Assembly (NCBI RefSeq): GCF_003314435.2
Contig: NZ_QNVY02000001.1
Location: forward strand, 992,001 to 1,056,000
Direction of reading: 5' to 3'
From: Flavobacterium petrolei
GTDB lineage: Bacteria; Bacteroidota; Bacteroidia; Flavobacteriales; Flavobacteriaceae
DNA length: 64,000 nt
The notes below the pieces were generated by a model. It was not told the DNA's origin. It did not search any database and saw only the letters and a list, made by a program, of their open reading frames with translations. The translations under genes and the position numbers were made by a program. Shown piece by piece: positions 1-64,000 of the stretch; position 1 is the stretch's first letter, and each line of letters begins with the position of its first letter.

Positions 1-94
1 CCATTTTCATTACTGTCCCTTTTCCGTAGGTTTTGTCTAATTTGTCAAGCGTTAGTTGCAGCGCTTTTAATTTGGATTCTTTCTCTGTACTCAT
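1..94 (-). CDS. recA: Recombinase RecA, N-terminal fragment (runs off the left edge)
   Basis: RecA is the ATP-dependent strand-exchange protein of homologous recombination and DNA repair. Only about 31 codons are present. The reverse strand reads MSTEKESKLKALQ and then a TLDKLDKTYGKGTVMKM stretch, which is the highly conserved RecA N-terminal helix leading into the core. The ATPase motifs lie outside the window. I chose the ATG at 94. An in-frame ATG at 118 would add eight charged residues (MKEKVKEK) that are not usual in the family. The 5-prime flank (95-295) holds no other gene, so recA is probably transcribed from its own promoter there; I found no clear TAnnTTTG box. Confidence 0.9.
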   Translation of the reverse strand, partial: MSTEKESKLKALQLTLDKLDKTYGKGTVMKM

Positions 95-295
95 CTTCTC
101 TTTTACCTTTTCTTTCATCTATTTGTATTATTTTATAACGGTAAGAAACTGACAGGATGACTAATTATCCTATAAATTTCATTTGTAAACTGAACATTTG
201 TTTTGTAAAAATACTTCTTTTTTTAATTAAATATTTCTCTTTCAAGAATATTTTAAATCTATTTTGAATTTAAAATTACAAGTCAATTATGGGTA

Positions 296-805
296 TTAAG
301 TGAACAACGCTTTTAATTCGGTTGCGTCATGCGGATTCATTTTTCCGGCTAAAACTAAACTCAACTGTTTGCGTCGCAATGCAGCTTCAAAACGTTGTTT
401 TTCCAATTCGGTTTCCGGTAGAATTTGGGGTACTTCAACGGGTCTTCCGGTATCATCCACTGCTACAAAAGTGTAAATTGCTTCATTGGCTTTGGTTTTG
501 TTACCAGATTCTCGGTCTTCGACCCAAATGTCAATGTATATTTCCATCGAACTCTTGAAAGCTCTGGAAACTTTAGCCTCAACAGTCACTACACTTCCTA
601 GTGGAATGGCTCTGTTGAACGCCACGTGATTTACGGATGCAGTCACCACAATTCTTCGGGAATGTCTTCTTGCCGCAATACTTGCTGCGCGATCCATACG
701 GGCTAATAGTTCTCCTCCAAAAAGATTGTTCAAAGGATTGGTCTCGCTTGGCAAAACTAAATCGGTTAATGTTGTCAGGGATTCTGAAGGATGTTTTGGA
801 GTCAT
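296..805 (-). CDS. Acyl-CoA thioesterase, hotdog fold (YciA/ACOT type)
   Basis: This 169-residue protein is predicted to hydrolyse acyl-CoA thioesters in the cytoplasm. It has the layout of a single hotdog-fold acyl-CoA hydrolase: an N-terminal segment with NPLNNLFGGELLARMD, where the N/GG/D cluster forms the long hotdog helix and active-site edge, then the strand ASVNHVAFNRAIPLGSVV and a conserved EAIYTFVAVD strand near residues 107-117. The C-terminal tail is charged and helical. It is the last gene of a minus-strand run holB-doxX-thioesterase, starting 52 bases after the DoxX-like gene, so cotranscription is likely. Substrate chain length cannot be read from sequence. Confidence 0.85.
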   Translation of the reverse strand: MTPKHPSESLTTLTDLVLPSETNPLNNLFGGELLARMDRAASIAARRHSRRIVVTASVNHVAFNRAIPLGSVVTVEAKVSRAFKSSMEIYIDIWVEDRESGNKTKANEAIYTFVAVDDTGRPVEVPQILPETELEKQRFEAALRRKQLSLVLAGKMNPHDATELKALFT

Positions 806-857
806 TTTTTTTATATAAAAAGAGAATTGTTGTTATTCAAAATAGTAAGTTGCAATA

Positions 858-1241
858 TTAATTTAACCAATAAACGGCCAATATTGCTGGGATAAAATAG
901 ATGACAATTGTTCTGGCGCCATCATAATCTTTGGCCAATCGCTGTCCAAAAAGCAACATCAATAACGTGATACACGAGAAAACGGCTCCGTAGAAACCAA
1001 ATATTCTTCCGTTGTTCACAAATAATTCGATACAACCCACCACACATAAAATCCCGGAAATTAATTCCAAAATAAGAATGTTTAGTAAGGCCAATGGCAC
1101 TTGGTTTTTTAGTGGTGTTTTGGCAAAATGGCCTTTTAACCAGTCTACATTGTCTTTCCAATAAAACAGTTTGTCGTAACCGGACTGCAGGAAAGTGATG
1201 GCCAGGAAAATTAAAATTAAGATAGAAGTAATGTTGTTCAT
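858..1241 (-). CDS. DoxX-like small integral membrane protein
   Basis: This 127-residue protein is almost entirely hydrophobic, with four predicted transmembrane helices near residues 4-22, 50-70, 77-97 and 108-126. The opening ITFLQSGYDKLFYWKDN resembles the start of DoxX-family proteins, which share a four-helix fold and are loosely tied to redox or thiol-stress functions. No cofactor ligand is obvious, so no reaction can be named. The gene begins four bases after the holB stop, indicating cotranscription and perhaps coupled translation. The family call is moderate; it could also be named as an uncharacterised DoxX-related membrane protein. Confidence 0.65.
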   Translation of the reverse strand: MNNITSILILIFLAITFLQSGYDKLFYWKDNVDWLKGHFAKTPLKNQVPLALLNILILELISGILCVVGCIELFVNNGRIFGFYGAVFSCITLLMLLFGQRLAKDYDGARTIVIYFIPAILAVYWLN

Positions 1242-1245
1242 GTTT

Positions 1246-2394
1246 TTATTTTTTATGAATTAATCGGGTTAGTTTTATGGATAGATCGGTGAGAATAATT
1301 TTGGCATTTCCGTTGCGTTCTATATGATACATGGCTTCAGAAAGTTCTTTGAAAATATCGTTGATATTATTACCATTTACGAAAGGCGCAAAATTCTCCA
1401 GTTTGAACTTTTCTACTTGCGGTTCCATGTAAACTAAACTTGGCGTTTGGTAATTCAGCAGCAATGCCTGACGAAACATGTCGATGCAAAAATGTAAAAA
1501 TTTCTTCTGAGTTTCTCTTCCTAAAGCGGCAATTTGCTCGCTCCATTGAATCAAATCCTGAATAGCTGCTGCGTTTCCTTTTGCTCTAAAAGCAGCCCGA
1601 ACCCAATCAACAAACCATTTTTCAAAAAAAACGGATTCGCTGTCCGGTTGTAGTAACTGCAATGCTTTGTTGAAATTTCCTTGTGCCTGATGCGCTATTT
1701 TTACAGCGGTTTTAGATTCTATATTTTCTTTTGAAACCAAAGCTTCCGAGATTACTTTTTCGCTCAATCCATTAAAATGTAATACTTGGCATCGGGAACG
1801 AATGGTTTGAATAATATCTTCTTCGTTTTCTGAAATCAAGATAAAAACAGTTCTGTCCGTAGGTTCTTCCAATAATTTCAGCAGTTTATTAGATGCGGCG
1901 ATATTCAACTTATCGGCCATCCAAATGATCATTATTTTGTATCCGCCTTCATAAGATTTCAAAGCTAAGGATTTCAAGATTTCCTGAGCATCATCAACCC
2001 TGATTTCGCCTTGTTTATTTTTCACACCCAGCATTTGGTACCAATCAAACAAACTTCCGTACGGATTATGTTCTAAAAACTGGCGCCATTCCGTGATAAA
2101 ATCAATGCTTTTTGGTTTCGTTTTTACTTCATCGGTGTTGACCGTAGGATAAATAAAATGCAAATCCGGATGCGAAGTTTTCTGGAATTTGATGTTGCAC
2201 GCTTCATTTGAACCGGTGTTTTCGGCGTTTTGATTGCTGCAGATAATGTATTGTGCATAAGCAATCGCCATAGGTAAGGTACCGCTTCCTTCGGGACCAA
2301 CAAATAATTGTGCATGTGGAATTCGGCCCAAATCAGCACTTTTTGTCAAATGACTTTTGATGTGTTCTTGTCCTAAAATTTCTGAAAATTGCAT
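1246..2394 (-). CDS. holB: DNA polymerase III, delta-prime subunit
   Basis: This 382-residue AAA+ family protein is the clamp-loader delta-prime subunit, which helps load the sliding clamp at replication forks. It starts with FSEILGQEHIKSHL, typical of DnaX/HolB proteins. The P-loop position reads GPEGSGTLP, so the catalytic lysine of GxxGxGK is replaced and ATP binding is probably lost, as expected for a delta-prime stator. The segment KLLKLLEEPTDRTVFILIS and the SRC arginine finger in IRSRCQVLHF (about residues 165-205) are diagnostic. A C-terminal helical collar domain follows. The start ATG is the first in the frame. It leads the holB-doxX-thioesterase group. Confidence 0.9.
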   Translation of the reverse strand: MQFSEILGQEHIKSHLTKSADLGRIPHAQLFVGPEGSGTLPMAIAYAQYIICSNQNAENTGSNEACNIKFQKTSHPDLHFIYPTVNTDEVKTKPKSIDFITEWRQFLEHNPYGSLFDWYQMLGVKNKQGEIRVDDAQEILKSLALKSYEGGYKIMIIWMADKLNIAASNKLLKLLEEPTDRTVFILISENEEDIIQTIRSRCQVLHFNGLSEKVISEALVSKENIESKTAVKIAHQAQGNFNKALQLLQPDSESVFFEKWFVDWVRAAFRAKGNAAAIQDLIQWSEQIAALGRETQKKFLHFCIDMFRQALLLNYQTPSLVYMEPQVEKFKLENFAPFVNGNNINDIFKELSEAMYHIERNGNAKIILTDLSIKLTRLIHKK

Positions 2395-2746
2395 GAAGCA
2401 AAGATAGCAGAAAATGGTTTAGTCTAAAATTTTAGCAGGCAAAGTTTATGTCCAATAGTTTTGTAAAGAAATGTAATTGTCCGTTTGGTTCACCGTGTTT
2501 TTTTCGGCTCATATTTCTTAACAACAGATTTATCATTAGTATTTGTCTTACTAAAATAATTCTTTAATACATTAAAATTAGGAGTCAGCAATGATTATTT
2601 TAAACATAATTAATGATAAATGTTGTTTTTTAATAAATTTTTATGTTTTTATTAAACTATATTTTAGCTTAAAATGGTATCTAAAAGTTGTGAATTCAAA
2701 ATATTTGTATATTTTTGAGTTTTATTAATAATTTTATAATAAAGCT
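2395..2746. other. Intergenic region between divergent genes
   Basis: This 352-base, very AT-rich gap separates holB (leftward) from the small exported protein gene (rightward). The only structure I can support is the candidate promoter at 2688-2717. No additional gene or strong hairpin was seen. Confidence 0.6.
2688..2717 (+). promoter_or_regulatory. Candidate Bacteroidetes-type promoter
   Basis: TTG at 2688-2690 is followed after 19 bases by TATTTTTG at 2710-2717. This fits the known Flavobacterium consensus of a -33 TTG and a -7 TAnnTTTG. It lies 29 bases before the ATG of the gene at 2747. It is the only candidate promoter in this window where I found both boxes with correct spacing. Confidence 0.55.
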
Positions 2747-3190
2747 ATGAAAGGAAAAATTATTTTCTTCAGTCTGTTTTTTTTGTTAGTAGCGGGAAGT
2801 GTATCAGCTCAAAACAAAAATTTACCAAAAAGTATCATTAGTACTACTGCGTCTATAAGACAATATTATGATCAAAAAGAATTGAATGGGATGCAAAAGG
2901 GGGAGCTACTTGAATTATATATAGAGCGTATCAAGGTTCTAGTTAAAATTTTACCGTATGTTGCACTTGCTACAAAACCAGGAATAACAATGGCAGATTT
3001 AGGAATTCCAGACGATGCTGAACATAGAAAGTCCTTAGATTTACAGTCTGAAAGTACTTCAAATTTTCTTACAACGACAGTAGACTTTCAAAGGAAGATG
3101 ATGCCCTATTCGGATAAAAGTAACTTAATAGCATCAATTTTATTTTATCAAAATACATTGAAAGAACTTCATGTATTTAATGAGCTTTAA
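2747..3190 (+). CDS. Small exported protein of unknown function
   Basis: I do not recognise this 147-residue protein. It has a clear Sec signal peptide (MKGKIIFFSLFFLLVAG, cleavage probably after SVSA, about residue 21). The remaining 125 residues are polar and mostly helical by composition, with no cysteines, no transmembrane segment and no T9SS sorting domain, so a soluble periplasmic location is likely. It has its own candidate promoter upstream and a long perfect hairpin downstream (3246-3283), so it may be a single-gene unit even though it faces the same way as the gliding locus that begins 170 bases later. A role tied to that locus is only a guess from position. Confidence 0.7.
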   Translation: MKGKIIFFSLFFLLVAGSVSAQNKNLPKSIISTTASIRQYYDQKELNGMQKGELLELYIERIKVLVKILPYVALATKPGITMADLGIPDDAEHRKSLDLQSESTSNFLTTTVDFQRKMMPYSDKSNLIASILFYQNTLKELHVFNEL

Positions 3191-3245
3191 TATCCTTATT
3201 AGAGAAATTTTTGTTTGTTCTATGTATTGTTTTAAGGCAACACAT

Positions 3246-3283
3246 TTCAAAATCATGTAGATTTTAATCTACATGATTTTGAA
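3246..3283 (+). terminator. Long perfect inverted repeat, probable terminator
   Basis: TTCAAAATCATGTAGATT (3246-3263) and its exact complement (3266-3283) are separated only by TT, giving an 18-base-pair uninterrupted stem. It lies 56 bases past the stop at 3190. There is no immediate T tract on the plus strand; the nearest T-rich run is about 16-23 bases further on (TTTGGTTTTTTT, 3295-3306), so it may end transcription by an unusual route or act as a barrier in both directions. Confidence 0.6.
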
Positions 3284-3360
3284 GTTAAAGGATATTTGGT
3301 TTTTTTAATCCTAATTTAGTTACATAGTGATATGTTACGAATTATTTATAACTTATTTCA

Positions 3361-4644
3361 ATGAAAAACATAACCAAAATAATATTGATCCTTCTTTTAG
3401 TAGTTTGTAATGTTAATGCGCAACAAGAAAAAGGCATATTTGGTTCGAGTAACTGGCTAAATAACTGGACCGAATTCAAACCTAATACTATTGATTATGG
3501 CGATGCAAATCAAATATTAGCCGGAAGCATCTCAGTGAACACAAAGCTATTGAAAAGAAATATTTATGTTTTACAAGGAGATGTTTATGTTACTAACAAT
3601 GCAGTTTTAACAATTGAACCCGGGACAAAAATAATAGGTGACTTTGAATCAAAGGGCGCTTTAATTATTACAAAGGGAGCTACACTAATCGCGGATGGTT
3701 TAGAGACAGATCCAATTGTATTTACTTCAAATACAAGTTCTAAAAAAGCAGGTGATTGGGGAGGGATTATTATATTAGGTGATGCTCCCATTAATAAATT
3801 TGGAAACTACTCTTCATTAAATTTAGAGCTTGACCCTAACTTTAACAACTATGGTGGAACTAATTCTATTAGTTCTTCTGGTATTATTAGATATGTTCGA
3901 ATAGAATTTGCCGGAAAAAGAATTAAAGGAGGTAATAATTTTAGTGGATTATTATTAGCCGGTTTAGGTTCTAAAACGATTGTCGAAAACGTAATGGTCA
4001 GTTATTGTGGAGGAAATTCTTTTGATATTTTTGGCGGAGAACTTAACATGAGTAAAATGGTTTCTCTTAGATCAAAAAAAGATGACTTTAAGTTCACTCA
4101 AGGTGCACAATGTAGAATTGATAATTCATTAGCAATTAGATCTTCTTATGTTTCTAGTGATTCTGACTCGAGATGTGTTGAGGTTTTGGGTTATGAAAGA
4201 AAAGAAGAAACTGATTTTTCGAAAAAATTAACTGTTGTCACGGCTACAAACCTAACAATGGTTAATGATAGTGAAAATTTGAAAGCAGATATTCAAGCAG
4301 GATTAATAAAATCAGCAGTCTATGTTGGAGAAAATGCATCCCTTATATTTAAGAAAAGCGTGATATCGGGGTTTAACCCTGCAGTTTTATTGGATAATAA
4401 AATTGAAATTAATGATAAGAATTTGAAGAAATTGCAATTCGAAGCTATGTATTTCAATAATTGTAATGGGAATATATTCACGGAATACAATACCAATAAC
4501 GAAGACTTAGAAAATTGGTATGGTCAAAGTGTATTTTTTAATGTGTATTCTAAAGGAAATAACTCAGAGACATTCATCGATTTTTCAAACGACAAAAAAC
4601 CGGATTACCGTTTACAATTATCAAAAATTACTGCATCTAAATAA
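3361..4644 (+). CDS. Secreted protein with beta-helix-like repeats
   Basis: This 427-residue protein has a signal peptide (MKNITKIILILLLVVCNVNA, cleavage near residue 21). The body looks like a right-handed parallel beta-helix: LTIEPGTKIIGDF, ALIITKGATLIADG, PIVFTSNT and DWGGIIILGDAPIN recur in a pattern known from exported Bacteroidetes proteins that often carry a T9SS sorting domain. This one ends KKPDYRLQLSKITASK and I see neither a CHU_C nor a type A sorting domain, so its route past the outer membrane is unclear. It lies 55 bases before the sprC-like gene, facing the same way, and may be the first gene of the gliding-adhesin operon. Its function is unknown; binding of glycan or surface attachment would fit the fold. 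Confidence 0.7.
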   Translation: MKNITKIILILLLVVCNVNAQQEKGIFGSSNWLNNWTEFKPNTIDYGDANQILAGSISVNTKLLKRNIYVLQGDVYVTNNAVLTIEPGTKIIGDFESKGALIITKGATLIADGLETDPIVFTSNTSSKKAGDWGGIIILGDAPINKFGNYSSLNLELDPNFNNYGGTNSISSSGIIRYVRIEFAGKRIKGGNNFSGLLLAGLGSKTIVENVMVSYCGGNSFDIFGGELNMSKMVSLRSKKDDFKFTQGAQCRIDNSLAIRSSYVSSDSDSRCVEVLGYERKEETDFSKKLTVVTATNLTMVNDSENLKADIQAGLIKSAVYVGENASLIFKKSVISGFNPAVLLDNKIEINDKNLKKLQFEAMYFNNCNGNIFTEYNTNNEDLENWYGQSVFFNVYSKGNNSETFIDFSNDKKPDYRLQLSKITASK

Positions 4645-4699
4645 AAACTACCGGTGTACATCGGACAATTTTAAGACCAAAACAGACAAAAAATTAATT

Positions 4700-6154
4700 A
4701 TGAAATGTAGCTTTACTACCATTTTAAATAAATATAATATTGTTTTTTTATTACTGTTCTTACCGGCAATTTTTTATTTATATGCACAAGTAACTATTAA
4801 TAAACCAGCTATTGGTTTTACTCAAGTATGTGCGAATTCTGATTTTAATAAATTCGAAGTTAGTTTTTCCTTTAGCCCCTCGGGTTCTTTAGATCCCTCC
4901 AATCAGTTTATTTTAGAACTTTCGGATGCTTCAGGTACTTTCGCTGTACCATTCACTCTTAGTGCCACAGAAAAACCATTAACAGCAACACCTACTTCAA
5001 GGACATTTATTTTTTCAGTTCCTACCAGTATTGGAGGAGAAAGTTATAAAATAAGAGTTAGGAGTACTTCACCAGCTTCAATTAGCCCAGTGTCAAATGT
5101 TTTTGCAGCGTATTATAAAATTCAAGACTCACAATTTTCTATTAATAATTTCAATTCAACGGCCACTTACTGTACTGGTGGCTCGTATTTATTAACGATA
5201 GATAATCCTGGAACGGGAACCAATGACTCTCCTTTAAAATATCCTTCACTTACCTATAAATGGTTTAAAGAGCCTAGCTTAGTTCCTATAGCTACTACAG
5301 CAAGTTTAACGGTGAACCAGCCAGGGCGCTATTATGTAGAGACTAATTATGGTACTTGTACTTCAGATTCTTATTCAAACAGAGTAACTGTAGGAGAAGC
5401 ATTAGGTGCATCTGCAATAATAACCTCTAGTAAAGGTAATCCTTTCTGTCCTTCGGATGGTCCAACAACACTTAGCACACAAGCGGGAAACTCCTATCAG
5501 TGGTTTAATAATGATGTTGCAATTTCAGGGGCAACAAGTCAACAATATCAAACTAGCACAGCAGGAAAATATTCGGTAAAAGTTGATTTTGGAGGCTGTT
5601 CCTCAACTGCTTCCATAAACTTACAAGATGTACCCTTTACTGGTTCTTTGAATGTATCGAGTACAACAATAATAAATGAAGGAGATACTAAAACCATCAT
5701 TGCCACCACAGATGCTAGCAATCCTAAATTTGAATGGTTCTTTAATAACACCTTAATTTCAGCAGCAGTTTCAAATACTTTAGATGTTACTGAGCAAGGA
5801 GCTTATTCTCTTACTATTACACAAACTACGGGATGTATATCCAAAAAAGAATTACCTTTTGTAATAAACTTTCCTTTTGTTGATCCAAACATTACTAAGA
5901 TTCCAAATCTAATCAGTCCCAACAATGATGGAATCAATGACACTTGGATCTTGCCACAAGAGTATGTAAGTGGGACAAATACCGAAATATTATTGTTAAA
6001 TTCAAGAGGGGAAATAGCCTTACAAACAAATAATTATCAAAATAATTGGCCGGAAAATGCGCTTGATTTTAAATCAGTTAACCCAATTTATTATTACATA
6101 ATTACTACGCAAGACAATAAAGTAAAAAAAGGTTCTATAACGGTAGTCAAGTAA
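4700..6154 (+). CDS. sprC: Secreted Ig-like protein with T9SS type B (CHU_C) sorting domain, sprC-like position
   Basis: The 484-residue product has a signal peptide (to about residue 30, ...FLPAIFYLYAQ), then an N-terminal beta domain (about 31-135), about three Ig/PKD-like beta-sandwich modules each with a cysteine pair (about 150-390), and a C-terminal gliding-motility-associated CHU_C domain (about 397-484) that starts IPNLISPNNDGINDTW. That domain directs type IX secretion and surface attachment. I chose the ATG at 4700 because it begins directly at the signal peptide; the frame is open upstream to 4520 inside the previous gene. Its place directly before a barrel-repeat protein, SprB and SprF matches sprC in the F. 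johnsoniae sprCDBF operon, where it supports SprB function. The symbol rests on position and should be read as sprC-like. Confidence 0.75.
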   Translation: MKCSFTTILNKYNIVFLLLFLPAIFYLYAQVTINKPAIGFTQVCANSDFNKFEVSFSFSPSGSLDPSNQFILELSDASGTFAVPFTLSATEKPLTATPTSRTFIFSVPTSIGGESYKIRVRSTSPASISPVSNVFAAYYKIQDSQFSINNFNSTATYCTGGSYLLTIDNPGTGTNDSPLKYPSLTYKWFKEPSLVPIATTASLTVNQPGRYYVETNYGTCTSDSYSNRVTVGEALGASAIITSSKGNPFCPSDGPTTLSTQAGNSYQWFNNDVAISGATSQQYQTSTAGKYSVKVDFGGCSSTASINLQDVPFTGSLNVSSTTIINEGDTKTIIATTDASNPKFEWFFNNTLISAAVSNTLDVTEQGAYSLTITQTTGCISKKELPFVINFPFVDPNITKIPNLISPNNDGINDTWILPQEYVSGTNTEILLLNSRGEIALQTNNYQNNWPENALDFKSVNPIYYYIITTQDNKVKKGSITVVK

Positions 6155-6155
6155 C

Positions 6156-9100
6156 ATGAAAAATATCTTTTTAAGCGTTGTGTTTTTTTTCTGTTTGCTT
6201 CAAGTACTTCATTCTCAAGAAGTTGGAGTGACTTCGTTTAATATTCCAGTAAGAAATTCCCTCAAATTCAACAAGTTCCTTTTAAATCCAGCTTTTAGTT
6301 TTGCCAGAGAACAAAATTCGTATATCAGTATTTTCAACAAACGAGAATGGGTACAATTTGAAGATGCCCCACAAACGTATTTAATTAGTTATTCCGGTCG
6401 ATTTAGAGAAAATCAAGGGATTTCATTAGGACTTTTTCAACAGAATTATGGAGTGTTGACTACTTTTGGAGGAATTGCAAATTTTGCACAAAATGTGTAT
6501 TTGGACCAAGACAGCAACTTGACTTTTGGAGTTAATTTAGGTTTTTATAAAAGTGGTATCAACACTGGAAAAGTAGTAACAAATTATCCTGATCCTTCGC
6601 TGGAAACAATACCCTCAAACTCTTTAATTACTCTAAGTCCTGGTATAAATTATGGGACTGCTTTTTTTGATTTTGGTTTAGCCATCAAGAATGCCGTATT
6701 GTATAATCTTCAAACTTCCCAAATGGTCCAAGATGACCCGGAACGGAGTATTCAAGCACATGTAATGTATACCGGTTTTGTAGACACTTATGGTTTTTTT
6801 GATAAAAGTAAGTTTTCTGGACTAGTAAGAGCTGAAAGTAAAAAAGATCAAACAATTGTTTCCGGACTAATGATGTTCAGTATTCCTAAAGGGATTTGGG
6901 TACAAGCCGGTTATAACAGTTTCCATGGCGTTTCAGCAGGTTTAGGACTCAACCTAACTTCTAGAATAGCGTTAGAATATAATTACGAAAAAACAGTAGG
7001 GAGTTTTACACAGTTTGGACCCTCCCATGAAATAGTCTTGGCTTATAAATTTAAGGGAGATTATAATGATGATGATGAAGAAGAAGGAGCTATCATACCT
7101 GCAATAGAAACTCGAAAAGTCGCTCCCCCAAAAGCAGTTGTTCAAGCCAAACCTAAATCGACTGCTGAGATTCAAAAAGAAAATGAAATTAAAGCAGCCA
7201 AAGAAAAAGTACTTGCCGATGCAAAGGCGACTTCCGATGCCATTGCACAAACCAGATTAGAGAGTGCGGCTAAGTCAAAAGCACTATTGGAAGCCAATCG
7301 ATTAAAAAGAGAGAAAATTGCTGCAGATGCTGCCGCCAAAGCAAAAGCTATAGCTGATGCCAAAATAACTACTGCTCCTAAACCAGTGGTGCCAAAAACA
7401 CAACCAGTAACCGCAACGGATGCAAAAACAAAATTAGCTACTGACGCTAAGGCGAAAGCTGACGCGGTTGCCAAAGCAAAATTAGCTGCTGATGCCAAAA
7501 CGAAACTAGATGCAGAAAGGGCTAAATTGGCCGCCGATGCTAAAGCAAAATTAGCCGCCGATACCAAAGCAAAACTAGATGCAGAAAAGGCTAAACTTGC
7601 CGCTGATGCTAAAGCGAAAGCTGACGCCGATGCAAAATTAGCTGCTGATGCCAAAGCAAAACTAGATGCAGAAACTGCTAGACTTGCTGCTGATACTAAA
7701 GCGAAAGCTGACGCCGATGCCAAAGCAAAATTAGCTGCCGATGCTAAAGCGAAACAAGATGCAGAAAGGGCTAGACTTGCTGCTGATGCTAAAGCTAAAG
7801 CTGACGCCGATGCGAAATTAGCTGCTGATGCCAAAGCAAAACTAGATGCAGAAACTGCTAGACTTGCTGCTGATACCAAAGCGAAAGCTGATGCCGATGC
7901 CAAAGCAAAATTAGCTGCCGATACTAAAGCGAAACAAGATGCAGAAACTGCTAAATTGGCCGCTGATACTAAAGCGAAAGCTGACGCCGATGCGAAATTA
8001 GCTACCGATGCTAAAGCAAAACTAGATGCAGAAACTGCTAGACTTGCTGCTGATACTAAAGCTAAAGCTGACAACGATGCGAAATTAGCCACTGATGCCA
8101 AAGCCAAACTAGATGCAGAAATGGCTAAATTGGCCGCTGATACTAAAGCGAAAACTGACGCCGATGCCAAAGCAAAATTAGCTGCTGATGCCAAAGCCAA
8201 AGCTGACGTCGATGCTAAATTAGCCGCTGATGCTAAAGTAAAACTAGATGCAGAAACTGCTAAACTTGCCGCCGATGCCAAAGCCAAAGCTGACGCCGAT
8301 GCGAAATTAGCTACCGATGCTAAAGCAAAACTAGATGCAGAAACTGCTAAACTTGCCGCTGATGCTAAAGCGAAAGCTGACAACGATGTAAAAGTAAAAT
8401 TAGCTGCCGATGCCAAAGCCAAAGCTGACGCCGATGCTAAATTAGCCGCTGATGCTAAAGCAAAAGCTGACGCTGATGCGAAATTAGCTGCTGATGCCAA
8501 AGCGAAATTAGATGCAGAAACTGCTAAATTGGCCGCTGATGCTAAAGCCAAATCTGATGCCGATGCGAGATTAGCTGCCGATGCAAAAGCCAAAGCAAAA
8601 CCGAAGGATGAGAATGCAAAAACGATGGATAATGTAGCTGAAACATTAGATAATGCCAGAAAGACACAGCTACAATTATTAAATCAGTTGAATGAAAAAG
8701 TGAATCAAAAAGAAAAAGAACTGAAAGACTTAAAAACGGAAAATGATTTAAGTGATAAAGGAATTGCAAGTGCTCCAAAAGAATTTAAGAGTGTTTCCGC
8801 TGAAAATAGCGCATTGGAATCTTTAAAATCAGAAATTGACCAGGTTAATAAAAGCCAAAATCAATTGCTGAGCACGTTTAAAAACTTATACGAAGAGCGT
8901 ATTAAAAAAGTACCAAACAAAGAGGATGCACTCACACAAAGCTATTTGAAAACGATAGACATGTTGAAAGCGGAACAACTAAAAGCGGAACAATCCAATA
9001 CTAATTTAATTACGTCATTAGAGAAAATTAAAATTGAAACGGAAATAGAGAAGAAACGTCGAATAAAACGTGCCAACTTTGAAAATGAGGACAGCAGGTA

Positions 9101-9473
9101 TCAGAAAGATCAAGAGACGTTGAAACGTATTAAAGAAACAACAAAAGTTAGCACAACAAAACTTAAACCAGAAGATTTTGATTATGGTAATGAGCAGATG
9201 AATATGCAAATTATTAAGAACATTAAAAACGTAGAAACTGGATATTATTTAGTGCTTGCAGTTCATGCTGACGTTGCCAAAAGAGATTCTTTTGTTACCA
9301 AAACAGTAGCTTCGGGAGAGCCAAAAATTAATTTTTTCTACGATGTTAAATCAACGAATTATTTCATCTATTCGGATAAATTCGACAATTTACAAGAAGC
9401 AACTAGAACACTGGAATCCCGTGGTAGTAAGCCTTATAACGGAAAAATGGTTCTGGTGCGCGTAGAGAATTAA
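6156..9473 (+). CDS. sprD: PorP/SprF-type outer membrane protein fused to a long Ala/Lys/Asp arm and a SPOR-like end (sprD-like)
   Basis: The 1105-residue product begins with a signal peptide (to about residue 20) and a PorP/SprF-type beta-barrel (about 21-300), the T9SS partner family that helps specific cargo to the surface. An acidic linker (DDDEEE) and a Pro/Lys stretch follow. Residues about 339-815 are an extreme low-complexity helix built from units such as ADAKAKADADAKLA and KLDAETAKLAAD, reminiscent of TolA domain II. Residues 815-1020 are an ordinary coiled coil. The last 80 residues (GYYLVLAVHADVAKRDSF to MVLVRVEN) look like a SPOR domain, a fold that can bind peptidoglycan. The start is one base after the upstream stop, so translation is probably coupled. 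Position matches sprD; the symbol is by synteny. Confidence 0.8.
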   Translation: MKNIFLSVVFFFCLLQVLHSQEVGVTSFNIPVRNSLKFNKFLLNPAFSFAREQNSYISIFNKREWVQFEDAPQTYLISYSGRFRENQGISLGLFQQNYGVLTTFGGIANFAQNVYLDQDSNLTFGVNLGFYKSGINTGKVVTNYPDPSLETIPSNSLITLSPGINYGTAFFDFGLAIKNAVLYNLQTSQMVQDDPERSIQAHVMYTGFVDTYGFFDKSKFSGLVRAESKKDQTIVSGLMMFSIPKGIWVQAGYNSFHGVSAGLGLNLTSRIALEYNYEKTVGSFTQFGPSHEIVLAYKFKGDYNDDDEEEGAIIPAIETRKVAPPKAVVQAKPKSTAEIQKENEIKAAKEKVLADAKATSDAIAQTRLESAAKSKALLEANRLKREKIAADAAAKAKAIADAKITTAPKPVVPKTQPVTATDAKTKLATDAKAKADAVAKAKLAADAKTKLDAERAKLAADAKAKLAADTKAKLDAEKAKLAADAKAKADADAKLAADAKAKLDAETARLAADTKAKADADAKAKLAADAKAKQDAERARLAADAKAKADADAKLAADAKAKLDAETARLAADTKAKADADAKAKLAADTKAKQDAETAKLAADTKAKADADAKLATDAKAKLDAETARLAADTKAKADNDAKLATDAKAKLDAEMAKLAADTKAKTDADAKAKLAADAKAKADVDAKLAADAKVKLDAETAKLAADAKAKADADAKLATDAKAKLDAETAKLAADAKAKADNDVKVKLAADAKAKADADAKLAADAKAKADADAKLAADAKAKLDAETAKLAADAKAKSDADARLAADAKAKAKPKDENAKTMDNVAETLDNARKTQLQLLNQLNEKVNQKEKELKDLKTENDLSDKGIASAPKEFKSVSAENSALESLKSEIDQVNKSQNQLLSTFKNLYEERIKKVPNKEDALTQSYLKTIDMLKAEQLKAEQSNTNLITSLEKIKIETEIEKKRRIKRANFENEDSRYQKDQETLKRIKETTKVSTTKLKPEDFDYGNEQMNMQIIKNIKNVETGYYLVLAVHADVAKRDSFVTKTVASGEPKINFFYDVKSTNYFIYSDKFDNLQEATRTLESRGSKPYNGKMVLVRVEN
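7420..8600 (+). repeat. Tandem degenerate DNA repeat coding Ala/Lys/Asp helix
   Basis: About 1.2 kb inside the sprD-like gene is made of near-identical short blocks, for example GCTGATGCTAAAGCGAAAGC and AAACTAGATGCAGAAACTGC recurring at irregular spacings. Synonymous changes (GCC/GCT, AAA/AAG) break up perfect identity, but stretches of 40 bases or more recur, for example around 7620-7690, 7800-7870 and 7980-8050. Such an array can change length by slippage or recombination, always in steps of whole codons here. Confidence 0.9.
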
Positions 9474-9762
9474 CAACAAAATAGAACGTTTAGGCCTTTA
9501 ATACGGCATATAGGAATAAAAGCAATATCAAATAATGTGTTATCATAAATTATGAATTGGGTCTGGTACTATTCTAAACTTGTTTTAGGATAGTATTTGC
9601 CATTAAAGATGATTCCGCAATTTCTAATTAGAAAGGGAATGAAGGAGTGTTACGTTTAATTAAATAGCAATAATAAAAATTTTTAAATACCATATAATTT
9701 GCTTGGAAGAAATTCCCTTTTTTTGAATGAGAATCAAGCAAGTACCCAAATAAACTAATACC
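9474..9762. other. Gap between sprD-like and sprB-like genes, with one hairpin
   Basis: The 289-base gap contains a strong hairpin (9567-9595) and AT-rich sequence up to the sprB start. A near match to the -7 box (TATAATTTG, one base too long) lies at 9693-9701, about 60 bases before the ATG. No additional gene is visible. Confidence 0.55.
9567..9595 (+). other. Intercistronic hairpin
   Basis: TACTATTCTAAAC (9567-9579) pairs with GTTTTAGGATAGTA (9582-9595) with one wobble pair and one bulged base around a 2-base centre. Only TTTGCC follows, so it lacks a proper T tract. It could be a weak terminator, an RNA processing site or an mRNA end stabiliser inside the operon. Confidence 0.55.
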
Positions 9763-12700
9763 ATGAAAAAAACTACTTTTTTAAAAAGAGTATCTTTAGT
9801 TAATACTGCGATTATTTTCATAAAATCATTTTTATTGTCCCGAAAGGATGCAACACCTCACATTGCAAATGCTAAGAAGGTTCAAAGAGGATTTGCTTTG
9901 CAACTAATTTTATTGTTTGCCTTTTCAATTTTAATTGGGCAAACATCGTATGGGCAGATAAAAACGCCTTTTGCACCAAGATTAACGGGGGGCAATATTA
10001 AGGTAAAGGGTGATGTTTTATTAATTGGTAATAGTATAATCGGAGGAACCACAACATTACCAATATTTAGTCCGGCAGGAGATCCAAATGGCACTATAAC
10101 AAATCAAACTGTTTTAACTGCTCAGGCAAATGCAGATTATGATGGAGCAGCGAGTAATAACGCATCGAACGTTGAATATATAGATATTGATGCTGATAAC
10201 AGCACTTTTAGTTCAAGTTCGGCTAACTTATTAATTAACAATAGCTGTAAAAAAATTGTTTTTGCGGGATTGTATTGGACTTCTATTTATCCTAATGATA
10301 GAGGTACAGATGCTACAAAAGATTTTGTTGGGACACAAAGGAAAAATGATTGGAATCAAGTAAAATTTAAGGTTCCTGGTGGGGCTTATGTTGATTTAGT
10401 AGCAGATAATTCTGCGGATCCAGTAGGGGATGAAGATCAAATTATTTACGATGGATATGACCCCGTAAATATCAACAATTCATTCAAAGATTCTCCAATT
10501 ATTTGTTATAAAAATGTAACAAGCCTGCTTTCTAATTTAACAAATGCCGACGGGACTTATGTTGTTGCAAACCTTAGAGCTACTCTAGGCAGAAGAAACG
10601 GTGGTGGAGCAGGTGGATGGACATTGGTTGTTATCTATGAAAGCCCAACTATGCCAAGTAAATTTATTTCTGTTTTTGATGGTTATGCTGGTGTTCAAAG
10701 CACCGTTACATTAAATATACCGGTATCAGGTTTCAAAACTTTACCAGCCCCTTTTCCTGTAAATGCAAGAATTGGTGTAGCTGCACTTGAAGGTGATTTG
10801 GGAATCAAAAACGATAGTTTTCAGTTTCGCTCGGGTCCACCGCCACCAGCAAATCCTGCTGCTTTATTTACAAAAGTTTCTAATACATTAAATCCAAGTG
10901 GCCCTAATTATCCAACGGACGGAAATGATAATTTTTTTAATTCCACAATAACTTTTCTAAACAATCATGTCACCAATAGGGTCCCGAAAAGTAAAAATAC
11001 AATTGGTTATGATATTGATGTTTTAGATATTCCAAATGCATTAAATGCAGTAATTCCCAATGGTGAAACACAAGGTACCTTGCGACTTACCACTACAGGA
11101 GATGGCTACGGAGCCTTTCTTACGACTTTTGCTGTTGACATTATTGAGCCCGCTATTTTACTGACTAAAGAAGTAAAAGATGAAGCAGGTCTAGATGCAA
11201 GTAATAAAGACGTTATTCTTGGAGAAGCATTAAACTATATTATCGGTTTTGAAAATCAAGGGAACGATGATGCGACAGGTTTTACAATAAAAGATATTTT
11301 ACCTAAAAATATTGTTTTTAATTATCCAACGGATATTGATTTAGCATCTTTACCTACTGGCGTTACGCATTCTTATAATGCAACCACCAGAACAATAATT
11401 TTTAACATTCCGGATAATTTAGTAAAAAAGAATTTAACTCCGGGACCACCCTTTGTAAGATACGAAATACGATTAAAAGTTAAAGTAGTTCCTACCTGTA
11501 ATGATCTAAGTGATGCCTGTGAAAATATTATCCAAAACACAGCTTACGCTACTTATAGAGGAATCACAAATCCTACTCAAATTACAGATGATCCAAGCCT
11601 TTCCTCCTTTACAGCATGTAATCTAGGCAGTCCGCAAGCGACAAATTTTTTGGTGGGTGTAAAAGATTGTAAGTTTACTAAAAATGAAGTTTTATGTGGA
11701 GCCAGTGCTACTATCTCAGCTTCAGATGGATATGCTAGTTACAGTTGGACTGGTCCTTTCGGTTTTACCGCAACTGGACAAACAGTTACGGTGACTCAAC
11801 CAGGTGTTTATAAAATTTTTGGTGTAGGGAACAAACCATGCACGGATTACAATGAAGAAATCACTGTAGCTACTTTTGGAGGAACTACAACCAATCCAGT
11901 AAGTGCTTATGCTGACAACAAAGAACCCGATGGAAGTATTGTGGTTTGTCCCAATAATGGAAAAGAATTACCAAAAATATTTCTTTGTGGTTTAAATGAT
12001 TCTCAATTAATTAATACGGGTATCACAGGCGCCACGAGTATAGTTTGGGAAACAACCACTTGCGCAACTCCTGTAGGACTATCTGATTTGTGTGCAAATG
12101 AAGCCCTGAGCTGTTCATGGACTTCGGCAGGACCAAATGGACAATCGTTCTTAGCCAATACAGCAGGTCAGTTTAGAGTAACCATAAATTATGCAGGAGG
12201 TTGTTTTAACAGGTACTATTTTAACGTATATCAAAATGTTTTAAACCCAACTGTAGACAAAAGGGATATTGTATGCACCACTCCTGGAAAAATCACGGTT
12301 AATAATGTTCCATCATCAGGATATGAATACAGTATCAATGGAACTAATTATCAGTCTTCAAATACATTTAATATTACAACTCAAAACACCTATACTGTTT
12401 ATGTGAGACAAGTTGGTATAGCAACTAATCCTTGCGTTTTCACAGTAAAAGATGTTTCGATAAGAGCCAGAAACTTTACATTGACGGCAAACGCATCCCA
12501 GCCACTTTGTTTTGGTGACAAAGGAAATATTCTTGTAGTTGCAAATGACGTAGAACCACAGTATACGTTCAATATCTATGCAACGGGCGGTACAACACCT
12601 ATCAATACTTCAGGATTACAGTTGGGAAATCAATTTACTTTTTTTAACTTGAGTTCAGGTATATATGATGTAGAGGCAATTACCCAAGATGGCTGTTCTA

Positions 12701-15700
12701 GAAAACAACAAATAACAATAGATACACTTACCCCGTTGACAGCACAAGCTGCAGTAACGAAATCATTAACATGTACTGATGGTGAAATAACGGTTACTCC
12801 TCAGGGTGGAACATCTCCTTACAATTATTCAGTAAATGGAGCGCCATTTGTTACCAGTGAGATCATTGCAGTAACAGCACCCGGCGGTTCTTATAGTATT
12901 AGGGTAGTAGATAAAAATAACTGTCTTTATACCATTCCAACACTTACAGTAAATCCTATCCCGAAACCCGTTTACAATACAACCAGTACCAATATAAATT
13001 GTTACGGATCTAACTCGGGAGAAATCAAATTTAATGTGACCAATGCCAATGGCTACACCTTGGCGTATAGTATTGATAATGGAGCAACACCGTATGTGAC
13101 CAATGGGACGTTTTCTAGCTTAGCCCCAGGCACCTATAAACCAATTTTAAAATATACTTTAAGCGGAGTAGATTGTTTCGAGACCCAACCTGATATTATT
13201 ATTACCGAACCTGCAGCAGCTGTTACCGCCTCAATGGGGGTATCTGAATTAGCTGGCTGTGGTCCTTTGCGCGAAGGCAAAGTACGTATCACCAATCCGC
13301 AAGGAGGTGTCGCGCCTTACCAATATAATTTTGGTAATCCAGCGAATCCGTCCGATTGGACTACGGTTAATGATGCATTTAAAGCACCAGGAACGTATAC
13401 GCTATATGTAAGAGATTTGAATAAGTGTGTTTTCAGTGCCCAAGTAATTGTAGATCCAGAACCAGTAGCGCCAGAAATCAAGGTAGATACGCCTGTAGAT
13501 TTCAATTGCGATGGTACTGCAACCAGCACAGTGACCATCAACAATCCTGGAGGTACATCCTATACGTATGATTATTACTTAGACGGGACAAAAAACACAA
13601 ATGTACCCAGTAATGTTTTCATAAACGTTACACCTGGTACACATGCAGTCCGAGTAGAATATAAGGTGGGAACTGTACCTACTTTCAGTAATTTATTAAA
13701 AGAGGATTTTGGTGTTGGTGAGGATGTAACCTCTCCAGGAATGAATAGTGCGTATTGTTTTGAAAGACAAGTTACTGCTACCCAATGTAGGTCAAGTATA
13801 CAAATTAATGATGGGGATTACTCTGTAACAGCTCGAATTGTCTCTCCTTTTACACCTTGGGTAGCTGCTAGAGATCATACTTCTAATGCAACTGTTGCAA
13901 AAGGGAGATTTCTTGCCGTTAACATTGGTGGATTCGCAGGAGCCGATGGTGTGCTGTACAGTAAACCAATCAAAGATATTATACAAAACCAACCCGTTTC
14001 GGTATCAGTTTATGCTATGAACTTATTAGAATTAGTGAATAGTCAGGAAGATCCAGAATTGCTTTTTCAATTGGTGAATGGAGCAGGTGTTGTAATTGCT
14101 TCTCAGTCTACTAATAAGATTCCAAAAACAGTTAAAAAAACAAATCCAGACTGGATTAATTATTCTTTGACACTTAATCCATTAAATAACACCAATTTAA
14201 ATTTTGTTATACGTTCAAAAAGTATTGCAACTAGCGGAAACGATGTTGTTATTGATGATATCAATGTTTTTCAACTTCCAAAATCATGTATTACAACCAA
14301 AGATTTCACGGTAGTAGTTCCAACGGGAAAAGCATTTACTGCACAAATTGCAGGCAGCAAAAATGTAACGTGTAACGGTTTAACTAATGGTGAAATCACT
14401 ATTAGCGCTACTAATATTGATGCAACGAAAGGATTTCAATATTCTATTGATAACGGAACGAATTGGAGTGCTGCTTTATTTACGTCACCAGTAACGATCT
14501 CCAATTTGGCAGGAGCGTTGTATAAAGTAATCGTTCGTCCTGTAGGTTCTTCAGTAGCATCTTGTAGTAAACCGTTTGATGTTACTATTTCAACTCCTAC
14601 TGCAGTAACAGCTAATGCCTCGATCACAACACTTGCTACTTGTACTACCGGAGCTACTATCACCGCAGTTGGCGGAGGTGGAACACCTGCGTATCAGTAT
14701 GCGTTGTATCAATCAGATGGAACAACAGTAGTTACCGGTTTCAATAACAATGCTAATTTCACTAATGTACCGGCAGGAAGTTATACTGTTTTTGTTCGTG
14801 ATGCTAATGGTTGTACAAATCCTGTTGGAGTTGTGGTAAATGTAACAGCTCCACCGGCATTGACGGCGACTTTAGCTACTACAACTGATTATTGCTACAC
14901 GACCGCTAATCCAGCAACTCTAGATGTAACCGTTACCGGTGGGACTGGACCGTTTACTTATAAACTAGATGGAAATGCAGCTATTAGTTCCGCTTTGACT
15001 TCATACTCCTTTGCCAATGTAACACCTGGCACACATACCATTTTGGTAACCGACAGCAACAATTGTACATCTACTATTTCTAATGTCGTTATTGCCCCAC
15101 AAATTGCTTTCAATGTAATTTTAATCAATGATTTAACTTGTTTAGTTGATGCTACTATTGATACTCCAGTGGTTACTAATGGCAATGGAGGACCATATAC
15201 CTATATTGTTGCTCATAATGGTGGTGCTGCAACTGCCGCTACATTCCCTTATACTGCAACTACTCACGGTACGTATGTGTTTACTGTAACGGATAGCAAA
15301 GGCTGTACGGCTAACAGTAATATTATTACCGTAACGGCAAAAACCACTCCAGTGGCTAGCCCAAGCAGAACAGATATTACTTGTAACAATGCCAACGACG
15401 GAACCATTACTGTAACGGCTTCGGCTGGTTTCACAAGTGCCTATACCTATGCCATTAGATTAAGTACTGATGCCACTTATGGTACTCCTCAAACCACGAA
15501 TAAATTTACTGGTTTGGCTGCAGGAGTGTATTATGTTATAGTAATTGATAGTAAAGGGTGTCCTTCCGCAGAAGTTCAAGTTTCGATTGTGAATCCTACA
15601 GCTTTAATAGTTTCAGCTTCGGCGACAACTTTTTCTTGTAGTGCTACTAATACTAAACAAACCGCAACGGTAACTATTGATGTACCTACAACGGGAACTA

Positions 15701-18700
15701 CTCCATATAAATACAGTTTTAATGGAGGTAGTTTTACTAACACCAATACACTTATCGTAAACGATAATGGATCCGATCAAACCATCAATTACGCAGTAAG
15801 AGATGGTAGTAATTGTGTTACTACAGGTAGTATAATTTTGGATAAACTGAACCCACCAACGATAACTACAATCGCTCATACTGACATTTACTGTTTTCCA
15901 GTTTTAAGACAAACGTCTGAAGTAACGGTAACAACTGCAAATGGTGCATTACCTTTAACATATGTGATTATCTCAGGACCAGAAATTAATACTTCAGGTG
16001 CAACTACTGGAATCTTTACAGGATTAACTGCTGGTACTTATGTGTTTAAAGTTACGGATGACAATGGTTGTTTTGCGATCAAATCTCATAACGTACCAGC
16101 ACTAACCCCAATTGCAGTTACTGCGACTAAATTGACCGATGTGGATTGTTTTGGAATCCCTACTGGTTCTGCACGATTTACCGTTTCAAATTCTAGTGGA
16201 GGTCCAGGAAGTTATACAGTGGTAACTTCTCCTGTCATTCCGCCAGCTCAAATCGCAATTGTGAATGATGTTTATACTATTACGGGTCTTGCAGACGGAA
16301 ATTATAATTTTAGTGTTACTGATAATACAACAGGTTGTACCGATTTTAAATCTGTTACTATTTCACAACCAACAGCGGCTTTAGGATTAAGTTTAGTGTC
16401 GAATAAAAATGCGAATTGTAATGTAGCTAAGGCTAGAGTGGAAGTTTTGGCTAATAACGGAACACCAAGTTATACGTATGCTTTCATGCAGGATGGTGTA
16501 GCCCCATCTGCAGCTAATTATACTGCTAGTGCAATTGCTAACTTGAATCCAGCAACTAACTTGAATTGGGATGTTTGGGTAAAAGATAGTAAAGGATGTA
16601 CCGTAAAATTAGATGTAGTTATTGCTACTGATCCAACACCAACCATTACTGCTTCAGCCACAGGACAGTGTTTAGGAGTAGGGACTTTTACTATTACAGC
16701 GAATAACACAACTCCATTAGCAGGAATTGTAACGCCTATTACCTACAGTTTAAACGGAGGTGCATTTCAAGCAGGGACTAGTTTTACCATTACAGCATCA
16801 GGTTCTTATACCATCAGAATGAAAGATGGAAACGGTTGTATTGTCTCAAGCAATACCGTTGTGGTAGCCCCACAATTAACCTTGAATGCGGTTTTAAACA
16901 AAGACATTACGTGTGTTATAGGTGATGAACCAGCAAAAATTACTGTAACTCCAAGCGGAGGATCAGGGTCATTTACTTATGCTATTACAACACCTGCATC
17001 AGAAACATCAAATGTAACTGGAGCAACTACAGGTGTATTTACCACAAGTGTTCCTGGTAATTATACCTTTACCGTGACTGATACTGCTACAGGTTGTACC
17101 TATACAACTACAACGGCTATTGCGGTAACCGCAAAAGTTGATCCAGATATAACTAGTGTAACTCAAACAGCAACTATTAATTGTAACGGTGACGATACTG
17201 GAGCGATCAAAGCTATTTATAACTCATCACTTGGTTTGGCTCCTTTCCAATTCAGTATTGATGGAACTACTTTCCAAAATTCGGATACGTTTACTGGACT
17301 TTCAGCGGGTACTTATACGGTAACGATTAGAGACGCAAAAGGTTGTACTGATACGGGATCGATTACTATTACGGAGCCAACTCCAATGGTAATTGTAAAA
17401 ACTGTAGTACCTATACAATGTAACCCAGGTTTTCCCGGAACATCCAAAGGCTCTATTATTATTGATATGATTACAGATGGCGTAAGTACAGTTGGTGGTT
17501 CAGGTGGAACTGCACCCTATACGTATTATGTAACAGGAATTAATGGATATAATGAATCTGAGCCTAATCCAGGTAATATTTCCTCAACATTTGATATTGT
17601 TGATTTTGGATTGTATCAAATTAGAGTTGTGGATGCTAATGGATGTACTGTTATTGAAAATGATGTAAAAGTTGCATCTGATCCAAAAGATTTAGATATT
17701 GTTATCAATACAACAGCTGATTGTACCCTTGGAGGTACGGCTAATATCGCAGTACTTGGTTCATTGGTTAGTTCAGGACCTTTCCATTTTAATATTTACA
17801 GAGGCCCAGGTCAAGTATTCACAGCTGATGGTACTGATGGATGGCAAGGTGAAAACCCTGCCGGAACAAAAGGAACTATTTTCACAGGATTACTTCCAGG
17901 CGTAACCTATACATTTATTGTATATGATGCAGCCACTTTATGTTATTACTATGAAACAGCTGCAACAGCTGTTCCAACAAATACTCTGCTTACGGTTACT
18001 AATGTTCTAGGCAATAACATCAGGTGTACAGGTGATACCAACGGAAGTGTAAATTTTGATATTAATAACACCTATACATCTTCTGTAAATGTATCTTATC
18101 AAATATATGAAGCCTTTACAAATATATTAATCACAGGTGCAAACGGTACAGGTACAATTGCTGCCGGTGGAACATTATTAATCACTGATTTTGGAGTTTC
18201 ATTACTTCCTGTTGGAAGCTATTATATTCTAGTTCGAGAAACTGCTGGACCAAATGTAGGTTGTAGTATAGCGTCTATTAATTTTAATATTTTGGAGTCA
18301 CCAGTAATACTTACTGTTACTGGAACAATTATAAAAAATTCTAACTGTACAGATAATGGTATTATTACAGCACTAGCTGAAAATGGTACAGGGCCTTACA
18401 CCTATCAAGTAACTGCATCGGCTGTTCCACCATTAGCTACAGACACTAACTGGGTTTCAGGTAACACGTTTAATAGACCAGGTTCATTAACAGGTATAAC
18501 GTATTATGTGTATGCTAAAGATGCGTATGGCTGTATTCAATCCGATGATGTTATCTTACTACAAGATGCGCCACCAACAATTGCACTTCCAGCGACTATT
18601 TGTTATAATGGTACACCATTTACTATAGATTTATCTACGGTATCTTCAGCTACTATTTTACCTGCAACTTATAAAGTAGTACCAAGTACTAGTTCAGGTA

Positions 18701-21700
18701 CTATAGCCTACCAAAATGGAGCAATTTTTACGTTCAATGCTGCAGATACTTATAGATTGTTCATCAAAGATGGTAATGGTTGTGAGGCTTTTGTAGATTA
18801 TGTTGTACGTCCTCAGTTGCAACTTTCTCCTTCTTTGGATAAAGCATTAGATTGTAACTTGCCTACACCAAATGCAGCTGTTAAGGTTGAAGCGTTAGGC
18901 GGAGCAGGAGCGGGTAGTTATACCTATACCATTACTGCTGGTTCAGTTGGTAATACGACAGGTGCAACTACTGGAATTTTTACCGGTTTAGATGCAGGAA
19001 ATTATACTTTTGAAGTAAATGATGGTGCGTGTACCGCAACTGCAACATTTACTATTGATCCGTTAGTTCCAATTGCTCCTACAGCAACAGTTAACATTCC
19101 TCTATGTGTTGGTGACAGCGCCAATGTGGAGATAAATGCTACTGGAGGAACAGGCAATTATGAGTACAAAAAAGGTTTGGCAGGGGTTTATTCTTCTTCA
19201 AATATTTTTACACAAACAGCCTTAGAAGGTGCGGTTACCTATTATGTAAAAGACACTAACGATTGTGAATTTACAGTTGATGCTTCTGTAGTAGATCCAA
19301 CTGCACTTGGAGTTCCTACAATTGCGGTTACTCCATTGACTTGTGGAACTGGAAACATACCAAATGGAGCAGCGATTATTGTTACTGCATCTGGCGGAGC
19401 AGGAGGATTTGAATATAGTTTTGATAATGGAGCTATTTATTCCTTTAGCAACAGTATTACCAATGTAATTGCTGGCACTTATGAAATAATCGTAAAAGAT
19501 GCTAATGGTTGTGAATCGGCTATGCAGTCTATAGTTATTGCCCCATTAGATCCACCAACAAATATGGATATTGCAGGCACTCCAATTTATTGTGTGCCGC
19601 AAGGTTTAGGAGATGTAACAAGTACGGTAACAATTAGTAACCCGCAAAATGGTGTTGCTCCATTTACGTATCAAATTATTTCGCCTATAGCAGCTATTAT
19701 AGACAATGGTAATGATCCTGCATTCACTGGATTAGCGCCTGACACTTACGTATTCCAAATAACCGATGCTAACGGTTGTACCTATCAAGAGTCGTTTACG
19801 GTTGATCCAGTTACAAACATCACGGTGGCGGCCTCGGCTACTACGGATGTGACTTGTTTTAATGCAGGTAATGGTTCGGCTACTTTTGATGTGGCTAATT
19901 TTGGAGGTACTTTCTCAACGTCAATTAATCCAACTGTTTCGTTCACACAGATTGCAAATCAAGTTTCTCTTTCTAATTTAGTACCCAATACATACACGAT
20001 TACAGTAACGGATGATATTACTGGTTGTCAGCAATCAGCTGATGTTACCATTAGTCAACCTGTACTTGCTTTAGATTTTACAGCTACTGCAACGAATATT
20101 AATTGTAATAATGATGAAGCTACGATTACAGTTCTAGCTACAGGAGGAACACCAACGTATAAATATGCGGTGCTTCAAAGTCCTTCTTCAGCACCGGCGT
20201 CAACTGCTTTTGGATTAAGTAATTTACTTACCGTAGATACAAACAGTGGAGCCAATATGGTCTGGGATGTGTATGTGATGGATGCGAATGGTTGTTCAAT
20301 TGATAAACCACAAACTATTAATTTAGATTTAAATCCATCAAACATTACCGTTGCACCATTCAGCGAATGTCCAGATCCAATAAATGGAACGTATACATTT
20401 ACGATCAATGCTCCAACAGGAGTTGGTCTATTTGAATATAGCATTGGTGGTGGTTTCCAATCGAGTCCAACTTTTGTAGTCAACGCTCCAGGCAGTTATG
20501 ATGTAACTGTGAAAGATGCTAACGGTTGTCCAACAACAGTACCAGCATTAGTGGTGATTCGTCAACCACTTATTTTAACGCCAACGGTTACTACACCAGT
20601 TTCTTGTGCAACGAATGACGGGGAAGTGTCAGTTAGTAGTACTGGTGGTTCAGGAAATTATATGTATAAAATTGATGGAGGTGCATTTGCTTTAGTAACT
20701 TCGTTCTCTAATTTGGCCTCTGGTCCTCATAGGATTACTGTTCGTGACACTACTACATTGTGTGAAGTTTATGTCGATATTGATTTACAAGTAGCGACGC
20801 TTATCACCGGTTTTGATTTAGCTTCAACCCCAGTAACTTGTAACGGAGGATTTGATGGTACGATTACAGCTACTATGGATACTCCAACACTAGGCGTAAA
20901 TGATAATCCAGTTTATACGTATACATTAACAGGAACGTCAATTACAGGAGCACCTGTAAATTTGGGACCACAACCTTCACCTTTATTCAGTGGATTGGAA
21001 GCTTCTGACAGCGTTGGATATACTGTAGTAGTAATTTCTGCAAGAGATTGTGATGATACTAAAACCATTGTTGTTACTCAGCCAGATCCAATTCTAGTAC
21101 CAGCTATAGTTCCAGTACAGTTCGGTTGTACAACAGACAATACAGGGAACTTAGCTACCATTACGGTAACAGGAGTAACAGGAGGTTCAAATATATATTT
21201 GAATTATGAGTTTATCAAAGTTGGAACAACAACAAATACACAAGTTCAATTTGGTGCCAGCAATGTGTACACTGAAGCCGACTTAACCGGAGGTTCTTAT
21301 ATCGTGAATGTATATGATGATAAAGGATGTATTGGTACTACTACAGCTGCAATTACAATTGATCCTTATATTGCTTTAGACAAAGTAAATGTGGTGATAG
21401 ACCAAGCAATAACGTGTAATAACCTTGAGGATATTACGGTTTCGGTTAACTCAATTGGTGGTACACCTGCCAACTTGCAGTTTACGGTTCAGGATGTGAT
21501 CTATGATACGGCTACAGGTACGATTCCTACTTACGGTTCTTTTTATACTGATGATCAGATAGTGACGATTCCTAGTGCTAATTTTGTTGATTTGCCAGTA
21601 GGAAATTATATAATCACGGTTAAAAATTTAGATACCAATTGTGAAATCATCGGTGTACACTATGTAAACGAACCAAATACTTTCGACCTTACCATTGATA

Positions 21701-24246
21701 CCGTTGTGGATGTGACTTGTTTCTCTGATACTAACGGAAGTGTGAATGTCACTTTTGTAGATCGTTTGATTACAACGGCTCCGGTTAACGGAGATGATGC
21801 AGGAGCATTTACGTATACTTTACAAGATGCTTTAGGAAATGCATTTCCTGGAGGAACTTCAACAAATGCTGGACCAATCACTATTTCAGGTTTGGCTGCA
21901 GGGACTTACACCATAACGGCAACGTTATCGCAGTCGCCTTCTTGTACGGTGTCTAAAAACTTTACGATTACAGGTCCTACAGAAGCACTGGATATTACGG
22001 AAACCCATACCGAAATTACGTGTGTTACCGGTAATAACGACGGAACAATTTCAGTAACGGCTGCTGGCGGATGGCCAGGTGCGTATGCATATGAATTAGT
22101 GGCACCAACTGCTGCGCAAAACGTACAGTATTCAGCTCAAACACAGTTTACAGGTTTGACAGCAGGAACCTACACGATAAATGTAAGAGACAGTAAAGGT
22201 TGTGTGGATTTTGTAACGGTTACGTTGGCAAATCCTACTCCAATTGTTGCCACTGCAACGCCTAGTACAACATTGGTAAGTTGTTTTGGTGATACGAGCG
22301 CTACGATTACTGCGGGAATACCTACAGGTGGATCAGGCAATTATTTATACAGTTTAGTAACTACTTACAATAACGGTACAGTAACTACTGATGGTCCGCA
22401 AGTATCTAATACATTTACAAATTTAGGCGCAGGAAGTTATCAGGTACAAGTATCTGATTCTTGGACTTGTTCTGCATTATCAGCTGCTATCTTCATTACT
22501 GAGCCTGCAAAAGTAACAGCAAGCTTAGCATTGGCCACAGCCATTTCATGCGATGTAGATGCTACACTTACGTTAACTGCTTCAGGAGGAACTGCACCAT
22601 ATGAGTACAGCACAACTTCAACCTTTGGAACGGTTATAGCGATGACAGGTAATACTGCTACATTCTCTGTGCCGGTAGGAACCTACAATTATTACATTAG
22701 AGATATCAATGGATGTGAAAGTTTTATATCAAATGACATCACGATTGATACAGTTCCTGCTTTAGTGATTGATGTAAATATTCAAAATGCAGTCATCAAC
22801 TGTAAAGGAGATGATTCAGGAGTCATTGTTGCTACGGCGCAAGGTGGTTTAGGCAATTATGTTTACACATTATTAGATGGCGCAGGTAACGCATTGTCAT
22901 TTACACCGGTGCAAACTTCTCCAGGGAATTTCACAAATCTTCCGGCAGGATCGTATCTGGTAAATGTAGTCAGTATGGATTGTGAGGCACGAACTGTAGT
23001 TCCAGTGGTCATCACAGAACCGGATTTCCCTCTTACAGAAAGTCATGCAGTGACTAATATTACTTGTGCAGGTGAAGGCGACGGAAAAATTGTGATAACG
23101 GCTTCTGGTGGAACAGGAATTATAAAATATGCCATTTCACCGGATTTAAACCAGTTTTTTGAGTCTAATGTTTTTGATAATTTAAAACCGGGTAGCTATG
23201 ATTATATTGTTCAGGATGAGAACGGTTGCTATATATACACAACTGGAGTAATTATTACTGAGCCAAATTCTATTATCGTGACTACCATTCCGGGTACAGA
23301 GATTCCGGAAGTATGCGCGGGTGATGCTGATGGTGCATTTAGTATCAATATTACAGGAGGAAGCGCTCCTTACAGCGTAAGTCTTGATGATGTAAACGGA
23401 ACATACACTCTGGGAATCGTTGGTCAAACGCAATTTGATTTTGCTAATCTATCAGGAAGTGAGCATATTGTTTATGTTCGTGATACTAATAATTGTACCT
23501 CGGAACATACCGTGATTTTAGGAGAAGCGGTGACATTAAACCCAAAGGCGACTGTAAATTACGATTGTGTTAATAATAGTGCCAGCAACTCCGTAACAGT
23601 TACGGTAGATGCCAGTAACTTGCCAGCGGATCTAGATTATGCATTAGATGGATCAACAACGTTCCAAGCCAGTAATGTGTTTACTAATTTAATGGCAGGA
23701 CGACACACGATAGACGTAAGACATACTAACGGATGTATCAAACAAGTTGTATTTGACGTTTTACAAGTAGATCCATTAACATTGACCCTTGCGGATGGTG
23801 GCTTAAACGAAATTGTAGCTACTGCCACAGGTGGTGGTGGAAATTACCAATACACGTTAGACGGAGAATCGTACGGTAATAAAAGTAACTTTATTATTTA
23901 CAAATCTGGAGATTATACAGTAACTGTTACAGATGTAAATGGATGTACGGCAACGGCTACCCGATATTTTGAGTTTATTGATATCAAAATTCCAAATGTA
24001 TTTACACCAAATGGAGATGGTAATAATGATACTTGGGCACCTACCAATACGATTAACTATAAGGATTTAGTATATGATGTATTTGACAGATACGGTAGAA
24101 AATTAGGTTCTTACAGAGAAGGTCAATTTTGGGACGGTAAATACAATGGTACCGAATTACCTTCAGGGGATTACTGGTACGTCATTAAAATCAGAGATGT
24201 GAAAGATGCACGTGAATTTGTTGGACATTTCACATTGTACAGATAA
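9763..24246 (+). CDS. sprB: Giant SprB-like gliding adhesin with T9SS type B sorting domain
   Basis: The 4827-residue product is the likely mobile cell-surface adhesin that drives gliding. It has an extended signal peptide (hydrophobic core about residues 43-59, cleavage near TSYGQ at 65), an N-terminal beta-rich region (66-460), a DUF11-like domain (about 465-620, LTKEVKDEAG, YIIGFENQGND), then about forty SprB-type repeats of 75-100 residues. Each repeat runs from TCNGxNDG through GGTxPYxY and AGTYTVTVxDxxGC. A non-repeat jelly-roll-like insertion lies at about 1306-1510. The last 85 residues (IPNVFTPNGDGNNDTW to GHFTLYR) are the CHU_C domain for type IX export. SprB of F. johnsoniae is larger (about 6500 residues) with the same plan. 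SprF lies directly downstream. Confidence 0.88.
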   Translation: MKKTTFLKRVSLVNTAIIFIKSFLLSRKDATPHIANAKKVQRGFALQLILLFAFSILIGQTSYGQIKTPFAPRLTGGNIKVKGDVLLIGNSIIGGTTTLPIFSPAGDPNGTITNQTVLTAQANADYDGAASNNASNVEYIDIDADNSTFSSSSANLLINNSCKKIVFAGLYWTSIYPNDRGTDATKDFVGTQRKNDWNQVKFKVPGGAYVDLVADNSADPVGDEDQIIYDGYDPVNINNSFKDSPIICYKNVTSLLSNLTNADGTYVVANLRATLGRRNGGGAGGWTLVVIYESPTMPSKFISVFDGYAGVQSTVTLNIPVSGFKTLPAPFPVNARIGVAALEGDLGIKNDSFQFRSGPPPPANPAALFTKVSNTLNPSGPNYPTDGNDNFFNSTITFLNNHVTNRVPKSKNTIGYDIDVLDIPNALNAVIPNGETQGTLRLTTTGDGYGAFLTTFAVDIIEPAILLTKEVKDEAGLDASNKDVILGEALNYIIGFENQGNDDATGFTIKDILPKNIVFNYPTDIDLASLPTGVTHSYNATTRTIIFNIPDNLVKKNLTPGPPFVRYEIRLKVKVVPTCNDLSDACENIIQNTAYATYRGITNPTQITDDPSLSSFTACNLGSPQATNFLVGVKDCKFTKNEVLCGASATISASDGYASYSWTGPFGFTATGQTVTVTQPGVYKIFGVGNKPCTDYNEEITVATFGGTTTNPVSAYADNKEPDGSIVVCPNNGKELPKIFLCGLNDSQLINTGITGATSIVWETTTCATPVGLSDLCANEALSCSWTSAGPNGQSFLANTAGQFRVTINYAGGCFNRYYFNVYQNVLNPTVDKRDIVCTTPGKITVNNVPSSGYEYSINGTNYQSSNTFNITTQNTYTVYVRQVGIATNPCVFTVKDVSIRARNFTLTANASQPLCFGDKGNILVVANDVEPQYTFNIYATGGTTPINTSGLQLGNQFTFFNLSSGIYDVEAITQDGCSRKQQITIDTLTPLTAQAAVTKSLTCTDGEITVTPQGGTSPYNYSVNGAPFVTSEIIAVTAPGGSYSIRVVDKNNCLYTIPTLTVNPIPKPVYNTTSTNINCYGSNSGEIKFNVTNANGYTLAYSIDNGATPYVTNGTFSSLAPGTYKPILKYTLSGVDCFETQPDIIITEPAAAVTASMGVSELAGCGPLREGKVRITNPQGGVAPYQYNFGNPANPSDWTTVNDAFKAPGTYTLYVRDLNKCVFSAQVIVDPEPVAPEIKVDTPVDFNCDGTATSTVTINNPGGTSYTYDYYLDGTKNTNVPSNVFINVTPGTHAVRVEYKVGTVPTFSNLLKEDFGVGEDVTSPGMNSAYCFERQVTATQCRSSIQINDGDYSVTARIVSPFTPWVAARDHTSNATVAKGRFLAVNIGGFAGADGVLYSKPIKDIIQNQPVSVSVYAMNLLELVNSQEDPELLFQLVNGAGVVIASQSTNKIPKTVKKTNPDWINYSLTLNPLNNTNLNFVIRSKSIATSGNDVVIDDINVFQLPKSCITTKDFTVVVPTGKAFTAQIAGSKNVTCNGLTNGEITISATNIDATKGFQYSIDNGTNWSAALFTSPVTISNLAGALYKVIVRPVGSSVASCSKPFDVTISTPTAVTANASITTLATCTTGATITAVGGGGTPAYQYALYQSDGTTVVTGFNNNANFTNVPAGSYTVFVRDANGCTNPVGVVVNVTAPPALTATLATTTDYCYTTANPATLDVTVTGGTGPFTYKLDGNAAISSALTSYSFANVTPGTHTILVTDSNNCTSTISNVVIAPQIAFNVILINDLTCLVDATIDTPVVTNGNGGPYTYIVAHNGGAATAATFPYTATTHGTYVFTVTDSKGCTANSNIITVTAKTTPVASPSRTDITCNNANDGTITVTASAGFTSAYTYAIRLSTDATYGTPQTTNKFTGLAAGVYYVIVIDSKGCPSAEVQVSIVNPTALIVSASATTFSCSATNTKQTATVTIDVPTTGTTPYKYSFNGGSFTNTNTLIVNDNGSDQTINYAVRDGSNCVTTGSIILDKLNPPTITTIAHTDIYCFPVLRQTSEVTVTTANGALPLTYVIISGPEINTSGATTGIFTGLTAGTYVFKVTDDNGCFAIKSHNVPALTPIAVTATKLTDVDCFGIPTGSARFTVSNSSGGPGSYTVVTSPVIPPAQIAIVNDVYTITGLADGNYNFSVTDNTTGCTDFKSVTISQPTAALGLSLVSNKNANCNVAKARVEVLANNGTPSYTYAFMQDGVAPSAANYTASAIANLNPATNLNWDVWVKDSKGCTVKLDVVIATDPTPTITASATGQCLGVGTFTITANNTTPLAGIVTPITYSLNGGAFQAGTSFTITASGSYTIRMKDGNGCIVSSNTVVVAPQLTLNAVLNKDITCVIGDEPAKITVTPSGGSGSFTYAITTPASETSNVTGATTGVFTTSVPGNYTFTVTDTATGCTYTTTTAIAVTAKVDPDITSVTQTATINCNGDDTGAIKAIYNSSLGLAPFQFSIDGTTFQNSDTFTGLSAGTYTVTIRDAKGCTDTGSITITEPTPMVIVKTVVPIQCNPGFPGTSKGSIIIDMITDGVSTVGGSGGTAPYTYYVTGINGYNESEPNPGNISSTFDIVDFGLYQIRVVDANGCTVIENDVKVASDPKDLDIVINTTADCTLGGTANIAVLGSLVSSGPFHFNIYRGPGQVFTADGTDGWQGENPAGTKGTIFTGLLPGVTYTFIVYDAATLCYYYETAATAVPTNTLLTVTNVLGNNIRCTGDTNGSVNFDINNTYTSSVNVSYQIYEAFTNILITGANGTGTIAAGGTLLITDFGVSLLPVGSYYILVRETAGPNVGCSIASINFNILESPVILTVTGTIIKNSNCTDNGIITALAENGTGPYTYQVTASAVPPLATDTNWVSGNTFNRPGSLTGITYYVYAKDAYGCIQSDDVILLQDAPPTIALPATICYNGTPFTIDLSTVSSATILPATYKVVPSTSSGTIAYQNGAIFTFNAADTYRLFIKDGNGCEAFVDYVVRPQLQLSPSLDKALDCNLPTPNAAVKVEALGGAGAGSYTYTITAGSVGNTTGATTGIFTGLDAGNYTFEVNDGACTATATFTIDPLVPIAPTATVNIPLCVGDSANVEINATGGTGNYEYKKGLAGVYSSSNIFTQTALEGAVTYYVKDTNDCEFTVDASVVDPTALGVPTIAVTPLTCGTGNIPNGAAIIVTASGGAGGFEYSFDNGAIYSFSNSITNVIAGTYEIIVKDANGCESAMQSIVIAPLDPPTNMDIAGTPIYCVPQGLGDVTSTVTISNPQNGVAPFTYQIISPIAAIIDNGNDPAFTGLAPDTYVFQITDANGCTYQESFTVDPVTNITVAASATTDVTCFNAGNGSATFDVANFGGTFSTSINPTVSFTQIANQVSLSNLVPNTYTITVTDDITGCQQSADVTISQPVLALDFTATATNINCNNDEATITVLATGGTPTYKYAVLQSPSSAPASTAFGLSNLLTVDTNSGANMVWDVYVMDANGCSIDKPQTINLDLNPSNITVAPFSECPDPINGTYTFTINAPTGVGLFEYSIGGGFQSSPTFVVNAPGSYDVTVKDANGCPTTVPALVVIRQPLILTPTVTTPVSCATNDGEVSVSSTGGSGNYMYKIDGGAFALVTSFSNLASGPHRITVRDTTTLCEVYVDIDLQVATLITGFDLASTPVTCNGGFDGTITATMDTPTLGVNDNPVYTYTLTGTSITGAPVNLGPQPSPLFSGLEASDSVGYTVVVISARDCDDTKTIVVTQPDPILVPAIVPVQFGCTTDNTGNLATITVTGVTGGSNIYLNYEFIKVGTTTNTQVQFGASNVYTEADLTGGSYIVNVYDDKGCIGTTTAAITIDPYIALDKVNVVIDQAITCNNLEDITVSVNSIGGTPANLQFTVQDVIYDTATGTIPTYGSFYTDDQIVTIPSANFVDLPVGNYIITVKNLDTNCEIIGVHYVNEPNTFDLTIDTVVDVTCFSDTNGSVNVTFVDRLITTAPVNGDDAGAFTYTLQDALGNAFPGGTSTNAGPITISGLAAGTYTITATLSQSPSCTVSKNFTITGPTEALDITETHTEITCVTGNNDGTISVTAAGGWPGAYAYELVAPTAAQNVQYSAQTQFTGLTAGTYTINVRDSKGCVDFVTVTLANPTPIVATATPSTTLVSCFGDTSATITAGIPTGGSGNYLYSLVTTYNNGTVTTDGPQVSNTFTNLGAGSYQVQVSDSWTCSALSAAIFITEPAKVTASLALATAISCDVDATLTLTASGGTAPYEYSTTSTFGTVIAMTGNTATFSVPVGTYNYYIRDINGCESFISNDITIDTVPALVIDVNIQNAVINCKGDDSGVIVATAQGGLGNYVYTLLDGAGNALSFTPVQTSPGNFTNLPAGSYLVNVVSMDCEARTVVPVVITEPDFPLTESHAVTNITCAGEGDGKIVITASGGTGIIKYAISPDLNQFFESNVFDNLKPGSYDYIVQDENGCYIYTTGVIITEPNSIIVTTIPGTEIPEVCAGDADGAFSINITGGSAPYSVSLDDVNGTYTLGIVGQTQFDFANLSGSEHIVYVRDTNNCTSEHTVILGEAVTLNPKATVNYDCVNNSASNSVTVTVDASNLPADLDYALDGSTTFQASNVFTNLMAGRHTIDVRHTNGCIKQVVFDVLQVDPLTLTLADGGLNEIVATATGGGGNYQYTLDGESYGNKSNFIIYKSGDYTVTVTDVNGCTATATRYFEFIDIKIPNVFTPNGDGNNDTWAPTNTINYKDLVYDVFDRYGRKLGSYREGQFWDGKYNGTELPSGDYWYVIKIRDVKDAREFVGHFTLYR

Positions 24247-24291
24247 TGGTAAACGGAAGGGCTTATGTTATCTCAAAATAAAATTATTAAA

Positions 24292-25254
24292 ATGAAAAAA
24301 ATTATAGTATCATTTTTTCTCTTGACTGTAGCTTCGAGTTACAGTCAGGAGCTAAATTTGCCCGTTTTTACACAATACTTAGCGGACAATCCTTTTGTTA
24401 TTTCACCCACATTTGCCGGGATAGGAGATAACCTTAGAATCAGAGCTAACGGATTGACCCAATGGGTAGGTATCAAAGACGCTCCGAACAATCAGTCTGT
24501 CTACGCAGATTTTAGGATTGCAGATCAATCTGGAGTAGGTGTATCGCTCTACAATGATAAAAATGGGAATACCAGACAAACCGGTGCCAAGGCTTCATTT
24601 GCCCATCACATCATTCTGGATTATTATTCTAAACAATACTTATCTTTTGGTATTTCATACAATATCAATAATTTTAAGATTGATGTAAATGCACTCGATC
24701 CTATAGATTTCGATCCTGCAATTACTAATAACAGGTTTATTTCGAATAATAACTTTGATGTTGGACTACTCTACAGAAACAAAAGTTTTTATTTAAGTTT
24801 CAATGCCAGTAATATTTTAGATAAAGACATTGACAATTTTAGCGGTATAGAACCTAGTCTTTTGAGAAACTATCAGGTGTATTCCGGATATGTTTTTAGA
24901 AACAGCGGTAATAATAGAGCAGAGATTGAACCATCAGTTTACTATCAATTGTTTGCCAGTGACAGACGTTCCAGTACCGATATCAATATTAAGTACCGAA
25001 AATATAATCGTTATGATGATTACTACTGGGGTGGAATATCGTATCGATTTTTGAATGATCAAATAGGAAAGCCACTAAATGTAGGGCCAATGGTTGGTTT
25101 TAAGAAGTCTAATTTCTATTTTGGGTATTCCTATCAGGTGACTCTTAACGAGCTTTCGGCATACAATTCAGGAACACATGTGGTTACGATAGGATTGGAT
25201 TTTCTTCAGGGAATCAGTGACTGTCCTTGTACTCAAAGTCCGGTTCACGACTAA
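24292..25254 (+). CDS. sprF: SprF, PorP/SprF family T9SS outer membrane protein
   Basis: The 320-residue product has a signal peptide (MKKIIVSFFLLTVASSYSQ) and a beta-barrel body of the PorP/SprF family: LNLPVFTQYLADNPFVISPTFAG near the N-terminus, then alternating strands such as GVSLYNDKNGNTRQTG and FLSFNASNILDKDI-like segments. In F. johnsoniae SprF is needed to deliver SprB to the surface, so this is the matching partner of the adhesin just upstream (45 bases away). I chose the ATG at 24292 because it starts the signal peptide; an in-frame ATG at 24265 would add nine polar residues in front. A good terminator follows at 25277, closing the locus. Confidence 0.88.
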   Translation: MKKIIVSFFLLTVASSYSQELNLPVFTQYLADNPFVISPTFAGIGDNLRIRANGLTQWVGIKDAPNNQSVYADFRIADQSGVGVSLYNDKNGNTRQTGAKASFAHHIILDYYSKQYLSFGISYNINNFKIDVNALDPIDFDPAITNNRFISNNNFDVGLLYRNKSFYLSFNASNILDKDIDNFSGIEPSLLRNYQVYSGYVFRNSGNNRAEIEPSVYYQLFASDRRSSTDINIKYRKYNRYDDYYWGGISYRFLNDQIGKPLNVGPMVGFKKSNFYFGYSYQVTLNELSAYNSGTHVVTIGLDFLQGISDCPCTQSPVHD

Positions 25255-25276
25255 GAACCTTCTTTTTTAAGAATAT

Positions 25277-25311
25277 ATCCGATACGTTTTTCCAGCGTGT
25301 CGGATTTTTTG
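25277..25311 (+). terminator. Rho-independent terminator after sprF
   Basis: ATCCGATACG (25277-25286) pairs with CGTGTCGGAT (25296-25305) with one wobble, 9-base loop, followed by TTTTTTG-type sequence. It lies 22 bases after the sprF stop. Confidence 0.8.
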
Positions 25312-25370
25312 TTTAAAACCGTTTAACATCCGTATACCATTAATTTGTAATGATTTTTTTTGAAATCGAG

Positions 25371-25404
25371 CGCAGTCGAGAGGTCATAATAGTTCTCGAC
25401 TGCG
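25371..25404. repeat. Short inverted repeat resembling a dispersed intergenic element
   Basis: CGCAGTCGAGA (25371-25381) and TCTCGACTGCG (25394-25404) are exact complements separated by 12 bases. Its G+C-rich core stands out from AT-rich surroundings and similar CTCGACTGCGCTCGA-type sequences are, from memory, common between genes of Flavobacterium genomes. Only one copy is in this window. Confidence 0.55.
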
Positions 25405-25650
25405 GGAACTGATAATGGAATACTTTACAACTCATGAAAGACATAAAGTACAAAGCAACTTATTCTCTTTGTTTTGCATTTTAAATTCCTTAAAAAGCCT
25501 TTAAATGAGTTTTTGAAGCGTTTTTTGATACTCTGGGTGCATTAAAGATATTTATAAAATCGAATGTAGCTTTTTATAATTTACATCGTTTTCGTTGCTG
25601 AAAATTGATTTTATATGGTTTTCTCTAATTTAATACTACTTAAAAAGTTC

Positions 25651-25658
25651 TATATTTG
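25651..25658 (+). promoter_or_regulatory. Candidate -7 box of pgk
   Basis: TATATTTG matches TAnnTTTG and lies 37 bases before the pgk ATG, which would give a leader of about 30 bases. No convincing -33 TTG at the right distance. Confidence 0.35.
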
Positions 25659-25695
25659 TTACTCTTTCAAAAAAAACAAACTAAAAAATAGACTG

Positions 25696-26883
25696 ATGAA
25701 AACGTTAAGTGATTTCAATTTTGCAAATAAAAAAGCCATAATTCGTGTTGATTTTAATGTGCCTTTGGACGAAAATTTCAATGTAACGGATGCTACTCGT
25801 ATCGAAGCGGCAAAACCTACTATTGACGCCATTCTTGCTCAAGGCGGAAGTGTGATTTTGATGTCGCATTTAGGCCGACCAAAAGGAGTGGAAGAAAAAT
25901 ATTCTTTGAAACACATACTAAAAACAACTTCAGAAGTTCTTGGTGTACCTGTTCAATTTGTTTCTGATTGCGTTGGTCCAGATGCTAAAGCAGCTGCTGA
26001 AAAATTGGAGGCTGGGCAAGTTTTATTATTGGAAAATTTACGTTTTCATGGCGAAGAAGAAGCGGGTGATGTTGCTTTTGCAAAAGAATTAGCGTCACTT
26101 GGTGATATTTATGTAAACGATGCTTTTGGAACAGCACACAGAGCGCATGCTTCAACTACAATTATTGCACAGTTTTTCCCAACGGAGAAATGTTTTGGAT
26201 TGTTATTGGCCAAAGAAATTGAAAGCTTGAACAAAGTTTTGAAAAACAGTGAAAAACCGGTAACAGCAGTTCTTGGTGGATCTAAAGTGTCTTCTAAAAT
26301 AACCGTTATCGAGAATATTCTGGATAAAGTTGACCACATGATTATTGGTGGAGGAATGACCTTTACGTTTGTGAAAGCATTAGGCGGTAAAATTGGCGAT
26401 TCTATCTGTGAAGATGACAAGCAAGAATTAGCTTTGGAAATTTTGCGTTTGGCTAAAGAAAAAGGGGTTCAAATTCATATTCCTGTTGATGTTGTAGCGG
26501 CAAATGCATTTTCAAATGATGCCGAAACAAAAATCGTTGATGTAAAAGAAATTCCTGACGGTTGGCAAGGTTTGGATGCAGGTCCAAAATCATTGGAAAA
26601 CTTCAAAAAAGTAATCATGGAATCTAAAACGATTCTTTGGAACGGACCATTAGGTGTTTTTGAAATGGAAAATTTTGCCAACGGAACCATTGCTTTGGGT
26701 AACTTTATTGCAGAATCTACTGCAAATGGAGCGTTCTCTCTTGTTGGTGGAGGTGATTCAGTAGCGGCAGTAAAACAATTTGGATTGGAAGATAAAGTTA
26801 GCTACGTTTCTACCGGTGGAGGAGCGATGCTGGAAATGCTGGAAGGTAGAACTTTGCCTGGAATTGCAGCTATTTTAGACTAA
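25696..26883 (+). CDS. pgk: Phosphoglycerate kinase
   Basis: This 395-residue cytoplasmic enzyme transfers phosphate between 1,3-bisphosphoglycerate and ADP in glycolysis. Landmarks are RVDFNVPLD (about residues 18-26), [10 protein letters not shown] (about 57-66), the [15 protein letters not shown] segment, [12 protein letters not shown], and the C-terminal nucleotide site [13 protein letters not shown] with [11 protein letters not shown]. The length is normal for bacteria. I chose the ATG at 25696 because it starts [12 protein letters not shown], the family's usual beginning; the frame is open upstream to 25615 but that part codes an AT-rich leader containing the -7 box. It stands alone, with a terminator downstream at 26963. 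Confidence 0.96.
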
Positions 26884-27182
26884 AACTTGTATTGAAAAAT
26901 CATTATAAACCGTTTTATTGGTACTAATTAAAAAGCAAAAAAACGGAATCAGGATTAAAAAGAAAACCTTAGCGATAGTACTTATTGCTGAGGTTTTTTT
27001 GTGAAATTTCAGAATTTGATTTTTTAAAGTGGTTTTGCCTTTCAAAACAACGAAAATTATTCGCAAATGAATCAAAGATTGCATTTTTAACAATATTTAT
27101 AGAAATTTTTAGTTTAAACCTATTAAGTTTGTAAAAACAAGCTTTGTAATCATTTGTAATATAGGTCTTTGATCGTAAAAAT
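26884..27182. other. Intergenic region between pgk and the mltD-like gene
   Basis: The 299-base gap holds the pgk terminator (26963-27000) and AT-rich sequence before the mltD-like gene. The small reverse-strand frames here have no family features. I found no clear promoter box. Confidence 0.55.
26963..27000 (+). terminator. Rho-independent terminator after pgk
   Basis: AAAACCTTAGC (26963-26973) pairs with GCTGAGGTTTT (26987-26997) with one wobble and a 13-base loop, and the T tract continues to 27000. Confidence 0.8.
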
Positions 27183-29228
27183 ATGAATATAAAAAATACC
27201 ACATTATCACTTTTGCTGCTGTTATCGTCGCAATTGTTTGCTCAAGAAAGTTTTGAAAATAAAGAAATTTCAAGATTCGAAACAAAATTATCCTACTTAG
27301 ATTCCATCAAAAAAACGTTCGTAAAAGACGATTTATCCGCTTGCGTAGATAGTTTGTGGATGAAGGAATTGACTAATTTAGATTTGTACAACACCATTTC
27401 GGATGATATTAAAAATGTTAATATCGATGAGAAAATTGAGTACGAATTATCAACCGAACTTCTCAAAGAAAGATTGGCTGCAATGGATGCGAAATCGCCT
27501 TTCAATATTGAATACAATCAAGGATTAGAAAACATCATCAAATCATTTTTGAAGAATCGAAAAAAATCTTTTGAACGTTTAATGGCGGTTTCAGAGTATT
27601 ATTTTCCTGTTTTTGAAGAGGCTTTAGCCAAACAAAATGTCCCATTGGAAATAAAATATTTAGCTATAGTAGAATCCGCTTTAAATCCTAAAGCAGTCTC
27701 TAAAATGGGGGCAACCGGATTGTGGCAATTTATGTATCAAACCGGAAAACAATATGGATTAAAGATTGATTCCTATGTGGATGAACGCAGTGATCCTTTG
27801 AAAGCCAGTGAAGCAGCTGCCCAATACATGACTAATATGTATCGAATATTTGGTGACTGGGATTTGGTTTTGGCCTCCTATAATTCAGGCCCTGGGAATG
27901 TTTCAAAAGCAATCAGACGCTCCGGCGGTCAGCAAAATTATTGGAACATCAGAAAAAATCTTCCTAAAGAAACACAGGGATATGTTCCGGCTTTCCTAGC
28001 AACGATGTACATTTATGAATACCATAAAGAACACGGTATTGTTCCTAATAGAGCAGCAATCAAACATTTTGCCACGGACACCATAATGATTAAGAAGCAA
28101 ATGACTTTCAAGCAAATATCTGATTTGTTGGATGTTCCCGTAGTTCAATTGCAAGTTTTAAATCCATCGTATAAACTGAATGTGATTCCGTTTTATCACG
28201 ACCAAAATCATTATTTGAGATTACCTCAAGAAAAAATTGCTGTTTTTGCGTCTAATGAAGATCAAATTTATGCGTATACACAATATGAATTGGACCAACG
28301 CGAAAGACCCTTTCAAGTATCAAAAGCAATAGTAGAAAAGGATACTTCCAGTTATACGATTCAGCGCACAATACAGCCTAAAGCTTCTTATTATAAAGTA
28401 AAACGAGGCGACAATTTATCGGCTGTAGCCAATAAATACGATGTTTCTATTTCCGAAATCAAGAAATGGAACAACCTGAAAAGTAATACTCTTGCTTATG
28501 GAAAAAGCCTGAAAATTATAACAAGCCAGAGTGTTGCTCGATCAATCAAGGAAGAACCGAAGGTTGATGCCGTAGTCTCAAAAAACAAGTCTTTATTGGC
28601 TTCTGAATCAAAAAGCGGTAAAGAAGAAAAAATAAATACTAATTCAGGACCATTAACAACGGATTCCGCTACACTTTATGTGGTTCAAAAAGGAGACAAC
28701 TTGGGAAGTATTGCTGAAAAATACGAAGTGACGGTTGCCGAAATTCAAGAATGGAATGGACTTTCAAATGATACGGTACACTACGGAACGTCATTACAAA
28801 TTGCCAAAACTGTGTTGGATTCTAAGAAAGAGCTGACTTTAAATCCGGAAAGAAAAGACATTGAATATGTGGTTTTGAAGGGAGATAATTTAGGCAATAT
28901 TGCTAGTAAATTCGGGGCTTCAGTCGTTGATTTGAAACAATGGAATAATTTACCTGACAACACGATTACTATTGGTAAAACATTAATTGTTGCCAAAGAT
29001 GAACTTGCGATTGTCACGGATAAAGCAACCGTTAATTCCTTCAAGAGTAAATCAAATGCAAGTTCAGCAGCTAAAAAATTCAGCGCTGATTATTATGTTA
29101 AAAAAGGAGACTCTTTGTTTAGTATCGCAAAAAAGCACCCTGGTGTAACCATTTCCGACTTAAAAAAATGGAATGGTATTCGCAGTGAAGATATTAAACC
29201 CGGAATGAAGTTAAAAATTAACGGATAA
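27183..29228 (+). CDS. mltD: Lytic murein transglycosylase, MltD type, with four LysM domains
   Basis: The 681-residue exported enzyme cleaves peptidoglycan glycan strands to 1,6-anhydro products. It has a signal peptide (to about residue 21, SSQLFAQ), an N-terminal helical part, an SLT domain (about 150-290) with the catalytic glutamate in IVESALNPKAVSKMGATG and the LASYNSGPGNV motif, then four LysM peptidoglycan-binding modules starting near YKVKRGDNLSAVA, YVVQKGDNLGSIA, YVVLKGDNLGNIA and YYVKKGDSLFSIA. No lipobox is seen, unlike E. coli MltD, so it is probably periplasmic rather than lipid anchored. It is followed by a lipoprotein and an acetyltransferase facing the same way. Confidence 0.88.
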   Translation: MNIKNTTLSLLLLLSSQLFAQESFENKEISRFETKLSYLDSIKKTFVKDDLSACVDSLWMKELTNLDLYNTISDDIKNVNIDEKIEYELSTELLKERLAAMDAKSPFNIEYNQGLENIIKSFLKNRKKSFERLMAVSEYYFPVFEEALAKQNVPLEIKYLAIVESALNPKAVSKMGATGLWQFMYQTGKQYGLKIDSYVDERSDPLKASEAAAQYMTNMYRIFGDWDLVLASYNSGPGNVSKAIRRSGGQQNYWNIRKNLPKETQGYVPAFLATMYIYEYHKEHGIVPNRAAIKHFATDTIMIKKQMTFKQISDLLDVPVVQLQVLNPSYKLNVIPFYHDQNHYLRLPQEKIAVFASNEDQIYAYTQYELDQRERPFQVSKAIVEKDTSSYTIQRTIQPKASYYKVKRGDNLSAVANKYDVSISEIKKWNNLKSNTLAYGKSLKIITSQSVARSIKEEPKVDAVVSKNKSLLASESKSGKEEKINTNSGPLTTDSATLYVVQKGDNLGSIAEKYEVTVAEIQEWNGLSNDTVHYGTSLQIAKTVLDSKKELTLNPERKDIEYVVLKGDNLGNIASKFGASVVDLKQWNNLPDNTITIGKTLIVAKDELAIVTDKATVNSFKSKSNASSAAKKFSADYYVKKGDSLFSIAKKHPGVTISDLKKWNGIRSEDIKPGMKLKING

Positions 29229-29276
29229 TAGAAGAAACTTCTATAAATTTGGGTTTTATTTTATAATTGAATTATA

Positions 29277-30254
29277 ATGAAAAAAGCCCATTTTTTATTT
29301 CTTTTCGTTGCGCTACTATTGTTTTCCTGTAAAAAAGAAAATGATCATTTACCGCGTAAAACGACCGGTAAAATCAACACTATTTCGGTAATTATTGATG
29401 ATCAGTTGTGGAATGGAGATATTGGGGACAGCATCCGAAACAAATTTGCATCGCCAGTGATAGGTTTGCCTCAAGAAGAACCTTTATTCAACATCAATCA
29501 ATATCCAGTCAAGCTTTTAGAAGGATTTATGACGGATACCAGAGCGATTATTGTGGTCAAAAAAGCGGAAGAAAACAAGTTCGAAATCCGAAAAAATCAA
29601 TACGCATCACCTCAAAACGTATTTCATATATCGGGTAAAACAGCAACAGATATTATCGATTGCATCGAAAAAAATGCTCCCCAAATGATTCAGATAATCA
29701 AAGAATCTGAAATAGCCGAAAGTCAAAGAATAAACAGGCAGTCATTAATAGATCCTAAAGTAATTGAAAATAAATTCCATGTTTCATTACAAATTCCGTC
29801 CGGTTACGCTTATGTGCTTCAAAAAAGCAATTTTATGTGGCTAAAGAAGGAACTCATCGGCGGAAATACCAGCCTTTTAATTTATCAGGTTCCCTTAAAC
29901 ACAATAAAAAAAGAGGCTGATTTAATTTCCGGTATTATCAAAATGCGCGATTCCATTGGGAAATTATACATTAGCGGAAAGGAACCGGAGACGAATATGA
30001 TTACTGAAGAGGCGTATGCACCGTACCTTTTTAAGATTAATCTGGATGGGAAAGAAACCTTTGAAACTAAGGGAACCTGGCAGTTGAACAATGATTTTAT
30101 GTCTGGACCTTTCATCAATTATGCTATCATAGATGCCGATTATAACCGAATTTTAGTTTTAGAAGGATTTTGTTACGCGCCTTCAAAAGACAAACGAGAT
30201 TTGATGCATGAATTGGAATCCATTATAAAATCAGTTGTTGTTGCAAAAAGGTAA
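29277..30254 (+). CDS. DUF4837-like lipoprotein
   Basis: The 325-residue product starts with a lipoprotein signal (LFVALLLFSCKKEND; lipobox LFSC with cysteine near residue 18), so it should be anchored in a membrane facing the periplasm or surface. The body resembles the Bacteroidetes family DUF4837: an early NTISVIIDDQLWNGDIGD segment, a middle part beginning KFHVSLQIPSGYAY, and a late TWQLNNDFMSGPFINYAI with a C-terminal helix. Function is unknown. It lies 48 bases after the mltD-like gene and 44 before the acetyltransferase gene, so the three may be cotranscribed, hinting at an envelope role. Confidence 0.75.
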   Translation: MKKAHFLFLFVALLLFSCKKENDHLPRKTTGKINTISVIIDDQLWNGDIGDSIRNKFASPVIGLPQEEPLFNINQYPVKLLEGFMTDTRAIIVVKKAEENKFEIRKNQYASPQNVFHISGKTATDIIDCIEKNAPQMIQIIKESEIAESQRINRQSLIDPKVIENKFHVSLQIPSGYAYVLQKSNFMWLKKELIGGNTSLLIYQVPLNTIKKEADLISGIIKMRDSIGKLYISGKEPETNMITEEAYAPYLFKINLDGKETFETKGTWQLNNDFMSGPFINYAIIDADYNRILVLEGFCYAPSKDKRDLMHELESIIKSVVVAKR

Positions 30255-30298
30255 TCTTAAATTTCTTTTATTTGCATTCTAAAAAACATACAAAAGGC

Positions 30299-30745
30299 AT
30301 GGCAATACAATGGAAAATAAAGGCGTTTGACGCACTTTCTGTTCACGAATTATACGATTTACTGCGTTTGAGAAGCGAGATTTTCGTGGTGGAACAAAAC
30401 TGTGTTTACCTCGATCTTGATGGAAAGGACAAAGTGGCTTTGCATCTTATTGGAGAATTTGAAGGTAAAATTGTCGCACATTCCAGACTTTTCAAGCCGG
30501 GAATCAGTTTTGACAATGCCTCAATTGGCCGAGTAACGGTTGATGCAAATTACCGAGACAGAAAATGGGGGCATGACTTAATGCGGGAATCAATTGCCGG
30601 AATTGCACATCATTTTGGCGAAAGCGAAATCACTATAGGAGCACAGTTGTATCTGAAAAAATTCTATGAAAGCCATGGTTTCGTGCAAACGAGTGAAATG
30701 TATCTGGAAGACGATATTCCACATATTGAGATGCAACGCAATTAA
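30299..30745 (+). CDS. elaA: GNAT acetyltransferase, ElaA type
   Basis: The 148-residue product is a single GNAT-fold domain, predicted to transfer an acetyl group from acetyl-CoA to an amine; the substrate is unknown. ElaA-type features are the opening WKIKAFDALSVHELYDLLRL, the RSEIFVVEQNCVYLDLDG strand-turn, GRVTVDANYRDRKWGHDLM in the acetyl-CoA-binding region and YLKKFYESHGF near the C-terminus. I chose the ATG at 30299 because it begins the family's usual N-terminus; an ATG at 30272 would add nine basic residues. The gene ends one base before the convergent S41 protease gene, so no terminator sits between them. Confidence 0.85.
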   Translation: MAIQWKIKAFDALSVHELYDLLRLRSEIFVVEQNCVYLDLDGKDKVALHLIGEFEGKIVAHSRLFKPGISFDNASIGRVTVDANYRDRKWGHDLMRESIAGIAHHFGESEITIGAQLYLKKFYESHGFVQTSEMYLEDDIPHIEMQRN

Positions 30746-30746
30746 T

Positions 30747-32378
30747 TTACATTTTCAAAATTGTTTTATAGTCTGCGTTATTCAAAATACTTACTGATCT
30801 CTTAATTTCAGAGTTGTTTTTGGTGTAATAGTGAAACAATCCTTCCTGATATTGATAGCGTTTGATGATTTCATCGACCATTAGGTTTTTGATTTCTTTT
30901 TGGTTTTTGTCCAATAAAGTATTTTCACTTTTCTGCAGTGCGGCTAACAATTGTTGGTATTCTGCCTGAATTGATTCATCCAGTTTTTCTTTTTTGGCTA
31001 CAGCCAAAGTGTTTTTCAATGCCAGTTCCGTTTCCGTGTCAAACGAGAATTTTTGCACTTTCAAGGACTGTTTGAAATCTAAATAATCTGTATCCGATAT
31101 AACCGGAATCTTATTTCCTAAATTCGGATTTTTATAATAATACGCCGTGGCATAGTTGAATATCCCGTCGTTGCGAAGCAAAGCATTCGTAATTGGACTA
31201 GATTTTGTTTCTTCCATTTCCACATCCGGCTGAATTCCTCCACCATCATAAACGGTTCTTCCTTTTCTAGTTTTAAAAGCATTGAAATTCTTCTCTTCTG
31301 TTTTTATTGCCATTCCATTTTTGTCTTTTCGAGAGTAATCCAAAGCTTGAATGCATCTTCCAGACGGCGTGTAATAACGGGAAATAGTTACTTTTAGCTG
31401 CGTTCCAAACGTTAAGTCTACCGGTCTTTGCACGAGTCCTTTTCCAAAACTGCGGCTTCCCACCACCACAGCGCGATCTAAATCCTGAAGTGCGCCAGCG
31501 ACGATTTCTGATGCCGAAGCACTACGGCCGTTAACAAGAATAATCAAAGGAATTTCAGTATCTACAGGATCTTTGGTTGTTTTGTAGGTGCTGTTGTGTT
31601 TCTCTATTTTTGATTTTGTAGTAACGATAATCTCATTTTTTGGAACAAATAAATTACAAACATTTACGGCTTCATTCAAAAGTCCGCCCGGATTATCTCG
31701 TACATCTAGTATAATGCGTTCCGCACCTTCTTTTTTGAGTTGTTCCAAAGCTTCTTTGGTTTCCAAGGATGCTTTTTTGTTAAAATGTGACAATACGATG
31801 TAACCCGTTTTGTCGTCTATTTTTGCGAAAAAGGGAACTGATTTGATTTCGACTTCGTCCAGAATAATCTGTGTTGTATTTACTTTTCCCTGACGAATGT
31901 ATTTGACGTCAATTTTCGTGTTTTTAGTACCTTTAAAAAGCTGAGAAGCTTCATCTTTAAAATCATACAAAAGTACATCGCCCACCTGAATAATTTCATC
32001 TCCGGCCTTTAAACCTGCTTTGTCGGCAGGAAAATCTTTATAAGGTTCCTTGACGATTAATTTGTCTTCTTTCCGAGTCAGTAAAGCGCCTATTCCGGTA
32101 TATTCCCCGGTGTTGTTTATTTTGAATCGCACCACATCCTGCTCGTTAAAATACACGGTGTAAGGGTCTAAATTAGCCAACATTCCTTTAATGGCTTTGT
32201 CCATTAGTTCACCAGGATTGGTTTCATCGACATAATTGCGATTCAGTTCCTTGAAAAGTGTGGTGAATATCTCGATTTGCTTGGCGATTTCGAAAAAATC
32301 ATCTTTGAAACTGGTTCCAATAAACAGAAATGCCGAAGCGACAACGGGAATTATGAATTTTTTTTTGAAGAAGTTCAT
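30747..32378 (-). CDS. C-terminal processing peptidase, S41 family, with PDZ domain
   Basis: The 543-residue exported protease of the Prc/CtpA family trims C-termini of envelope proteins. Residues 1-25 form an N-terminal membrane or signal segment (KKFIIPVVASAFLFIGTSF). A PDZ domain spans about 85-175 (GIGALLTRKEDKLIV, AGLKAGDEIIQVGD). The catalytic S41 domain (about 185-380) holds the serine in GRSASASEIVAGAL and the lysine in SRSFGKGLVQ. The C-terminal 150 residues are helical and charged. It is 109 bases downstream of rnpA on the same strand, an arrangement common in Flavobacteria. Confidence 0.9.
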   Translation of the reverse strand: MNFFKKKFIIPVVASAFLFIGTSFKDDFFEIAKQIEIFTTLFKELNRNYVDETNPGELMDKAIKGMLANLDPYTVYFNEQDVVRFKINNTGEYTGIGALLTRKEDKLIVKEPYKDFPADKAGLKAGDEIIQVGDVLLYDFKDEASQLFKGTKNTKIDVKYIRQGKVNTTQIILDEVEIKSVPFFAKIDDKTGYIVLSHFNKKASLETKEALEQLKKEGAERIILDVRDNPGGLLNEAVNVCNLFVPKNEIIVTTKSKIEKHNSTYKTTKDPVDTEIPLIILVNGRSASASEIVAGALQDLDRAVVVGSRSFGKGLVQRPVDLTFGTQLKVTISRYYTPSGRCIQALDYSRKDKNGMAIKTEEKNFNAFKTRKGRTVYDGGGIQPDVEMEETKSSPITNALLRNDGIFNYATAYYYKNPNLGNKIPVISDTDYLDFKQSLKVQKFSFDTETELALKNTLAVAKKEKLDESIQAEYQQLLAALQKSENTLLDKNQKEIKNLMVDEIIKRYQYQEGLFHYYTKNNSEIKRSVSILNNADYKTILKM

Positions 32379-32487
32379 AGGTTTAATTAACTAATTTTGA
32401 AGTCACTAAAATAACAATAAATCACCAAATAATGATGTATAGCGGAATCTAAAGATAACTTTGTTCAATTTATAATCGGTCAAATAT

Positions 32488-32898
32488 TTAAATTTCAGAA
32501 TTAGAATCGCTTTCTGATGCTGGTTTTTTAATGTTTTGAGCAATAAACTTCTCAAACAACTGAATGGTTTTAGTATTAATTTCCTCGTATGTCAAGCGGT
32601 CTTTAGTTTGGTAAAAAAACATAAAGGAATATGGTTGGTCCAGATTGTCAATCAAAAGGTGTTTGTTCAGGCGATAGGTTTCGCGCAGTACCCGTTTGAA
32701 ATAATTGCGGTCTACGGCTTTCTTAAAATTCTTTTTGGAAACAGAAACACCCATTTTTATTTTTTCACTTTCGTTCAAAGAACCGGCTTTATAAACCAAT
32801 CGCAACGGATATTTAGATACTGATTTCCCTTCGGTAAACAATAATCCAATGGTGATTTTACTTTTTAGCTTTTCGTTTTTTGGGTAAGTGAAGTTCAT
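32488..32898 (-). CDS. rnpA: Ribonuclease P protein component
   Basis: The 136-residue basic protein assists the RNase P RNA in removing 5-prime leaders from tRNA precursors. The family signature is clear: an N-terminal region with LFTEGKSVSKYPLRLVY, MGVSVSKKNFKKAVDRN, and the RNR-type motif YFKRVLRETYRL (about residues 66-82). The tail after about residue 115 is Ser/Asn rich and variable. rpmH, the usual neighbour in many bacteria, is not adjacent here; an acyltransferase gene runs the other way upstream. A -7 box candidate is at 32931-32938. Confidence 0.93.
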   Translation of the reverse strand: MNFTYPKNEKLKSKITIGLLFTEGKSVSKYPLRLVYKAGSLNESEKIKMGVSVSKKNFKKAVDRNYFKRVLRETYRLNKHLLIDNLDQPYSFMFFYQTKDRLTYEEINTKTIQLFEKFIAQNIKKPASESDSNSEI

Positions 32899-32930
32899 TT
32901 TAATAGAAAAAATTCTTAGATTTTGACTGG

Positions 32931-32938
32931 CAAAGTTA
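32931..32938 (-). promoter_or_regulatory. Candidate -7 box of rnpA
   Basis: On the minus strand this reads TAACTTTG, matching TAnnTTTG, 32 bases before the rnpA ATG. No clear -33 element. Confidence 0.35.
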
Positions 32939-33023
32939 CGATTAAACGTTGAGCCTGTATATTGTTTCGGATTTAAATACCGCTAAAAATATATTTCTTA
33001 CTTTTACGGCAAATTTTTAAAGC

Positions 33024-33758
33024 ATGCAAAAACTGATTTCGTATCCCATTTCCGTAATTTATTATTTATGTTTCGGTCTTACTTTGGTTATTTTTCACCC
33101 GATACAATGGGTTTGCTTCCATGTTTTTGGCTATCAAGCCCATAAAATAAGTGTCGATTATTTGAATTTTTTCTTATTGAGATGCACGAATCTTTTGGGG
33201 ACAACATATAAATTTGAAAACAGAGAAAGCATTCCAAAAAATGTTCCTTTAATTTTTGTGTCCAATCATCAAAGTATGTATGATATTATTGCGATGATTT
33301 GGTTTTTCCGCCGTTTTCATTGTAAATTTGTCAGTAAAATAGAATTAGGAAAAGGAATCCCAAGTGTGTCTTTTAATTTACGTCACGGAGGTTCTGTTCT
33401 TATTGATCGAAAAGATCCCAAACAAGCCATTCCGGCCATCAAAGGTTTAGGAGAATATATTGAAAAACACAATCGTTCGGCAGTTATTTTTCCGGAAGGA
33501 ACACGAAGCAAGACGGGAAAACCAAAAGAGTTCTCGCAAACTGGTCTTAAAATTTTATGCAAGAACGCACCTTCGGCATATGTGGTTCCAGTAAGTATAA
33601 ACAACTCTTGGAAAATAGTTAAATACGGTTTTTTCCCATTAGGTTTAGGAAATCGCCTTACCTTTGTAGTACATAAACCTTTAGCGGTTAAGGATTATGA
33701 TTTTGCTGATTTAATGGAAAAAACAGAAACAGCAGTAGTTCAAGGAATAAAAATTTAA
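33024..33758 (+). CDS. plsC: 1-acyl-sn-glycerol-3-phosphate acyltransferase
   Basis: The 244-residue membrane enzyme adds the second acyl chain to lysophosphatidic acid, making phosphatidic acid for phospholipids. It has a hydrophobic N-terminal segment (about residues 10-30), the HX4D catalytic motif in SNHQSMYD (about 79-86), and the acceptor-binding motif FPEGTRSKTG (about 156-165). The length is typical. It is followed after 10 bases by an acyl-ACP desaturase, so the pair probably couples glycerolipid assembly and fatty-acid desaturation. It is divergent from rnpA. Confidence 0.9.
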   Translation: MQKLISYPISVIYYLCFGLTLVIFHPIQWVCFHVFGYQAHKISVDYLNFFLLRCTNLLGTTYKFENRESIPKNVPLIFVSNHQSMYDIIAMIWFFRRFHCKFVSKIELGKGIPSVSFNLRHGGSVLIDRKDPKQAIPAIKGLGEYIEKHNRSAVIFPEGTRSKTGKPKEFSQTGLKILCKNAPSAYVVPVSINNSWKIVKYGFFPLGLGNRLTFVVHKPLAVKDYDFADLMEKTETAVVQGIKI

Positions 33759-33768
33759 TTTATATATA

Positions 33769-34758
33769 ATGTCAATAAAAAACATTCGATTAGAAGTAAT
33801 GCAGTTTTTGGAAAAAAACGTAGACAGCTTTGTCGATCAGTATCTAATTCCAGTGGAGAAAATATGGCAACCAACTGATTTTTTGCCTAATTCCCAAAGC
33901 GATACTTTTTTTGATGAGGTCAAAGAATTACGTGAAATTGCAAAAGAATTACCGTATGATTTCTGGGTAACGTTAGTAGGAGATACCATCACTGAGGAAG
34001 CTTTACCAACCTACGAATCCTGGTTAATGGACGTAGAAGGAATTGATAACGTAGAAAGAAATGGATGGTCTAAATGGATTAGACAATGGACTGGTGAGGA
34101 AAATCGTCACGGTGATTTACTGAACAAGTATTTGTATTTATCGGGTCGTGTAAACATGCGCGAAGTAGAAATGACAACGCAGCACCTTATCAACGACGGT
34201 TTTGATATTGGAACCGGAAGAGATCCATACAAAAACTTTGTGTACACTAGTTTTCAAGAATTAGCGACATACGTTTCACACAACAGGGTAGCGCAAATGG
34301 CGAAGAAATATGGGGATAACAAGTTATCTAAAATGTGTAAAATGATTGCTGGTGACGAAATGCGCCATCATCATGCGTACAGCGAATTTGTAAACCGAAT
34401 TTTCCAGATTGATCCAAGTGAAATGATGCTTGCGTTCCAATACATGATGAAAGCAAAAATCGTTATGCCGGCACATTTCTTGAGAGAATCCGGTGAAAAA
34501 ATTAGCACTGCTTTCGAACAGTTTTCTGATTCGGCACAACGAATTGGGGTTTATACTGCAGCTGATTATGTGGATATTATGCAAAAATTAATTGACAAAT
34601 GGGAAATTGATAAGATTTCCGGTTTGACAGATGAAGCAGAAAAAGCCCGTGATTATTTGATGAAATTACCGGGTAGAATGGCGAAAATATCTGAAAGATT
34701 AGTCATTCCACAAGAATCACATATCTTCAAATGGGTTGAGCCAGCTTTAGTACGATAG
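33769..34758 (+). CDS. Acyl-ACP desaturase (ferritin-like diiron enzyme)
   Basis: The 329-residue soluble enzyme introduces a double bond into acyl-ACP using a diiron centre and O2. The two ligand helices are visible: EENRHGDLLNKYL (E, then EN..H, about residues 109-121) and DEMRHHHAYSEFVNRIF (about 199-215), each carrying the ExxH type pair of stearoyl-ACP desaturases. The N-terminal part (IPVEKIWQPTDFLPN) also matches the plant-type family. It is cotranscribed with plsC, which fits membrane fluidity control, for example in the cold. A strong terminator follows at 34786. Confidence 0.9.
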   Translation: MSIKNIRLEVMQFLEKNVDSFVDQYLIPVEKIWQPTDFLPNSQSDTFFDEVKELREIAKELPYDFWVTLVGDTITEEALPTYESWLMDVEGIDNVERNGWSKWIRQWTGEENRHGDLLNKYLYLSGRVNMREVEMTTQHLINDGFDIGTGRDPYKNFVYTSFQELATYVSHNRVAQMAKKYGDNKLSKMCKMIAGDEMRHHHAYSEFVNRIFQIDPSEMMLAFQYMMKAKIVMPAHFLRESGEKISTAFEQFSDSAQRIGVYTAADYVDIMQKLIDKWEIDKISGLTDEAEKARDYLMKLPGRMAKISERLVIPQESHIFKWVEPALVR

Positions 34759-34785
34759 ATTTTTGAGTTCTAAATAAAGAATTGA

Positions 34786-34833
34786 AATGTTGGATTTTGA
34801 AGTTGGAAAACTTTGAAATTCAACATTTTTTTT
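34786..34833 (+). terminator. Strong terminator after the desaturase gene
   Basis: AATGTTGGATTTTGAAGTT (34786-34804) pairs along all 19 positions, three of them wobbles, with 34809-34827 around a GGAA loop, followed by six T residues. The next gene starts at 34849, so that gene needs its own promoter or read-through. Confidence 0.88.
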
Positions 34834-34848
34834 AAAATATAATAAACA

Positions 34849-35502
34849 ATGATAAACCCTGATTTAATAGACAAAACGATTCTTTTTGTAAAAGAAAAAT
34901 TAGAAAATGCCGAAGGCGGACACGACTGGTTCCATATCGAAAGAGTTTTTAAAAATGCTCTTCTAATTTCAAAAAATGAAGTTTGTAACAGTGGAATAGT
35001 TCAATTAGGTGCTTTGCTTCATGATATTGCCGACAGTAAGTTTCACGACGGCGATGAAACCGTTGGCCCAAGAATTGCCCGAGAATTTTTAGAATCAGAA
35101 AATGTTGATGAGGAGATTATCACTCATGTGGTGAATATCATTGAAAACATCTCCTACAAAGGCGGTAATTTCGAAAAGAAATTCTCCTCCATAGAATTAG
35201 ATGTGGTTCAGGACGCAGACCGTTTAGATGCGATTGGTGCCATTGGAATTGCCAGAACATTCAATTATGGCGGATTTAAAAATAGAGTTCTATACGACCC
35301 TAATATCGCTCCAAATTCCAGTATGACAAAGGAAGAATACAAAAAGAATGATTCTCCAACGCTTAATCATTTTTACGAAAAGTTATTACTCTTAAAAGAT
35401 AAGATGAATACCCAAACCGGAAAACAAATTGCACAAGAAAGACACCGTTACATGGAAGGATTTTTGGTGCAATTTTATGCGGAATGGGAAGGGGAGAAAT
35501 AA
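34849..35502 (+). CDS. HD-domain phosphohydrolase
   Basis: This 217-residue protein is a single HD domain, a metal-dependent phosphohydrolase fold. The metal ligands are visible as H in GGHDWFHIERV (about residues 24-34), the HD pair in LGALLHDIADSKFHDG (about 57-72), and a distal D in VVQDADRLDAIG (about 122-133). This is the YedJ/YpgQ-like short form, some of which act on nucleotides; the natural substrate here is unknown. The gene starts 15 bases after the strong terminator of the desaturase gene and has its own terminator at 35594. Confidence 0.85.
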   Translation: MINPDLIDKTILFVKEKLENAEGGHDWFHIERVFKNALLISKNEVCNSGIVQLGALLHDIADSKFHDGDETVGPRIAREFLESENVDEEIITHVVNIIENISYKGGNFEKKFSSIELDVVQDADRLDAIGAIGIARTFNYGGFKNRVLYDPNIAPNSSMTKEEYKKNDSPTLNHFYEKLLLLKDKMNTQTGKQIAQERHRYMEGFLVQFYAEWEGEK

Positions 35503-35860
35503 GCAGGTGATAGGAATGTAGTATCTTTTTTTAATTTTCGATTTCGGGAATACTTATAATACGTTGATTATTATGTAATTTAGCAAATAGTGTAAGGCCT
35601 AATTTTATCTGTAAAATAGGTCTTTTTACTTTTTTATAATTTTTAAAAAAACGCAATATTACATAGTGATTTTATAAAAAGAGATTTTTATACTTATTTT
35701 TTTTTGGTTGTGGTATAGTAAAATAGTAGTCGCCTAATTTATTAAATACTTCCGCTGTAAATCGTTTATTTTTAAATTAGTTAACAGATATCGTCGAATG
35801 GTTGCTTGTTAAAGAGGGATGGTTTTAAAAAAAGCGATTAGTGTTAAGTTCAGATATGTT
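35503..35860. other. Intergenic region with terminator between convergent units
   Basis: The 358-base AT-rich gap lies between the HD gene (rightward) and the end of the exopolysaccharide operon (leftward). The terminator at 35594-35627 serves the HD gene. For the leftward operon I found no clear hairpin with a T tract. No gene seen. Confidence 0.6.
35594..35627 (+). terminator. Terminator after the HD-domain gene
   Basis: AGGCCTAATTTTA pairs with TAAAATAGGTCT with one bulge and one wobble around a 4-base loop, then TTTT. It lies about 90 bases past the stop. Confidence 0.7.
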
Positions 35861-36907
35861 TTATTTTATAAATACCATTGCATCAGGAACTTTTCCGGTT
35901 CCAATTGTGCTGACAACGGTAAAAGTTTTCATATCAATTACTTCAATTTTATTAGCATTGGAATTTGCTACAAAAGCATATAAGCCATTTGGGTGCATTA
36001 AAATATTTTCTGGGCGAGGGGTATGATATAATATTCTTTCAAGGATGGTTGTTTTGCCATGGATCTGAATAGTTTTAATTTTCTTTTTTGATTTTTGACT
36101 AAAAATAGAAATAGTTCCATCATTAGTATTACATACTAAACAGTATTTTCCATCAATTGAAAATTTAAGTTTTAAAGGTTCGCCACCTGTCATTAAGGTA
36201 TTTGTAACTTCATAATTTGAAGTATTTATAATAGTAATTGAATTATCTTTTGTATTTGTAACCCAAACTTCTGAACCATCGGGAGTAATATCAAGACTTT
36301 CGGTTCCCAATCCACAAGGGATAATTTTAATAACTTTATTTTTATTAAGCTCAATAACACTAACCGAATTTGATTTTTTGTTTGTTACATATGCTATTGC
36401 TTTATTAGGGTGGAGAACTACGAGATTACTCATTTTTTGTTTAGTTCGTATTTGCTTCTCAATAGTATCGTTTTCAATATCTAATATTGATAAATTATTA
36501 TTACTGTAATCAATAATAATCACTTTATTGGGTTCGGTAAAAGATACAATACCGTTTGATCTTGTGTTTCCTTTTAAATGTATTGTTTTTTCAATTATGT
36601 TAGTTTTTGTATTTATAACTTTAATAACATTCCCATCGGTGTTAATTGTTCCATAATTTGTAACTACAATTTTATTTTGCCCTGCTAATGTAGCTGCTTG
36701 ATGTGATTCTATATCAATAGGAATTTCTGCTATTTCTTTACCGTTATATAAATCAAAAACCTTAATATCTCTACTAATTTTACTAACGATGTATAATTTA
36801 CCAGTAGTTTTAATAGTATAAGAAGGTATTCTAACAAAATATCTCGTTGCTGCTATTACCAGAAACAGCATCAATAAACCAAACAATAATAATCTTATTT
36901 TTTTCAT
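35861..36907 (-). CDS. Membrane-anchored YVTN-type beta-propeller protein
   Basis: The 348-residue protein has one N-terminal hydrophobic segment (about residues 5-23) without a clear cleavage site, so it is probably anchored in the inner membrane or exported. The rest is a set of about seven propeller blades with repeats such as NSVSVIELNKNKVIKII, GTESLDITPDGSEVWVTN and RPENILMHPNGLYAFVANS, the YVTN/YncE family. These act as binding scaffolds; no catalytic residues are known. It is the last gene of the exopolysaccharide operon, 90 bases after a glycosyltransferase gene, with a role in export or surface attachment possible but unproved. Confidence 0.8.
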   Translation of the reverse strand: MKKIRLLLFGLLMLFLVIAATRYFVRIPSYTIKTTGKLYIVSKISRDIKVFDLYNGKEIAEIPIDIESHQAATLAGQNKIVVTNYGTINTDGNVIKVINTKTNIIEKTIHLKGNTRSNGIVSFTEPNKVIIIDYSNNNLSILDIENDTIEKQIRTKQKMSNLVVLHPNKAIAYVTNKKSNSVSVIELNKNKVIKIIPCGLGTESLDITPDGSEVWVTNTKDNSITIINTSNYEVTNTLMTGGEPLKLKFSIDGKYCLVCNTNDGTISIFSQKSKKKIKTIQIHGKTTILERILYHTPRPENILMHPNGLYAFVANSNANKIEVIDMKTFTVVSTIGTGKVPDAMVFIK

Positions 36908-36997
36908 GAATAATTAACTAGACAGATGTTGTTTAATGAGTAAGGTATGTGTAAGCTTCTCTGTGCCGAAGTGATAGTATACTAAAATATAAATAAT

Positions 36998-38188
36998 TTA
37001 ACTTGCTCTTTTGGAGCGTTCCCAATTAACCGATTGGGATTTTTTTATGTATCTGAAAAAGCCTAATACCACAGATAAATTCATTATAAAAAAGTAATAT
37101 GGTACAAACAGAATTTTTACGCTAGTCTCTCTATTCTCCAAAAACCAACCTAATAATGCTGCCGCATAAAATATAAGTTGTGACCAAAACAGTATTGAAA
37201 ATAAACCTAAAGATAAAAACCCTTCATTAGCTGCTAAAATTGTTAAAACTGGTATTAATAATATGAGACATAATGGTGTTATACTCCAACGTAAAACTCG
37301 ATGAGAAATATACTGAAATGAAAGCGTTCCATATTTAAAAAAATTTAATAATGAACGCAGTCTTACGATAGATTGAATGCCTCCAGCAGAGATTCTAATT
37401 TTTCGCTTAAACTCTTCTTTTACATTAGCTGAGGCTGTTTCTATAGCATAGGCTTCAGGATCATATTGAATGGTGTAGCCTTCTTGAGCGACTCGTAACG
37501 ATATAATAAAGTCGTCAAGTATAGTGTCTTTTTCAACAGGACGATATAATTCCGTTCTAATTGCAAAAAGTTCTCCAGCAGCTCCAACAACAGAATATAG
37601 TTCAGCATCCCATTTTTTTAGGGCCGATTCATATTTCCAATAGATTCCTTCGCCTGCCCCAGCAGCCACGTCACTTTCTTTATCAATAATTCGTTTTTCG
37701 CCAGAAACACATCCAACTTTATCGATACTAAATAGATTAACAATACGTCTTATAGATTGTTTTCCAAGGTATGTGTTCGCATCACTAAAAATTACAATTG
37801 GTGTTTTTACAAATGCCATACCTCTATTCATAGCACCAATTTTGCCATTTCTTTCCGGTACATGGTGTACTGTCGTATTAGGATACCCTTTTAGTAGGTC
37901 TGGTGTTCCATCATCTGAACCGTCTGTAACCCAGATAATATTTAATTTTTCTTTAGGATACTCCAGTTCGAAGGAGTTTTTCATTTTTGCGGCTACATAG
38001 TCCTTTTCATTATAGGCTGTGATAAATAACGTTACATCTGGTTCATAAGTTAGATCTATTTTTGTCTTAGTACCAATATTAAAAAACCGTTTTATTTTAA
38101 TGATTGTAAACAAAAGAATACCGTATCCTACATAGGTATAGATTATTATGAATAATAATATCCAAAATATAATTTTTAATGCAATCAT
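36998..38188 (-). CDS. Membrane glycosyltransferase, family 2
   Basis: The 396-residue protein has an N-terminal transmembrane helix, a GT-A catalytic domain and three C-terminal membrane helices. The GT2 landmarks are FITAYNEKDYVA at the start of the nucleotide fold, VTDGSDDGTPDLL, the metal-binding FSDANTYL, the ILDDFIISLR acceptor-site acid, and KRKIRISAGG in the place of the processive QxxRW region. It probably adds one sugar to the lipid-linked repeat unit, or extends a chain, at the inner membrane. It starts 21 bases after the preceding gene of the exopolysaccharide operon. Donor sugar unknown. Confidence 0.85.
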   Translation of the reverse strand: MIALKIIFWILLFIIIYTYVGYGILLFTIIKIKRFFNIGTKTKIDLTYEPDVTLFITAYNEKDYVAAKMKNSFELEYPKEKLNIIWVTDGSDDGTPDLLKGYPNTTVHHVPERNGKIGAMNRGMAFVKTPIVIFSDANTYLGKQSIRRIVNLFSIDKVGCVSGEKRIIDKESDVAAGAGEGIYWKYESALKKWDAELYSVVGAAGELFAIRTELYRPVEKDTILDDFIISLRVAQEGYTIQYDPEAYAIETASANVKEEFKRKIRISAGGIQSIVRLRSLLNFFKYGTLSFQYISHRVLRWSITPLCLILLIPVLTILAANEGFLSLGLFSILFWSQLIFYAAALLGWFLENRETSVKILFVPYYFFIMNLSVVLGFFRYIKKSQSVNWERSKRAS

Positions 38189-38209
38189 AGTTTTTTTATT
38201 TTTATGGTT

Positions 38210-39415
38210 TTAATTTGAGTTTTTGCTTTTCACTTTGCTTGATTTTTCAATAATGTCGCTAAACGCTATCGCTCTGCTCTCCCACGAATTAAGTTTGGCA
38301 AATTCAATTCGTTCATTAATTAGTTCGTTTGTATCGTTTTTTAATTCATTTTCAATAGATCCTTTAAAAAGTTCCTTGGTTTCGGCAGTTTTTACTATCG
38401 ATTTAAAATCACTTAAATTCGCAAAAGCTGTCATAACCACAGGGACACCAACCGCTAAATATTCATTAATTTTTAATGGATAGATATTTTTGTTCACTTC
38501 ATTCATTTTATAAGGAATGATTCCCAAATCATATTTGGCCAGTAATTGAGGGACTTCATGTGCTTGTACTGATTTAAAAAATGCTACATTTTTATATTGA
38601 GACAAACGGTCTTGAATGTCATGGTTTAATAAATATCCTGTAAACTCAAAGAGTACATGAGGTAATTCTTTGATGGCATATTCCATAATAGCGATATCAA
38701 ATCGAAAATCTAAGGTTCCAATGTATCCTACCTTTTTTACAGTTGCGATACTTGAAACCGCGTTTTTTGAATGAGGTGCAAATAACTTAAAATCAACTCC
38801 ATTTTTAACTACAAAACTGTTAGGGTTCAGTTTTTTCTTTTCAGAATTTAGATAATCGGAAGTAGTTATAATGCAATCTACTTCTTTGCAAAATTGTTTT
38901 TCAATGTTGTAAATTCTTGAATTATGCCTCTGTGTATCCATACCATCATAACAGTAGTAAATAGTTAAAAATTCATTTAAGTTATTAATCATGGGTAGGC
39001 CGTACATGGGATTATAGGCCGTAATAATTATGGGGTTATCTAATTTTAACTTCTTAATCGTTTGACGGAGTTGGTTTTTATAAATAAATGTATTGATTCT
39101 AAATACTTTTCTAAAAACAGATTCGTTCCCAATAAAGTCAACTGGCAATACAGGTGGCATTACTAAATGTTTTACAATGGCTCCGGTATCTGTTTTCTCG
39201 TCTTTTATTCTTTTTTTAAAGCCCAGCATTCGAGACACTTGTGCTTTTTGTTTTCCTAGAACTGAAAAGATAACATCTTTGACAGTAAAAGGATATTCTA
39301 CAAAAACAATTGTATTCTTTTCTGCTAAAAGTGACAACAATTGAACTGTAGACTTGGTGAATTCGCCATGCCAAGTGGTTTGTGATATACAAATGATGTT
39401 TTTCCCTTCAATCAT
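38210..39415 (-). CDS. Glycosyltransferase, GT-B fold (TuaH-like)
   Basis: The 401-residue cytoplasmic protein has two Rossmann-like halves without membrane helices. The N-terminal half starts NIICISQTTWHGEFTKS. IYYCYDGMDTQRH and DCIITTSDYLNSEKKK resemble the middle of TuaH-type transferases, and VVKNGVDFKLFAPHS opens the C-terminal donor domain with YDLGIIPYKMNEVNKNIYPLK near the nucleotide-sugar site. It probably adds one sugar to the exopolysaccharide unit. It lies six bases from the previous gene, consistent with a tight operon. Donor and linkage cannot be read. Confidence 0.75.
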   Translation of the reverse strand: MIEGKNIICISQTTWHGEFTKSTVQLLSLLAEKNTIVFVEYPFTVKDVIFSVLGKQKAQVSRMLGFKKRIKDEKTDTGAIVKHLVMPPVLPVDFIGNESVFRKVFRINTFIYKNQLRQTIKKLKLDNPIIITAYNPMYGLPMINNLNEFLTIYYCYDGMDTQRHNSRIYNIEKQFCKEVDCIITTSDYLNSEKKKLNPNSFVVKNGVDFKLFAPHSKNAVSSIATVKKVGYIGTLDFRFDIAIMEYAIKELPHVLFEFTGYLLNHDIQDRLSQYKNVAFFKSVQAHEVPQLLAKYDLGIIPYKMNEVNKNIYPLKINEYLAVGVPVVMTAFANLSDFKSIVKTAETKELFKGSIENELKNDTNELINERIEFAKLNSWESRAIAFSDIIEKSSKVKSKNSN

Positions 39416-39421
39416 GATTTA

Positions 39422-40582
39422 TTATTTTTTAGAATGTTCAGCATGAATTAATTCATATAGCTTGAGATACTCTTTTGCCATATTTCTCCAAGAAAATTGT
39501 TTACTTCTTTCTAAGCCTTTATCGCAAAGTGATTTTCTATACCCATCATTATTTAAAATTTCAATAAGGCCTTGGGTAATCTCTTCAGGATGTAATGGGT
39601 TTATAATGTGGGCTGCATCAGCTGCAATCTCAGGCATTGATGAGGTGTTTGATGTAATGACGGGAACATTACAAGACATCGCTTCCAGCATAGGAATTCC
39701 AAAACTTTCCCTTAGCGAAGGATATAAAAAAACATCGCATTGCGAATATATAGCGGGTAAATCGGTATTGGTGACGTATCCTGTTAATACGATATGACTA
39801 ATAAGAGCGGTGTCATCAATCTCAACTAATAATTTATTCAGTTCTATTTTATCATAATCAAGCATAACCAATTTGTGGTTGGATTTTGTTTGCTTTAAAA
39901 AGTCTGAAAATGCTTTTAACGTTCCTTTTGTATTTTTTTTAGGGTCTGTATTTCCAAGAAAAAAGAAATAATTATCGGGTAATTTATATTTTTCTTTGAT
40001 TCGTTTTAGCTCTTGAGTGTCCGTAACGGGCTTGAAATGTTCGCTTACACCATTGTAAATGGCGTCAAGTTTACCATCACCTTTGATTTTGAAGAATTCA
40101 CCAATACGGTTTTTCTCAAAATGAGATACTGTAATTACTTTTTCACTGTTTTTTACGACGCGTGGTACAACTAATTTTCTATATATATTTCCAAATTTTT
40201 GATACGTACTTGCACTACTTTTTAAAATGGTTAAATAGCTGCTTTCCATGTAAATGATATCATGTAAAATAGTTATTAATGGTGTTTTTAAAAAAAAAGG
40301 TGCTGTATTACTGGTACAATGCAAGATGTCACAACCATATTTTAGTGCGGCCTGTGGTAATGCTAATTGTTCCCAAATAGGATATGGGCTGCCTTTTAAT
40401 TCAATGATTTTAAAGTTAGCCGTTTCTTTAAGGGCTAATCGATCTTCATCTGGTTTTACAAAAATGTAATATTCATTTTCATGGTCTAAATCTTGGAGGT
40501 TCTTTATTAGCTCTAAAGCAACCATATCCATACCATGTTTCTTTTTTCGAAAAAGTCTTTGTCCTTCAATACCTATTTTCAT
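39422..40582 (-). CDS. Glycosyltransferase, family 4
   Basis: The 386-residue GT-B enzyme has the GT4 hallmarks: MKIGIEGQRLFRKKKHGMD at the N-terminus, VITVSHFEKNRI, the start of the donor domain YNGVSEHFKP, FLGNTDPKKNTKG in the phosphate-binding region, and the EX7E motif in ESFGIPMLEAMSC (about residues 305-317). Such enzymes usually transfer mannose, glucose or related sugars with retention. It belongs to the exopolysaccharide operon with gaps of six and four bases to its neighbours, suggesting coupled translation. Confidence 0.88.
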   Translation of the reverse strand: MKIGIEGQRLFRKKKHGMDMVALELIKNLQDLDHENEYYIFVKPDEDRLALKETANFKIIELKGSPYPIWEQLALPQAALKYGCDILHCTSNTAPFFLKTPLITILHDIIYMESSYLTILKSSASTYQKFGNIYRKLVVPRVVKNSEKVITVSHFEKNRIGEFFKIKGDGKLDAIYNGVSEHFKPVTDTQELKRIKEKYKLPDNYFFFLGNTDPKKNTKGTLKAFSDFLKQTKSNHKLVMLDYDKIELNKLLVEIDDTALISHIVLTGYVTNTDLPAIYSQCDVFLYPSLRESFGIPMLEAMSCNVPVITSNTSSMPEIAADAAHIINPLHPEEITQGLIEILNNDGYRKSLCDKGLERSKQFSWRNMAKEYLKLYELIHAEHSKK

Positions 40583-40586
40583 AATA

Positions 40587-41669
40587 TTATTTTTTTATCG
40601 GTTGATTTAAAAAATGACTCATAAGACTATTTTTAATTTTAGGATATATTATGACTTCTATTAGATATGAAAACGTAAACATCAAAATAATGTAGAGTAC
40701 ATATTCTAAGATCTTATTATTTAGAAAATTTAAATAAGTTGCTTCTATAACTAGGTAATGGTGAGATATATAGACAACATAGGAGAAGGGTGCTAAATAC
40801 TTAAATATTCCGAACACCGCATTAAAACCAAACCAATTGAAATTGTTCCAAATAATAGCACCAAGTATTGCCAAGAAGGCAAAAACAAAATTTCTTAATT
40901 CAATAAAAGGATAAGCCACCAAAGGGTAGTCGTACACCTTAGTATATCCAAAGTTTAGGTAGAAATTGATTCCTAAAAGCCCTATTATTGTTAGTAGAAG
41001 GTAAGTCTGCATTGCAATTGTTTTAAAGCTGTAAACACCTCTTTTTAGATAAATTTCTGCGAATTGGACACCTACCCACCAAATAGCAAAATACATTAGT
41101 ATCCTGTTCAAGAAAAAGGGGTAAATAAGATAGGATATGGTAGCTATAATAGTAATCATTGTAACCCAAGAATTAATTTTAGCGGGTGCTATTTTTTTAG
41201 CTAAAACGATAAAAGTCATGTAAAACCACCACTCATAGGACAAGGACCAAAGCACACCATTTCCCATATAAACCGCAGAAATAACATTTGGCTTTAGCGA
41301 AATGACATCTTGGAGCATAAAAATATTGCCTAAAAGAGTACTCCAATCTGGATCAGCCAAGCCACTTTCTTTATAACTTTTTATACCATAGGCCAATAAG
41401 AATATAAAAAAGAGTGGGATATAAATTCTTAAAAGACGTTTTAAAAAATAATTTTTAAATGATTTATCTGTTGATTTTTCCCATGAATACTTGATAACAA
41501 AACCACTTAAGATAAAAAACATAATGACTGCCTCTGAACCAAAGCGAAAAAGAAGTCCAATATTTAGACCTAAAAGAAATATTTTTTGAGGGAGCAGATG
41601 AAAAAGCACTACATAGAGTGCGCAAAAGCCACGAAGGGACTCTAATTTTTCTATCTCTTTATTTTTCAT
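40587..41669 (-). CDS. Acyltransferase 3 family membrane protein
   Basis: The 360-residue protein has about ten transmembrane helices and the family opening EKLESLRGFCALYVVLFHL with the conserved R and H that form the active site. Further signs are SGFVIKYSW and LWSLSYEWWFYM. Members O-acetylate or otherwise acylate sugars at the membrane, so it probably modifies the exopolysaccharide or its lipid-linked unit. It sits among glycosyltransferase genes of the operon. The acyl group and target sugar are unknown. Confidence 0.88.
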   Translation of the reverse strand: MKNKEIEKLESLRGFCALYVVLFHLLPQKIFLLGLNIGLLFRFGSEAVIMFFILSGFVIKYSWEKSTDKSFKNYFLKRLLRIYIPLFFIFLLAYGIKSYKESGLADPDWSTLLGNIFMLQDVISLKPNVISAVYMGNGVLWSLSYEWWFYMTFIVLAKKIAPAKINSWVTMITIIATISYLIYPFFLNRILMYFAIWWVGVQFAEIYLKRGVYSFKTIAMQTYLLLTIIGLLGINFYLNFGYTKVYDYPLVAYPFIELRNFVFAFLAILGAIIWNNFNWFGFNAVFGIFKYLAPFSYVVYISHHYLVIEATYLNFLNNKILEYVLYIILMFTFSYLIEVIIYPKIKNSLMSHFLNQPIKK

Positions 41670-41711
41670 TCTTTATTTTTCATTCTTTATTTTTGAGGCT
41701 TTTCTATGAAA

Positions 41712-42914
41712 TTATTTTGAATTTATCTCTTCTGAATTCGATGTATGTTGCGTATGAATGAATGTTTTATTGGCTCCTTTTATTTTAAGGAGAGACAATA
41801 ACATCATCAACATTCCTTTTGGTAAACGAGCTAAAGCATTCAATGTTTTTAAATTATAAAATGATTTTGGCACCGAAAATACAAAAGACAATACACAGGC
41901 TACAGCTAATAAGACCCAATAATTGGTTAGAGGTACCGGATTATCCAAAAAGTAATTCGTTAATATAAAACAGAAGCTACAAAGCATAACAGCACCTAAT
42001 AATAATATTCTGGGCGGTTGGATAAATTGGATAGCCTTGTCAAAATAATCGATATTGCCTTTAAGGATTAAATTTTTAAAGGCACTTACAATATCTTTCT
42101 TGAAATAATGCAATTGTGCAGAAAGCCATCTGCGGCGTTGGTTGCCAAACACCTCCGATTTTTGAATTTTTTCATCATAAACAAGAGCGTCATCGAGGTA
42201 AACGATCTTACGGCCTTCTTTTAGCATTTTTAATTCGATCTCTTTATCAAAGCCTCCAACTGCAGTTACAGTAGACATAAGTGTTTTGAAATAATTGTAT
42301 CTAAAAGCCATTCCAGAGCCAATTATTGCTGATGAAAGCCCTAATACTCTGTGTCCTTTTCTGAAAATATTATTATTTATTTCTTCGCTAATAGCATCGA
42401 GTACTGCCCAAGAGTTATTGGTGTTTTTTGCAGTTCTATGACCTTGAACCGCAATAATATCATATTCGAAAGCGGCATTAATTTTCTTTAAAAAATCAGT
42501 TTCCATCACATTATCTGCATCCAAAACTACAGCAATATCATACTCTCTCTCAAGAGTAGCCATGGCTTTATTTAAAGCTTTTGATTTGGTGCTTTTGTCA
42601 AAACTCACCTCAATTAATTGTATCGGCAGGGTTTTTAGGGTGTTTAACGTTTCTTGTTGGAAAGAATCGGCAATGATAACAACATCATATCGATCTGAAG
42701 GATAGTCTTGTTGTAAAGCTATATTTGCCACATCAAGAATTACTCCATCTTCTTTGTATCCAGGAATAAGCACAGCAATTTTTTTTATATTCCCATTATC
42801 AACATATTTTTTTTGTTTATAAAGTAAACTTGCTATTGAAAATACTAAAATATATAAAGTCGCTAAACCGAGAAGGGTTAATATAATAATTTGTATAATG
42901 TTTAATACTAGCAT
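41712..42914 (-). CDS. Membrane glycosyltransferase, family 2
   Basis: The 400-residue protein has an N-terminal membrane helix (about residues 5-28), a GT-A domain and two to three C-terminal helices. Landmarks are IAVLIPGYKEDGVILD, VVIIADSFQQETL, the metal site VVLDADNVMETDFL, and NQRRRWLSAQLHY, which matches the QxxRW acceptor/processivity motif. That motif is known from chain-building GT2 enzymes such as cellulose and hyaluronan synthases, so this enzyme may be processive or simply related. It belongs to the exopolysaccharide operon. Donor unknown. Confidence 0.87.
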   Translation of the reverse strand: MLVLNIIQIIILTLLGLATLYILVFSIASLLYKQKKYVDNGNIKKIAVLIPGYKEDGVILDVANIALQQDYPSDRYDVVIIADSFQQETLNTLKTLPIQLIEVSFDKSTKSKALNKAMATLEREYDIAVVLDADNVMETDFLKKINAAFEYDIIAVQGHRTAKNTNNSWAVLDAISEEINNNIFRKGHRVLGLSSAIIGSGMAFRYNYFKTLMSTVTAVGGFDKEIELKMLKEGRKIVYLDDALVYDEKIQKSEVFGNQRRRWLSAQLHYFKKDIVSAFKNLILKGNIDYFDKAIQFIQPPRILLLGAVMLCSFCFILTNYFLDNPVPLTNYWVLLAVACVLSFVFSVPKSFYNLKTLNALARLPKGMLMMLLSLLKIKGANKTFIHTQHTSNSEEINSK

Positions 42915-42961
42915 AATATATATTTATTAGTAATGGGGTAATGCCTAAGATTGATTAAATT

Positions 42962-43900
42962 CTATCTTAAATTTCTTATTTTGTTTCTAATCTTTAACGC
43001 GTATTCTCTTAAAAAGGGTAGGTGTTTTCCACTTTTTAGATTGTACATAAAAGACTCTGATTCGAAAATCATTTCAAAATTAGCGGTACACAATACGGGT
43101 TTTTTTGATATTCTATTAATCTCAATGGCTTGAATTAATTCACTTTCTATAAACAAAACATAAGGTTTAGACAGATAGGCTTTCGCTTTATGATCGCCAT
43201 GATTATTGGCACGTTGTCTAGCCTCCATATTTGGTAAATCAAGCATTACCAAATCATTATATTTGATGTTGTTCGCTTCTAACCAAATTTCTGTTTCTTT
43301 CCTATATTTTTCTAAACGAGAGGTAACAATAGTTCCTATTTTACTTCCTGGAATAAATAGAGGTGGTGCATTTAATATGAAATCAGTGTACTTTTCTCCG
43401 TCATCATTTTGTTCTGGTAACGGGTCTGGGCACAGCACGCCATCTATATCAAAACAAGCTTTCTCCAAGGTGGTATGATTGAGTATATTCCACTGAAAAT
43501 ACCTTGGTAAGGGCACTATTTCAAAATAATAGTCTACCATTTTTTCCTTACCAGGAATCACATAGATTGCGCAATATTTTATATCAAATTTATCTTCCAG
43601 ATGCTTTAGCGTTTCTTTAACCTCTATCATGGCAGAACCAGAAGCGATGCTGTCATCGACTACCAACACTTTTTTATGTTCGCCAGAATCAAAAAACTGA
43701 CTTCTGGCTCCCGCTTTGTAGATGTGCCCATTCAAAAACGAATCGATATCAGTATAAGGCCTGTTGAGGTATAAGGATAATAAATTAGCAGGTAACATTC
43801 CGCTTCTTGGTACACCAACAATTAGATCAAAATCACGAGGAATTATACTTAATTTTTGAAGTATGATATCATTTAAATTTTTTATATTTCTGTAATTCAT
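42962..43900 (-). CDS. Phosphoribosyltransferase-HAD phosphatase fusion, candidate ribofuranosyltransferase
   Basis: The 312-residue protein joins two domains. Residues about 1-135 are a type I phosphoribosyltransferase with the pyrophosphate loop VGVPRSGMLPA (28-38) and the PRPP loop VLVVDDSIASGSAM (78-91). Residues about 145-285 are a HAD-type phosphatase with the catalytic DxD in FDIDGVLCPDP (D151, D153), a TSR motif II (193-195), lysines near 238-240, and a motif IV that reads FIESE rather than the usual acidic pair. In some bacterial polysaccharide pathways a two-domain enzyme places ribose-5-phosphate from PRPP on the glycan and then removes the phosphate. Its place among glycosyltransferase genes makes that role likely; a nucleotide-salvage role is the alternative. 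Confidence 0.75.
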   Translation of the reverse strand: MNYRNIKNLNDIILQKLSIIPRDFDLIVGVPRSGMLPANLLSLYLNRPYTDIDSFLNGHIYKAGARSQFFDSGEHKKVLVVDDSIASGSAMIEVKETLKHLEDKFDIKYCAIYVIPGKEKMVDYYFEIVPLPRYFQWNILNHTTLEKACFDIDGVLCPDPLPEQNDDGEKYTDFILNAPPLFIPGSKIGTIVTSRLEKYRKETEIWLEANNIKYNDLVMLDLPNMEARQRANNHGDHKAKAYLSKPYVLFIESELIQAIEINRISKKPVLCTANFEMIFESESFMYNLKSGKHLPFLREYALKIRNKIRNLR

Positions 43901-43947
43901 AGTTTTCGGTTTAAGAGTGCTTAGTCAGTTTTAGCAGTTTGTTTGTG

Positions 43948-45429
43948 TTATGATTCGTTCAATAGGTTTTGATTTAACTCATTTTCCTTTTCAAGTACTT
44001 CAGTATTTAAAATTATAGCCATAGTTGCATAAATTAAAAGCGCAGTTGGCATTTGCCCCAAAACGGCATTTCCATAGGAGGCTACCATGATTCCGGCCAT
44101 TCCTGCTATTAGTGCTGATATTTTATATTTTAAAATGGGATCTTTTATCTTAAACATAACAATGAGACTCGCTTTGATCATTACATAAAAGAGGATTCCT
44201 AAATGAAGTAATAAGCCCACAATTCCTTCTTCTACCCAAATCAAAACGTACCAGCTATCAGTCGCGACATTAGAAAGGAAAGCATTCGGCAAATATTTTT
44301 GCGCTTTTGTACCTCCATGACCAATTCCTCCTCCAAATGGCCTTGATGATAAGTAGCTTTTAAGTATTTTTTGGTTATCAATCCGTACTTGTAAGGAGGC
44401 ATCATTAGGATCAAAAGCCGTTCGCATCCTTCGTACTTGCGCATTTCCTTGGGCGATGGTGGTGTATTTAAAGAAAACAAAAAGAAGCATTAAAAATGTT
44501 ACCCCTATGATAATCACCTTTATGTTTTTACTTAACACAAAATAGGTCATAAATCCAACTATAGGTACACTTAGAGCACCTCTAGTACCAGAGATAACCA
44601 TACCATAGATTCCTAAAAGTCCAACAAAAATGAAAAAGAACTTAGATAGTGATTTGCTTTGAGACATAGCATATATCAAAAACACAACACCACTATAGCC
44701 TTGATTAGCTCCAAATTGTCCTGCATCGCTATAAAATGAAAATACTCTTAATTTTCCAAAGAGTATATGTGTTTTGTAACTTCCTTCGTTTAGCCATTCT
44801 TGTTCTGCGAAATCAACGCCCATCGTCATTTGCATAATTCCTTTAAGCGTACCTAGGATGGAAAAAAAAGCCCAGACATATAAAAATGCTTCTAGCTTTT
44901 TGTTTGTGTCTATAAACAGCAGCGTTAGGGGAACAAAAAGTAAAGGGTAGAAAGCAATACCTCGCCCTGAAATCCATGCTTGTATGCTTCTGGCTTCTGG
45001 ATTAATGATTTCAAAAAGGGAATATCCAAACCATAGAATACAGAGGAATGTAATATCCTTTTTTGCAGGAGTCCAGTTTATCTTCTCCTTGAACTTATTC
45101 ATGAATAGTGCAATGTAGGTCAAAACAAGTATCCCGTCTATTCCAAACCCTAGCGGAAGCCCTTTTATATATCTTCCAATGCCTAATAGGAGAAAATTTA
45201 AAGCGATGGCAGTATAAAAACCAATTATTGGATAACAGAATAAATAATATAAAAATACAGATCCAATTAGTAGTGCAAGCACTAAAATAATCCCTAAGAT
45301 CCCAAGCTTGACTACGAGCAGTCCAACGATTGAAAGCAAAGCAAAAAGCAACAGTAAATACCCAGGTTTGGATAAATTCATTGATCCTGAATAGTTTTCA
45401 AAGGGATTTATGTTATTGTGCGCACTCAT
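43948..45429 (-). CDS. O-antigen polymerase/ligase-like membrane protein (Wzy-like)
   Basis: The 493-residue protein has about eleven to twelve hydrophobic segments and a large periplasmic loop region around residues 335-385. The signature MVISGTRGALSVPIVGF and the later PFGGGIGHGGTKAQKYLPN are typical of the Wzy_C/O-antigen ligase family. In a Wzx/Wzy pathway it would join lipid-linked repeat units into the long chain at the periplasmic face. It lies between the flippase gene (six bases away) and the phosphoribosyltransferase-HAD gene. It could instead be a ligase, but a co-polymerase and flippase next door favour polymerase. Confidence 0.82.
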   Translation of the reverse strand: MSAHNNINPFENYSGSMNLSKPGYLLLLFALLSIVGLLVVKLGILGIILVLALLIGSVFLYYLFCYPIIGFYTAIALNFLLLGIGRYIKGLPLGFGIDGILVLTYIALFMNKFKEKINWTPAKKDITFLCILWFGYSLFEIINPEARSIQAWISGRGIAFYPLLFVPLTLLFIDTNKKLEAFLYVWAFFSILGTLKGIMQMTMGVDFAEQEWLNEGSYKTHILFGKLRVFSFYSDAGQFGANQGYSGVVFLIYAMSQSKSLSKFFFIFVGLLGIYGMVISGTRGALSVPIVGFMTYFVLSKNIKVIIIGVTFLMLLFVFFKYTTIAQGNAQVRRMRTAFDPNDASLQVRIDNQKILKSYLSSRPFGGGIGHGGTKAQKYLPNAFLSNVATDSWYVLIWVEEGIVGLLLHLGILFYVMIKASLIVMFKIKDPILKYKISALIAGMAGIMVASYGNAVLGQMPTALLIYATMAIILNTEVLEKENELNQNLLNES

Positions 45430-45435
45430 TGCTTA

Positions 45436-46818
45436 TTAGTGTTTTTCTATTTTGACACAACTTTCGTATCGATTATGTGTCAGTTTATTAAATAGTGAGA
45501 TATAAAATACTACACCTTTGGTGAAAATTGCTTTGTATGATAAGGATAACTCCTTATCGAGAAAGTACATGCCCATCCAAATTCCAAGAATAGTGAAAAT
45601 GATGGAGGCTATGGCTACTAGAATTAAAGATTTAAATATAAATATAGCGACTAAATCTCCAATTACATTTGCCAGTACCATAACAAAAACTTTAATGGCA
45701 TTAATTTTAGGTTTATTAATACTGTCTAAACCAACGCCTGTCATCCTGTCTATAGGCAGTAATAATCCATAGATGGAAAAAACTCTAACAATAGCAACAA
45801 CATTAAACCCTGTTATTGGATCCGTTTTTAAATATTGGTGACCACTTATGACAATTACAAAGAATTCAGCAAATACAAATGTGACTAAACTTATCCCCAC
45901 AAAAAGATACGTTAAAGCCCCTGAATAGGTATAAAATAAGCTTTTTACTTCATCAATTTGATGGTGTAAACTAGCTTTTGACATCTTAGGAAAAGCCGTA
46001 GCAACAAAACTACGCAAAGGGATTTGTTGCAACTCAGTAAGCTTTAAAGGAATGCTGTAAAGAGCAACAGCGGCGCTACCCAAAGGACTTAAACTGATAA
46101 TTAGCGTATCTACACTTCGTAATAAATTGGTTCCTATAAGAGTAAAGGTGGTGTATTTGCCAAAATGCAATAAAGTTTTATTCGTTTCTATACTAGCTTT
46201 ATTAATAAGAAGTATACCATCCCAATCTAACATAAAACTTACTATGGATGTACCCGAATTTACGATAAGTAAGCCTATAACTAACTGGTTTAGGCTTAAA
46301 TTTAAAATCAAAAAATGGACTAATATTATTAAAAAGAAGCACCCGCTATTTACTGCTTTCAACGCTAAAATTTGCATATACTTTCTATCGGCTTGAAGTA
46401 CAACTAATGCAATATTCCAAGGAAGATTTAAAAAGGCTAGTAAAGGATACCAGGTGAAAAACATATTATATCCCGAATTTTGAATTGCCTCAGGAAATAA
46501 TAATTTACAAACGATCAATAGTACCGCTACTAAAAGGGTTGCGCCTAAGCTTATTAGAGCGTTAGAACCTATAAGTTTAACTCTCGATGCAGCATCAGCT
46601 CCAGAAAGATACCGAATTAAACCAGTATTAGTAATGCCAAATCGAAACATTTCAACAAACGATCCGGCGGCCATAAACAAAACCCACTCACCAAATACTT
46701 CCAATGATAAGCTTCTGGCAAGCAAAGCAAATCCACCAATGCCTAAAATAGCAATCACAACATTTCCTGATAATGAGAGGAAATTGTCTTCTTTCACTAT
46801 TTTTTTGAGTGTTTTCAT
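45436..46818 (-). CDS. Polysaccharide flippase (Wzx-like, MOP superfamily)
   Basis: The 460-residue protein has about twelve transmembrane helices and the Wzx/RfbX layout. It opens NFLSLSGNVVIAILGIGGF followed by LLARSLSLEVFGEW, the typical first helices of polysaccharide flippases, and LYSIPLKLTELQQIPLRSF midway. It should move the lipid-linked repeat unit across the inner membrane. It follows the co-polymerase gene by 11 bases and precedes the polymerase gene by six, which is the standard Wzx/Wzy group. Confidence 0.86.
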   Translation of the reverse strand: MKTLKKIVKEDNFLSLSGNVVIAILGIGGFALLARSLSLEVFGEWVLFMAAGSFVEMFRFGITNTGLIRYLSGADAASRVKLIGSNALISLGATLLVAVLLIVCKLLFPEAIQNSGYNMFFTWYPLLAFLNLPWNIALVVLQADRKYMQILALKAVNSGCFFLIILVHFLILNLSLNQLVIGLLIVNSGTSIVSFMLDWDGILLINKASIETNKTLLHFGKYTTFTLIGTNLLRSVDTLIISLSPLGSAAVALYSIPLKLTELQQIPLRSFVATAFPKMSKASLHHQIDEVKSLFYTYSGALTYLFVGISLVTFVFAEFFVIVISGHQYLKTDPITGFNVVAIVRVFSIYGLLLPIDRMTGVGLDSINKPKINAIKVFVMVLANVIGDLVAIFIFKSLILVAIASIIFTILGIWMGMYFLDKELSLSYKAIFTKGVVFYISLFNKLTHNRYESCVKIEKH

Positions 46819-46829
46819 TTATAGCTTGA

Positions 46830-49208
46830 TTAAATTTGGTTTTTAGAGAAAAATTGAAATTTGAACATCGATTTTAATTTTTTTCTAAACTGGCTTCGTT
46901 TCTTAGGTAGATCTCCTAAAACCGATTCAATTTCATTGATATTAACTCCGTTAACGATAACATTAATTTTTGATGCAGAAGTAGCTAATAAGTTATTCAT
47001 GGCTGATTGATCAGCATCTGACCATACTCTATTAGAACGACATACCAAAATACCTAAATCTGCATGTGTCATTAAATCTGCTGGATAATTATTATATATT
47101 ATAGCGGGCAACTCAATGATGGCAAAATCTGGAGTATAATTAAGTGAAATGTCGTTTTGTTTAAGTAGGTCTAAATAGGTTTTTGCTTCATAAAATTGAT
47201 TGTTTATTTTATAAGCAAAGTATTCTGAAGTATCGAGATAACTGGAAACTTCAGCTAAAAAAGGATTATTAGTATCTATTCGTGGATCAGCATACCCTAA
47301 AATTTTATTGATAAATGGATATTTTCTTTTCTGATTAATAGTCTCCTGTTTATTATCATAATTTAGCAATACTACTTTTTTACCTTCTTGCTTCAATGTT
47401 CTGGCAATATTGCCAGCTAAAACGGTCTTGCCTTCCATTTTTTGCGTACTAAAGACAACAATAGTTTTTACATTTTTATCAGAGGTATTTGTGCCAAAAT
47501 ATTGCAGTATATTTTGAGTAATTATCTCAATCAGTCTTTTTTGTATAAAAGCTAGGTTGATATTTCCTGCGTCTAATACCATTTTAGGGATCATTCCTAA
47601 TGATTTTAGTCCTATTTGCTTGCTTGCTCTACTCGCATTTTTTATTGTGTCATCAAAATACTCCATTAACAAAATGACACCTAAAGTTAAAATTCCACCT
47701 ACAAATGCCGCCGCAATAATTAGGATGCCTCTTTTAGTAGGATTGGGAGATAAGGGATAAAATGGCGGATCAATAGATTTTATGTTCGAAGACATCTCAT
47801 TGTCTTGCAATTTTAGTTTTGCTAAATTTAAGCCATGAAGCAATTCTAAATAGCCTTGCTCTGAAACTGAAATTTCACGTTCTAATCGTTTAATCGTGGC
47901 GCCTGCTGGAGCATAAGTAGCATATTGTTCTTGAAAATCTTTATTTTGTTTGTCCATTACCTTTATTTTGGCCTTAAGGTTTTCAGACTCAACAACACTA
48001 TTCATCCAGTCGGGAAGCACTTTAGTTAATGGAACGCCATCAACTGAATTTTGATAACTATAGATTTCATCAACACTTGTTTTAATCTCACTATTTAAAG
48101 ATTCTCTTTGTTTTTGTAAGGAATTGATTTTAGCTATTAGTGTTTCATTAACATTAGAATCTAGACTGGCCTCGTTAAATGCAATTTGATAATTAATTTC
48201 TCCTAATAATTTCTTTTTTTCAAGAATTTTGAACGTTTTATTTTGAATGTATTCTTGTACATTTAGTTTTTCTTCAATTCTTTTTGTAGATGCGTCTGTT
48301 CCGGCTAGTTGTGCTTGCTTATTTTTATAATCAACCTCCATATCTTCCTTTACTACTGCAACCGCCTTACTTTGTTCATAATAGTTGATTATATTATTGG
48401 ATTTGTTGAATTCAAGAAGCTTATCTTCAGCAATCTTTAAATTACTATTAGCTTGACGTAATTGTTCTTCAAAATATTTAACTACAGCATCAGATCTGTT
48501 TTCTTTTATATTTTTATAATTCTTAATACAGATTCCATTGTAAATTTCAAGCGTTTGTTGGCAAATACCCGGGTCATCAACGGTATAGCTGATTTTAACT
48601 AAATCGCTGCTATTGATACGAGCGGCTTGTATGCTTGATAATGCCTTTAGTGAATAGTGCTTGTCATCTTCATAATTGAGCAATTCATAAATATAATTAT
48701 CGTTGCTACTTTTCATTAAAGTTAATAACTGTTTGACTGTTTTCTCGTAGTTGTATCGGTTTATTTCAGGAGGTAGAGAATTATAGACAGCCACAGTATC
48801 AGTTTGCAAGCCTTTAGTATTGGATCCCTTTGCAATGTAGTTGTAAATGTCCTTCGGAACTTTTAATCTTAACTCATCAAACAATTTTTTTGAAATATAC
48901 TTTGGATTGGCTTCTGGTAACATGAGGTGGGTAGCCAATAAGCGTACCGCTACTTCTTCTTGAGTTTCTCTTGAATTAATAATATTGATTAAATTATCAA
49001 AAGCAATATTGGTGGCAAAATAATTGAATGTTTTATCCATTTCAATACTAGAACCTGTAGCGAGTCCTGTATATAACACTGTTTGAGATGAATATTCAAA
49101 ATTTGGTCTTATGGTAAGAACCAACACTAATATAGCTAGGAAGAAGGGTACAATAATTAAAATCGCCAAATGCCTTAATATCAATCTTATAAAATCAATT
49201 ATTTTCAT
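46830..49208 (-). CDS. Wzc-like polysaccharide co-polymerase with degenerate kinase domain
   Basis: The 792-residue inner-membrane protein has a first membrane helix (about residues 12-32), a large periplasmic domain with long coiled coil (about 240-480), a second membrane helix after PLSPNPTKRGI (about 495-520) and a C-terminal cytosolic domain of the BY-kinase type (about 575-770). Its Walker A region reads STQKMEGKT; the A-prime motif reads VVLLNYDNK where LLIDxDxR is usual, and Walker B reads FAIIELPAI where IIDTPP is usual. The C-terminal tail is basic and lacks a tyrosine cluster. I infer a chain-length regulator that has lost autokinase activity. It lies next to the TolC-like gene and the flippase gene. 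Confidence 0.85.
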   Translation of the reverse strand: MKIIDFIRLILRHLAILIIVPFFLAILVLVLTIRPNFEYSSQTVLYTGLATGSSIEMDKTFNYFATNIAFDNLINIINSRETQEEVAVRLLATHLMLPEANPKYISKKLFDELRLKVPKDIYNYIAKGSNTKGLQTDTVAVYNSLPPEINRYNYEKTVKQLLTLMKSSNDNYIYELLNYEDDKHYSLKALSSIQAARINSSDLVKISYTVDDPGICQQTLEIYNGICIKNYKNIKENRSDAVVKYFEEQLRQANSNLKIAEDKLLEFNKSNNIINYYEQSKAVAVVKEDMEVDYKNKQAQLAGTDASTKRIEEKLNVQEYIQNKTFKILEKKKLLGEINYQIAFNEASLDSNVNETLIAKINSLQKQRESLNSEIKTSVDEIYSYQNSVDGVPLTKVLPDWMNSVVESENLKAKIKVMDKQNKDFQEQYATYAPAGATIKRLEREISVSEQGYLELLHGLNLAKLKLQDNEMSSNIKSIDPPFYPLSPNPTKRGILIIAAAFVGGILTLGVILLMEYFDDTIKNASRASKQIGLKSLGMIPKMVLDAGNINLAFIQKRLIEIITQNILQYFGTNTSDKNVKTIVVFSTQKMEGKTVLAGNIARTLKQEGKKVVLLNYDNKQETINQKRKYPFINKILGYADPRIDTNNPFLAEVSSYLDTSEYFAYKINNQFYEAKTYLDLLKQNDISLNYTPDFAIIELPAIIYNNYPADLMTHADLGILVCRSNRVWSDADQSAMNNLLATSASKINVIVNGVNINEIESVLGDLPKKRSQFRKKLKSMFKFQFFSKNQI

Positions 49209-49223
49209 ATTTTTATTTTGAGC

Positions 49224-49949
49224 TTATTGGTAAAATGTAAAGCCAGCCATGTCTTCTAGAAGTTTCTTCACTGTTATAAATTCAGATTTGGCAAACTCAT
49301 AATCTACTTCTACATTAGCGGCGATGCTGGTGATTCTCACATATTCTGCCACAGGGACTGTACCATTGCGAAATTCTTTTTCAACCATTTGCATGTTTAC
49401 TCTTCCGTCTCCTAAAGTTTTAGATTTGATTTTAAGAATTTTTTGTTTTAAAAGTAAATCTTGGTACATCTTTATAACGGTTTGTCTTATCTCATCCTCT
49501 TGTGCTTGTGCCATACTTCTCGCTGCATCAAGCTCAATTTTGGCTAGACCTACTTGGTGTTTTCTATTGATAACATCAAAAACGGGAAATTTAAGATATA
49601 AGCCCACCGTATAATTAAACTGTGAAGTGTTTGTTAAAACGGTGGTAGAACCGGTCGCATCCGAATTGGTTGAAAAATTATTTAGATTTCCGTATTTCGA
49701 TTCAGCTTGAATTCCAAAATTTCGGGTCCAATAAATACGTTCTGATGCTAAAGTTGATTCTTTGACACCAATATTTTGATTTCTAAATTTTAGCATCGCG
49801 TTGCGATTAACAACCGAGTCTATAATCACTTTTAGAGAAGGCATTTGAGTTTCTTCTAGATTATCATTTTCTAATGATTGTGCTTTTGTAACGTTGACCG
49901 AAAACACCGTTAGGGTCAGCATTAAGAGTAGTGGTACTATGTGTTTCAT
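49224..49949 (-). CDS. Single-repeat TolC-like outer membrane efflux protein
   Basis: The 241-residue exported protein has a signal peptide (MKHIVPLLLMLTLTVFSVNV, cleavage near residue 24) and a single OEP repeat: a first helix (MPSLKVIIDSVVNRNAMLKF), a beta hairpin region ending YTVGLYLKFPVFDVINRKH, and the long second helix pair (DEIRQTVIKMYQDLLL, NGTVPVAEYVRITSI). Full TolC-family proteins have two such repeats and 400-480 residues. I chose the ATG at 49949, which begins the signal peptide; the frame is open upstream into the preceding gene. It takes the place where a Wza-type exporter is normally found and may form the exit channel as a larger oligomer. Confidence 0.78.
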   Translation of the reverse strand: MKHIVPLLLMLTLTVFSVNVTKAQSLENDNLEETQMPSLKVIIDSVVNRNAMLKFRNQNIGVKESTLASERIYWTRNFGIQAESKYGNLNNFSTNSDATGSTTVLTNTSQFNYTVGLYLKFPVFDVINRKHQVGLAKIELDAARSMAQAQEDEIRQTVIKMYQDLLLKQKILKIKSKTLGDGRVNMQMVEKEFRNGTVPVAEYVRITSIAANVEVDYEFAKSEFITVKKLLEDMAGFTFYQ

Positions 49950-49974
49950 GTTATAATAGAAGTAAACCTTTATT

Positions 49975-51177
49975 TTATACTGACCCTTTTTGAAGCAATG
50001 CTGGAATAGTACGTAAAATAAGTTTGATATCGTACCAAAACGAATAATTGTCTCCCTTAAAATGATCGGCATATTCATTGTCAAGTCGCATTCTTTCTTC
50101 TTCGGACATGTTTCCTCCCTTTCCTCGTAATTCAACCTGCCACAAACCAGTGATGCCAGGGGGTGCTAAAAATCTTTTTGATATTTCATCCCCGGTTATT
50201 AACTCTGCCTCATATACAGGTAGCGGTCTGTTGCCCACAATAGACATATCACCTTTTAAGACATTGATCAATTGTGGTAATTCATCGATACTGGTATTTC
50301 TAATGAATTTTCCAACTTTTGTAACGCGTGGGTCATCAACGATTTTAACAAAAGTTGAATTGCTTTTTGCCAATTCTTGCTTTTGAATATTAAACCAATA
50401 ATCGCAAATGACGTGGGTGTCAATATACATTAATGGGGAACATGATTCACCTTCTAGCAATGTACTACATTTTGGACATGGTTTTTCTAATGGATTATTT
50501 GTCGAAATTGTTTCTTCTTTTTTGTATTGGTTTTTTTCTTGCGCTAATTTTTTTAACAATTCGTCTGAACCGGTCCGCATTGATCTAAGTTTATAAAAAT
50601 CAAATGTTTTGCGACCGACTCTTTTTGAAATGTAATACACTTTTCCTTTTGATTCTAATCTTATAGCTAATATCACTACCAACAAAAATGGGGATGCAAA
50701 TAAAAGTACCGATGATGCAACAAAAATATCAAAAATACGTTTAGATAGAGGCATTTTGTACGCTTCTTCAGGGGCTTTTTGAGGTATACTAACCGTTGAA
50801 TTTTTTTTATTCATACAAAGAAATTCTACCCTGCTTAAAATATCTTGTGGTGGAGTTACTGAAGTTACATAAAAGTCATCAATTTGTTTTTTAAATGCTA
50901 ACTTGTAAAGATCAACATTGAATTCTTTTGACAAAAGAATAAAAGGGATATTGTCAAATTCCTTATTTTTCCGTATCCAATCAAAAAGAAACATTCCATT
51001 ATTTCCAGGTAAATTATAATCACAAATAATGGCATCAGGATACTTTCGAGTTTTGAGGTAATTAGCTACTTTTACACTACTTTCTACAGTAATTTTACAC
51101 CATTTATTGCTTTGCTCTGCAGCAGCAAAATATTCTGGAGTGGTTCCAATGTATGAAATAGTAAAAATTGAATTCAT
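49975..51177 (-). CDS. Initiating sugar transferase fused to a degenerate receiver domain
   Basis: The roughly 400-residue protein has two parts. Residues about 1-120 are a receiver-like domain: the phosphoacceptor position is kept (IICDYNLPGNNG, D53), but the N-terminal acidic pair and the conserved lysine are missing (SYIGTTPEY; VTSVTPP in place of TKPF). Residues about 140-400 are a bacterial sugar transferase (WbaP/WcaJ type) with the membrane segment FDIFVASSVLLFASPFLLVV, FYKLRSMRTG, and catalytic DELPQLINVLKGDMSIVG. An insertion at about 205-270 carries four cysteines (CPKC, then C245 and C257). It transfers the first sugar phosphate to the lipid carrier. It is 46 bases downstream of a free receiver gene. 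Confidence 0.87.
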   Translation of the reverse strand: MNSIFTISYIGTTPEYFAAAEQSNKWCKITVESSVKVANYLKTRKYPDAIICDYNLPGNNGMFLFDWIRKNKEFDNIPFILLSKEFNVDLYKLAFKKQIDDFYVTSVTPPQDILSRVEFLCMNKKNSTVSIPQKAPEEAYKMPLSKRIFDIFVASSVLLFASPFLLVVILAIRLESKGKVYYISKRVGRKTFDFYKLRSMRTGSDELLKKLAQEKNQYKKEETISTNNPLEKPCPKCSTLLEGESCSPLMYIDTHVICDYWFNIQKQELAKSNSTFVKIVDDPRVTKVGKFIRNTSIDELPQLINVLKGDMSIVGNRPLPVYEAELITGDEISKRFLAPPGITGLWQVELRGKGGNMSEEERMRLDNEYADHFKGDNYSFWYDIKLILRTIPALLQKGSV

Positions 51178-51223
51178 AATAACGAGGTCTTTAATTTAGG
51201 TTTTATGTTAGCTAAAAAAGCCA

Positions 51224-51610
51224 TTACCATTCTAAGGTATAGTGAATAGGATAGAGGTTTTTCTTGACTAGTTCATCTAATTCCTCCGGATTAAAAGGTT
51301 TTGTAAGATAGTCTTGAGCACCTAATTTATAACACTTAATTCGTTCCTTACTTTCTGATTTTCCTGAAAGCATGATGCATGGTGTGTGCTTTGTAAATCC
51401 ACGCTGGCGAAGTTTTATTAAGAATTCGTAGCCATCCATATTTGACATTTGAATATCGCTAATAATTAGATCGGGAATGTTGCTGTCAAGCCATAGGAGA
51501 GCTTCTAATCCATCGTTCATTGCCACTACTTCATAACTCTTAGAAAGGAAGTTTTCTAACAAAAGGCAAATACTTACTTCATCATCTAAAACTAATATTT
51601 TTTTCTTCAT
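51224..51610 (-). CDS. Single-domain response regulator (CheY-like)
   Basis: The 128-residue protein is a lone receiver domain with every catalytic residue in place: acidic pair D9-D10 (VLDDE), phosphoacceptor D52 (IISDIQMSNMDG), S82 (IMLSGKS) and K104 (YLTKPF). There is no output domain, so it must signal by protein contact. I chose the ATG at 51610, which gives the standard MKKKILVLDD start; an ATG at 51628 would add six residues. It lies between the UXS gene and the receiver-sugar transferase fusion gene, so it may act on the export or initiation step. An Hpt gene lies just upstream of the operon. Confidence 0.92.
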   Translation of the reverse strand: MKKKILVLDDEVSICLLLENFLSKSYEVVAMNDGLEALLWLDSNIPDLIISDIQMSNMDGYEFLIKLRQRGFTKHTPCIMLSGKSESKERIKCYKLGAQDYLTKPFNPEELDELVKKNLYPIHYTLEW

Positions 51611-51657
51611 AATTTCTTTCTTCAGCATTAAAAATTATTACTTGCTTTCTCTTTAAA

Positions 51658-52596
51658 TTAAATGGTTGATTTGAAAAAGGCTATAGTTTTTATTAGACCT
51701 TCATCAAGATTTACCTTTGGAGACCAGTCCAGTTCTTTTTTTGCTAAAGAAATATCGGGTTGCCTTTGCATAGGATCGTCTGATGGAAGGGGTTGATAAA
51801 TAATTTTTGATGTGGATCCTGTTAATCCTATTATTTTTTGAGCTAGTTCAAGAATCGTAAATTCATTTGGATTTCCAACATTTACAGGTCCAGTAAAACT
51901 ATCTTTTGAATTCATAAGCCTTATCATTCCTTCAATTAAGTCATCAACATACTGAAAGCTTCTTGTTTGATTACCTTGTCCGTAAATAGTTATATCTTGA
52001 TTTTGTAAAGCTTGAACAATAAAATTCGAAACTACGCGCCCATCGTTAGGATGCATTTTTGGTCCGTAAGTATTGAATATTCTTATGATTTTTATTTTAA
52101 CGTTGTTCTGTTTATGGTAATTTATAAATAAGGTCTCTGCTGAACGTTTTCCTTCATCATAACAAGCTCGTTCTCCTATTGGATTAACGTGCCCCCAATA
52201 GGATTCTGGCTGCGGATGAACGAGTGGGTCTCCATAAACCTCGCTGGTAGATGCCTGTAATATTTTAGCATTTACACGTTTCGCAAGCCCTAACATATTA
52301 ATGGCTCCCATTACAGAAGTCTTCATTGTTTTAATGGCGTTATACTGATAATGTATGGGAGAAGCAGGACAGGCTAAATTGTAAATTTCATCAGTTTCAA
52401 TAAAGAAAGGCGTAGTGACATCATGACGGATGAGTTCAAAATAAGGATTCTCTAGCAGGTGTATTACGTTTTCTTTTTGTCCAGTAAAAAAATTATCTAA
52501 ACAATACACCTCATTACCTTCATTTAATAAACGCTCACATAAATGAGAACCGACAAAACCAGCACCTCCAGTTACAAGTATTTTTTTACGAGACAT
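51658..52596 (-). CDS. UDP-glucuronate decarboxylase (UDP-xylose synthase)
   Basis: The 312-residue short-chain dehydrogenase makes UDP-xylose from UDP-glucuronate, using NAD. It shows the Rossmann motif [11 protein letters not shown] (about residues 8-18), [11 protein letters not shown], the catalytic site [11 protein letters not shown] with Y and K (about 147-157), and [20 protein letters not shown]. These features match UXS proteins rather than simple GalE-type epimerases. It follows ugd by two bases, so the pair gives a direct UDP-glucose to UDP-glucuronate to UDP-xylose route for the polysaccharide. Confidence 0.9.
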
Positions 52597-52598
52597 AG

Positions 52599-53945
52599 TT
52601 AAGATTTTAATTTTACACTTTCTCTTAATGTATCTATACCAATACAGAAATAATCAAAACCACTTTCTTTCATTTCTTCTCTATCATAAATATTACGGCC
52701 ATCAAAAATTGCAGGCGTACTAAGTAATTTTTGAACAATTTTTAAATTGGGAAATTTAAATTCGGGCCATTCTGTAAGTATCGCTAAACAGTCTGCATCA
52801 ATAAGTGTTTCGTATTGATCTTCACAATATGAAATAGTGTCCCCAAAGTGATGTTTAGCTTCGTTAATGGCAACTGGGTCGTACGCTTTGACTATTGCGC
52901 CAGCTTCTAATAGATTTTTTACTATGTATAAGGAAGGAGCTTCACGCATATCATCTGTTTGTGGTTTAAAAGAAAGACCCCAAAGTGCAATAGTTTTTCC
53001 TTTGACATCTGCTTTAAAATATTTCATAATTTTATTAAAAAGCACTAATTTTTGGTCATTATTAACAGCTTCCACCGCCTTGAGTACGCGTAATTCATAA
53101 TTGTGTTCACTTGCTGTTTTAATTAATGCCTGAACATCTTTTGGAAAACAAGAACCACCATAGCCAATACCTGGATATATAAATTTATGTCCAATGCGCG
53201 AGTCTGAACCAATGCCTTTTCTTACTTTATTTATGTCTGCTCCTACAATTTCACAAAGATTTGCTATGTCATTTATAAAACTAATTTTTGCAGCAAGCAT
53301 GGCGTTTGCTGCGTACTTTGTCATTTCTGCGGAAATAATATCCATAAAAATTACTGGATGACCATTAAGTGTAAAGGGCTTGTATAAACTCTTCATCAAA
53401 TCTTCTGCACGTTCACTTTCCAATCCTACTACAATTCTATCCGGTTTAAGAAAGTCATCAATAGCAGCTCCTTCTTTTAAAAATTCAGGATTAGAGGCTA
53501 CGTCAAATGGTATTTTTACATTTCTTTTATCCAGCTCTTCTTGCAATGCCTGTTTTACTTTTTGAGAGGTACCTACAGGAACCGTGCTTTTTGTAACTAC
53601 TAATAAGTAATCATTTATGTACTTTCCACAATTTCTAGCAACTGCAAGAACATATTTTAAGTCCGCACTACCATCTTCATCTGGTGGAGTCCCTACGGAA
53701 ATAAATAAAACTTCAGCTTCTTTTAAGGCTGCTTCAATATTAGTTGTAAAACTTAATCTTCCCTTTTTCATGTTTCGGGTGATCATGTCTTCTAATCCTG
53801 GTTCATAAATAGGTATAATACCTTTATTTAAGTTATCTATTTTATTACTATCTATGTCTACACACGTAACATCAATACCCACCTCGGAAAAGCATGCTCC
53901 AGTTACAAGTCCTACGTATCCGCTACCAACAATTACAATTTTCAT
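52599..53945 (-). CDS. ugd: UDP-glucose 6-dehydrogenase
   Basis: The 448-residue enzyme oxidises UDP-glucose to UDP-glucuronate with two NAD. It has the N-terminal Rossmann motif [10 protein letters not shown] (about residues 7-16), [27 protein letters not shown], and the catalytic cysteine in [14 protein letters not shown] (about 263-276). The C-terminal domain with [17 protein letters not shown] is typical. It is the first gene of the 15-gene exopolysaccharide operon. The 634-base region before it should hold the operon promoter; the best -7 candidate is at 54081-54088. Confidence 0.95.
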
Positions 53946-54080
53946 ATTATTTTAGATTTTAATAGGTTATCAGTGCTCATCAACTTCAAAAATTTAAATT
54001 AAGATATAATTTAAATCGTTAAAACTAAAAGTTTGGTTTTATAAAAGTAATAGAATAAATTATTATTCGTTATTTACTTT

Positions 54081-54088
54081 CAAATCTA
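54081..54088 (-). promoter_or_regulatory. Candidate -7 box of the exopolysaccharide operon
   Basis: The minus strand reads TAGATTTG, matching TAnnTTTG, 136 bases before the ugd ATG. No -33 TTG at the correct distance, which would fit dependence on an activator at the repeats just upstream. Confidence 0.3.
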
Positions 54089-54113
54089 ATATAAAAAACA
54101 ATATAAAAAGAAT

Positions 54114-54148
54114 AAAAAAATCGTTTAAGAGTAAAAAAAATCGTTTAA
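54114..54148. repeat. Tandem direct repeats, possible operator
   Basis: AAAAAAATCGTTTAA occurs at 54114-54128 and again at 54134-54148, a period of 20 bases, close to two helical turns. A related AAATCGTTAAAA is at 54013-54024. The pair sits upstream of the -7 candidate, where an activator would bind. Confidence 0.4.
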
Positions 54149-54579
54149 ATACATTTATAGTCCTAATTAAATTTTTGAGATTTTGATTTAGATGAAATAG
54201 GAAGACTATTTAAATAGTTTTTTAATTAATTTATCGGCGTAACTATTTAGACTTTCTAGTCTTATTTTTTGTGAATTATTAATTAATAGAAGTCTTATCT
54301 TCTTAAATTTTGATATTTTAGAAGTGAAACGGGAATTATGCGGAAGCACTTAAAAAAAATATTTTTATCTAATTTGTTTTCTAAGCTAAATGGATAGGTT
54401 GAGTAGTATTTTAAAAATAAAATAAATAAGATTTTTATTTTGTAATAAATAACCTAAATTTAATTTTAACATATTAAATTGTTGAGGTTCGTATGATACT
54501 CAACTTTATTGGCATTAACATAATTCATGAGGCAATACAGACTCAATTTATGTCTATTAAATTTTACATCATCCTATTT

Positions 54580-54897
54580 TTATAATTCTTTTAAAAAACG
54601 ATTTATGGTATTCAATATTTCAGTAAAATCTTCGTGAAGAATACTATTATCGTTAATTAAATTTAATTCGTGCTGAGATGCTAATCCATAACTTTGTTCA
54701 AGTCCTAAAAGGCTAATTTTGTGTTTAATCTTATGAACATTGTTAGCAGCTTGATCTAATTTATTTAAAATGATATTATTTAAATAAAGATTTTTTTCTT
54801 CAGGGAACTCGGTTATTATAATTTTTAATATTTTTTCTTCAAAGGCTTTGTCTCCTGCGGTTAAGCTGTTAAGGTAAGTAAAATTAGGTTCTTCCAT
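54580..54897 (-). CDS. Solo histidine phosphotransfer (Hpt) protein
   Basis: The 105-residue all-helical protein matches the Hpt four-helix bundle. The phosphoacceptor is H55 in VHKIKHKISLLGL, which fits the Hpt pattern of H, three residues, then a small residue and SLLG. An Hpt passes phosphate between receiver domains, so a partner kinase with a receiver is expected elsewhere in the genome. Its place just upstream of an operon with a free receiver and a receiver-like fusion suggests that it feeds phosphate to them. It is transcribed leftward but lies 634 bases from ugd, so it is probably a separate unit. Confidence 0.82.
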   Translation of the reverse strand: MEEPNFTYLNSLTAGDKAFEEKILKIIITEFPEEKNLYLNNIILNKLDQAANNVHKIKHKISLLGLEQSYGLASQHELNLINDNSILHEDFTEILNTINRFLKEL

Positions 54898-55432
54898 AAA
54901 TTTATAATGTAGGTTAAATAAAATGTTTTTCTTGGAAACGATTTAAATTTGATCTAATTGTTTTCCCGATTAAATTAGTTTTTTTGTGATTGCGCAATGT
55001 CTTACTATACTATAAGAATTATAACTGTGAAGTTTTCAAAAAATTTATGTCGACAAAATGTTTAATAGGGTTCTTTGCTATGTCGTACCATTATTTACTG
55101 ACGTAATAAAGATTTAGTTCTAGGAGTATTATTTTAGATAAATGATGTTTGCCTATATTTATATTTAAAAATGGCTCATCGTCACTACCAATTGGAATTT
55201 CGTTTTTTATTACTTTTTTCGTCTTTTACTTTTAATGTTATTGCAAATTTTAAAGTTACTTTGGATCGGTTACGCTAATTTTATTTCTTAATTTCATTTA
55301 AAATCCGAGATAAATATAGCTGTTTTTAAAGATTAAACAATTGAAAAAGAGTATATCCTTATTTTATTGACTTTATGAAAACAGATATTTATAAAAACAG
55401 AGTGTTAAGGGTTCAACAAAATGTCTTGTTTT
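54898..55432. other. AT-rich intergenic region without a convincing gene
   Basis: These 535 bases lie between the Hpt gene and the next small gene, both on the minus strand. I see only a short open stretch without ATG (55091-55225, minus) and no strong hairpin. It may contain the Hpt promoter, but no TAnnTTTG pair was found. Confidence 0.5.
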
Positions 55433-55831
55433 TTAAATCCCTTTTGCTTTCATTTCAAGAATCACATCCGAAGCGTTTTTAAAAGTGGGCGCTTGCTCAA
55501 TAATGGTTCCTACTCTTTTTTTATTGAGTTTAAAAGTGATATCATTCTCTGTCGTGAATAGCAAAGCGGTCAGAAACGGGTTATTCATATATGGAGCCAA
55601 TACAATAAAAGCTTCGTCAAGTGTATGAAAACTTTCTACTTCTTCAGTTTTGTAACGCGCCGTAACCGAAAGACTAAATACGTCGTTCTCCAGTAAAACG
55701 GGACGCACATAAATATTTTTCAATTCGGTATCACCAATGGTTTTGGCAAGCGTAAGTTTAGCGTAGGTATGGTTTTCGATGCTTTCTTTTACCTTTTCCC
55801 AGAAAAGTTCAAATACAGGTTGGAAGGACAT
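55433..55831 (-). CDS. Small conserved-looking protein of unknown function
   Basis: The 132-residue soluble protein has no signal peptide or membrane segment. The pattern FELFWEKVKESIENHTYAKL, then ELKNIYVRPVLLEND and LTALLFTTENDITFKLNKK, recalls from memory an N-terminal domain found in front of methyltransferase domains in some Bacteroidetes proteins; that link is weak and no methyltransferase motif is present here. I chose the ATG at 55831 since the extra residues from an upstream ATG at 55897 look like leader sequence (CKPVSEYNTSSKNQ). It stands between the Hpt gene and an enoyl-CoA hydratase gene. Confidence 0.6.
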   Translation of the reverse strand: MSFQPVFELFWEKVKESIENHTYAKLTLAKTIGDTELKNIYVRPVLLENDVFSLSVTARYKTEEVESFHTLDEAFIVLAPYMNNPFLTALLFTTENDITFKLNKKRVGTIIEQAPTFKNASDVILEMKAKGI

Positions 55832-55980
55832 ATGTTGATTTTTAGATGATGTGTTATATTCCGAAACGGGTTTGCAAAAATAAGTGTTGTAAATCAAACA
55901 ATCCGTTTTTGAAGAAAGATTATTTTAAAGGATAATGACTTATAAACTAAAAAGAGAACCAATGTGGCTCTCTTTCGTTA

Positions 55981-56763
55981 TTATTTTCCAGTAAATACTG
56001 CTTTTCTTTTCTCTAAGAAAGCTGTTGTTCCTTCTTTGAAATCTTCTGTTCCAAAGCATTTTCCGAAGGCTTTAATTTCTGCTTCATACCCATTTTTTCC
56101 TTCTTTGAAATTAGCATTGACAGCTTTTATGGCTTTACCAATAGCATACGGAGAGTTCTTGATTATTTTATTGGCAACACTCACACAGTAGTCTAAAAGT
56201 TCGGCTTCTGGAACTACGTGATTCACTAATCCGGTTCTGTATGCATCTTGTGCCGTTACCATATTGGCTGTCATAATCATTTCCATAGCGCGTCCTTTTC
56301 CTATCAATTGTGGCAAACGTTGTGTTCCTCCGTAACCTGGAATTACGCCCAATGAAACTTCAGGCAATCCCATTTTAGCATTTTCGGAAGCGACTCTGAA
56401 ATGACAGGCCATCGCTAATTCTAGTCCGCCACCCAATGCAAAACCATTGACTGCGGCAATTACTGGAGTTTTTAAATTTTCTATGAAATCAAATAATTTT
56501 TCTTGCCCTTCTGCTGCTAATTGCGTTCCTTCTTCAATCGAGAAATGAGCAAATTCTGAAATATCAGCACCGGCTACAAACGCTTTTTCACCGCTTCCCG
56601 TTAAAATAATAACACGAATTTCATCATTTTTTCCTAAGTTTTTAAACGCTTTGTTCAAATCAGAAATCGTCGCAACATTCAGCGCATTTAGTTTTGTAGG
56701 ACGATTGATGGTAATCGTAGCAATGTTATTTTCGGTTGTAATTAAAAGATTTTCGTAGTTCAT
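55981..56763 (-). CDS. Enoyl-CoA hydratase/isomerase
   Basis: The 260-residue crotonase-fold enzyme should hydrate 2-enoyl-CoA in fatty acid or amino acid breakdown. Landmarks are ITINRPTKLNALN at the start, the oxyanion hole segment AFVAGADISEF (about residues 63-73), NGFALGGGLELAMAC with the GGG turn (about 108-122), and the two catalytic glutamates in ELAMACH and LPEVSLGVIPGYGGTQRLPQ. The length is typical. It begins 10 bases after the histidine kinase gene, so the two share a transcript, although no functional link is clear. Confidence 0.92.
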   Translation of the reverse strand: MNYENLLITTENNIATITINRPTKLNALNVATISDLNKAFKNLGKNDEIRVIILTGSGEKAFVAGADISEFAHFSIEEGTQLAAEGQEKLFDFIENLKTPVIAAVNGFALGGGLELAMACHFRVASENAKMGLPEVSLGVIPGYGGTQRLPQLIGKGRAMEMIMTANMVTAQDAYRTGLVNHVVPEAELLDYCVSVANKIIKNSPYAIGKAIKAVNANFKEGKNGYEAEIKAFGKCFGTEDFKEGTTAFLEKRKAVFTGK

Positions 56764-56773
56764 AATTGTAATT

Positions 56774-58246
56774 TTAAGAGTTAATTATTGGAAGTGAAAC
56801 CGTAAAAGTAGTTCCTTTTCCAAATTCAGTTTCAAAGGTAATCGTTCCTTTATAATTTTCGATTATGTTTTTTATTATTCCAAGGCCCAGACCCATTCCG
56901 CTGCTTTTGGTGGTAAATTTAGGTTCGAATATGCGGTCAATATCTTTAGGCTGAATCCCAATTCCGTTGTCAGAAACGGTTATTAATACATTGTTTATTT
57001 CTTTTTTGATACGAACTACAACGGATTTATGTTCTTGTTGTTCTGGAATGGACTGAATGGCATTTTTAGCCAGATTAGTGATAATCCGTATGAGTTGCGT
57101 TCTGTCAATTTTTGAAATAATCTCAGGAGAATCACTTTGGAATTCAATGTAATCCTCGTTGAAAATATCCATGGCCAGCTCTACAACTGCCACAACATTC
57201 AAGGTTTCATTTTGTTGTGCCGGCATCGATGCAAAGTTTGAAAAAGCCGAAGCCACCGCACTCATGGTGTCAATTTGTTGAATCAACGTTTCCGAGTAGT
57301 CGTTCATTTTCTGTTTTACATTGGGATCAGTCGGGTCAAATTTTCGCTGAAAACTCTGAACCGTTAAACGCATTGGCGTAAGCGGATTCTTGATCTCATG
57401 CGCCACTTGTTTCGCCATTTCGCGCCAAGCTTCTTCGCGTTCACTTTGTGCTAATTTGATGGCGCTTTTTTCCAGTTCATCCACCATGCCGTTGTACGCT
57501 TTTATCAAAAGATTTATTTCCTTACTGTTGGCTTCTAAAACAATTTTCTCGTTTTTTTGGTTCAAACTCGTTTCACTCAGCTTATCTGAAATGGTCTTTA
57601 ATGATTTTGTAATGTACGACGACAGGAAATAGGCAAGGGCAAAAGCCATAAGAAGCATGAATGTGTACACTTGCCCAAGACGAATCAAGAAACTTTTGAG
57701 CTCGTTTTCATAATAGCCGTCATCTTCTACATAAGGCAAGTTTAAGATTCCTAGTGGTTTAAACTTGTCATCTTTAATTTGGCTGAAAGCAGAACGGTTC
57801 TTTTTGCCATCGATTGTTTTGATGTCCACGTATCTTTTTTCGATAGAGGAACGAACCAGCTTTAAAATATATTTTGGAATTGGAGGCGCTACTTTATCAA
57901 CAGAAAAGGATTCCTTGGAGGATTTCAACAACTTTCCATCCAAACTGTAAATGTTGATTTCGATGTTGTGAATGTGGGCTAATTCGTGAATTTTATCTTT
58001 AAAAATCAAGTCCAGATTACCCGAGGTCAGCGGATAAGTCGTTGTTGAAAGGATGAAGTTAATGTGTTGTTTTACTGCATTTTCATTGCGGACCAGACGT
58101 TCTTGGTGGTATTCTTTGGCTTCGTTTTTAAATTGGATAATAGAAATCGAAGCCAATATCACAGAAGCCATTAATATCAATACGATCATCGAAAGGAAAA
58201 TCCTGATTCGTAACGAAAGCATTGCTATTTTGAAGCTTTTGAACAT
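56774..58246 (-). CDS. Sensor histidine kinase, NtrY-like with HAMP
   Basis: The 490-residue membrane kinase has a helix at about residues 13-33, a periplasmic sensor domain (about 35-190), a second helix (about 195-215), a HAMP linker, the H-box VAHEIKNPLTPMRLTVQS with the phosphorylated histidine near 284, the N-box NLAKNAIQSIPEQ and the G-boxes DNGIGI and SSGMGLGLGI. The H-box with HEIKNPLTPM is characteristic of the NtrY group. No response regulator gene is adjacent, so its partner is elsewhere. It is followed by enoyl-CoA hydratase and preceded by hemJ on the same strand. Confidence 0.88.
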   Translation of the reverse strand: MFKSFKIAMLSLRIRIFLSMIVLILMASVILASISIIQFKNEAKEYHQERLVRNENAVKQHINFILSTTTYPLTSGNLDLIFKDKIHELAHIHNIEINIYSLDGKLLKSSKESFSVDKVAPPIPKYILKLVRSSIEKRYVDIKTIDGKKNRSAFSQIKDDKFKPLGILNLPYVEDDGYYENELKSFLIRLGQVYTFMLLMAFALAYFLSSYITKSLKTISDKLSETSLNQKNEKIVLEANSKEINLLIKAYNGMVDELEKSAIKLAQSEREEAWREMAKQVAHEIKNPLTPMRLTVQSFQRKFDPTDPNVKQKMNDYSETLIQQIDTMSAVASAFSNFASMPAQQNETLNVVAVVELAMDIFNEDYIEFQSDSPEIISKIDRTQLIRIITNLAKNAIQSIPEQQEHKSVVVRIKKEINNVLITVSDNGIGIQPKDIDRIFEPKFTTKSSGMGLGLGIIKNIIENYKGTITFETEFGKGTTFTVSLPIINS

Positions 58247-58299
58247 GTTTTTTAGTTTACAGTCTCAGTTTCAGTCTCGGTTGGAAACTGCAAATAAAA

Positions 58300-58848
58300 C
58301 TATTTTTTTTCTCTAATTCTTTTGTAAAATTTAAACCCAAGCATTATCAAAATGGAAAAGAGAAAGATTCCAATTACACCATAAATCCAATTGACCGCAT
58401 TTTTTAAAATTACTAAAAAAACCACTGCAAAAAGGATAATTGTTGCGCCTTCGTTCCACAATCTCATGAAATTTGTAGTGTATTTTATCTCGTCATTTTG
58501 TAATTGCTTGAATATTTGTTGGCATTTGGCATGGTATAAATACAATGCAAATACGAAGCCAAGTTTTACGTGCATCCATGGCATTTTTAACCACGCTTGC
58601 CCTAAATCCGTGAAAAATAACATCCAAAAAGCGAAAATACTCGCTAAAACTGCTGACGGCCAAGTGATAATGTACCAAAGACGGTAAGTCATTATTTTGT
58701 ATTGTTTTTGAAGAATTTCTTTCTCTGGCGAAGGCTTGTCTGCTGCTTCTATTTGGTAAACGAATAAGCGCACAATGTAAAATAATCCTGCAAACCATGT
58801 GATTACAAAGATGAGGTGTAAGGATTTAAGGTAATTATAGTATTCCAT
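58300..58848 (-). CDS. hemJ: Protoporphyrinogen IX oxidase, HemJ type
   Basis: The 182-residue protein with four to five membrane helices matches HemJ, the oxygen-independent route that oxidises protoporphyrinogen IX. The opening LKSLHLIFVITWFAGLFYIVRLFVY carries the conserved histidine, and W-x-x-x-K-residues WMHVKLGFVFALYLYH contain further conserved histidines that may bind heme. It is two genes downstream of hemH (ferrochelatase, the next step), with a MATE gene between, and its start overlaps that gene's end by 14 bases. This context strongly supports a heme role. Confidence 0.85.
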   Translation of the reverse strand: MEYYNYLKSLHLIFVITWFAGLFYIVRLFVYQIEAADKPSPEKEILQKQYKIMTYRLWYIITWPSAVLASIFAFWMLFFTDLGQAWLKMPWMHVKLGFVFALYLYHAKCQQIFKQLQNDEIKYTTNFMRLWNEGATIILFAVVFLVILKNAVNWIYGVIGIFLFSILIMLGFKFYKRIREKK

Positions 58849-60190
58849 CGTTAGTTTGAATGAGTTTTGTGTTCATTTCTTTTTTTAGAAAATAGCCAGT
58901 TAAAATCGTTGATAAAACATCCGCGATTGGGAATGCAATCCATACGCCAAAAATACCTAAAAAATTTGGTAGAATCAGCACTAACGGAATCAGGAAAAAT
59001 CCTTGTTTGCTTAGCGTCAAAAGCAAAGCTTTTTTTGCTTTTCCTGCTGCTTGAAAATAAGCTGCACCAATGAGTTGAACAGCAATAATTGGCGAAGCCG
59101 CAAAAACCCAGCGCAACGCTTCCGGAGTTTGGTCAATTACGAGTGGATCAGTCGTAAAAACGGCAACAATAGGTTTGGCAAAAATTAGAATAACCACAAA
59201 AATCAGCGAGGCTAAAATGGCAGCATATTTTATTGAAAGCAGTACACTTTCTTTCACTCTTGAATAATTTCCCGCACCATAATTGAATCCTGCAATTGGC
59301 AAAAATCCCTGTGTAATTCCCAGAATTGGAAACAAGGCAAACATCAGCATTCGGCTTATAATTCCATAAATCGCAACGGAATGTTCGCCACCGTAGGTAT
59401 ATAAAGTATGGTTCAGTATGATGGATAAAATGCTCACGACGCCTTGTCTCGAAAACGTGACGAAACTCAGCTCAGAAATTTCTTTGACAATGGGCATTTT
59501 AAATTTAAAATGCTTCATTTTTAATTGCAGTTCGCTTTTGAAAACAAAAAACCAAAGCACAAACAAGAAACAGGTAAAATAAGATATGGCTGTAGCCAAA
59601 GCAGCGCCAAACATTCCTAAATCTAAGTATTTAATAAAAAGTATATCCAGTGCAATATTGACAAATGCAGGAATAATCATGGCGACCATTGCGAACTTGG
59701 CTTTGCCTTCTGCACGGATTACGTTATTTCCCATCATGCAAAGTGCCAAAAACGGAACACTTATAATTATCGGAATAAAAAATTCTTTAGCGGGTTTCAC
59801 AATAGCGCCTTTAGCACCAAAAAGCATTAGCATTTCATCACTAAAAAAAAGACCAAAAACCACAAAAACTGATGCTAATAAAAAAGTCATCATGATTTGA
59901 TTGCCAAAGGTATGCAATGCTTTTTCCTTGTGATTGGCTCCCAATGCTCTGGAAAGTACGGAACCTCCGCCCACACCAATTGCCATTCCCAAAGAAGAAA
60001 TCAAAAAGGTGATGGGCAAAACTACAGTTACCGCCGCAATGGCTAAAGAACCAATCCATTGACCCACAAAGATGGTGTCAATTAAAATATTAACCGACAT
60101 GAATAAAATCCCAATAGAAGACGGGACTGCTTGTTTTATCAAGAGTTTTTTGATGTCCTGAGTTCCTAACTCATCGGCGGTAACAGCCAT
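58835..60190 (-). CDS. MATE family efflux transporter
   Basis: The 451-residue protein has about twelve transmembrane helices in the MATE layout. The start IKKLLIKQAVPSSIGILFMS and the segments IDTIFVGQWIGSLAIAAVTV, GVGGGSVLSRALGA and FLPIAGFNYGAG are typical. Members export cationic drugs or toxic metabolites in exchange for H+ or Na+. Here it lies in an operon between hemH (adjacent, no gap) and hemJ (14-base overlap), so export of porphyrins or heme-related compounds is a plausible but unproved role. The substrate cannot be read from sequence. Confidence 0.88.
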   Translation of the reverse strand: MAVTADELGTQDIKKLLIKQAVPSSIGILFMSVNILIDTIFVGQWIGSLAIAAVTVVLPITFLISSLGMAIGVGGGSVLSRALGANHKEKALHTFGNQIMMTFLLASVFVVFGLFFSDEMLMLFGAKGAIVKPAKEFFIPIIISVPFLALCMMGNNVIRAEGKAKFAMVAMIIPAFVNIALDILFIKYLDLGMFGAALATAISYFTCFLFVLWFFVFKSELQLKMKHFKFKMPIVKEISELSFVTFSRQGVVSILSIILNHTLYTYGGEHSVAIYGIISRMLMFALFPILGITQGFLPIAGFNYGAGNYSRVKESVLLSIKYAAILASLIFVVILIFAKPIVAVFTTDPLVIDQTPEALRWVFAASPIIAVQLIGAAYFQAAGKAKKALLLTLSKQGFFLIPLVLILPNFLGIFGVWIAFPIADVLSTILTGYFLKKEMNTKLIQTNDGIL

Positions 60191-61252
60191 TTAAGCATTA
60201 GTTTTTTCGGAATTAACTTCTTTTTTGATGGATGAAGAGGCGTTCGACCAATTTGAAATCCAGTTGCTCACGGTTTTACACCAGTCATCACCGTCATTCA
60301 AACATGGAATTGCTTTGAAGTTTTCTCCTCCGTGAACTTTAAATTCATGATTGGCTTCCATGGCAATTTCTTCCAAAGTTTCCAAACAATCCGATACAAA
60401 AGCAGGCGTTACAACAGCAAGATTTTTAATTCCCTTTTCAGGCATTTTGTTCACTTCTACATCCGTGTATGGTGTTAGCCATTTATCTCCTGCCAAGCGC
60501 GATTGAAAAGTCTGGCTGTATTTTCCTTCTGGGATACCCAGTAATTTTACCACTTGTTTGGTCGTTTCGTAACATTGGTGACGGTAACAAAATTCATGTG
60601 CCGGCGAAGGCGTGTTGCAACAAGAGCCGTCAATTTTGCAATGTGATTTGGTGATATCTGTCTTGCGAATGTGACGCTCCGGAATTCCGTGGTAGGAGAA
60701 TAATAAATGATCGTAATCATAACCTTCTAAATGTCCTTTGATTGAATCAGCAAGGTTTTGTAAATAATCAGGTTTGTTATAAAAAGCAGGAACAATCGTA
60801 AATTTCATTTCTGGGAAATATTTTTGACGGTGTTCTTCAGCTAATTCTAATATTGTGGTCGTAGACGCCATTGCATGTTGCGGATACAAAGGGAAAAGCA
60901 GCACTTCGTTCACGCCTTTGTCATGTAGTTCTTGTAAACCAGATAATAACGACGGATTTCCGTAACGCATAGCTAAGGAAACGGGAACGTCAACTAGCTT
61001 TTGTACTTTTTCGTGCATTCTTTTGGAAATAACAACCAATGGAGAACCTTCGTCCCACCATATTTTTGCGTAAGCGGCAGCTGATTTTTTAGGTCTTGTT
61101 TGTAGAATTATTCCACGAACTAATAATGCTCGCAACAAAAACGGAACGTCAATTACGTATTTGTCCATTAAAAATTCATCTAAATATGGTTTTACATCTT
61201 TAGCAGTTGGACTTTCCGGAGAACCTAAATTAACTAATAATACACCTTTCAT
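60191..61252 (-). CDS. hemH: Ferrochelatase with internal cysteine cluster
   Basis: The 353-residue enzyme inserts Fe2+ into protoporphyrin IX, the last step of heme synthesis. Landmarks are VNLGSPESPTAKDVKPYL at the start, MRYGNPSLLSGL, FPLYPQHAMASTTT, and the catalytic histidine in LLFSYHGIPERHIRKTD (H188). After this, residues 205-227 hold five cysteines (C205, C211, C212, C222, C227), the place where some bacterial ferrochelatases ligate a [2Fe-2S] cluster from an internal segment. The C-terminal part is asn/lys rich. It leads the hemH-MATE-hemJ operon; a -7 box candidate is at 61273-61280. Confidence 0.95.
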   Translation of the reverse strand: MKGVLLVNLGSPESPTAKDVKPYLDEFLMDKYVIDVPFLLRALLVRGIILQTRPKKSAAAYAKIWWDEGSPLVVISKRMHEKVQKLVDVPVSLAMRYGNPSLLSGLQELHDKGVNEVLLFPLYPQHAMASTTTILELAEEHRQKYFPEMKFTIVPAFYNKPDYLQNLADSIKGHLEGYDYDHLLFSYHGIPERHIRKTDITKSHCKIDGSCCNTPSPAHEFCYRHQCYETTKQVVKLLGIPEGKYSQTFQSRLAGDKWLTPYTDVEVNKMPEKGIKNLAVVTPAFVSDCLETLEEIAMEANHEFKVHGGENFKAIPCLNDGDDWCKTVSNWISNWSNASSSIKKEVNSEKTNA

Positions 61253-61272
61253 GTTGTCTTTTTTTGTTGGTA

Positions 61273-61280
61273 CAAAAGTA
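61273..61280 (-). promoter_or_regulatory. Candidate -7 box of hemH
   Basis: The minus strand reads TACTTTTG, matching TAnnTTTG, 20 bases before the hemH ATG. No clear -33 element. Confidence 0.35.
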
Positions 61281-61351
61281 ATTAAACTTACTTTTTTATA
61301 AATTGTGATTAACTATTTTTTATTTATTGTTTAATATAAGAAATCAATTGT

Positions 61352-62227
61352 TTACGGCATATTTGGGTTGATTGACATCAAATATTTTTTGGGCGTAGTG
61401 GCAAATTTCTTTTTGAATGCCGCTATGAAATGACTTCCTGTGCTGTACCCAATTTTCAATCCTACTTCATTTACGTTATAGGAACCGCTGTCGAGCAATT
61501 TTCGGGCGAAATCCATTTTGTAGTCAAATAGAAACCCATAAACCGTATCGCCATAAATTTGTTTGAAACCCATTTTTAGTTTCTTTAAATTCAAACCTAT
61601 TTCATCTGCTAATTCCTGTAATCCTGGCGGTTCGGCCATGTTTGCAATGATGATTTCTTTGGCTTTTTTGATTTTTATTACATTGTCCTCGTCTATTAAA
61701 AACGGACATTGTTCTGCGTTTGGATCTTCGGTTCTATTGAAATATAGGCTCAATAATTCGTATCCTTTTCCTTTGTAATACAGGTTTTTTATCGACGGAT
61801 GCAAGCTGTAATGGAATAGTTGCGATAAAACAATTGCCATCGATGGACTTATATTTCCTTCGTTATAATATTTTTTATCTTTATTATCAGCACTTAAAAA
61901 AGTAATATAATCCGCTTCTGTCGAAAATAAAGCATGAAACTTCTTAATAGATATAATCACAGATATCACCCAGGAATTTGGGGCTAATTCCAGATTTAAT
62001 GGCAATTCCTTTTGTGGGTTGTATAAAAGCAATGATTTTTCCTCTTTCAATTCCAAAGCATAATTCCCTTGATTGAAGATAAACTTCGCATTTCCTTTTA
62101 ATCCAAAATGAAACTGAATCAATCCACTGCTCACTTCACGCTGGGCTTGAAAGGCAATGGTACTGTCATTCTGAAAGCGAATGAGCGTAAAGTCATCTTC
62201 AATTTTTATAATTTCCTGAGAACCCAT
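61352..62227 (-). CDS. AraC family transcriptional regulator
   Basis: The 291-residue protein has a variable N-terminal sensing part (about residues 1-185) and an AraC-type double helix-turn-helix at the C-terminus (about 190-287). The second HTH reads NVNEVGLKIGYSTGSHFIAAFKK, which fits the family's FxxxFKK ending. It lies between hemH and hemA: hemH runs leftward behind it, and hemA runs rightward from the other side. This suggests it controls the heme genes, perhaps in response to iron or heme. The N-terminal domain has no recognisable ligand site. Confidence 0.85.
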   Translation of the reverse strand: MGSQEIIKIEDDFTLIRFQNDSTIAFQAQREVSSGLIQFHFGLKGNAKFIFNQGNYALELKEEKSLLLYNPQKELPLNLELAPNSWVISVIISIKKFHALFSTEADYITFLSADNKDKKYYNEGNISPSMAIVLSQLFHYSLHPSIKNLYYKGKGYELLSLYFNRTEDPNAEQCPFLIDEDNVIKIKKAKEIIIANMAEPPGLQELADEIGLNLKKLKMGFKQIYGDTVYGFLFDYKMDFARKLLDSGSYNVNEVGLKIGYSTGSHFIAAFKKKFATTPKKYLMSINPNMP

Positions 62228-62422
62228 AGCGATGTTTTTTTAATATGAAAATCATAATTATCAAACCTTTTTATTTAGAACAACTCTAAATAGTTTAATT
62301 CAAACGACTTGATTTCACTACAAAAATAGATTTTTTTACCGTAAAATAAGCCATTAGAATTAAAAAATCACTAAGCGATACAAAAAGAACTTCTAGCGTT
62401 ACTTTTATAAAAACTATAATGA

Positions 62423-62430
62423 TAATTTTG
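62423..62430 (+). promoter_or_regulatory. Candidate -7 box of hemA
   Basis: TAATTTTG matches TAnnTTTG and is 25 bases before the hemA ATG, giving a short leader. No clear -33 TTG; it lies in the 228-base divergent region shared with the AraC gene. Confidence 0.35.
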
Positions 62431-62455
62431 TTCCACTTTCTTGAAAAGTGCAAAT

Positions 62456-63712
62456 ATGGAAAACAATAACACATCAAAGCATCACTATTTTTACGCAGTT
62501 GGATTGAGCTATAAAAAAGCAGATGCTGAGATTAGAGGTAAGTTTAGTTTAGACGCTGCTGCAAAAACGCGTTTGCTGGAACAAGCTAAGAATGAAGGAA
62601 TAGAGAGTTTAATAGTCACTTCTACCTGCAACCGTACTGAAATTTACGGTTATGCGGAACATCCCTTTCAATTAATCAAATTAATTTGCGAGAATAGTCA
62701 AGGCTCTGTTGAAGCGTTTCAAAAGGTAGGTTTTGTCTATAAGAATCAGGAAGCCATCAGCCACATGTTTCGTGTAGGAACTGGTTTAGACAGTCAGATT
62801 CTGGGTGATTTTGAAATTATCGCACAAATAAGAAATTCCTTTTCACAGTCAAAATCGTTGGGTTTAGCCAATGCTTTTATGGAAAGATTAGTGAATGCAG
62901 TTATCCAAGCTAGTAAAAAAATAAAAACAGATACAGAAATTAGTTCTGGCGCTACTTCGGTTTCTTTTGCCGCAGTTCGCTATATTATCAACAATGTGCA
63001 AGACATTGGAAACAAAAACATCCTCTTGTTTGGTACCGGAAAAATTGGTAGAAATACGTGTGAAAATTTAGTAAAACATACTAAAAACGAACATATTACG
63101 CTAATCAACAGAACCAAAGAGAAAGCAGAGAAATTAGCCGGAAAGTTAAATTTAATCGTAAAAGATTATTCTGAACTGCATTTGGAACTACAAAAAGCAG
63201 ATGTTGTTGTGGTAGCGACCGGTGCACAAAACCCTACTATTGACAAAGCGATTCTGAATTTGAAAAAACCAATGTTGATTTTGGATTTATCGATTCCGAA
63301 AAACGTGGATGAAAATGTGGAAGAAATTGATGGTGTTACCTTGATTCACATGGATTATTTGTCACAACTAACAGACGAAACTTTAGAAAATAGAAAAAAA
63401 CACATTCCTGCTGCTGAGGCGATCATCGAAGAAATTAAAGAGGAGTTTATAACTTGGACCAAAGGCAGAAAATTTGCACCGACAATCAATGCTTTGAAAG
63501 CAAAATTGAATGCGATAAAAACATCTGAATTAGATTTCCAAAGTAGAAAGATTTCAAATTTCAATGAAGAGCAAGCGGAGATTATCAGCAACAGAATTAT
63601 CCAAAAAATAACGACTCATTTCGCTAATCATTTGAAAGATGATGATACTATGGTAGATGAAAGTATTGAATGGATTGAGAAAGTTTTCAAAATAGGAGCG
63701 ACTACAAGATAA
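62456..63712 (+). CDS. hemA: Glutamyl-tRNA reductase
   Basis: The 418-residue enzyme reduces glutamyl-tRNA to glutamate-1-semialdehyde with NADPH, the first committed step of heme synthesis. The catalytic cysteine is in STCNRTEIYG (about residue 48), HMFRVGTGLDSQILGD is the central conserved segment, and LFGTGKIGRNTCENL is the NADPH fold. DLSIPKNVDE and the C-terminal dimerisation helices follow. I chose the ATG at 62456; an in-frame TTG at 62441 would add five residues and is unlikely. It overlaps the hemC start by one base (TAATG), so translation is coupled. A length of 418 is normal. Confidence 0.95.
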   Translation: MENNNTSKHHYFYAVGLSYKKADAEIRGKFSLDAAAKTRLLEQAKNEGIESLIVTSTCNRTEIYGYAEHPFQLIKLICENSQGSVEAFQKVGFVYKNQEAISHMFRVGTGLDSQILGDFEIIAQIRNSFSQSKSLGLANAFMERLVNAVIQASKKIKTDTEISSGATSVSFAAVRYIINNVQDIGNKNILLFGTGKIGRNTCENLVKHTKNEHITLINRTKEKAEKLAGKLNLIVKDYSELHLELQKADVVVVATGAQNPTIDKAILNLKKPMLILDLSIPKNVDENVEEIDGVTLIHMDYLSQLTDETLENRKKHIPAAEAIIEEIKEEFITWTKGRKFAPTINALKAKLNAIKTSELDFQSRKISNFNEEQAEIISNRIIQKITTHFANHLKDDDTMVDESIEWIEKVFKIGATTR

Positions 63713-64000
63713 TGAGCAAAACAATACGAATAGGAACTCGCGATAGCGAACTCGCGCTTTGGCAAGCCCATACCGTCGAAAAAAAACTAAATGATTTAGG
63801 CTATAAAACCGAAATTTTAGCGGTAAAATCACAAGGAGATATCATCCTTGACAAACCACTTTACGAATTAGGAATCACAGGAATTTTTACTAAAACGCTT
63901 GATATCGCCATGATAAATGGCGATGTTGATATTGCGGTGCATTCCATGAAAGATGTTCCTACGGCTTTGCCAATAGGAATTGTTCAGGCGGCTGTTCTGG
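63712..64000 (+). CDS. hemC: Hydroxymethylbilane synthase (porphobilinogen deaminase), N-terminal fragment
   Basis: The first 96 codons are present; the rest runs off the right edge. The enzyme joins four porphobilinogens into hydroxymethylbilane. The start IRIGTRDSELALWQAH, the KSQGD motif, GITGIFTKTLDIAMINGDVDIAVHSMKDVP-type region and its AVHSMKDVPT core are diagnostic. The dipyrromethane-cofactor cysteine lies beyond the window. The ATG overlaps the hemA stop by one base, so it is the second gene of a heme operon that probably continues to the right. Confidence 0.95.
   Translation, partial: MSKTIRIGTRDSELALWQAHTVEKKLNDLGYKTEILAVKSQGDIILDKPLYELGITGIFTKTLDIAMINGDVDIAVHSMKDVPTALPIGIVQAAVL

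Follow-up and report, generated by a model that had tools for sequence, protein, structure and literature searches.

What is a protein that joins a phosphoribosyltransferase (PRT) to a HAD phosphatase doing in a cluster of polysaccharide genes? The question is raised by a gene at 42962..43900 (-) in a 64,000-nucleotide stretch of Flavobacterium petrolei DNA, here called the window, which encodes a protein of 312 aa that we refer to as PRT-HAD and that belongs to a family named by Pfam only as phosphoribosyltransferase. The first-pass annotation had suggested that this protein might transfer ribose-5-phosphate from PRPP, remove the phosphate and in this way put ribofuranose into the polysaccharide. 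Judging from its sequence and that of its relatives, we consider it very probable that PRT-HAD is a soluble two-domain PRPP-dependent ribofuranosyltransferase for polysaccharide.

A two-domain protein in an exopolysaccharide cluster

The open reading frame, with an ATG start, runs exactly from 42962 to 43900 on the (-) strand, and the presence in one protein of a PRPP-binding PRT and a HAD domain with the motif DIDGV, as the first-pass annotation had read it, is confirmed by Pfam and by AlphaFold models. The type I PRT domain (residues 1-142; 43475..43900, -) was defined by Pfam together with profile and fold comparisons, and the HAD phosphatase domain (residues 143-280; 43061..43474, -) by a model of the HAD part and its fold comparison. 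PF00156 matches residues 7-129 with an E-value of 6.7e-10, above the cut-off, and is the sole Pfam match of the protein, the HAD half having no match to a Pfam family at E up to 1; against NCBIfam and PHROGs, PRT-HAD gave weak, partial or sub-threshold matches only. The AlphaFold model of the whole protein, computed from an alignment of 39 sequences (A1), has a mean pLDDT of 86.6, and the HAD part modelled alone has a pLDDT of 94.6 and a HAD fold.

In profile and fold comparisons with the PDB, the closest solved structures to the PRT half are purine PRTs [best profile match GpT-2, E 1.3e-10; best fold match H. pylori XGHPRT, Z 15.6, rmsd 3.8, 134 aligned], and both the PRPP motif and the fold place this half among the type I PRTs. 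The earlier view that the transferase has the classic type I fold and not the divergent one gains support from these nearest structures, and from an acidic pair that is vicinal where that of CriT is split. The HAD half is closest in fold to the T4 and bacterial Pnkp phosphatases (Z about 13), with the T4 Pnkp 3'-phosphatase at Z 13.1, rmsd 2.6 and 118 aligned residues; Foldseek itself returned no match for the HAD model at E 0.001 or better, and the HAD sequence profile matched Pnkp1 weakly (E 0.012). HAD phosphatases are marked by a D-x-D motif, a Thr or Ser, a Lys and an acidic motif IV, all of which are found among the residues of PRT-HAD. In the HAD model (138 aa) a single 9-residue helix lies between motif I and motif II, with no other insertion of the size of a cap; the HAD part is, as predicted by this model, small and without an alpha-helical cap.

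The PRT-HAD gene is part of an exopolysaccharide cluster, in which wzy and a GT2 gene flank it. On one side lie the adjoining GT2-family glycosyltransferase (41712..42914, -; PF13641, 1.8e-24), an acyltransferase (40587..41669, -; PF01757), two GT4-type glycosyltransferases (39422..40582, -, PF00534; 38210..39415, -, PF13692) and a GT2-type glycosyltransferase (36998..38188, -; PF00535). On the other side are a Wzy-like polymerase/ligase (43948..45429, -; PF04932), a Wzx-like flippase (45436..46818, -; PF01943), a Wzc-like chain-length regulator (46830..49208, -; GNVR and CbiA matches, both below cut-offs), a response regulator fused to an initiating sugar-phosphate transferase (49975..51177, -; PF02397, 1.8e-52, and PF00072), an NAD-dependent epimerase/dehydratase (51658..52596, -; PF16363, PF01370) and an enzyme of the UDP-glucose dehydrogenase type (52599..53945, -; PF03721, PF00984, PF03720). 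The statement that the gene sits among glycosyltransferases therefore holds, its neighbours being glycosyltransferases, Wzy, Wzx and an acyltransferase.

Two further features of the window deserve mention. The fused initiating transferase, whose response regulator domain is N-terminal, is preceded by a further response regulator gene (51224-51628), and it is possible that a phospho-signal controls the start of exopolysaccharide synthesis via 49975-51177 and 51224-51628. A giant protein of 4827 aa (9763-24246), in which SprB repeats and a type IX secretion signal (CHU_C) are recognised, is flanked by PorP/SprF proteins at 6156-9473 and 24265-25254; together they form an adhesin set of the gliding type, not far from the exopolysaccharide genes. 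No Flavobacterium gliding polysaccharide cluster was found in the literature searched.

Relatives, conserved residues and gene neighbourhoods

PRT-HAD is no chance reading frame: a scan of genome_contigs found 55 loci that encode relatives, 41-96% identical to it, with the match covering 274 or more of the 312 residues in every case. These loci are mostly from Bacteroidota, and also from Bacillota, Pseudomonadota, a Fibrobacter-like source and more, while the plasmid collection holds 41 records with relatives from seven genera, Rhizobium foremost. The distribution is patchy: of the 199 genomes from the window's family, 8 (the window's own included) have a full-length copy, as do 10 of 395 genomes in the phylum sample and 6 of 369 in the class to which the Shewanella genome belongs. 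The other matches in those 199 genomes are short, and most of them fall on a HAD protein in its own right, about 150 aa long, which is widespread in the window's family (e.g. G178:C2:15846-16067) and roughly 32-39% identical to PRT-HAD from about residue 148 to 220-234. A phage or defence gene was also considered and rejected, with no relative among 50,697 phage records, none confirmed in viral_contigs by a pattern-based scan, and no PADLOC match for the two PRT-HAD proteins tested.

Residue conservation was counted over 77 family sequences, a set that contains duplicates (L056 is the window gene, and L116 is the Shewanella gene again) and copies with an altered PRPP site; two plasmid loci, L064 and L065, for which no family ORF was picked, were left out of these counts and of the counts of glycosyltransferase (GT) neighbours. 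The motif G-V-P-R-S-G (residues 29-34; 43799..43816, -) resembles a pyrophosphate loop, the role that we take it to have; G29, P31, R32, S33 and G34 are invariant in A1 (39/39), and R32 is found in 75 of the 77. The PRPP motif VLVVDDSIASGSAM (residues 78-91; 43628..43669, -) has D83 in 77/77 and G88 in 75/77; residue 82 is Asp in 69 sequences, Glu in six, and Gly and Asn in one each, the vicinal Asp/Glu82-Asp83 pair being present in 75/77. At the end of the PRT domain stands a family signature, P-R-x-F-[QE]-W-N-x-x-x-H (residues 132-142; 43475..43507, -), with R133 in 75/77, W137 in 77/77 and N138 in 76/77. HAD motif I, DIDGV (residues 151-155; 43436..43450, -), keeps both D151 and D153 throughout. 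The other family signature, D-P-x-x-x-x-N-D-D-G-x-K-Y (residues 159-171; 43388..43426, -), has D159, P160, N165, D166, D167, G168 and K170 invariant in A1 (39/39) and is lost in locus L115, and E252-S253 (43142..43147, -) resembles HAD motif IV. In all, D83, W137, D151, D153, T193, K238 and E252 are kept by 77/77 family sequences and R195 by 76/77.

Two positions are set against the purine PRTs. In the PRPP loop, 5/5 aligned purine PRTs have an Asp just ahead of the TG/SG, whereas Asp or Glu is found at residue 86 in 0/77 of the family, and the Lys of the strand after the PRPP loop, likewise 5/5 in the purine PRTs, is found at residue 115 in 1/77. Both the loop Asp and the following-strand Lys have roles in 6-oxopurine PRTs, and on these two residues PRT-HAD stands apart from the XGPRT/GpT enzymes. 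Since the PRPP-site and HAD residues are near-universal and residues 86 and 115 are changed, the PRPP and phosphatase machinery appears to be kept as a rule and purine specificity does not. This conservation lends support to the two-step PRPP chemistry proposed in the first-pass annotation.

In the neighbourhood counts, GT labels came from HMMs built from the loci, and Pfam counts were made separately. Among loci L001-L041, many of which are close relatives, a GT is a direct neighbour in 37/41 and lies within three genes in 40/41, and the order Wzc-Wzx-Wzy-PRT-HAD-GT2 is repeated across much of the set; the 79 direct neighbours of these loci include, by Pfam, 30 of GT2 type, 23 with Wzy_C, 14 of GT4 type and 8 pyruvyl transferase matches. 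In the distant group a GT lies within three genes or is fused in 7 of 14 loci, and the seven loci without a labelled GT within three genes include several on short contigs. In the plasmid regions the same is true of 8/8 copies found (7 of 9 regions). The neighbours in the distant and plasmid groups, 63 taken from 75 with some near-duplicate plasmid neighbours left out, include 11 with PF00535 and four with PF00534. In seven gammaproteobacterial regions a GT was found near L110, L111 and L115, and no labelled GT near L112, L113, L114 and L116 (Shewanella). The Shewanella copy (L055 / L116) stands by itself, with no glycan genes recognised nearby. The loci of the distant and gammaproteobacterial sets that lack a labelled GT, the Shewanella copy among them, speak against a glycan role.

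Fusions occur in several relatives. L042 and L051 are natural GT2-PRT-HAD fusions, and two relatives, L044 (FkbM) and L050, carry a C-terminal methyltransferase. The methyltransferase fused in L050 (9665-11449) and that encoded beside PRT-HAD in L043 (9382-9996) are alike by eye, and they may point to methylated ribose. In the Rhizobium plasmids (L062, L063, L067, L068) PRT-HAD is longer, at 429-439 aa, and its surroundings include a glycosyltransferase gene but also a type VI secretion locus (VgrG annotated in L063, L067 and L068), which counts against the polysaccharide reading; a peptidase, of the caspase family in L063 and L068, precedes the longer PRT-HAD in L062, L063 and L068. IspD and YgbB (IspF) matches appear twice among the distant-group neighbours (L046, L052); gene size suggests that these are most likely the pair of genes that follow PRT-HAD in two Selenomonadales loci, and they may be there through chance adjacency.

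In some genomes the family is present as pairs. Genome G359 has two PRT-HAD copies, L114 and L115, on two contigs. L114 has changes in its PRT half (R32 to Pro, D82 to Asn, G88 to Thr, R133 to Pro) next to an intact HAD signature. L115 shows the reverse: its PRPP motif is intact, but past motif I and around motif II the HAD signature is gone, with D151, D153, T193, K238 and E252 still there. Rhodobacter sp. CZR27 (L066) has two copies as well (12001-12951 and 14605-15579), one of which has D82 changed to Gly, R32 to Gly, R133 to Cys and N138 to Ser, with an intact HAD signature. Complementary decay as in G359 is what one would predict for two activities that are both required but may come from separate proteins, and the sequences of the paired copies suggest one copy per reaction step.

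The E. coli clusters and the proposed reaction

When the Shewanella gene was used in a distant DNA search of 5426 E. coli genomes, 11 of them matched, with 22% of the query covered; the E. coli gene itself matched 13 of 5426, of which 11 are O105 and two O183. The full O105 block is found in 11 genomes, three regions of which were read, as were both O183 genomes. In O105, wzy and four proteins with GT-type Pfam matches are followed by PRT-HAD and then by wzx on the other strand; PRT-HAD is annotated as 'hypothetical protein' in 8 of the 11 O105 records. Both E. coli proteins share about 39-40% identity with the window PRT-HAD. E. coli O105 and O183 correspond to Shigella boydii types 11 and 10, for which structures have reportedly been published.

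The O183 block GT2-GT4-wzy-GT4-GT-manC-manB recurs with about 97% identity (88% of the query) in 11 further genomes, none of which is among the 13 with PRT-HAD. Two of these 11 were read: the O169:H41 record has wzx and a 392-aa GT4 enzyme (Pfam) where O183 has PRT-HAD and wzx, and the second genome has the same layout with several genes broken. PRT-HAD in O183 occupies the place of a sugar transferase in the other serotype; the flippase gene wzx also differs between the two, and the swap is thus not of a single gene. The glycan role foreseen in the first-pass annotation is strengthened by the O105 and O183 clusters and by the glycosyltransferase that takes its place in O169, in addition to the polysaccharide setting and the GT2 fusions. 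O169 and O183 are 97% identical over 64% and show no serological cross-reaction, according to the available text of PMC4732683. The corresponding text of PMC10072801 does not mention O105. Ribf is described in several E. coli K capsules, where it is made by dual-domain enzymes (PMC13171606, available in part), and Kelly 2024 states, in the portion available, that all beta-Ribf residues identified there are accounted for by already identified enzymes (PMC11127046). Either, then, the PRT-HAD family is among those enzymes, or O105 and O183 were outside the coverage of Kelly 2024, or O105 and O183 are without beta-Ribf; the statement would be at odds with beta-Ribf in O105 and O183 if the family is missing from those enzymes.

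In the reaction that we propose, the type I PRT domain would bind PRPP-Mg and, in the cytoplasm, move ribofuranose-5-phosphate to a hydroxyl group on the polyprenyl-linked repeat unit as this grows; PPi would be lost, and the linkage would probably be beta, through inversion. The HAD domain would then take off the 5-phosphate, which would free the repeat unit for extension and for the later steps of flipping by Wzx and polymerisation by Wzy.

The same two domains might instead make a lipid-linked donor, with the PRT putting ribose-5-phosphate on undecaprenyl phosphate and the HAD removing the phosphate for an extracytoplasmic addition, in a PPPRS-like manner. A known three-component pathway does use PRPP and a HAD phosphatase, as the available text of PMC11127046 describes it. 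However, the membrane prenyltransferase domain of the UbiA-type polyprenyl phosphoribose synthases is absent from PRT-HAD (PF00156 is its sole Pfam match at E up to 1), the O183 cluster has only wzx annotated as a flippase and no further MATE or GT-C gene annotated, and an ordinary GT4 enzyme stands at the PRT-HAD position in O169; hence we regard a donor of this kind as improbable. Slightly less probable still is a transfer of ribose-5-phosphate to a sugar in which the final residue is altered, the ribose being methylated or epimerised, or the phosphate being kept in some species. The methyltransferase fusions of L044 and L050 and the methyltransferase gene of L043 would fit such an alteration, as would the loss of the HAD signature in L115, where five HAD residues are still there, but the retention of D151, D153, T193, K238 and E252 in 77/77 sequences favours dephosphorylation as the rule.

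Nucleobase salvage, in which the PRT would make a nucleotide and the HAD convert it to a nucleoside, has the purine PRTs as closest solved structures in its favour, and W137, close to where the PRT domain ends, lines up with a Trp that some purine PRTs have, which leaves room for a flat ligand. The absence of the purine-PRT loop Asp, the near-absence of the strand Lys and the patchy distribution led us to reject salvage as the main reading, and the polysaccharide setting and the nine other PF00156 matches in the F. petrolei genome, which has one copy of PRT-HAD, weigh against it too; we hold it to be the least probable of these alternatives.

Comparison with known PRPP-dependent enzymes

The ribofuranosyltransferase reaction that we favour for PRT-HAD has counterparts among known enzymes, in which, as far as the available texts describe them, PRPP-dependent ribofuranosylation is brought about by joining a gPRT and a HAD phosphatase (PMC11231755, PMC10299916, PMC12096443, PMC11127046). 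The gPRT-PRP proteins of Klebsiella (O4 ORF5 and O7 ORF7) combine, like PRT-HAD, a PRPP-dependent transferase and a HAD in one polypeptide from a polysaccharide locus (PMC11231755, PMC11127046, both in part), and by analogy their two-step reaction would be the same as that of PRT-HAD. In PRT-HAD, by contrast, the PRT comes first (PRT 1-142, HAD 143-280), is about 142 aa long and is of the classic type I, whereas the HAD precedes the PRPP transferase in Bcs3 and Cj1432 as described. In place of a split acidic pair and helical bundles around the core, PRT-HAD has a vicinal pair (75/77) and a compact model, and its small HAD lacks, in the predicted model, the alpha-helical cap that is described for the known PRPs (PMC11127046, available text).

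In Bcs3 of Haemophilus influenzae b (CriT/CrpP), the PRPP-using transferase and its HAD partner are joined to a further glycan transferase, an arrangement that L042 and L051 share. The CriT part of Bcs3 spans about residues 592-1036 and has three helical bundles, with D680 and E818 on different loops (PMC10299916, available text), whereas PRT-HAD has the vicinal D82-D83 and a reversed domain order. Campylobacter jejuni Cj1432, a capsule enzyme in which a GT, a HAD and a PRPP transferase are fused (GT4-HAD-PRT), also recalls L042 and L051; order and PRPP-transferase fold differ from those of PRT-HAD, Cj1432C (residues 574-914) being CriT-like in the text available (PMC12096443). In our profile and fold comparisons with the PDB, the solved gPRT-PRP members, Bcs3 and T. 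composti, are not named among the matches listed, although PRT-HAD may still be related to them. A Bcs3-like protein was sought via PF04464 in the 369 genomes of the class of the Shewanella genome, and neither of the two long frames read is a CriT; both have a TagF-type domain followed, by eye, by a GT4 domain, and Bcs3 is not among the PDB matches of one of them at E up to 0.01.

With the type I purine PRTs (GpT-2, XGPRT), PRT-HAD has the fold and the PRPP-binding motif in common, and it differs from them in the missing loop Asp, the nearly absent strand Lys, the fused HAD and the glycan setting. In ribostamycin/butirosin biosynthesis, BtrL and BtrP bring about a PRPP-dependent O-ribosylation that is followed by a phosphatase step. 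This resembles the two-step scheme proposed for PRT-HAD, with the difference that the acceptor is a small-molecule aminoglycoside and that the proteins are separate. The abstract of Kelly et al. 2022 reportedly speaks of the divergent gPRT fold as that of 'the most abundant' family, a wording from which it follows that other families may already be in that survey. No description of the PRT-HAD family was found in the literature searched (titles and abstract openings), from which no claim of priority is implied.

Set apart by published descriptions, as far as these are available, PRT-HAD is expected to work like the gPRT-PRP enzymes but probably does not belong to that family, from which it differs in domain order, in compactness, in where its acidic pair lies and in having, in the model, no cap. 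We lean towards the view that it represents a glycosyltransferase family of its own. On this view a type I PRT fold of the purine kind, hardly changed, was recruited for O-glycosylation without any part played by the divergent gPRT fold, and its partner is an unrelated HAD, capless and similar to Pnkp. PRPP-dependent ribofuranosylation would then have arisen by convergence and have spread through the surface-sugar clusters of Bacteroidota, Bacillota and Pseudomonadota (E. coli O105 and O183 included), with one genome in which a transferase copy and a phosphatase copy have apparently become separate. If PRT-HAD is indeed a ribofuranosyltransferase, then a second, compact enzyme family adds ribose to bacterial surface glycans, a transferase can be assigned in the O-antigen clusters of E. 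coli O105 and O183, and Bacteroidota exopolysaccharides gain a marker for ribose, with a small soluble enzyme for making ribofuranosides. A comparison with gPRT would then tell how a fold from nucleotide salvage has been fitted to acceptors that are sugars. Seen beside the known systems, PRT-HAD is most likely a different version of their two-step reaction, attaching ribose to surface polysaccharides.
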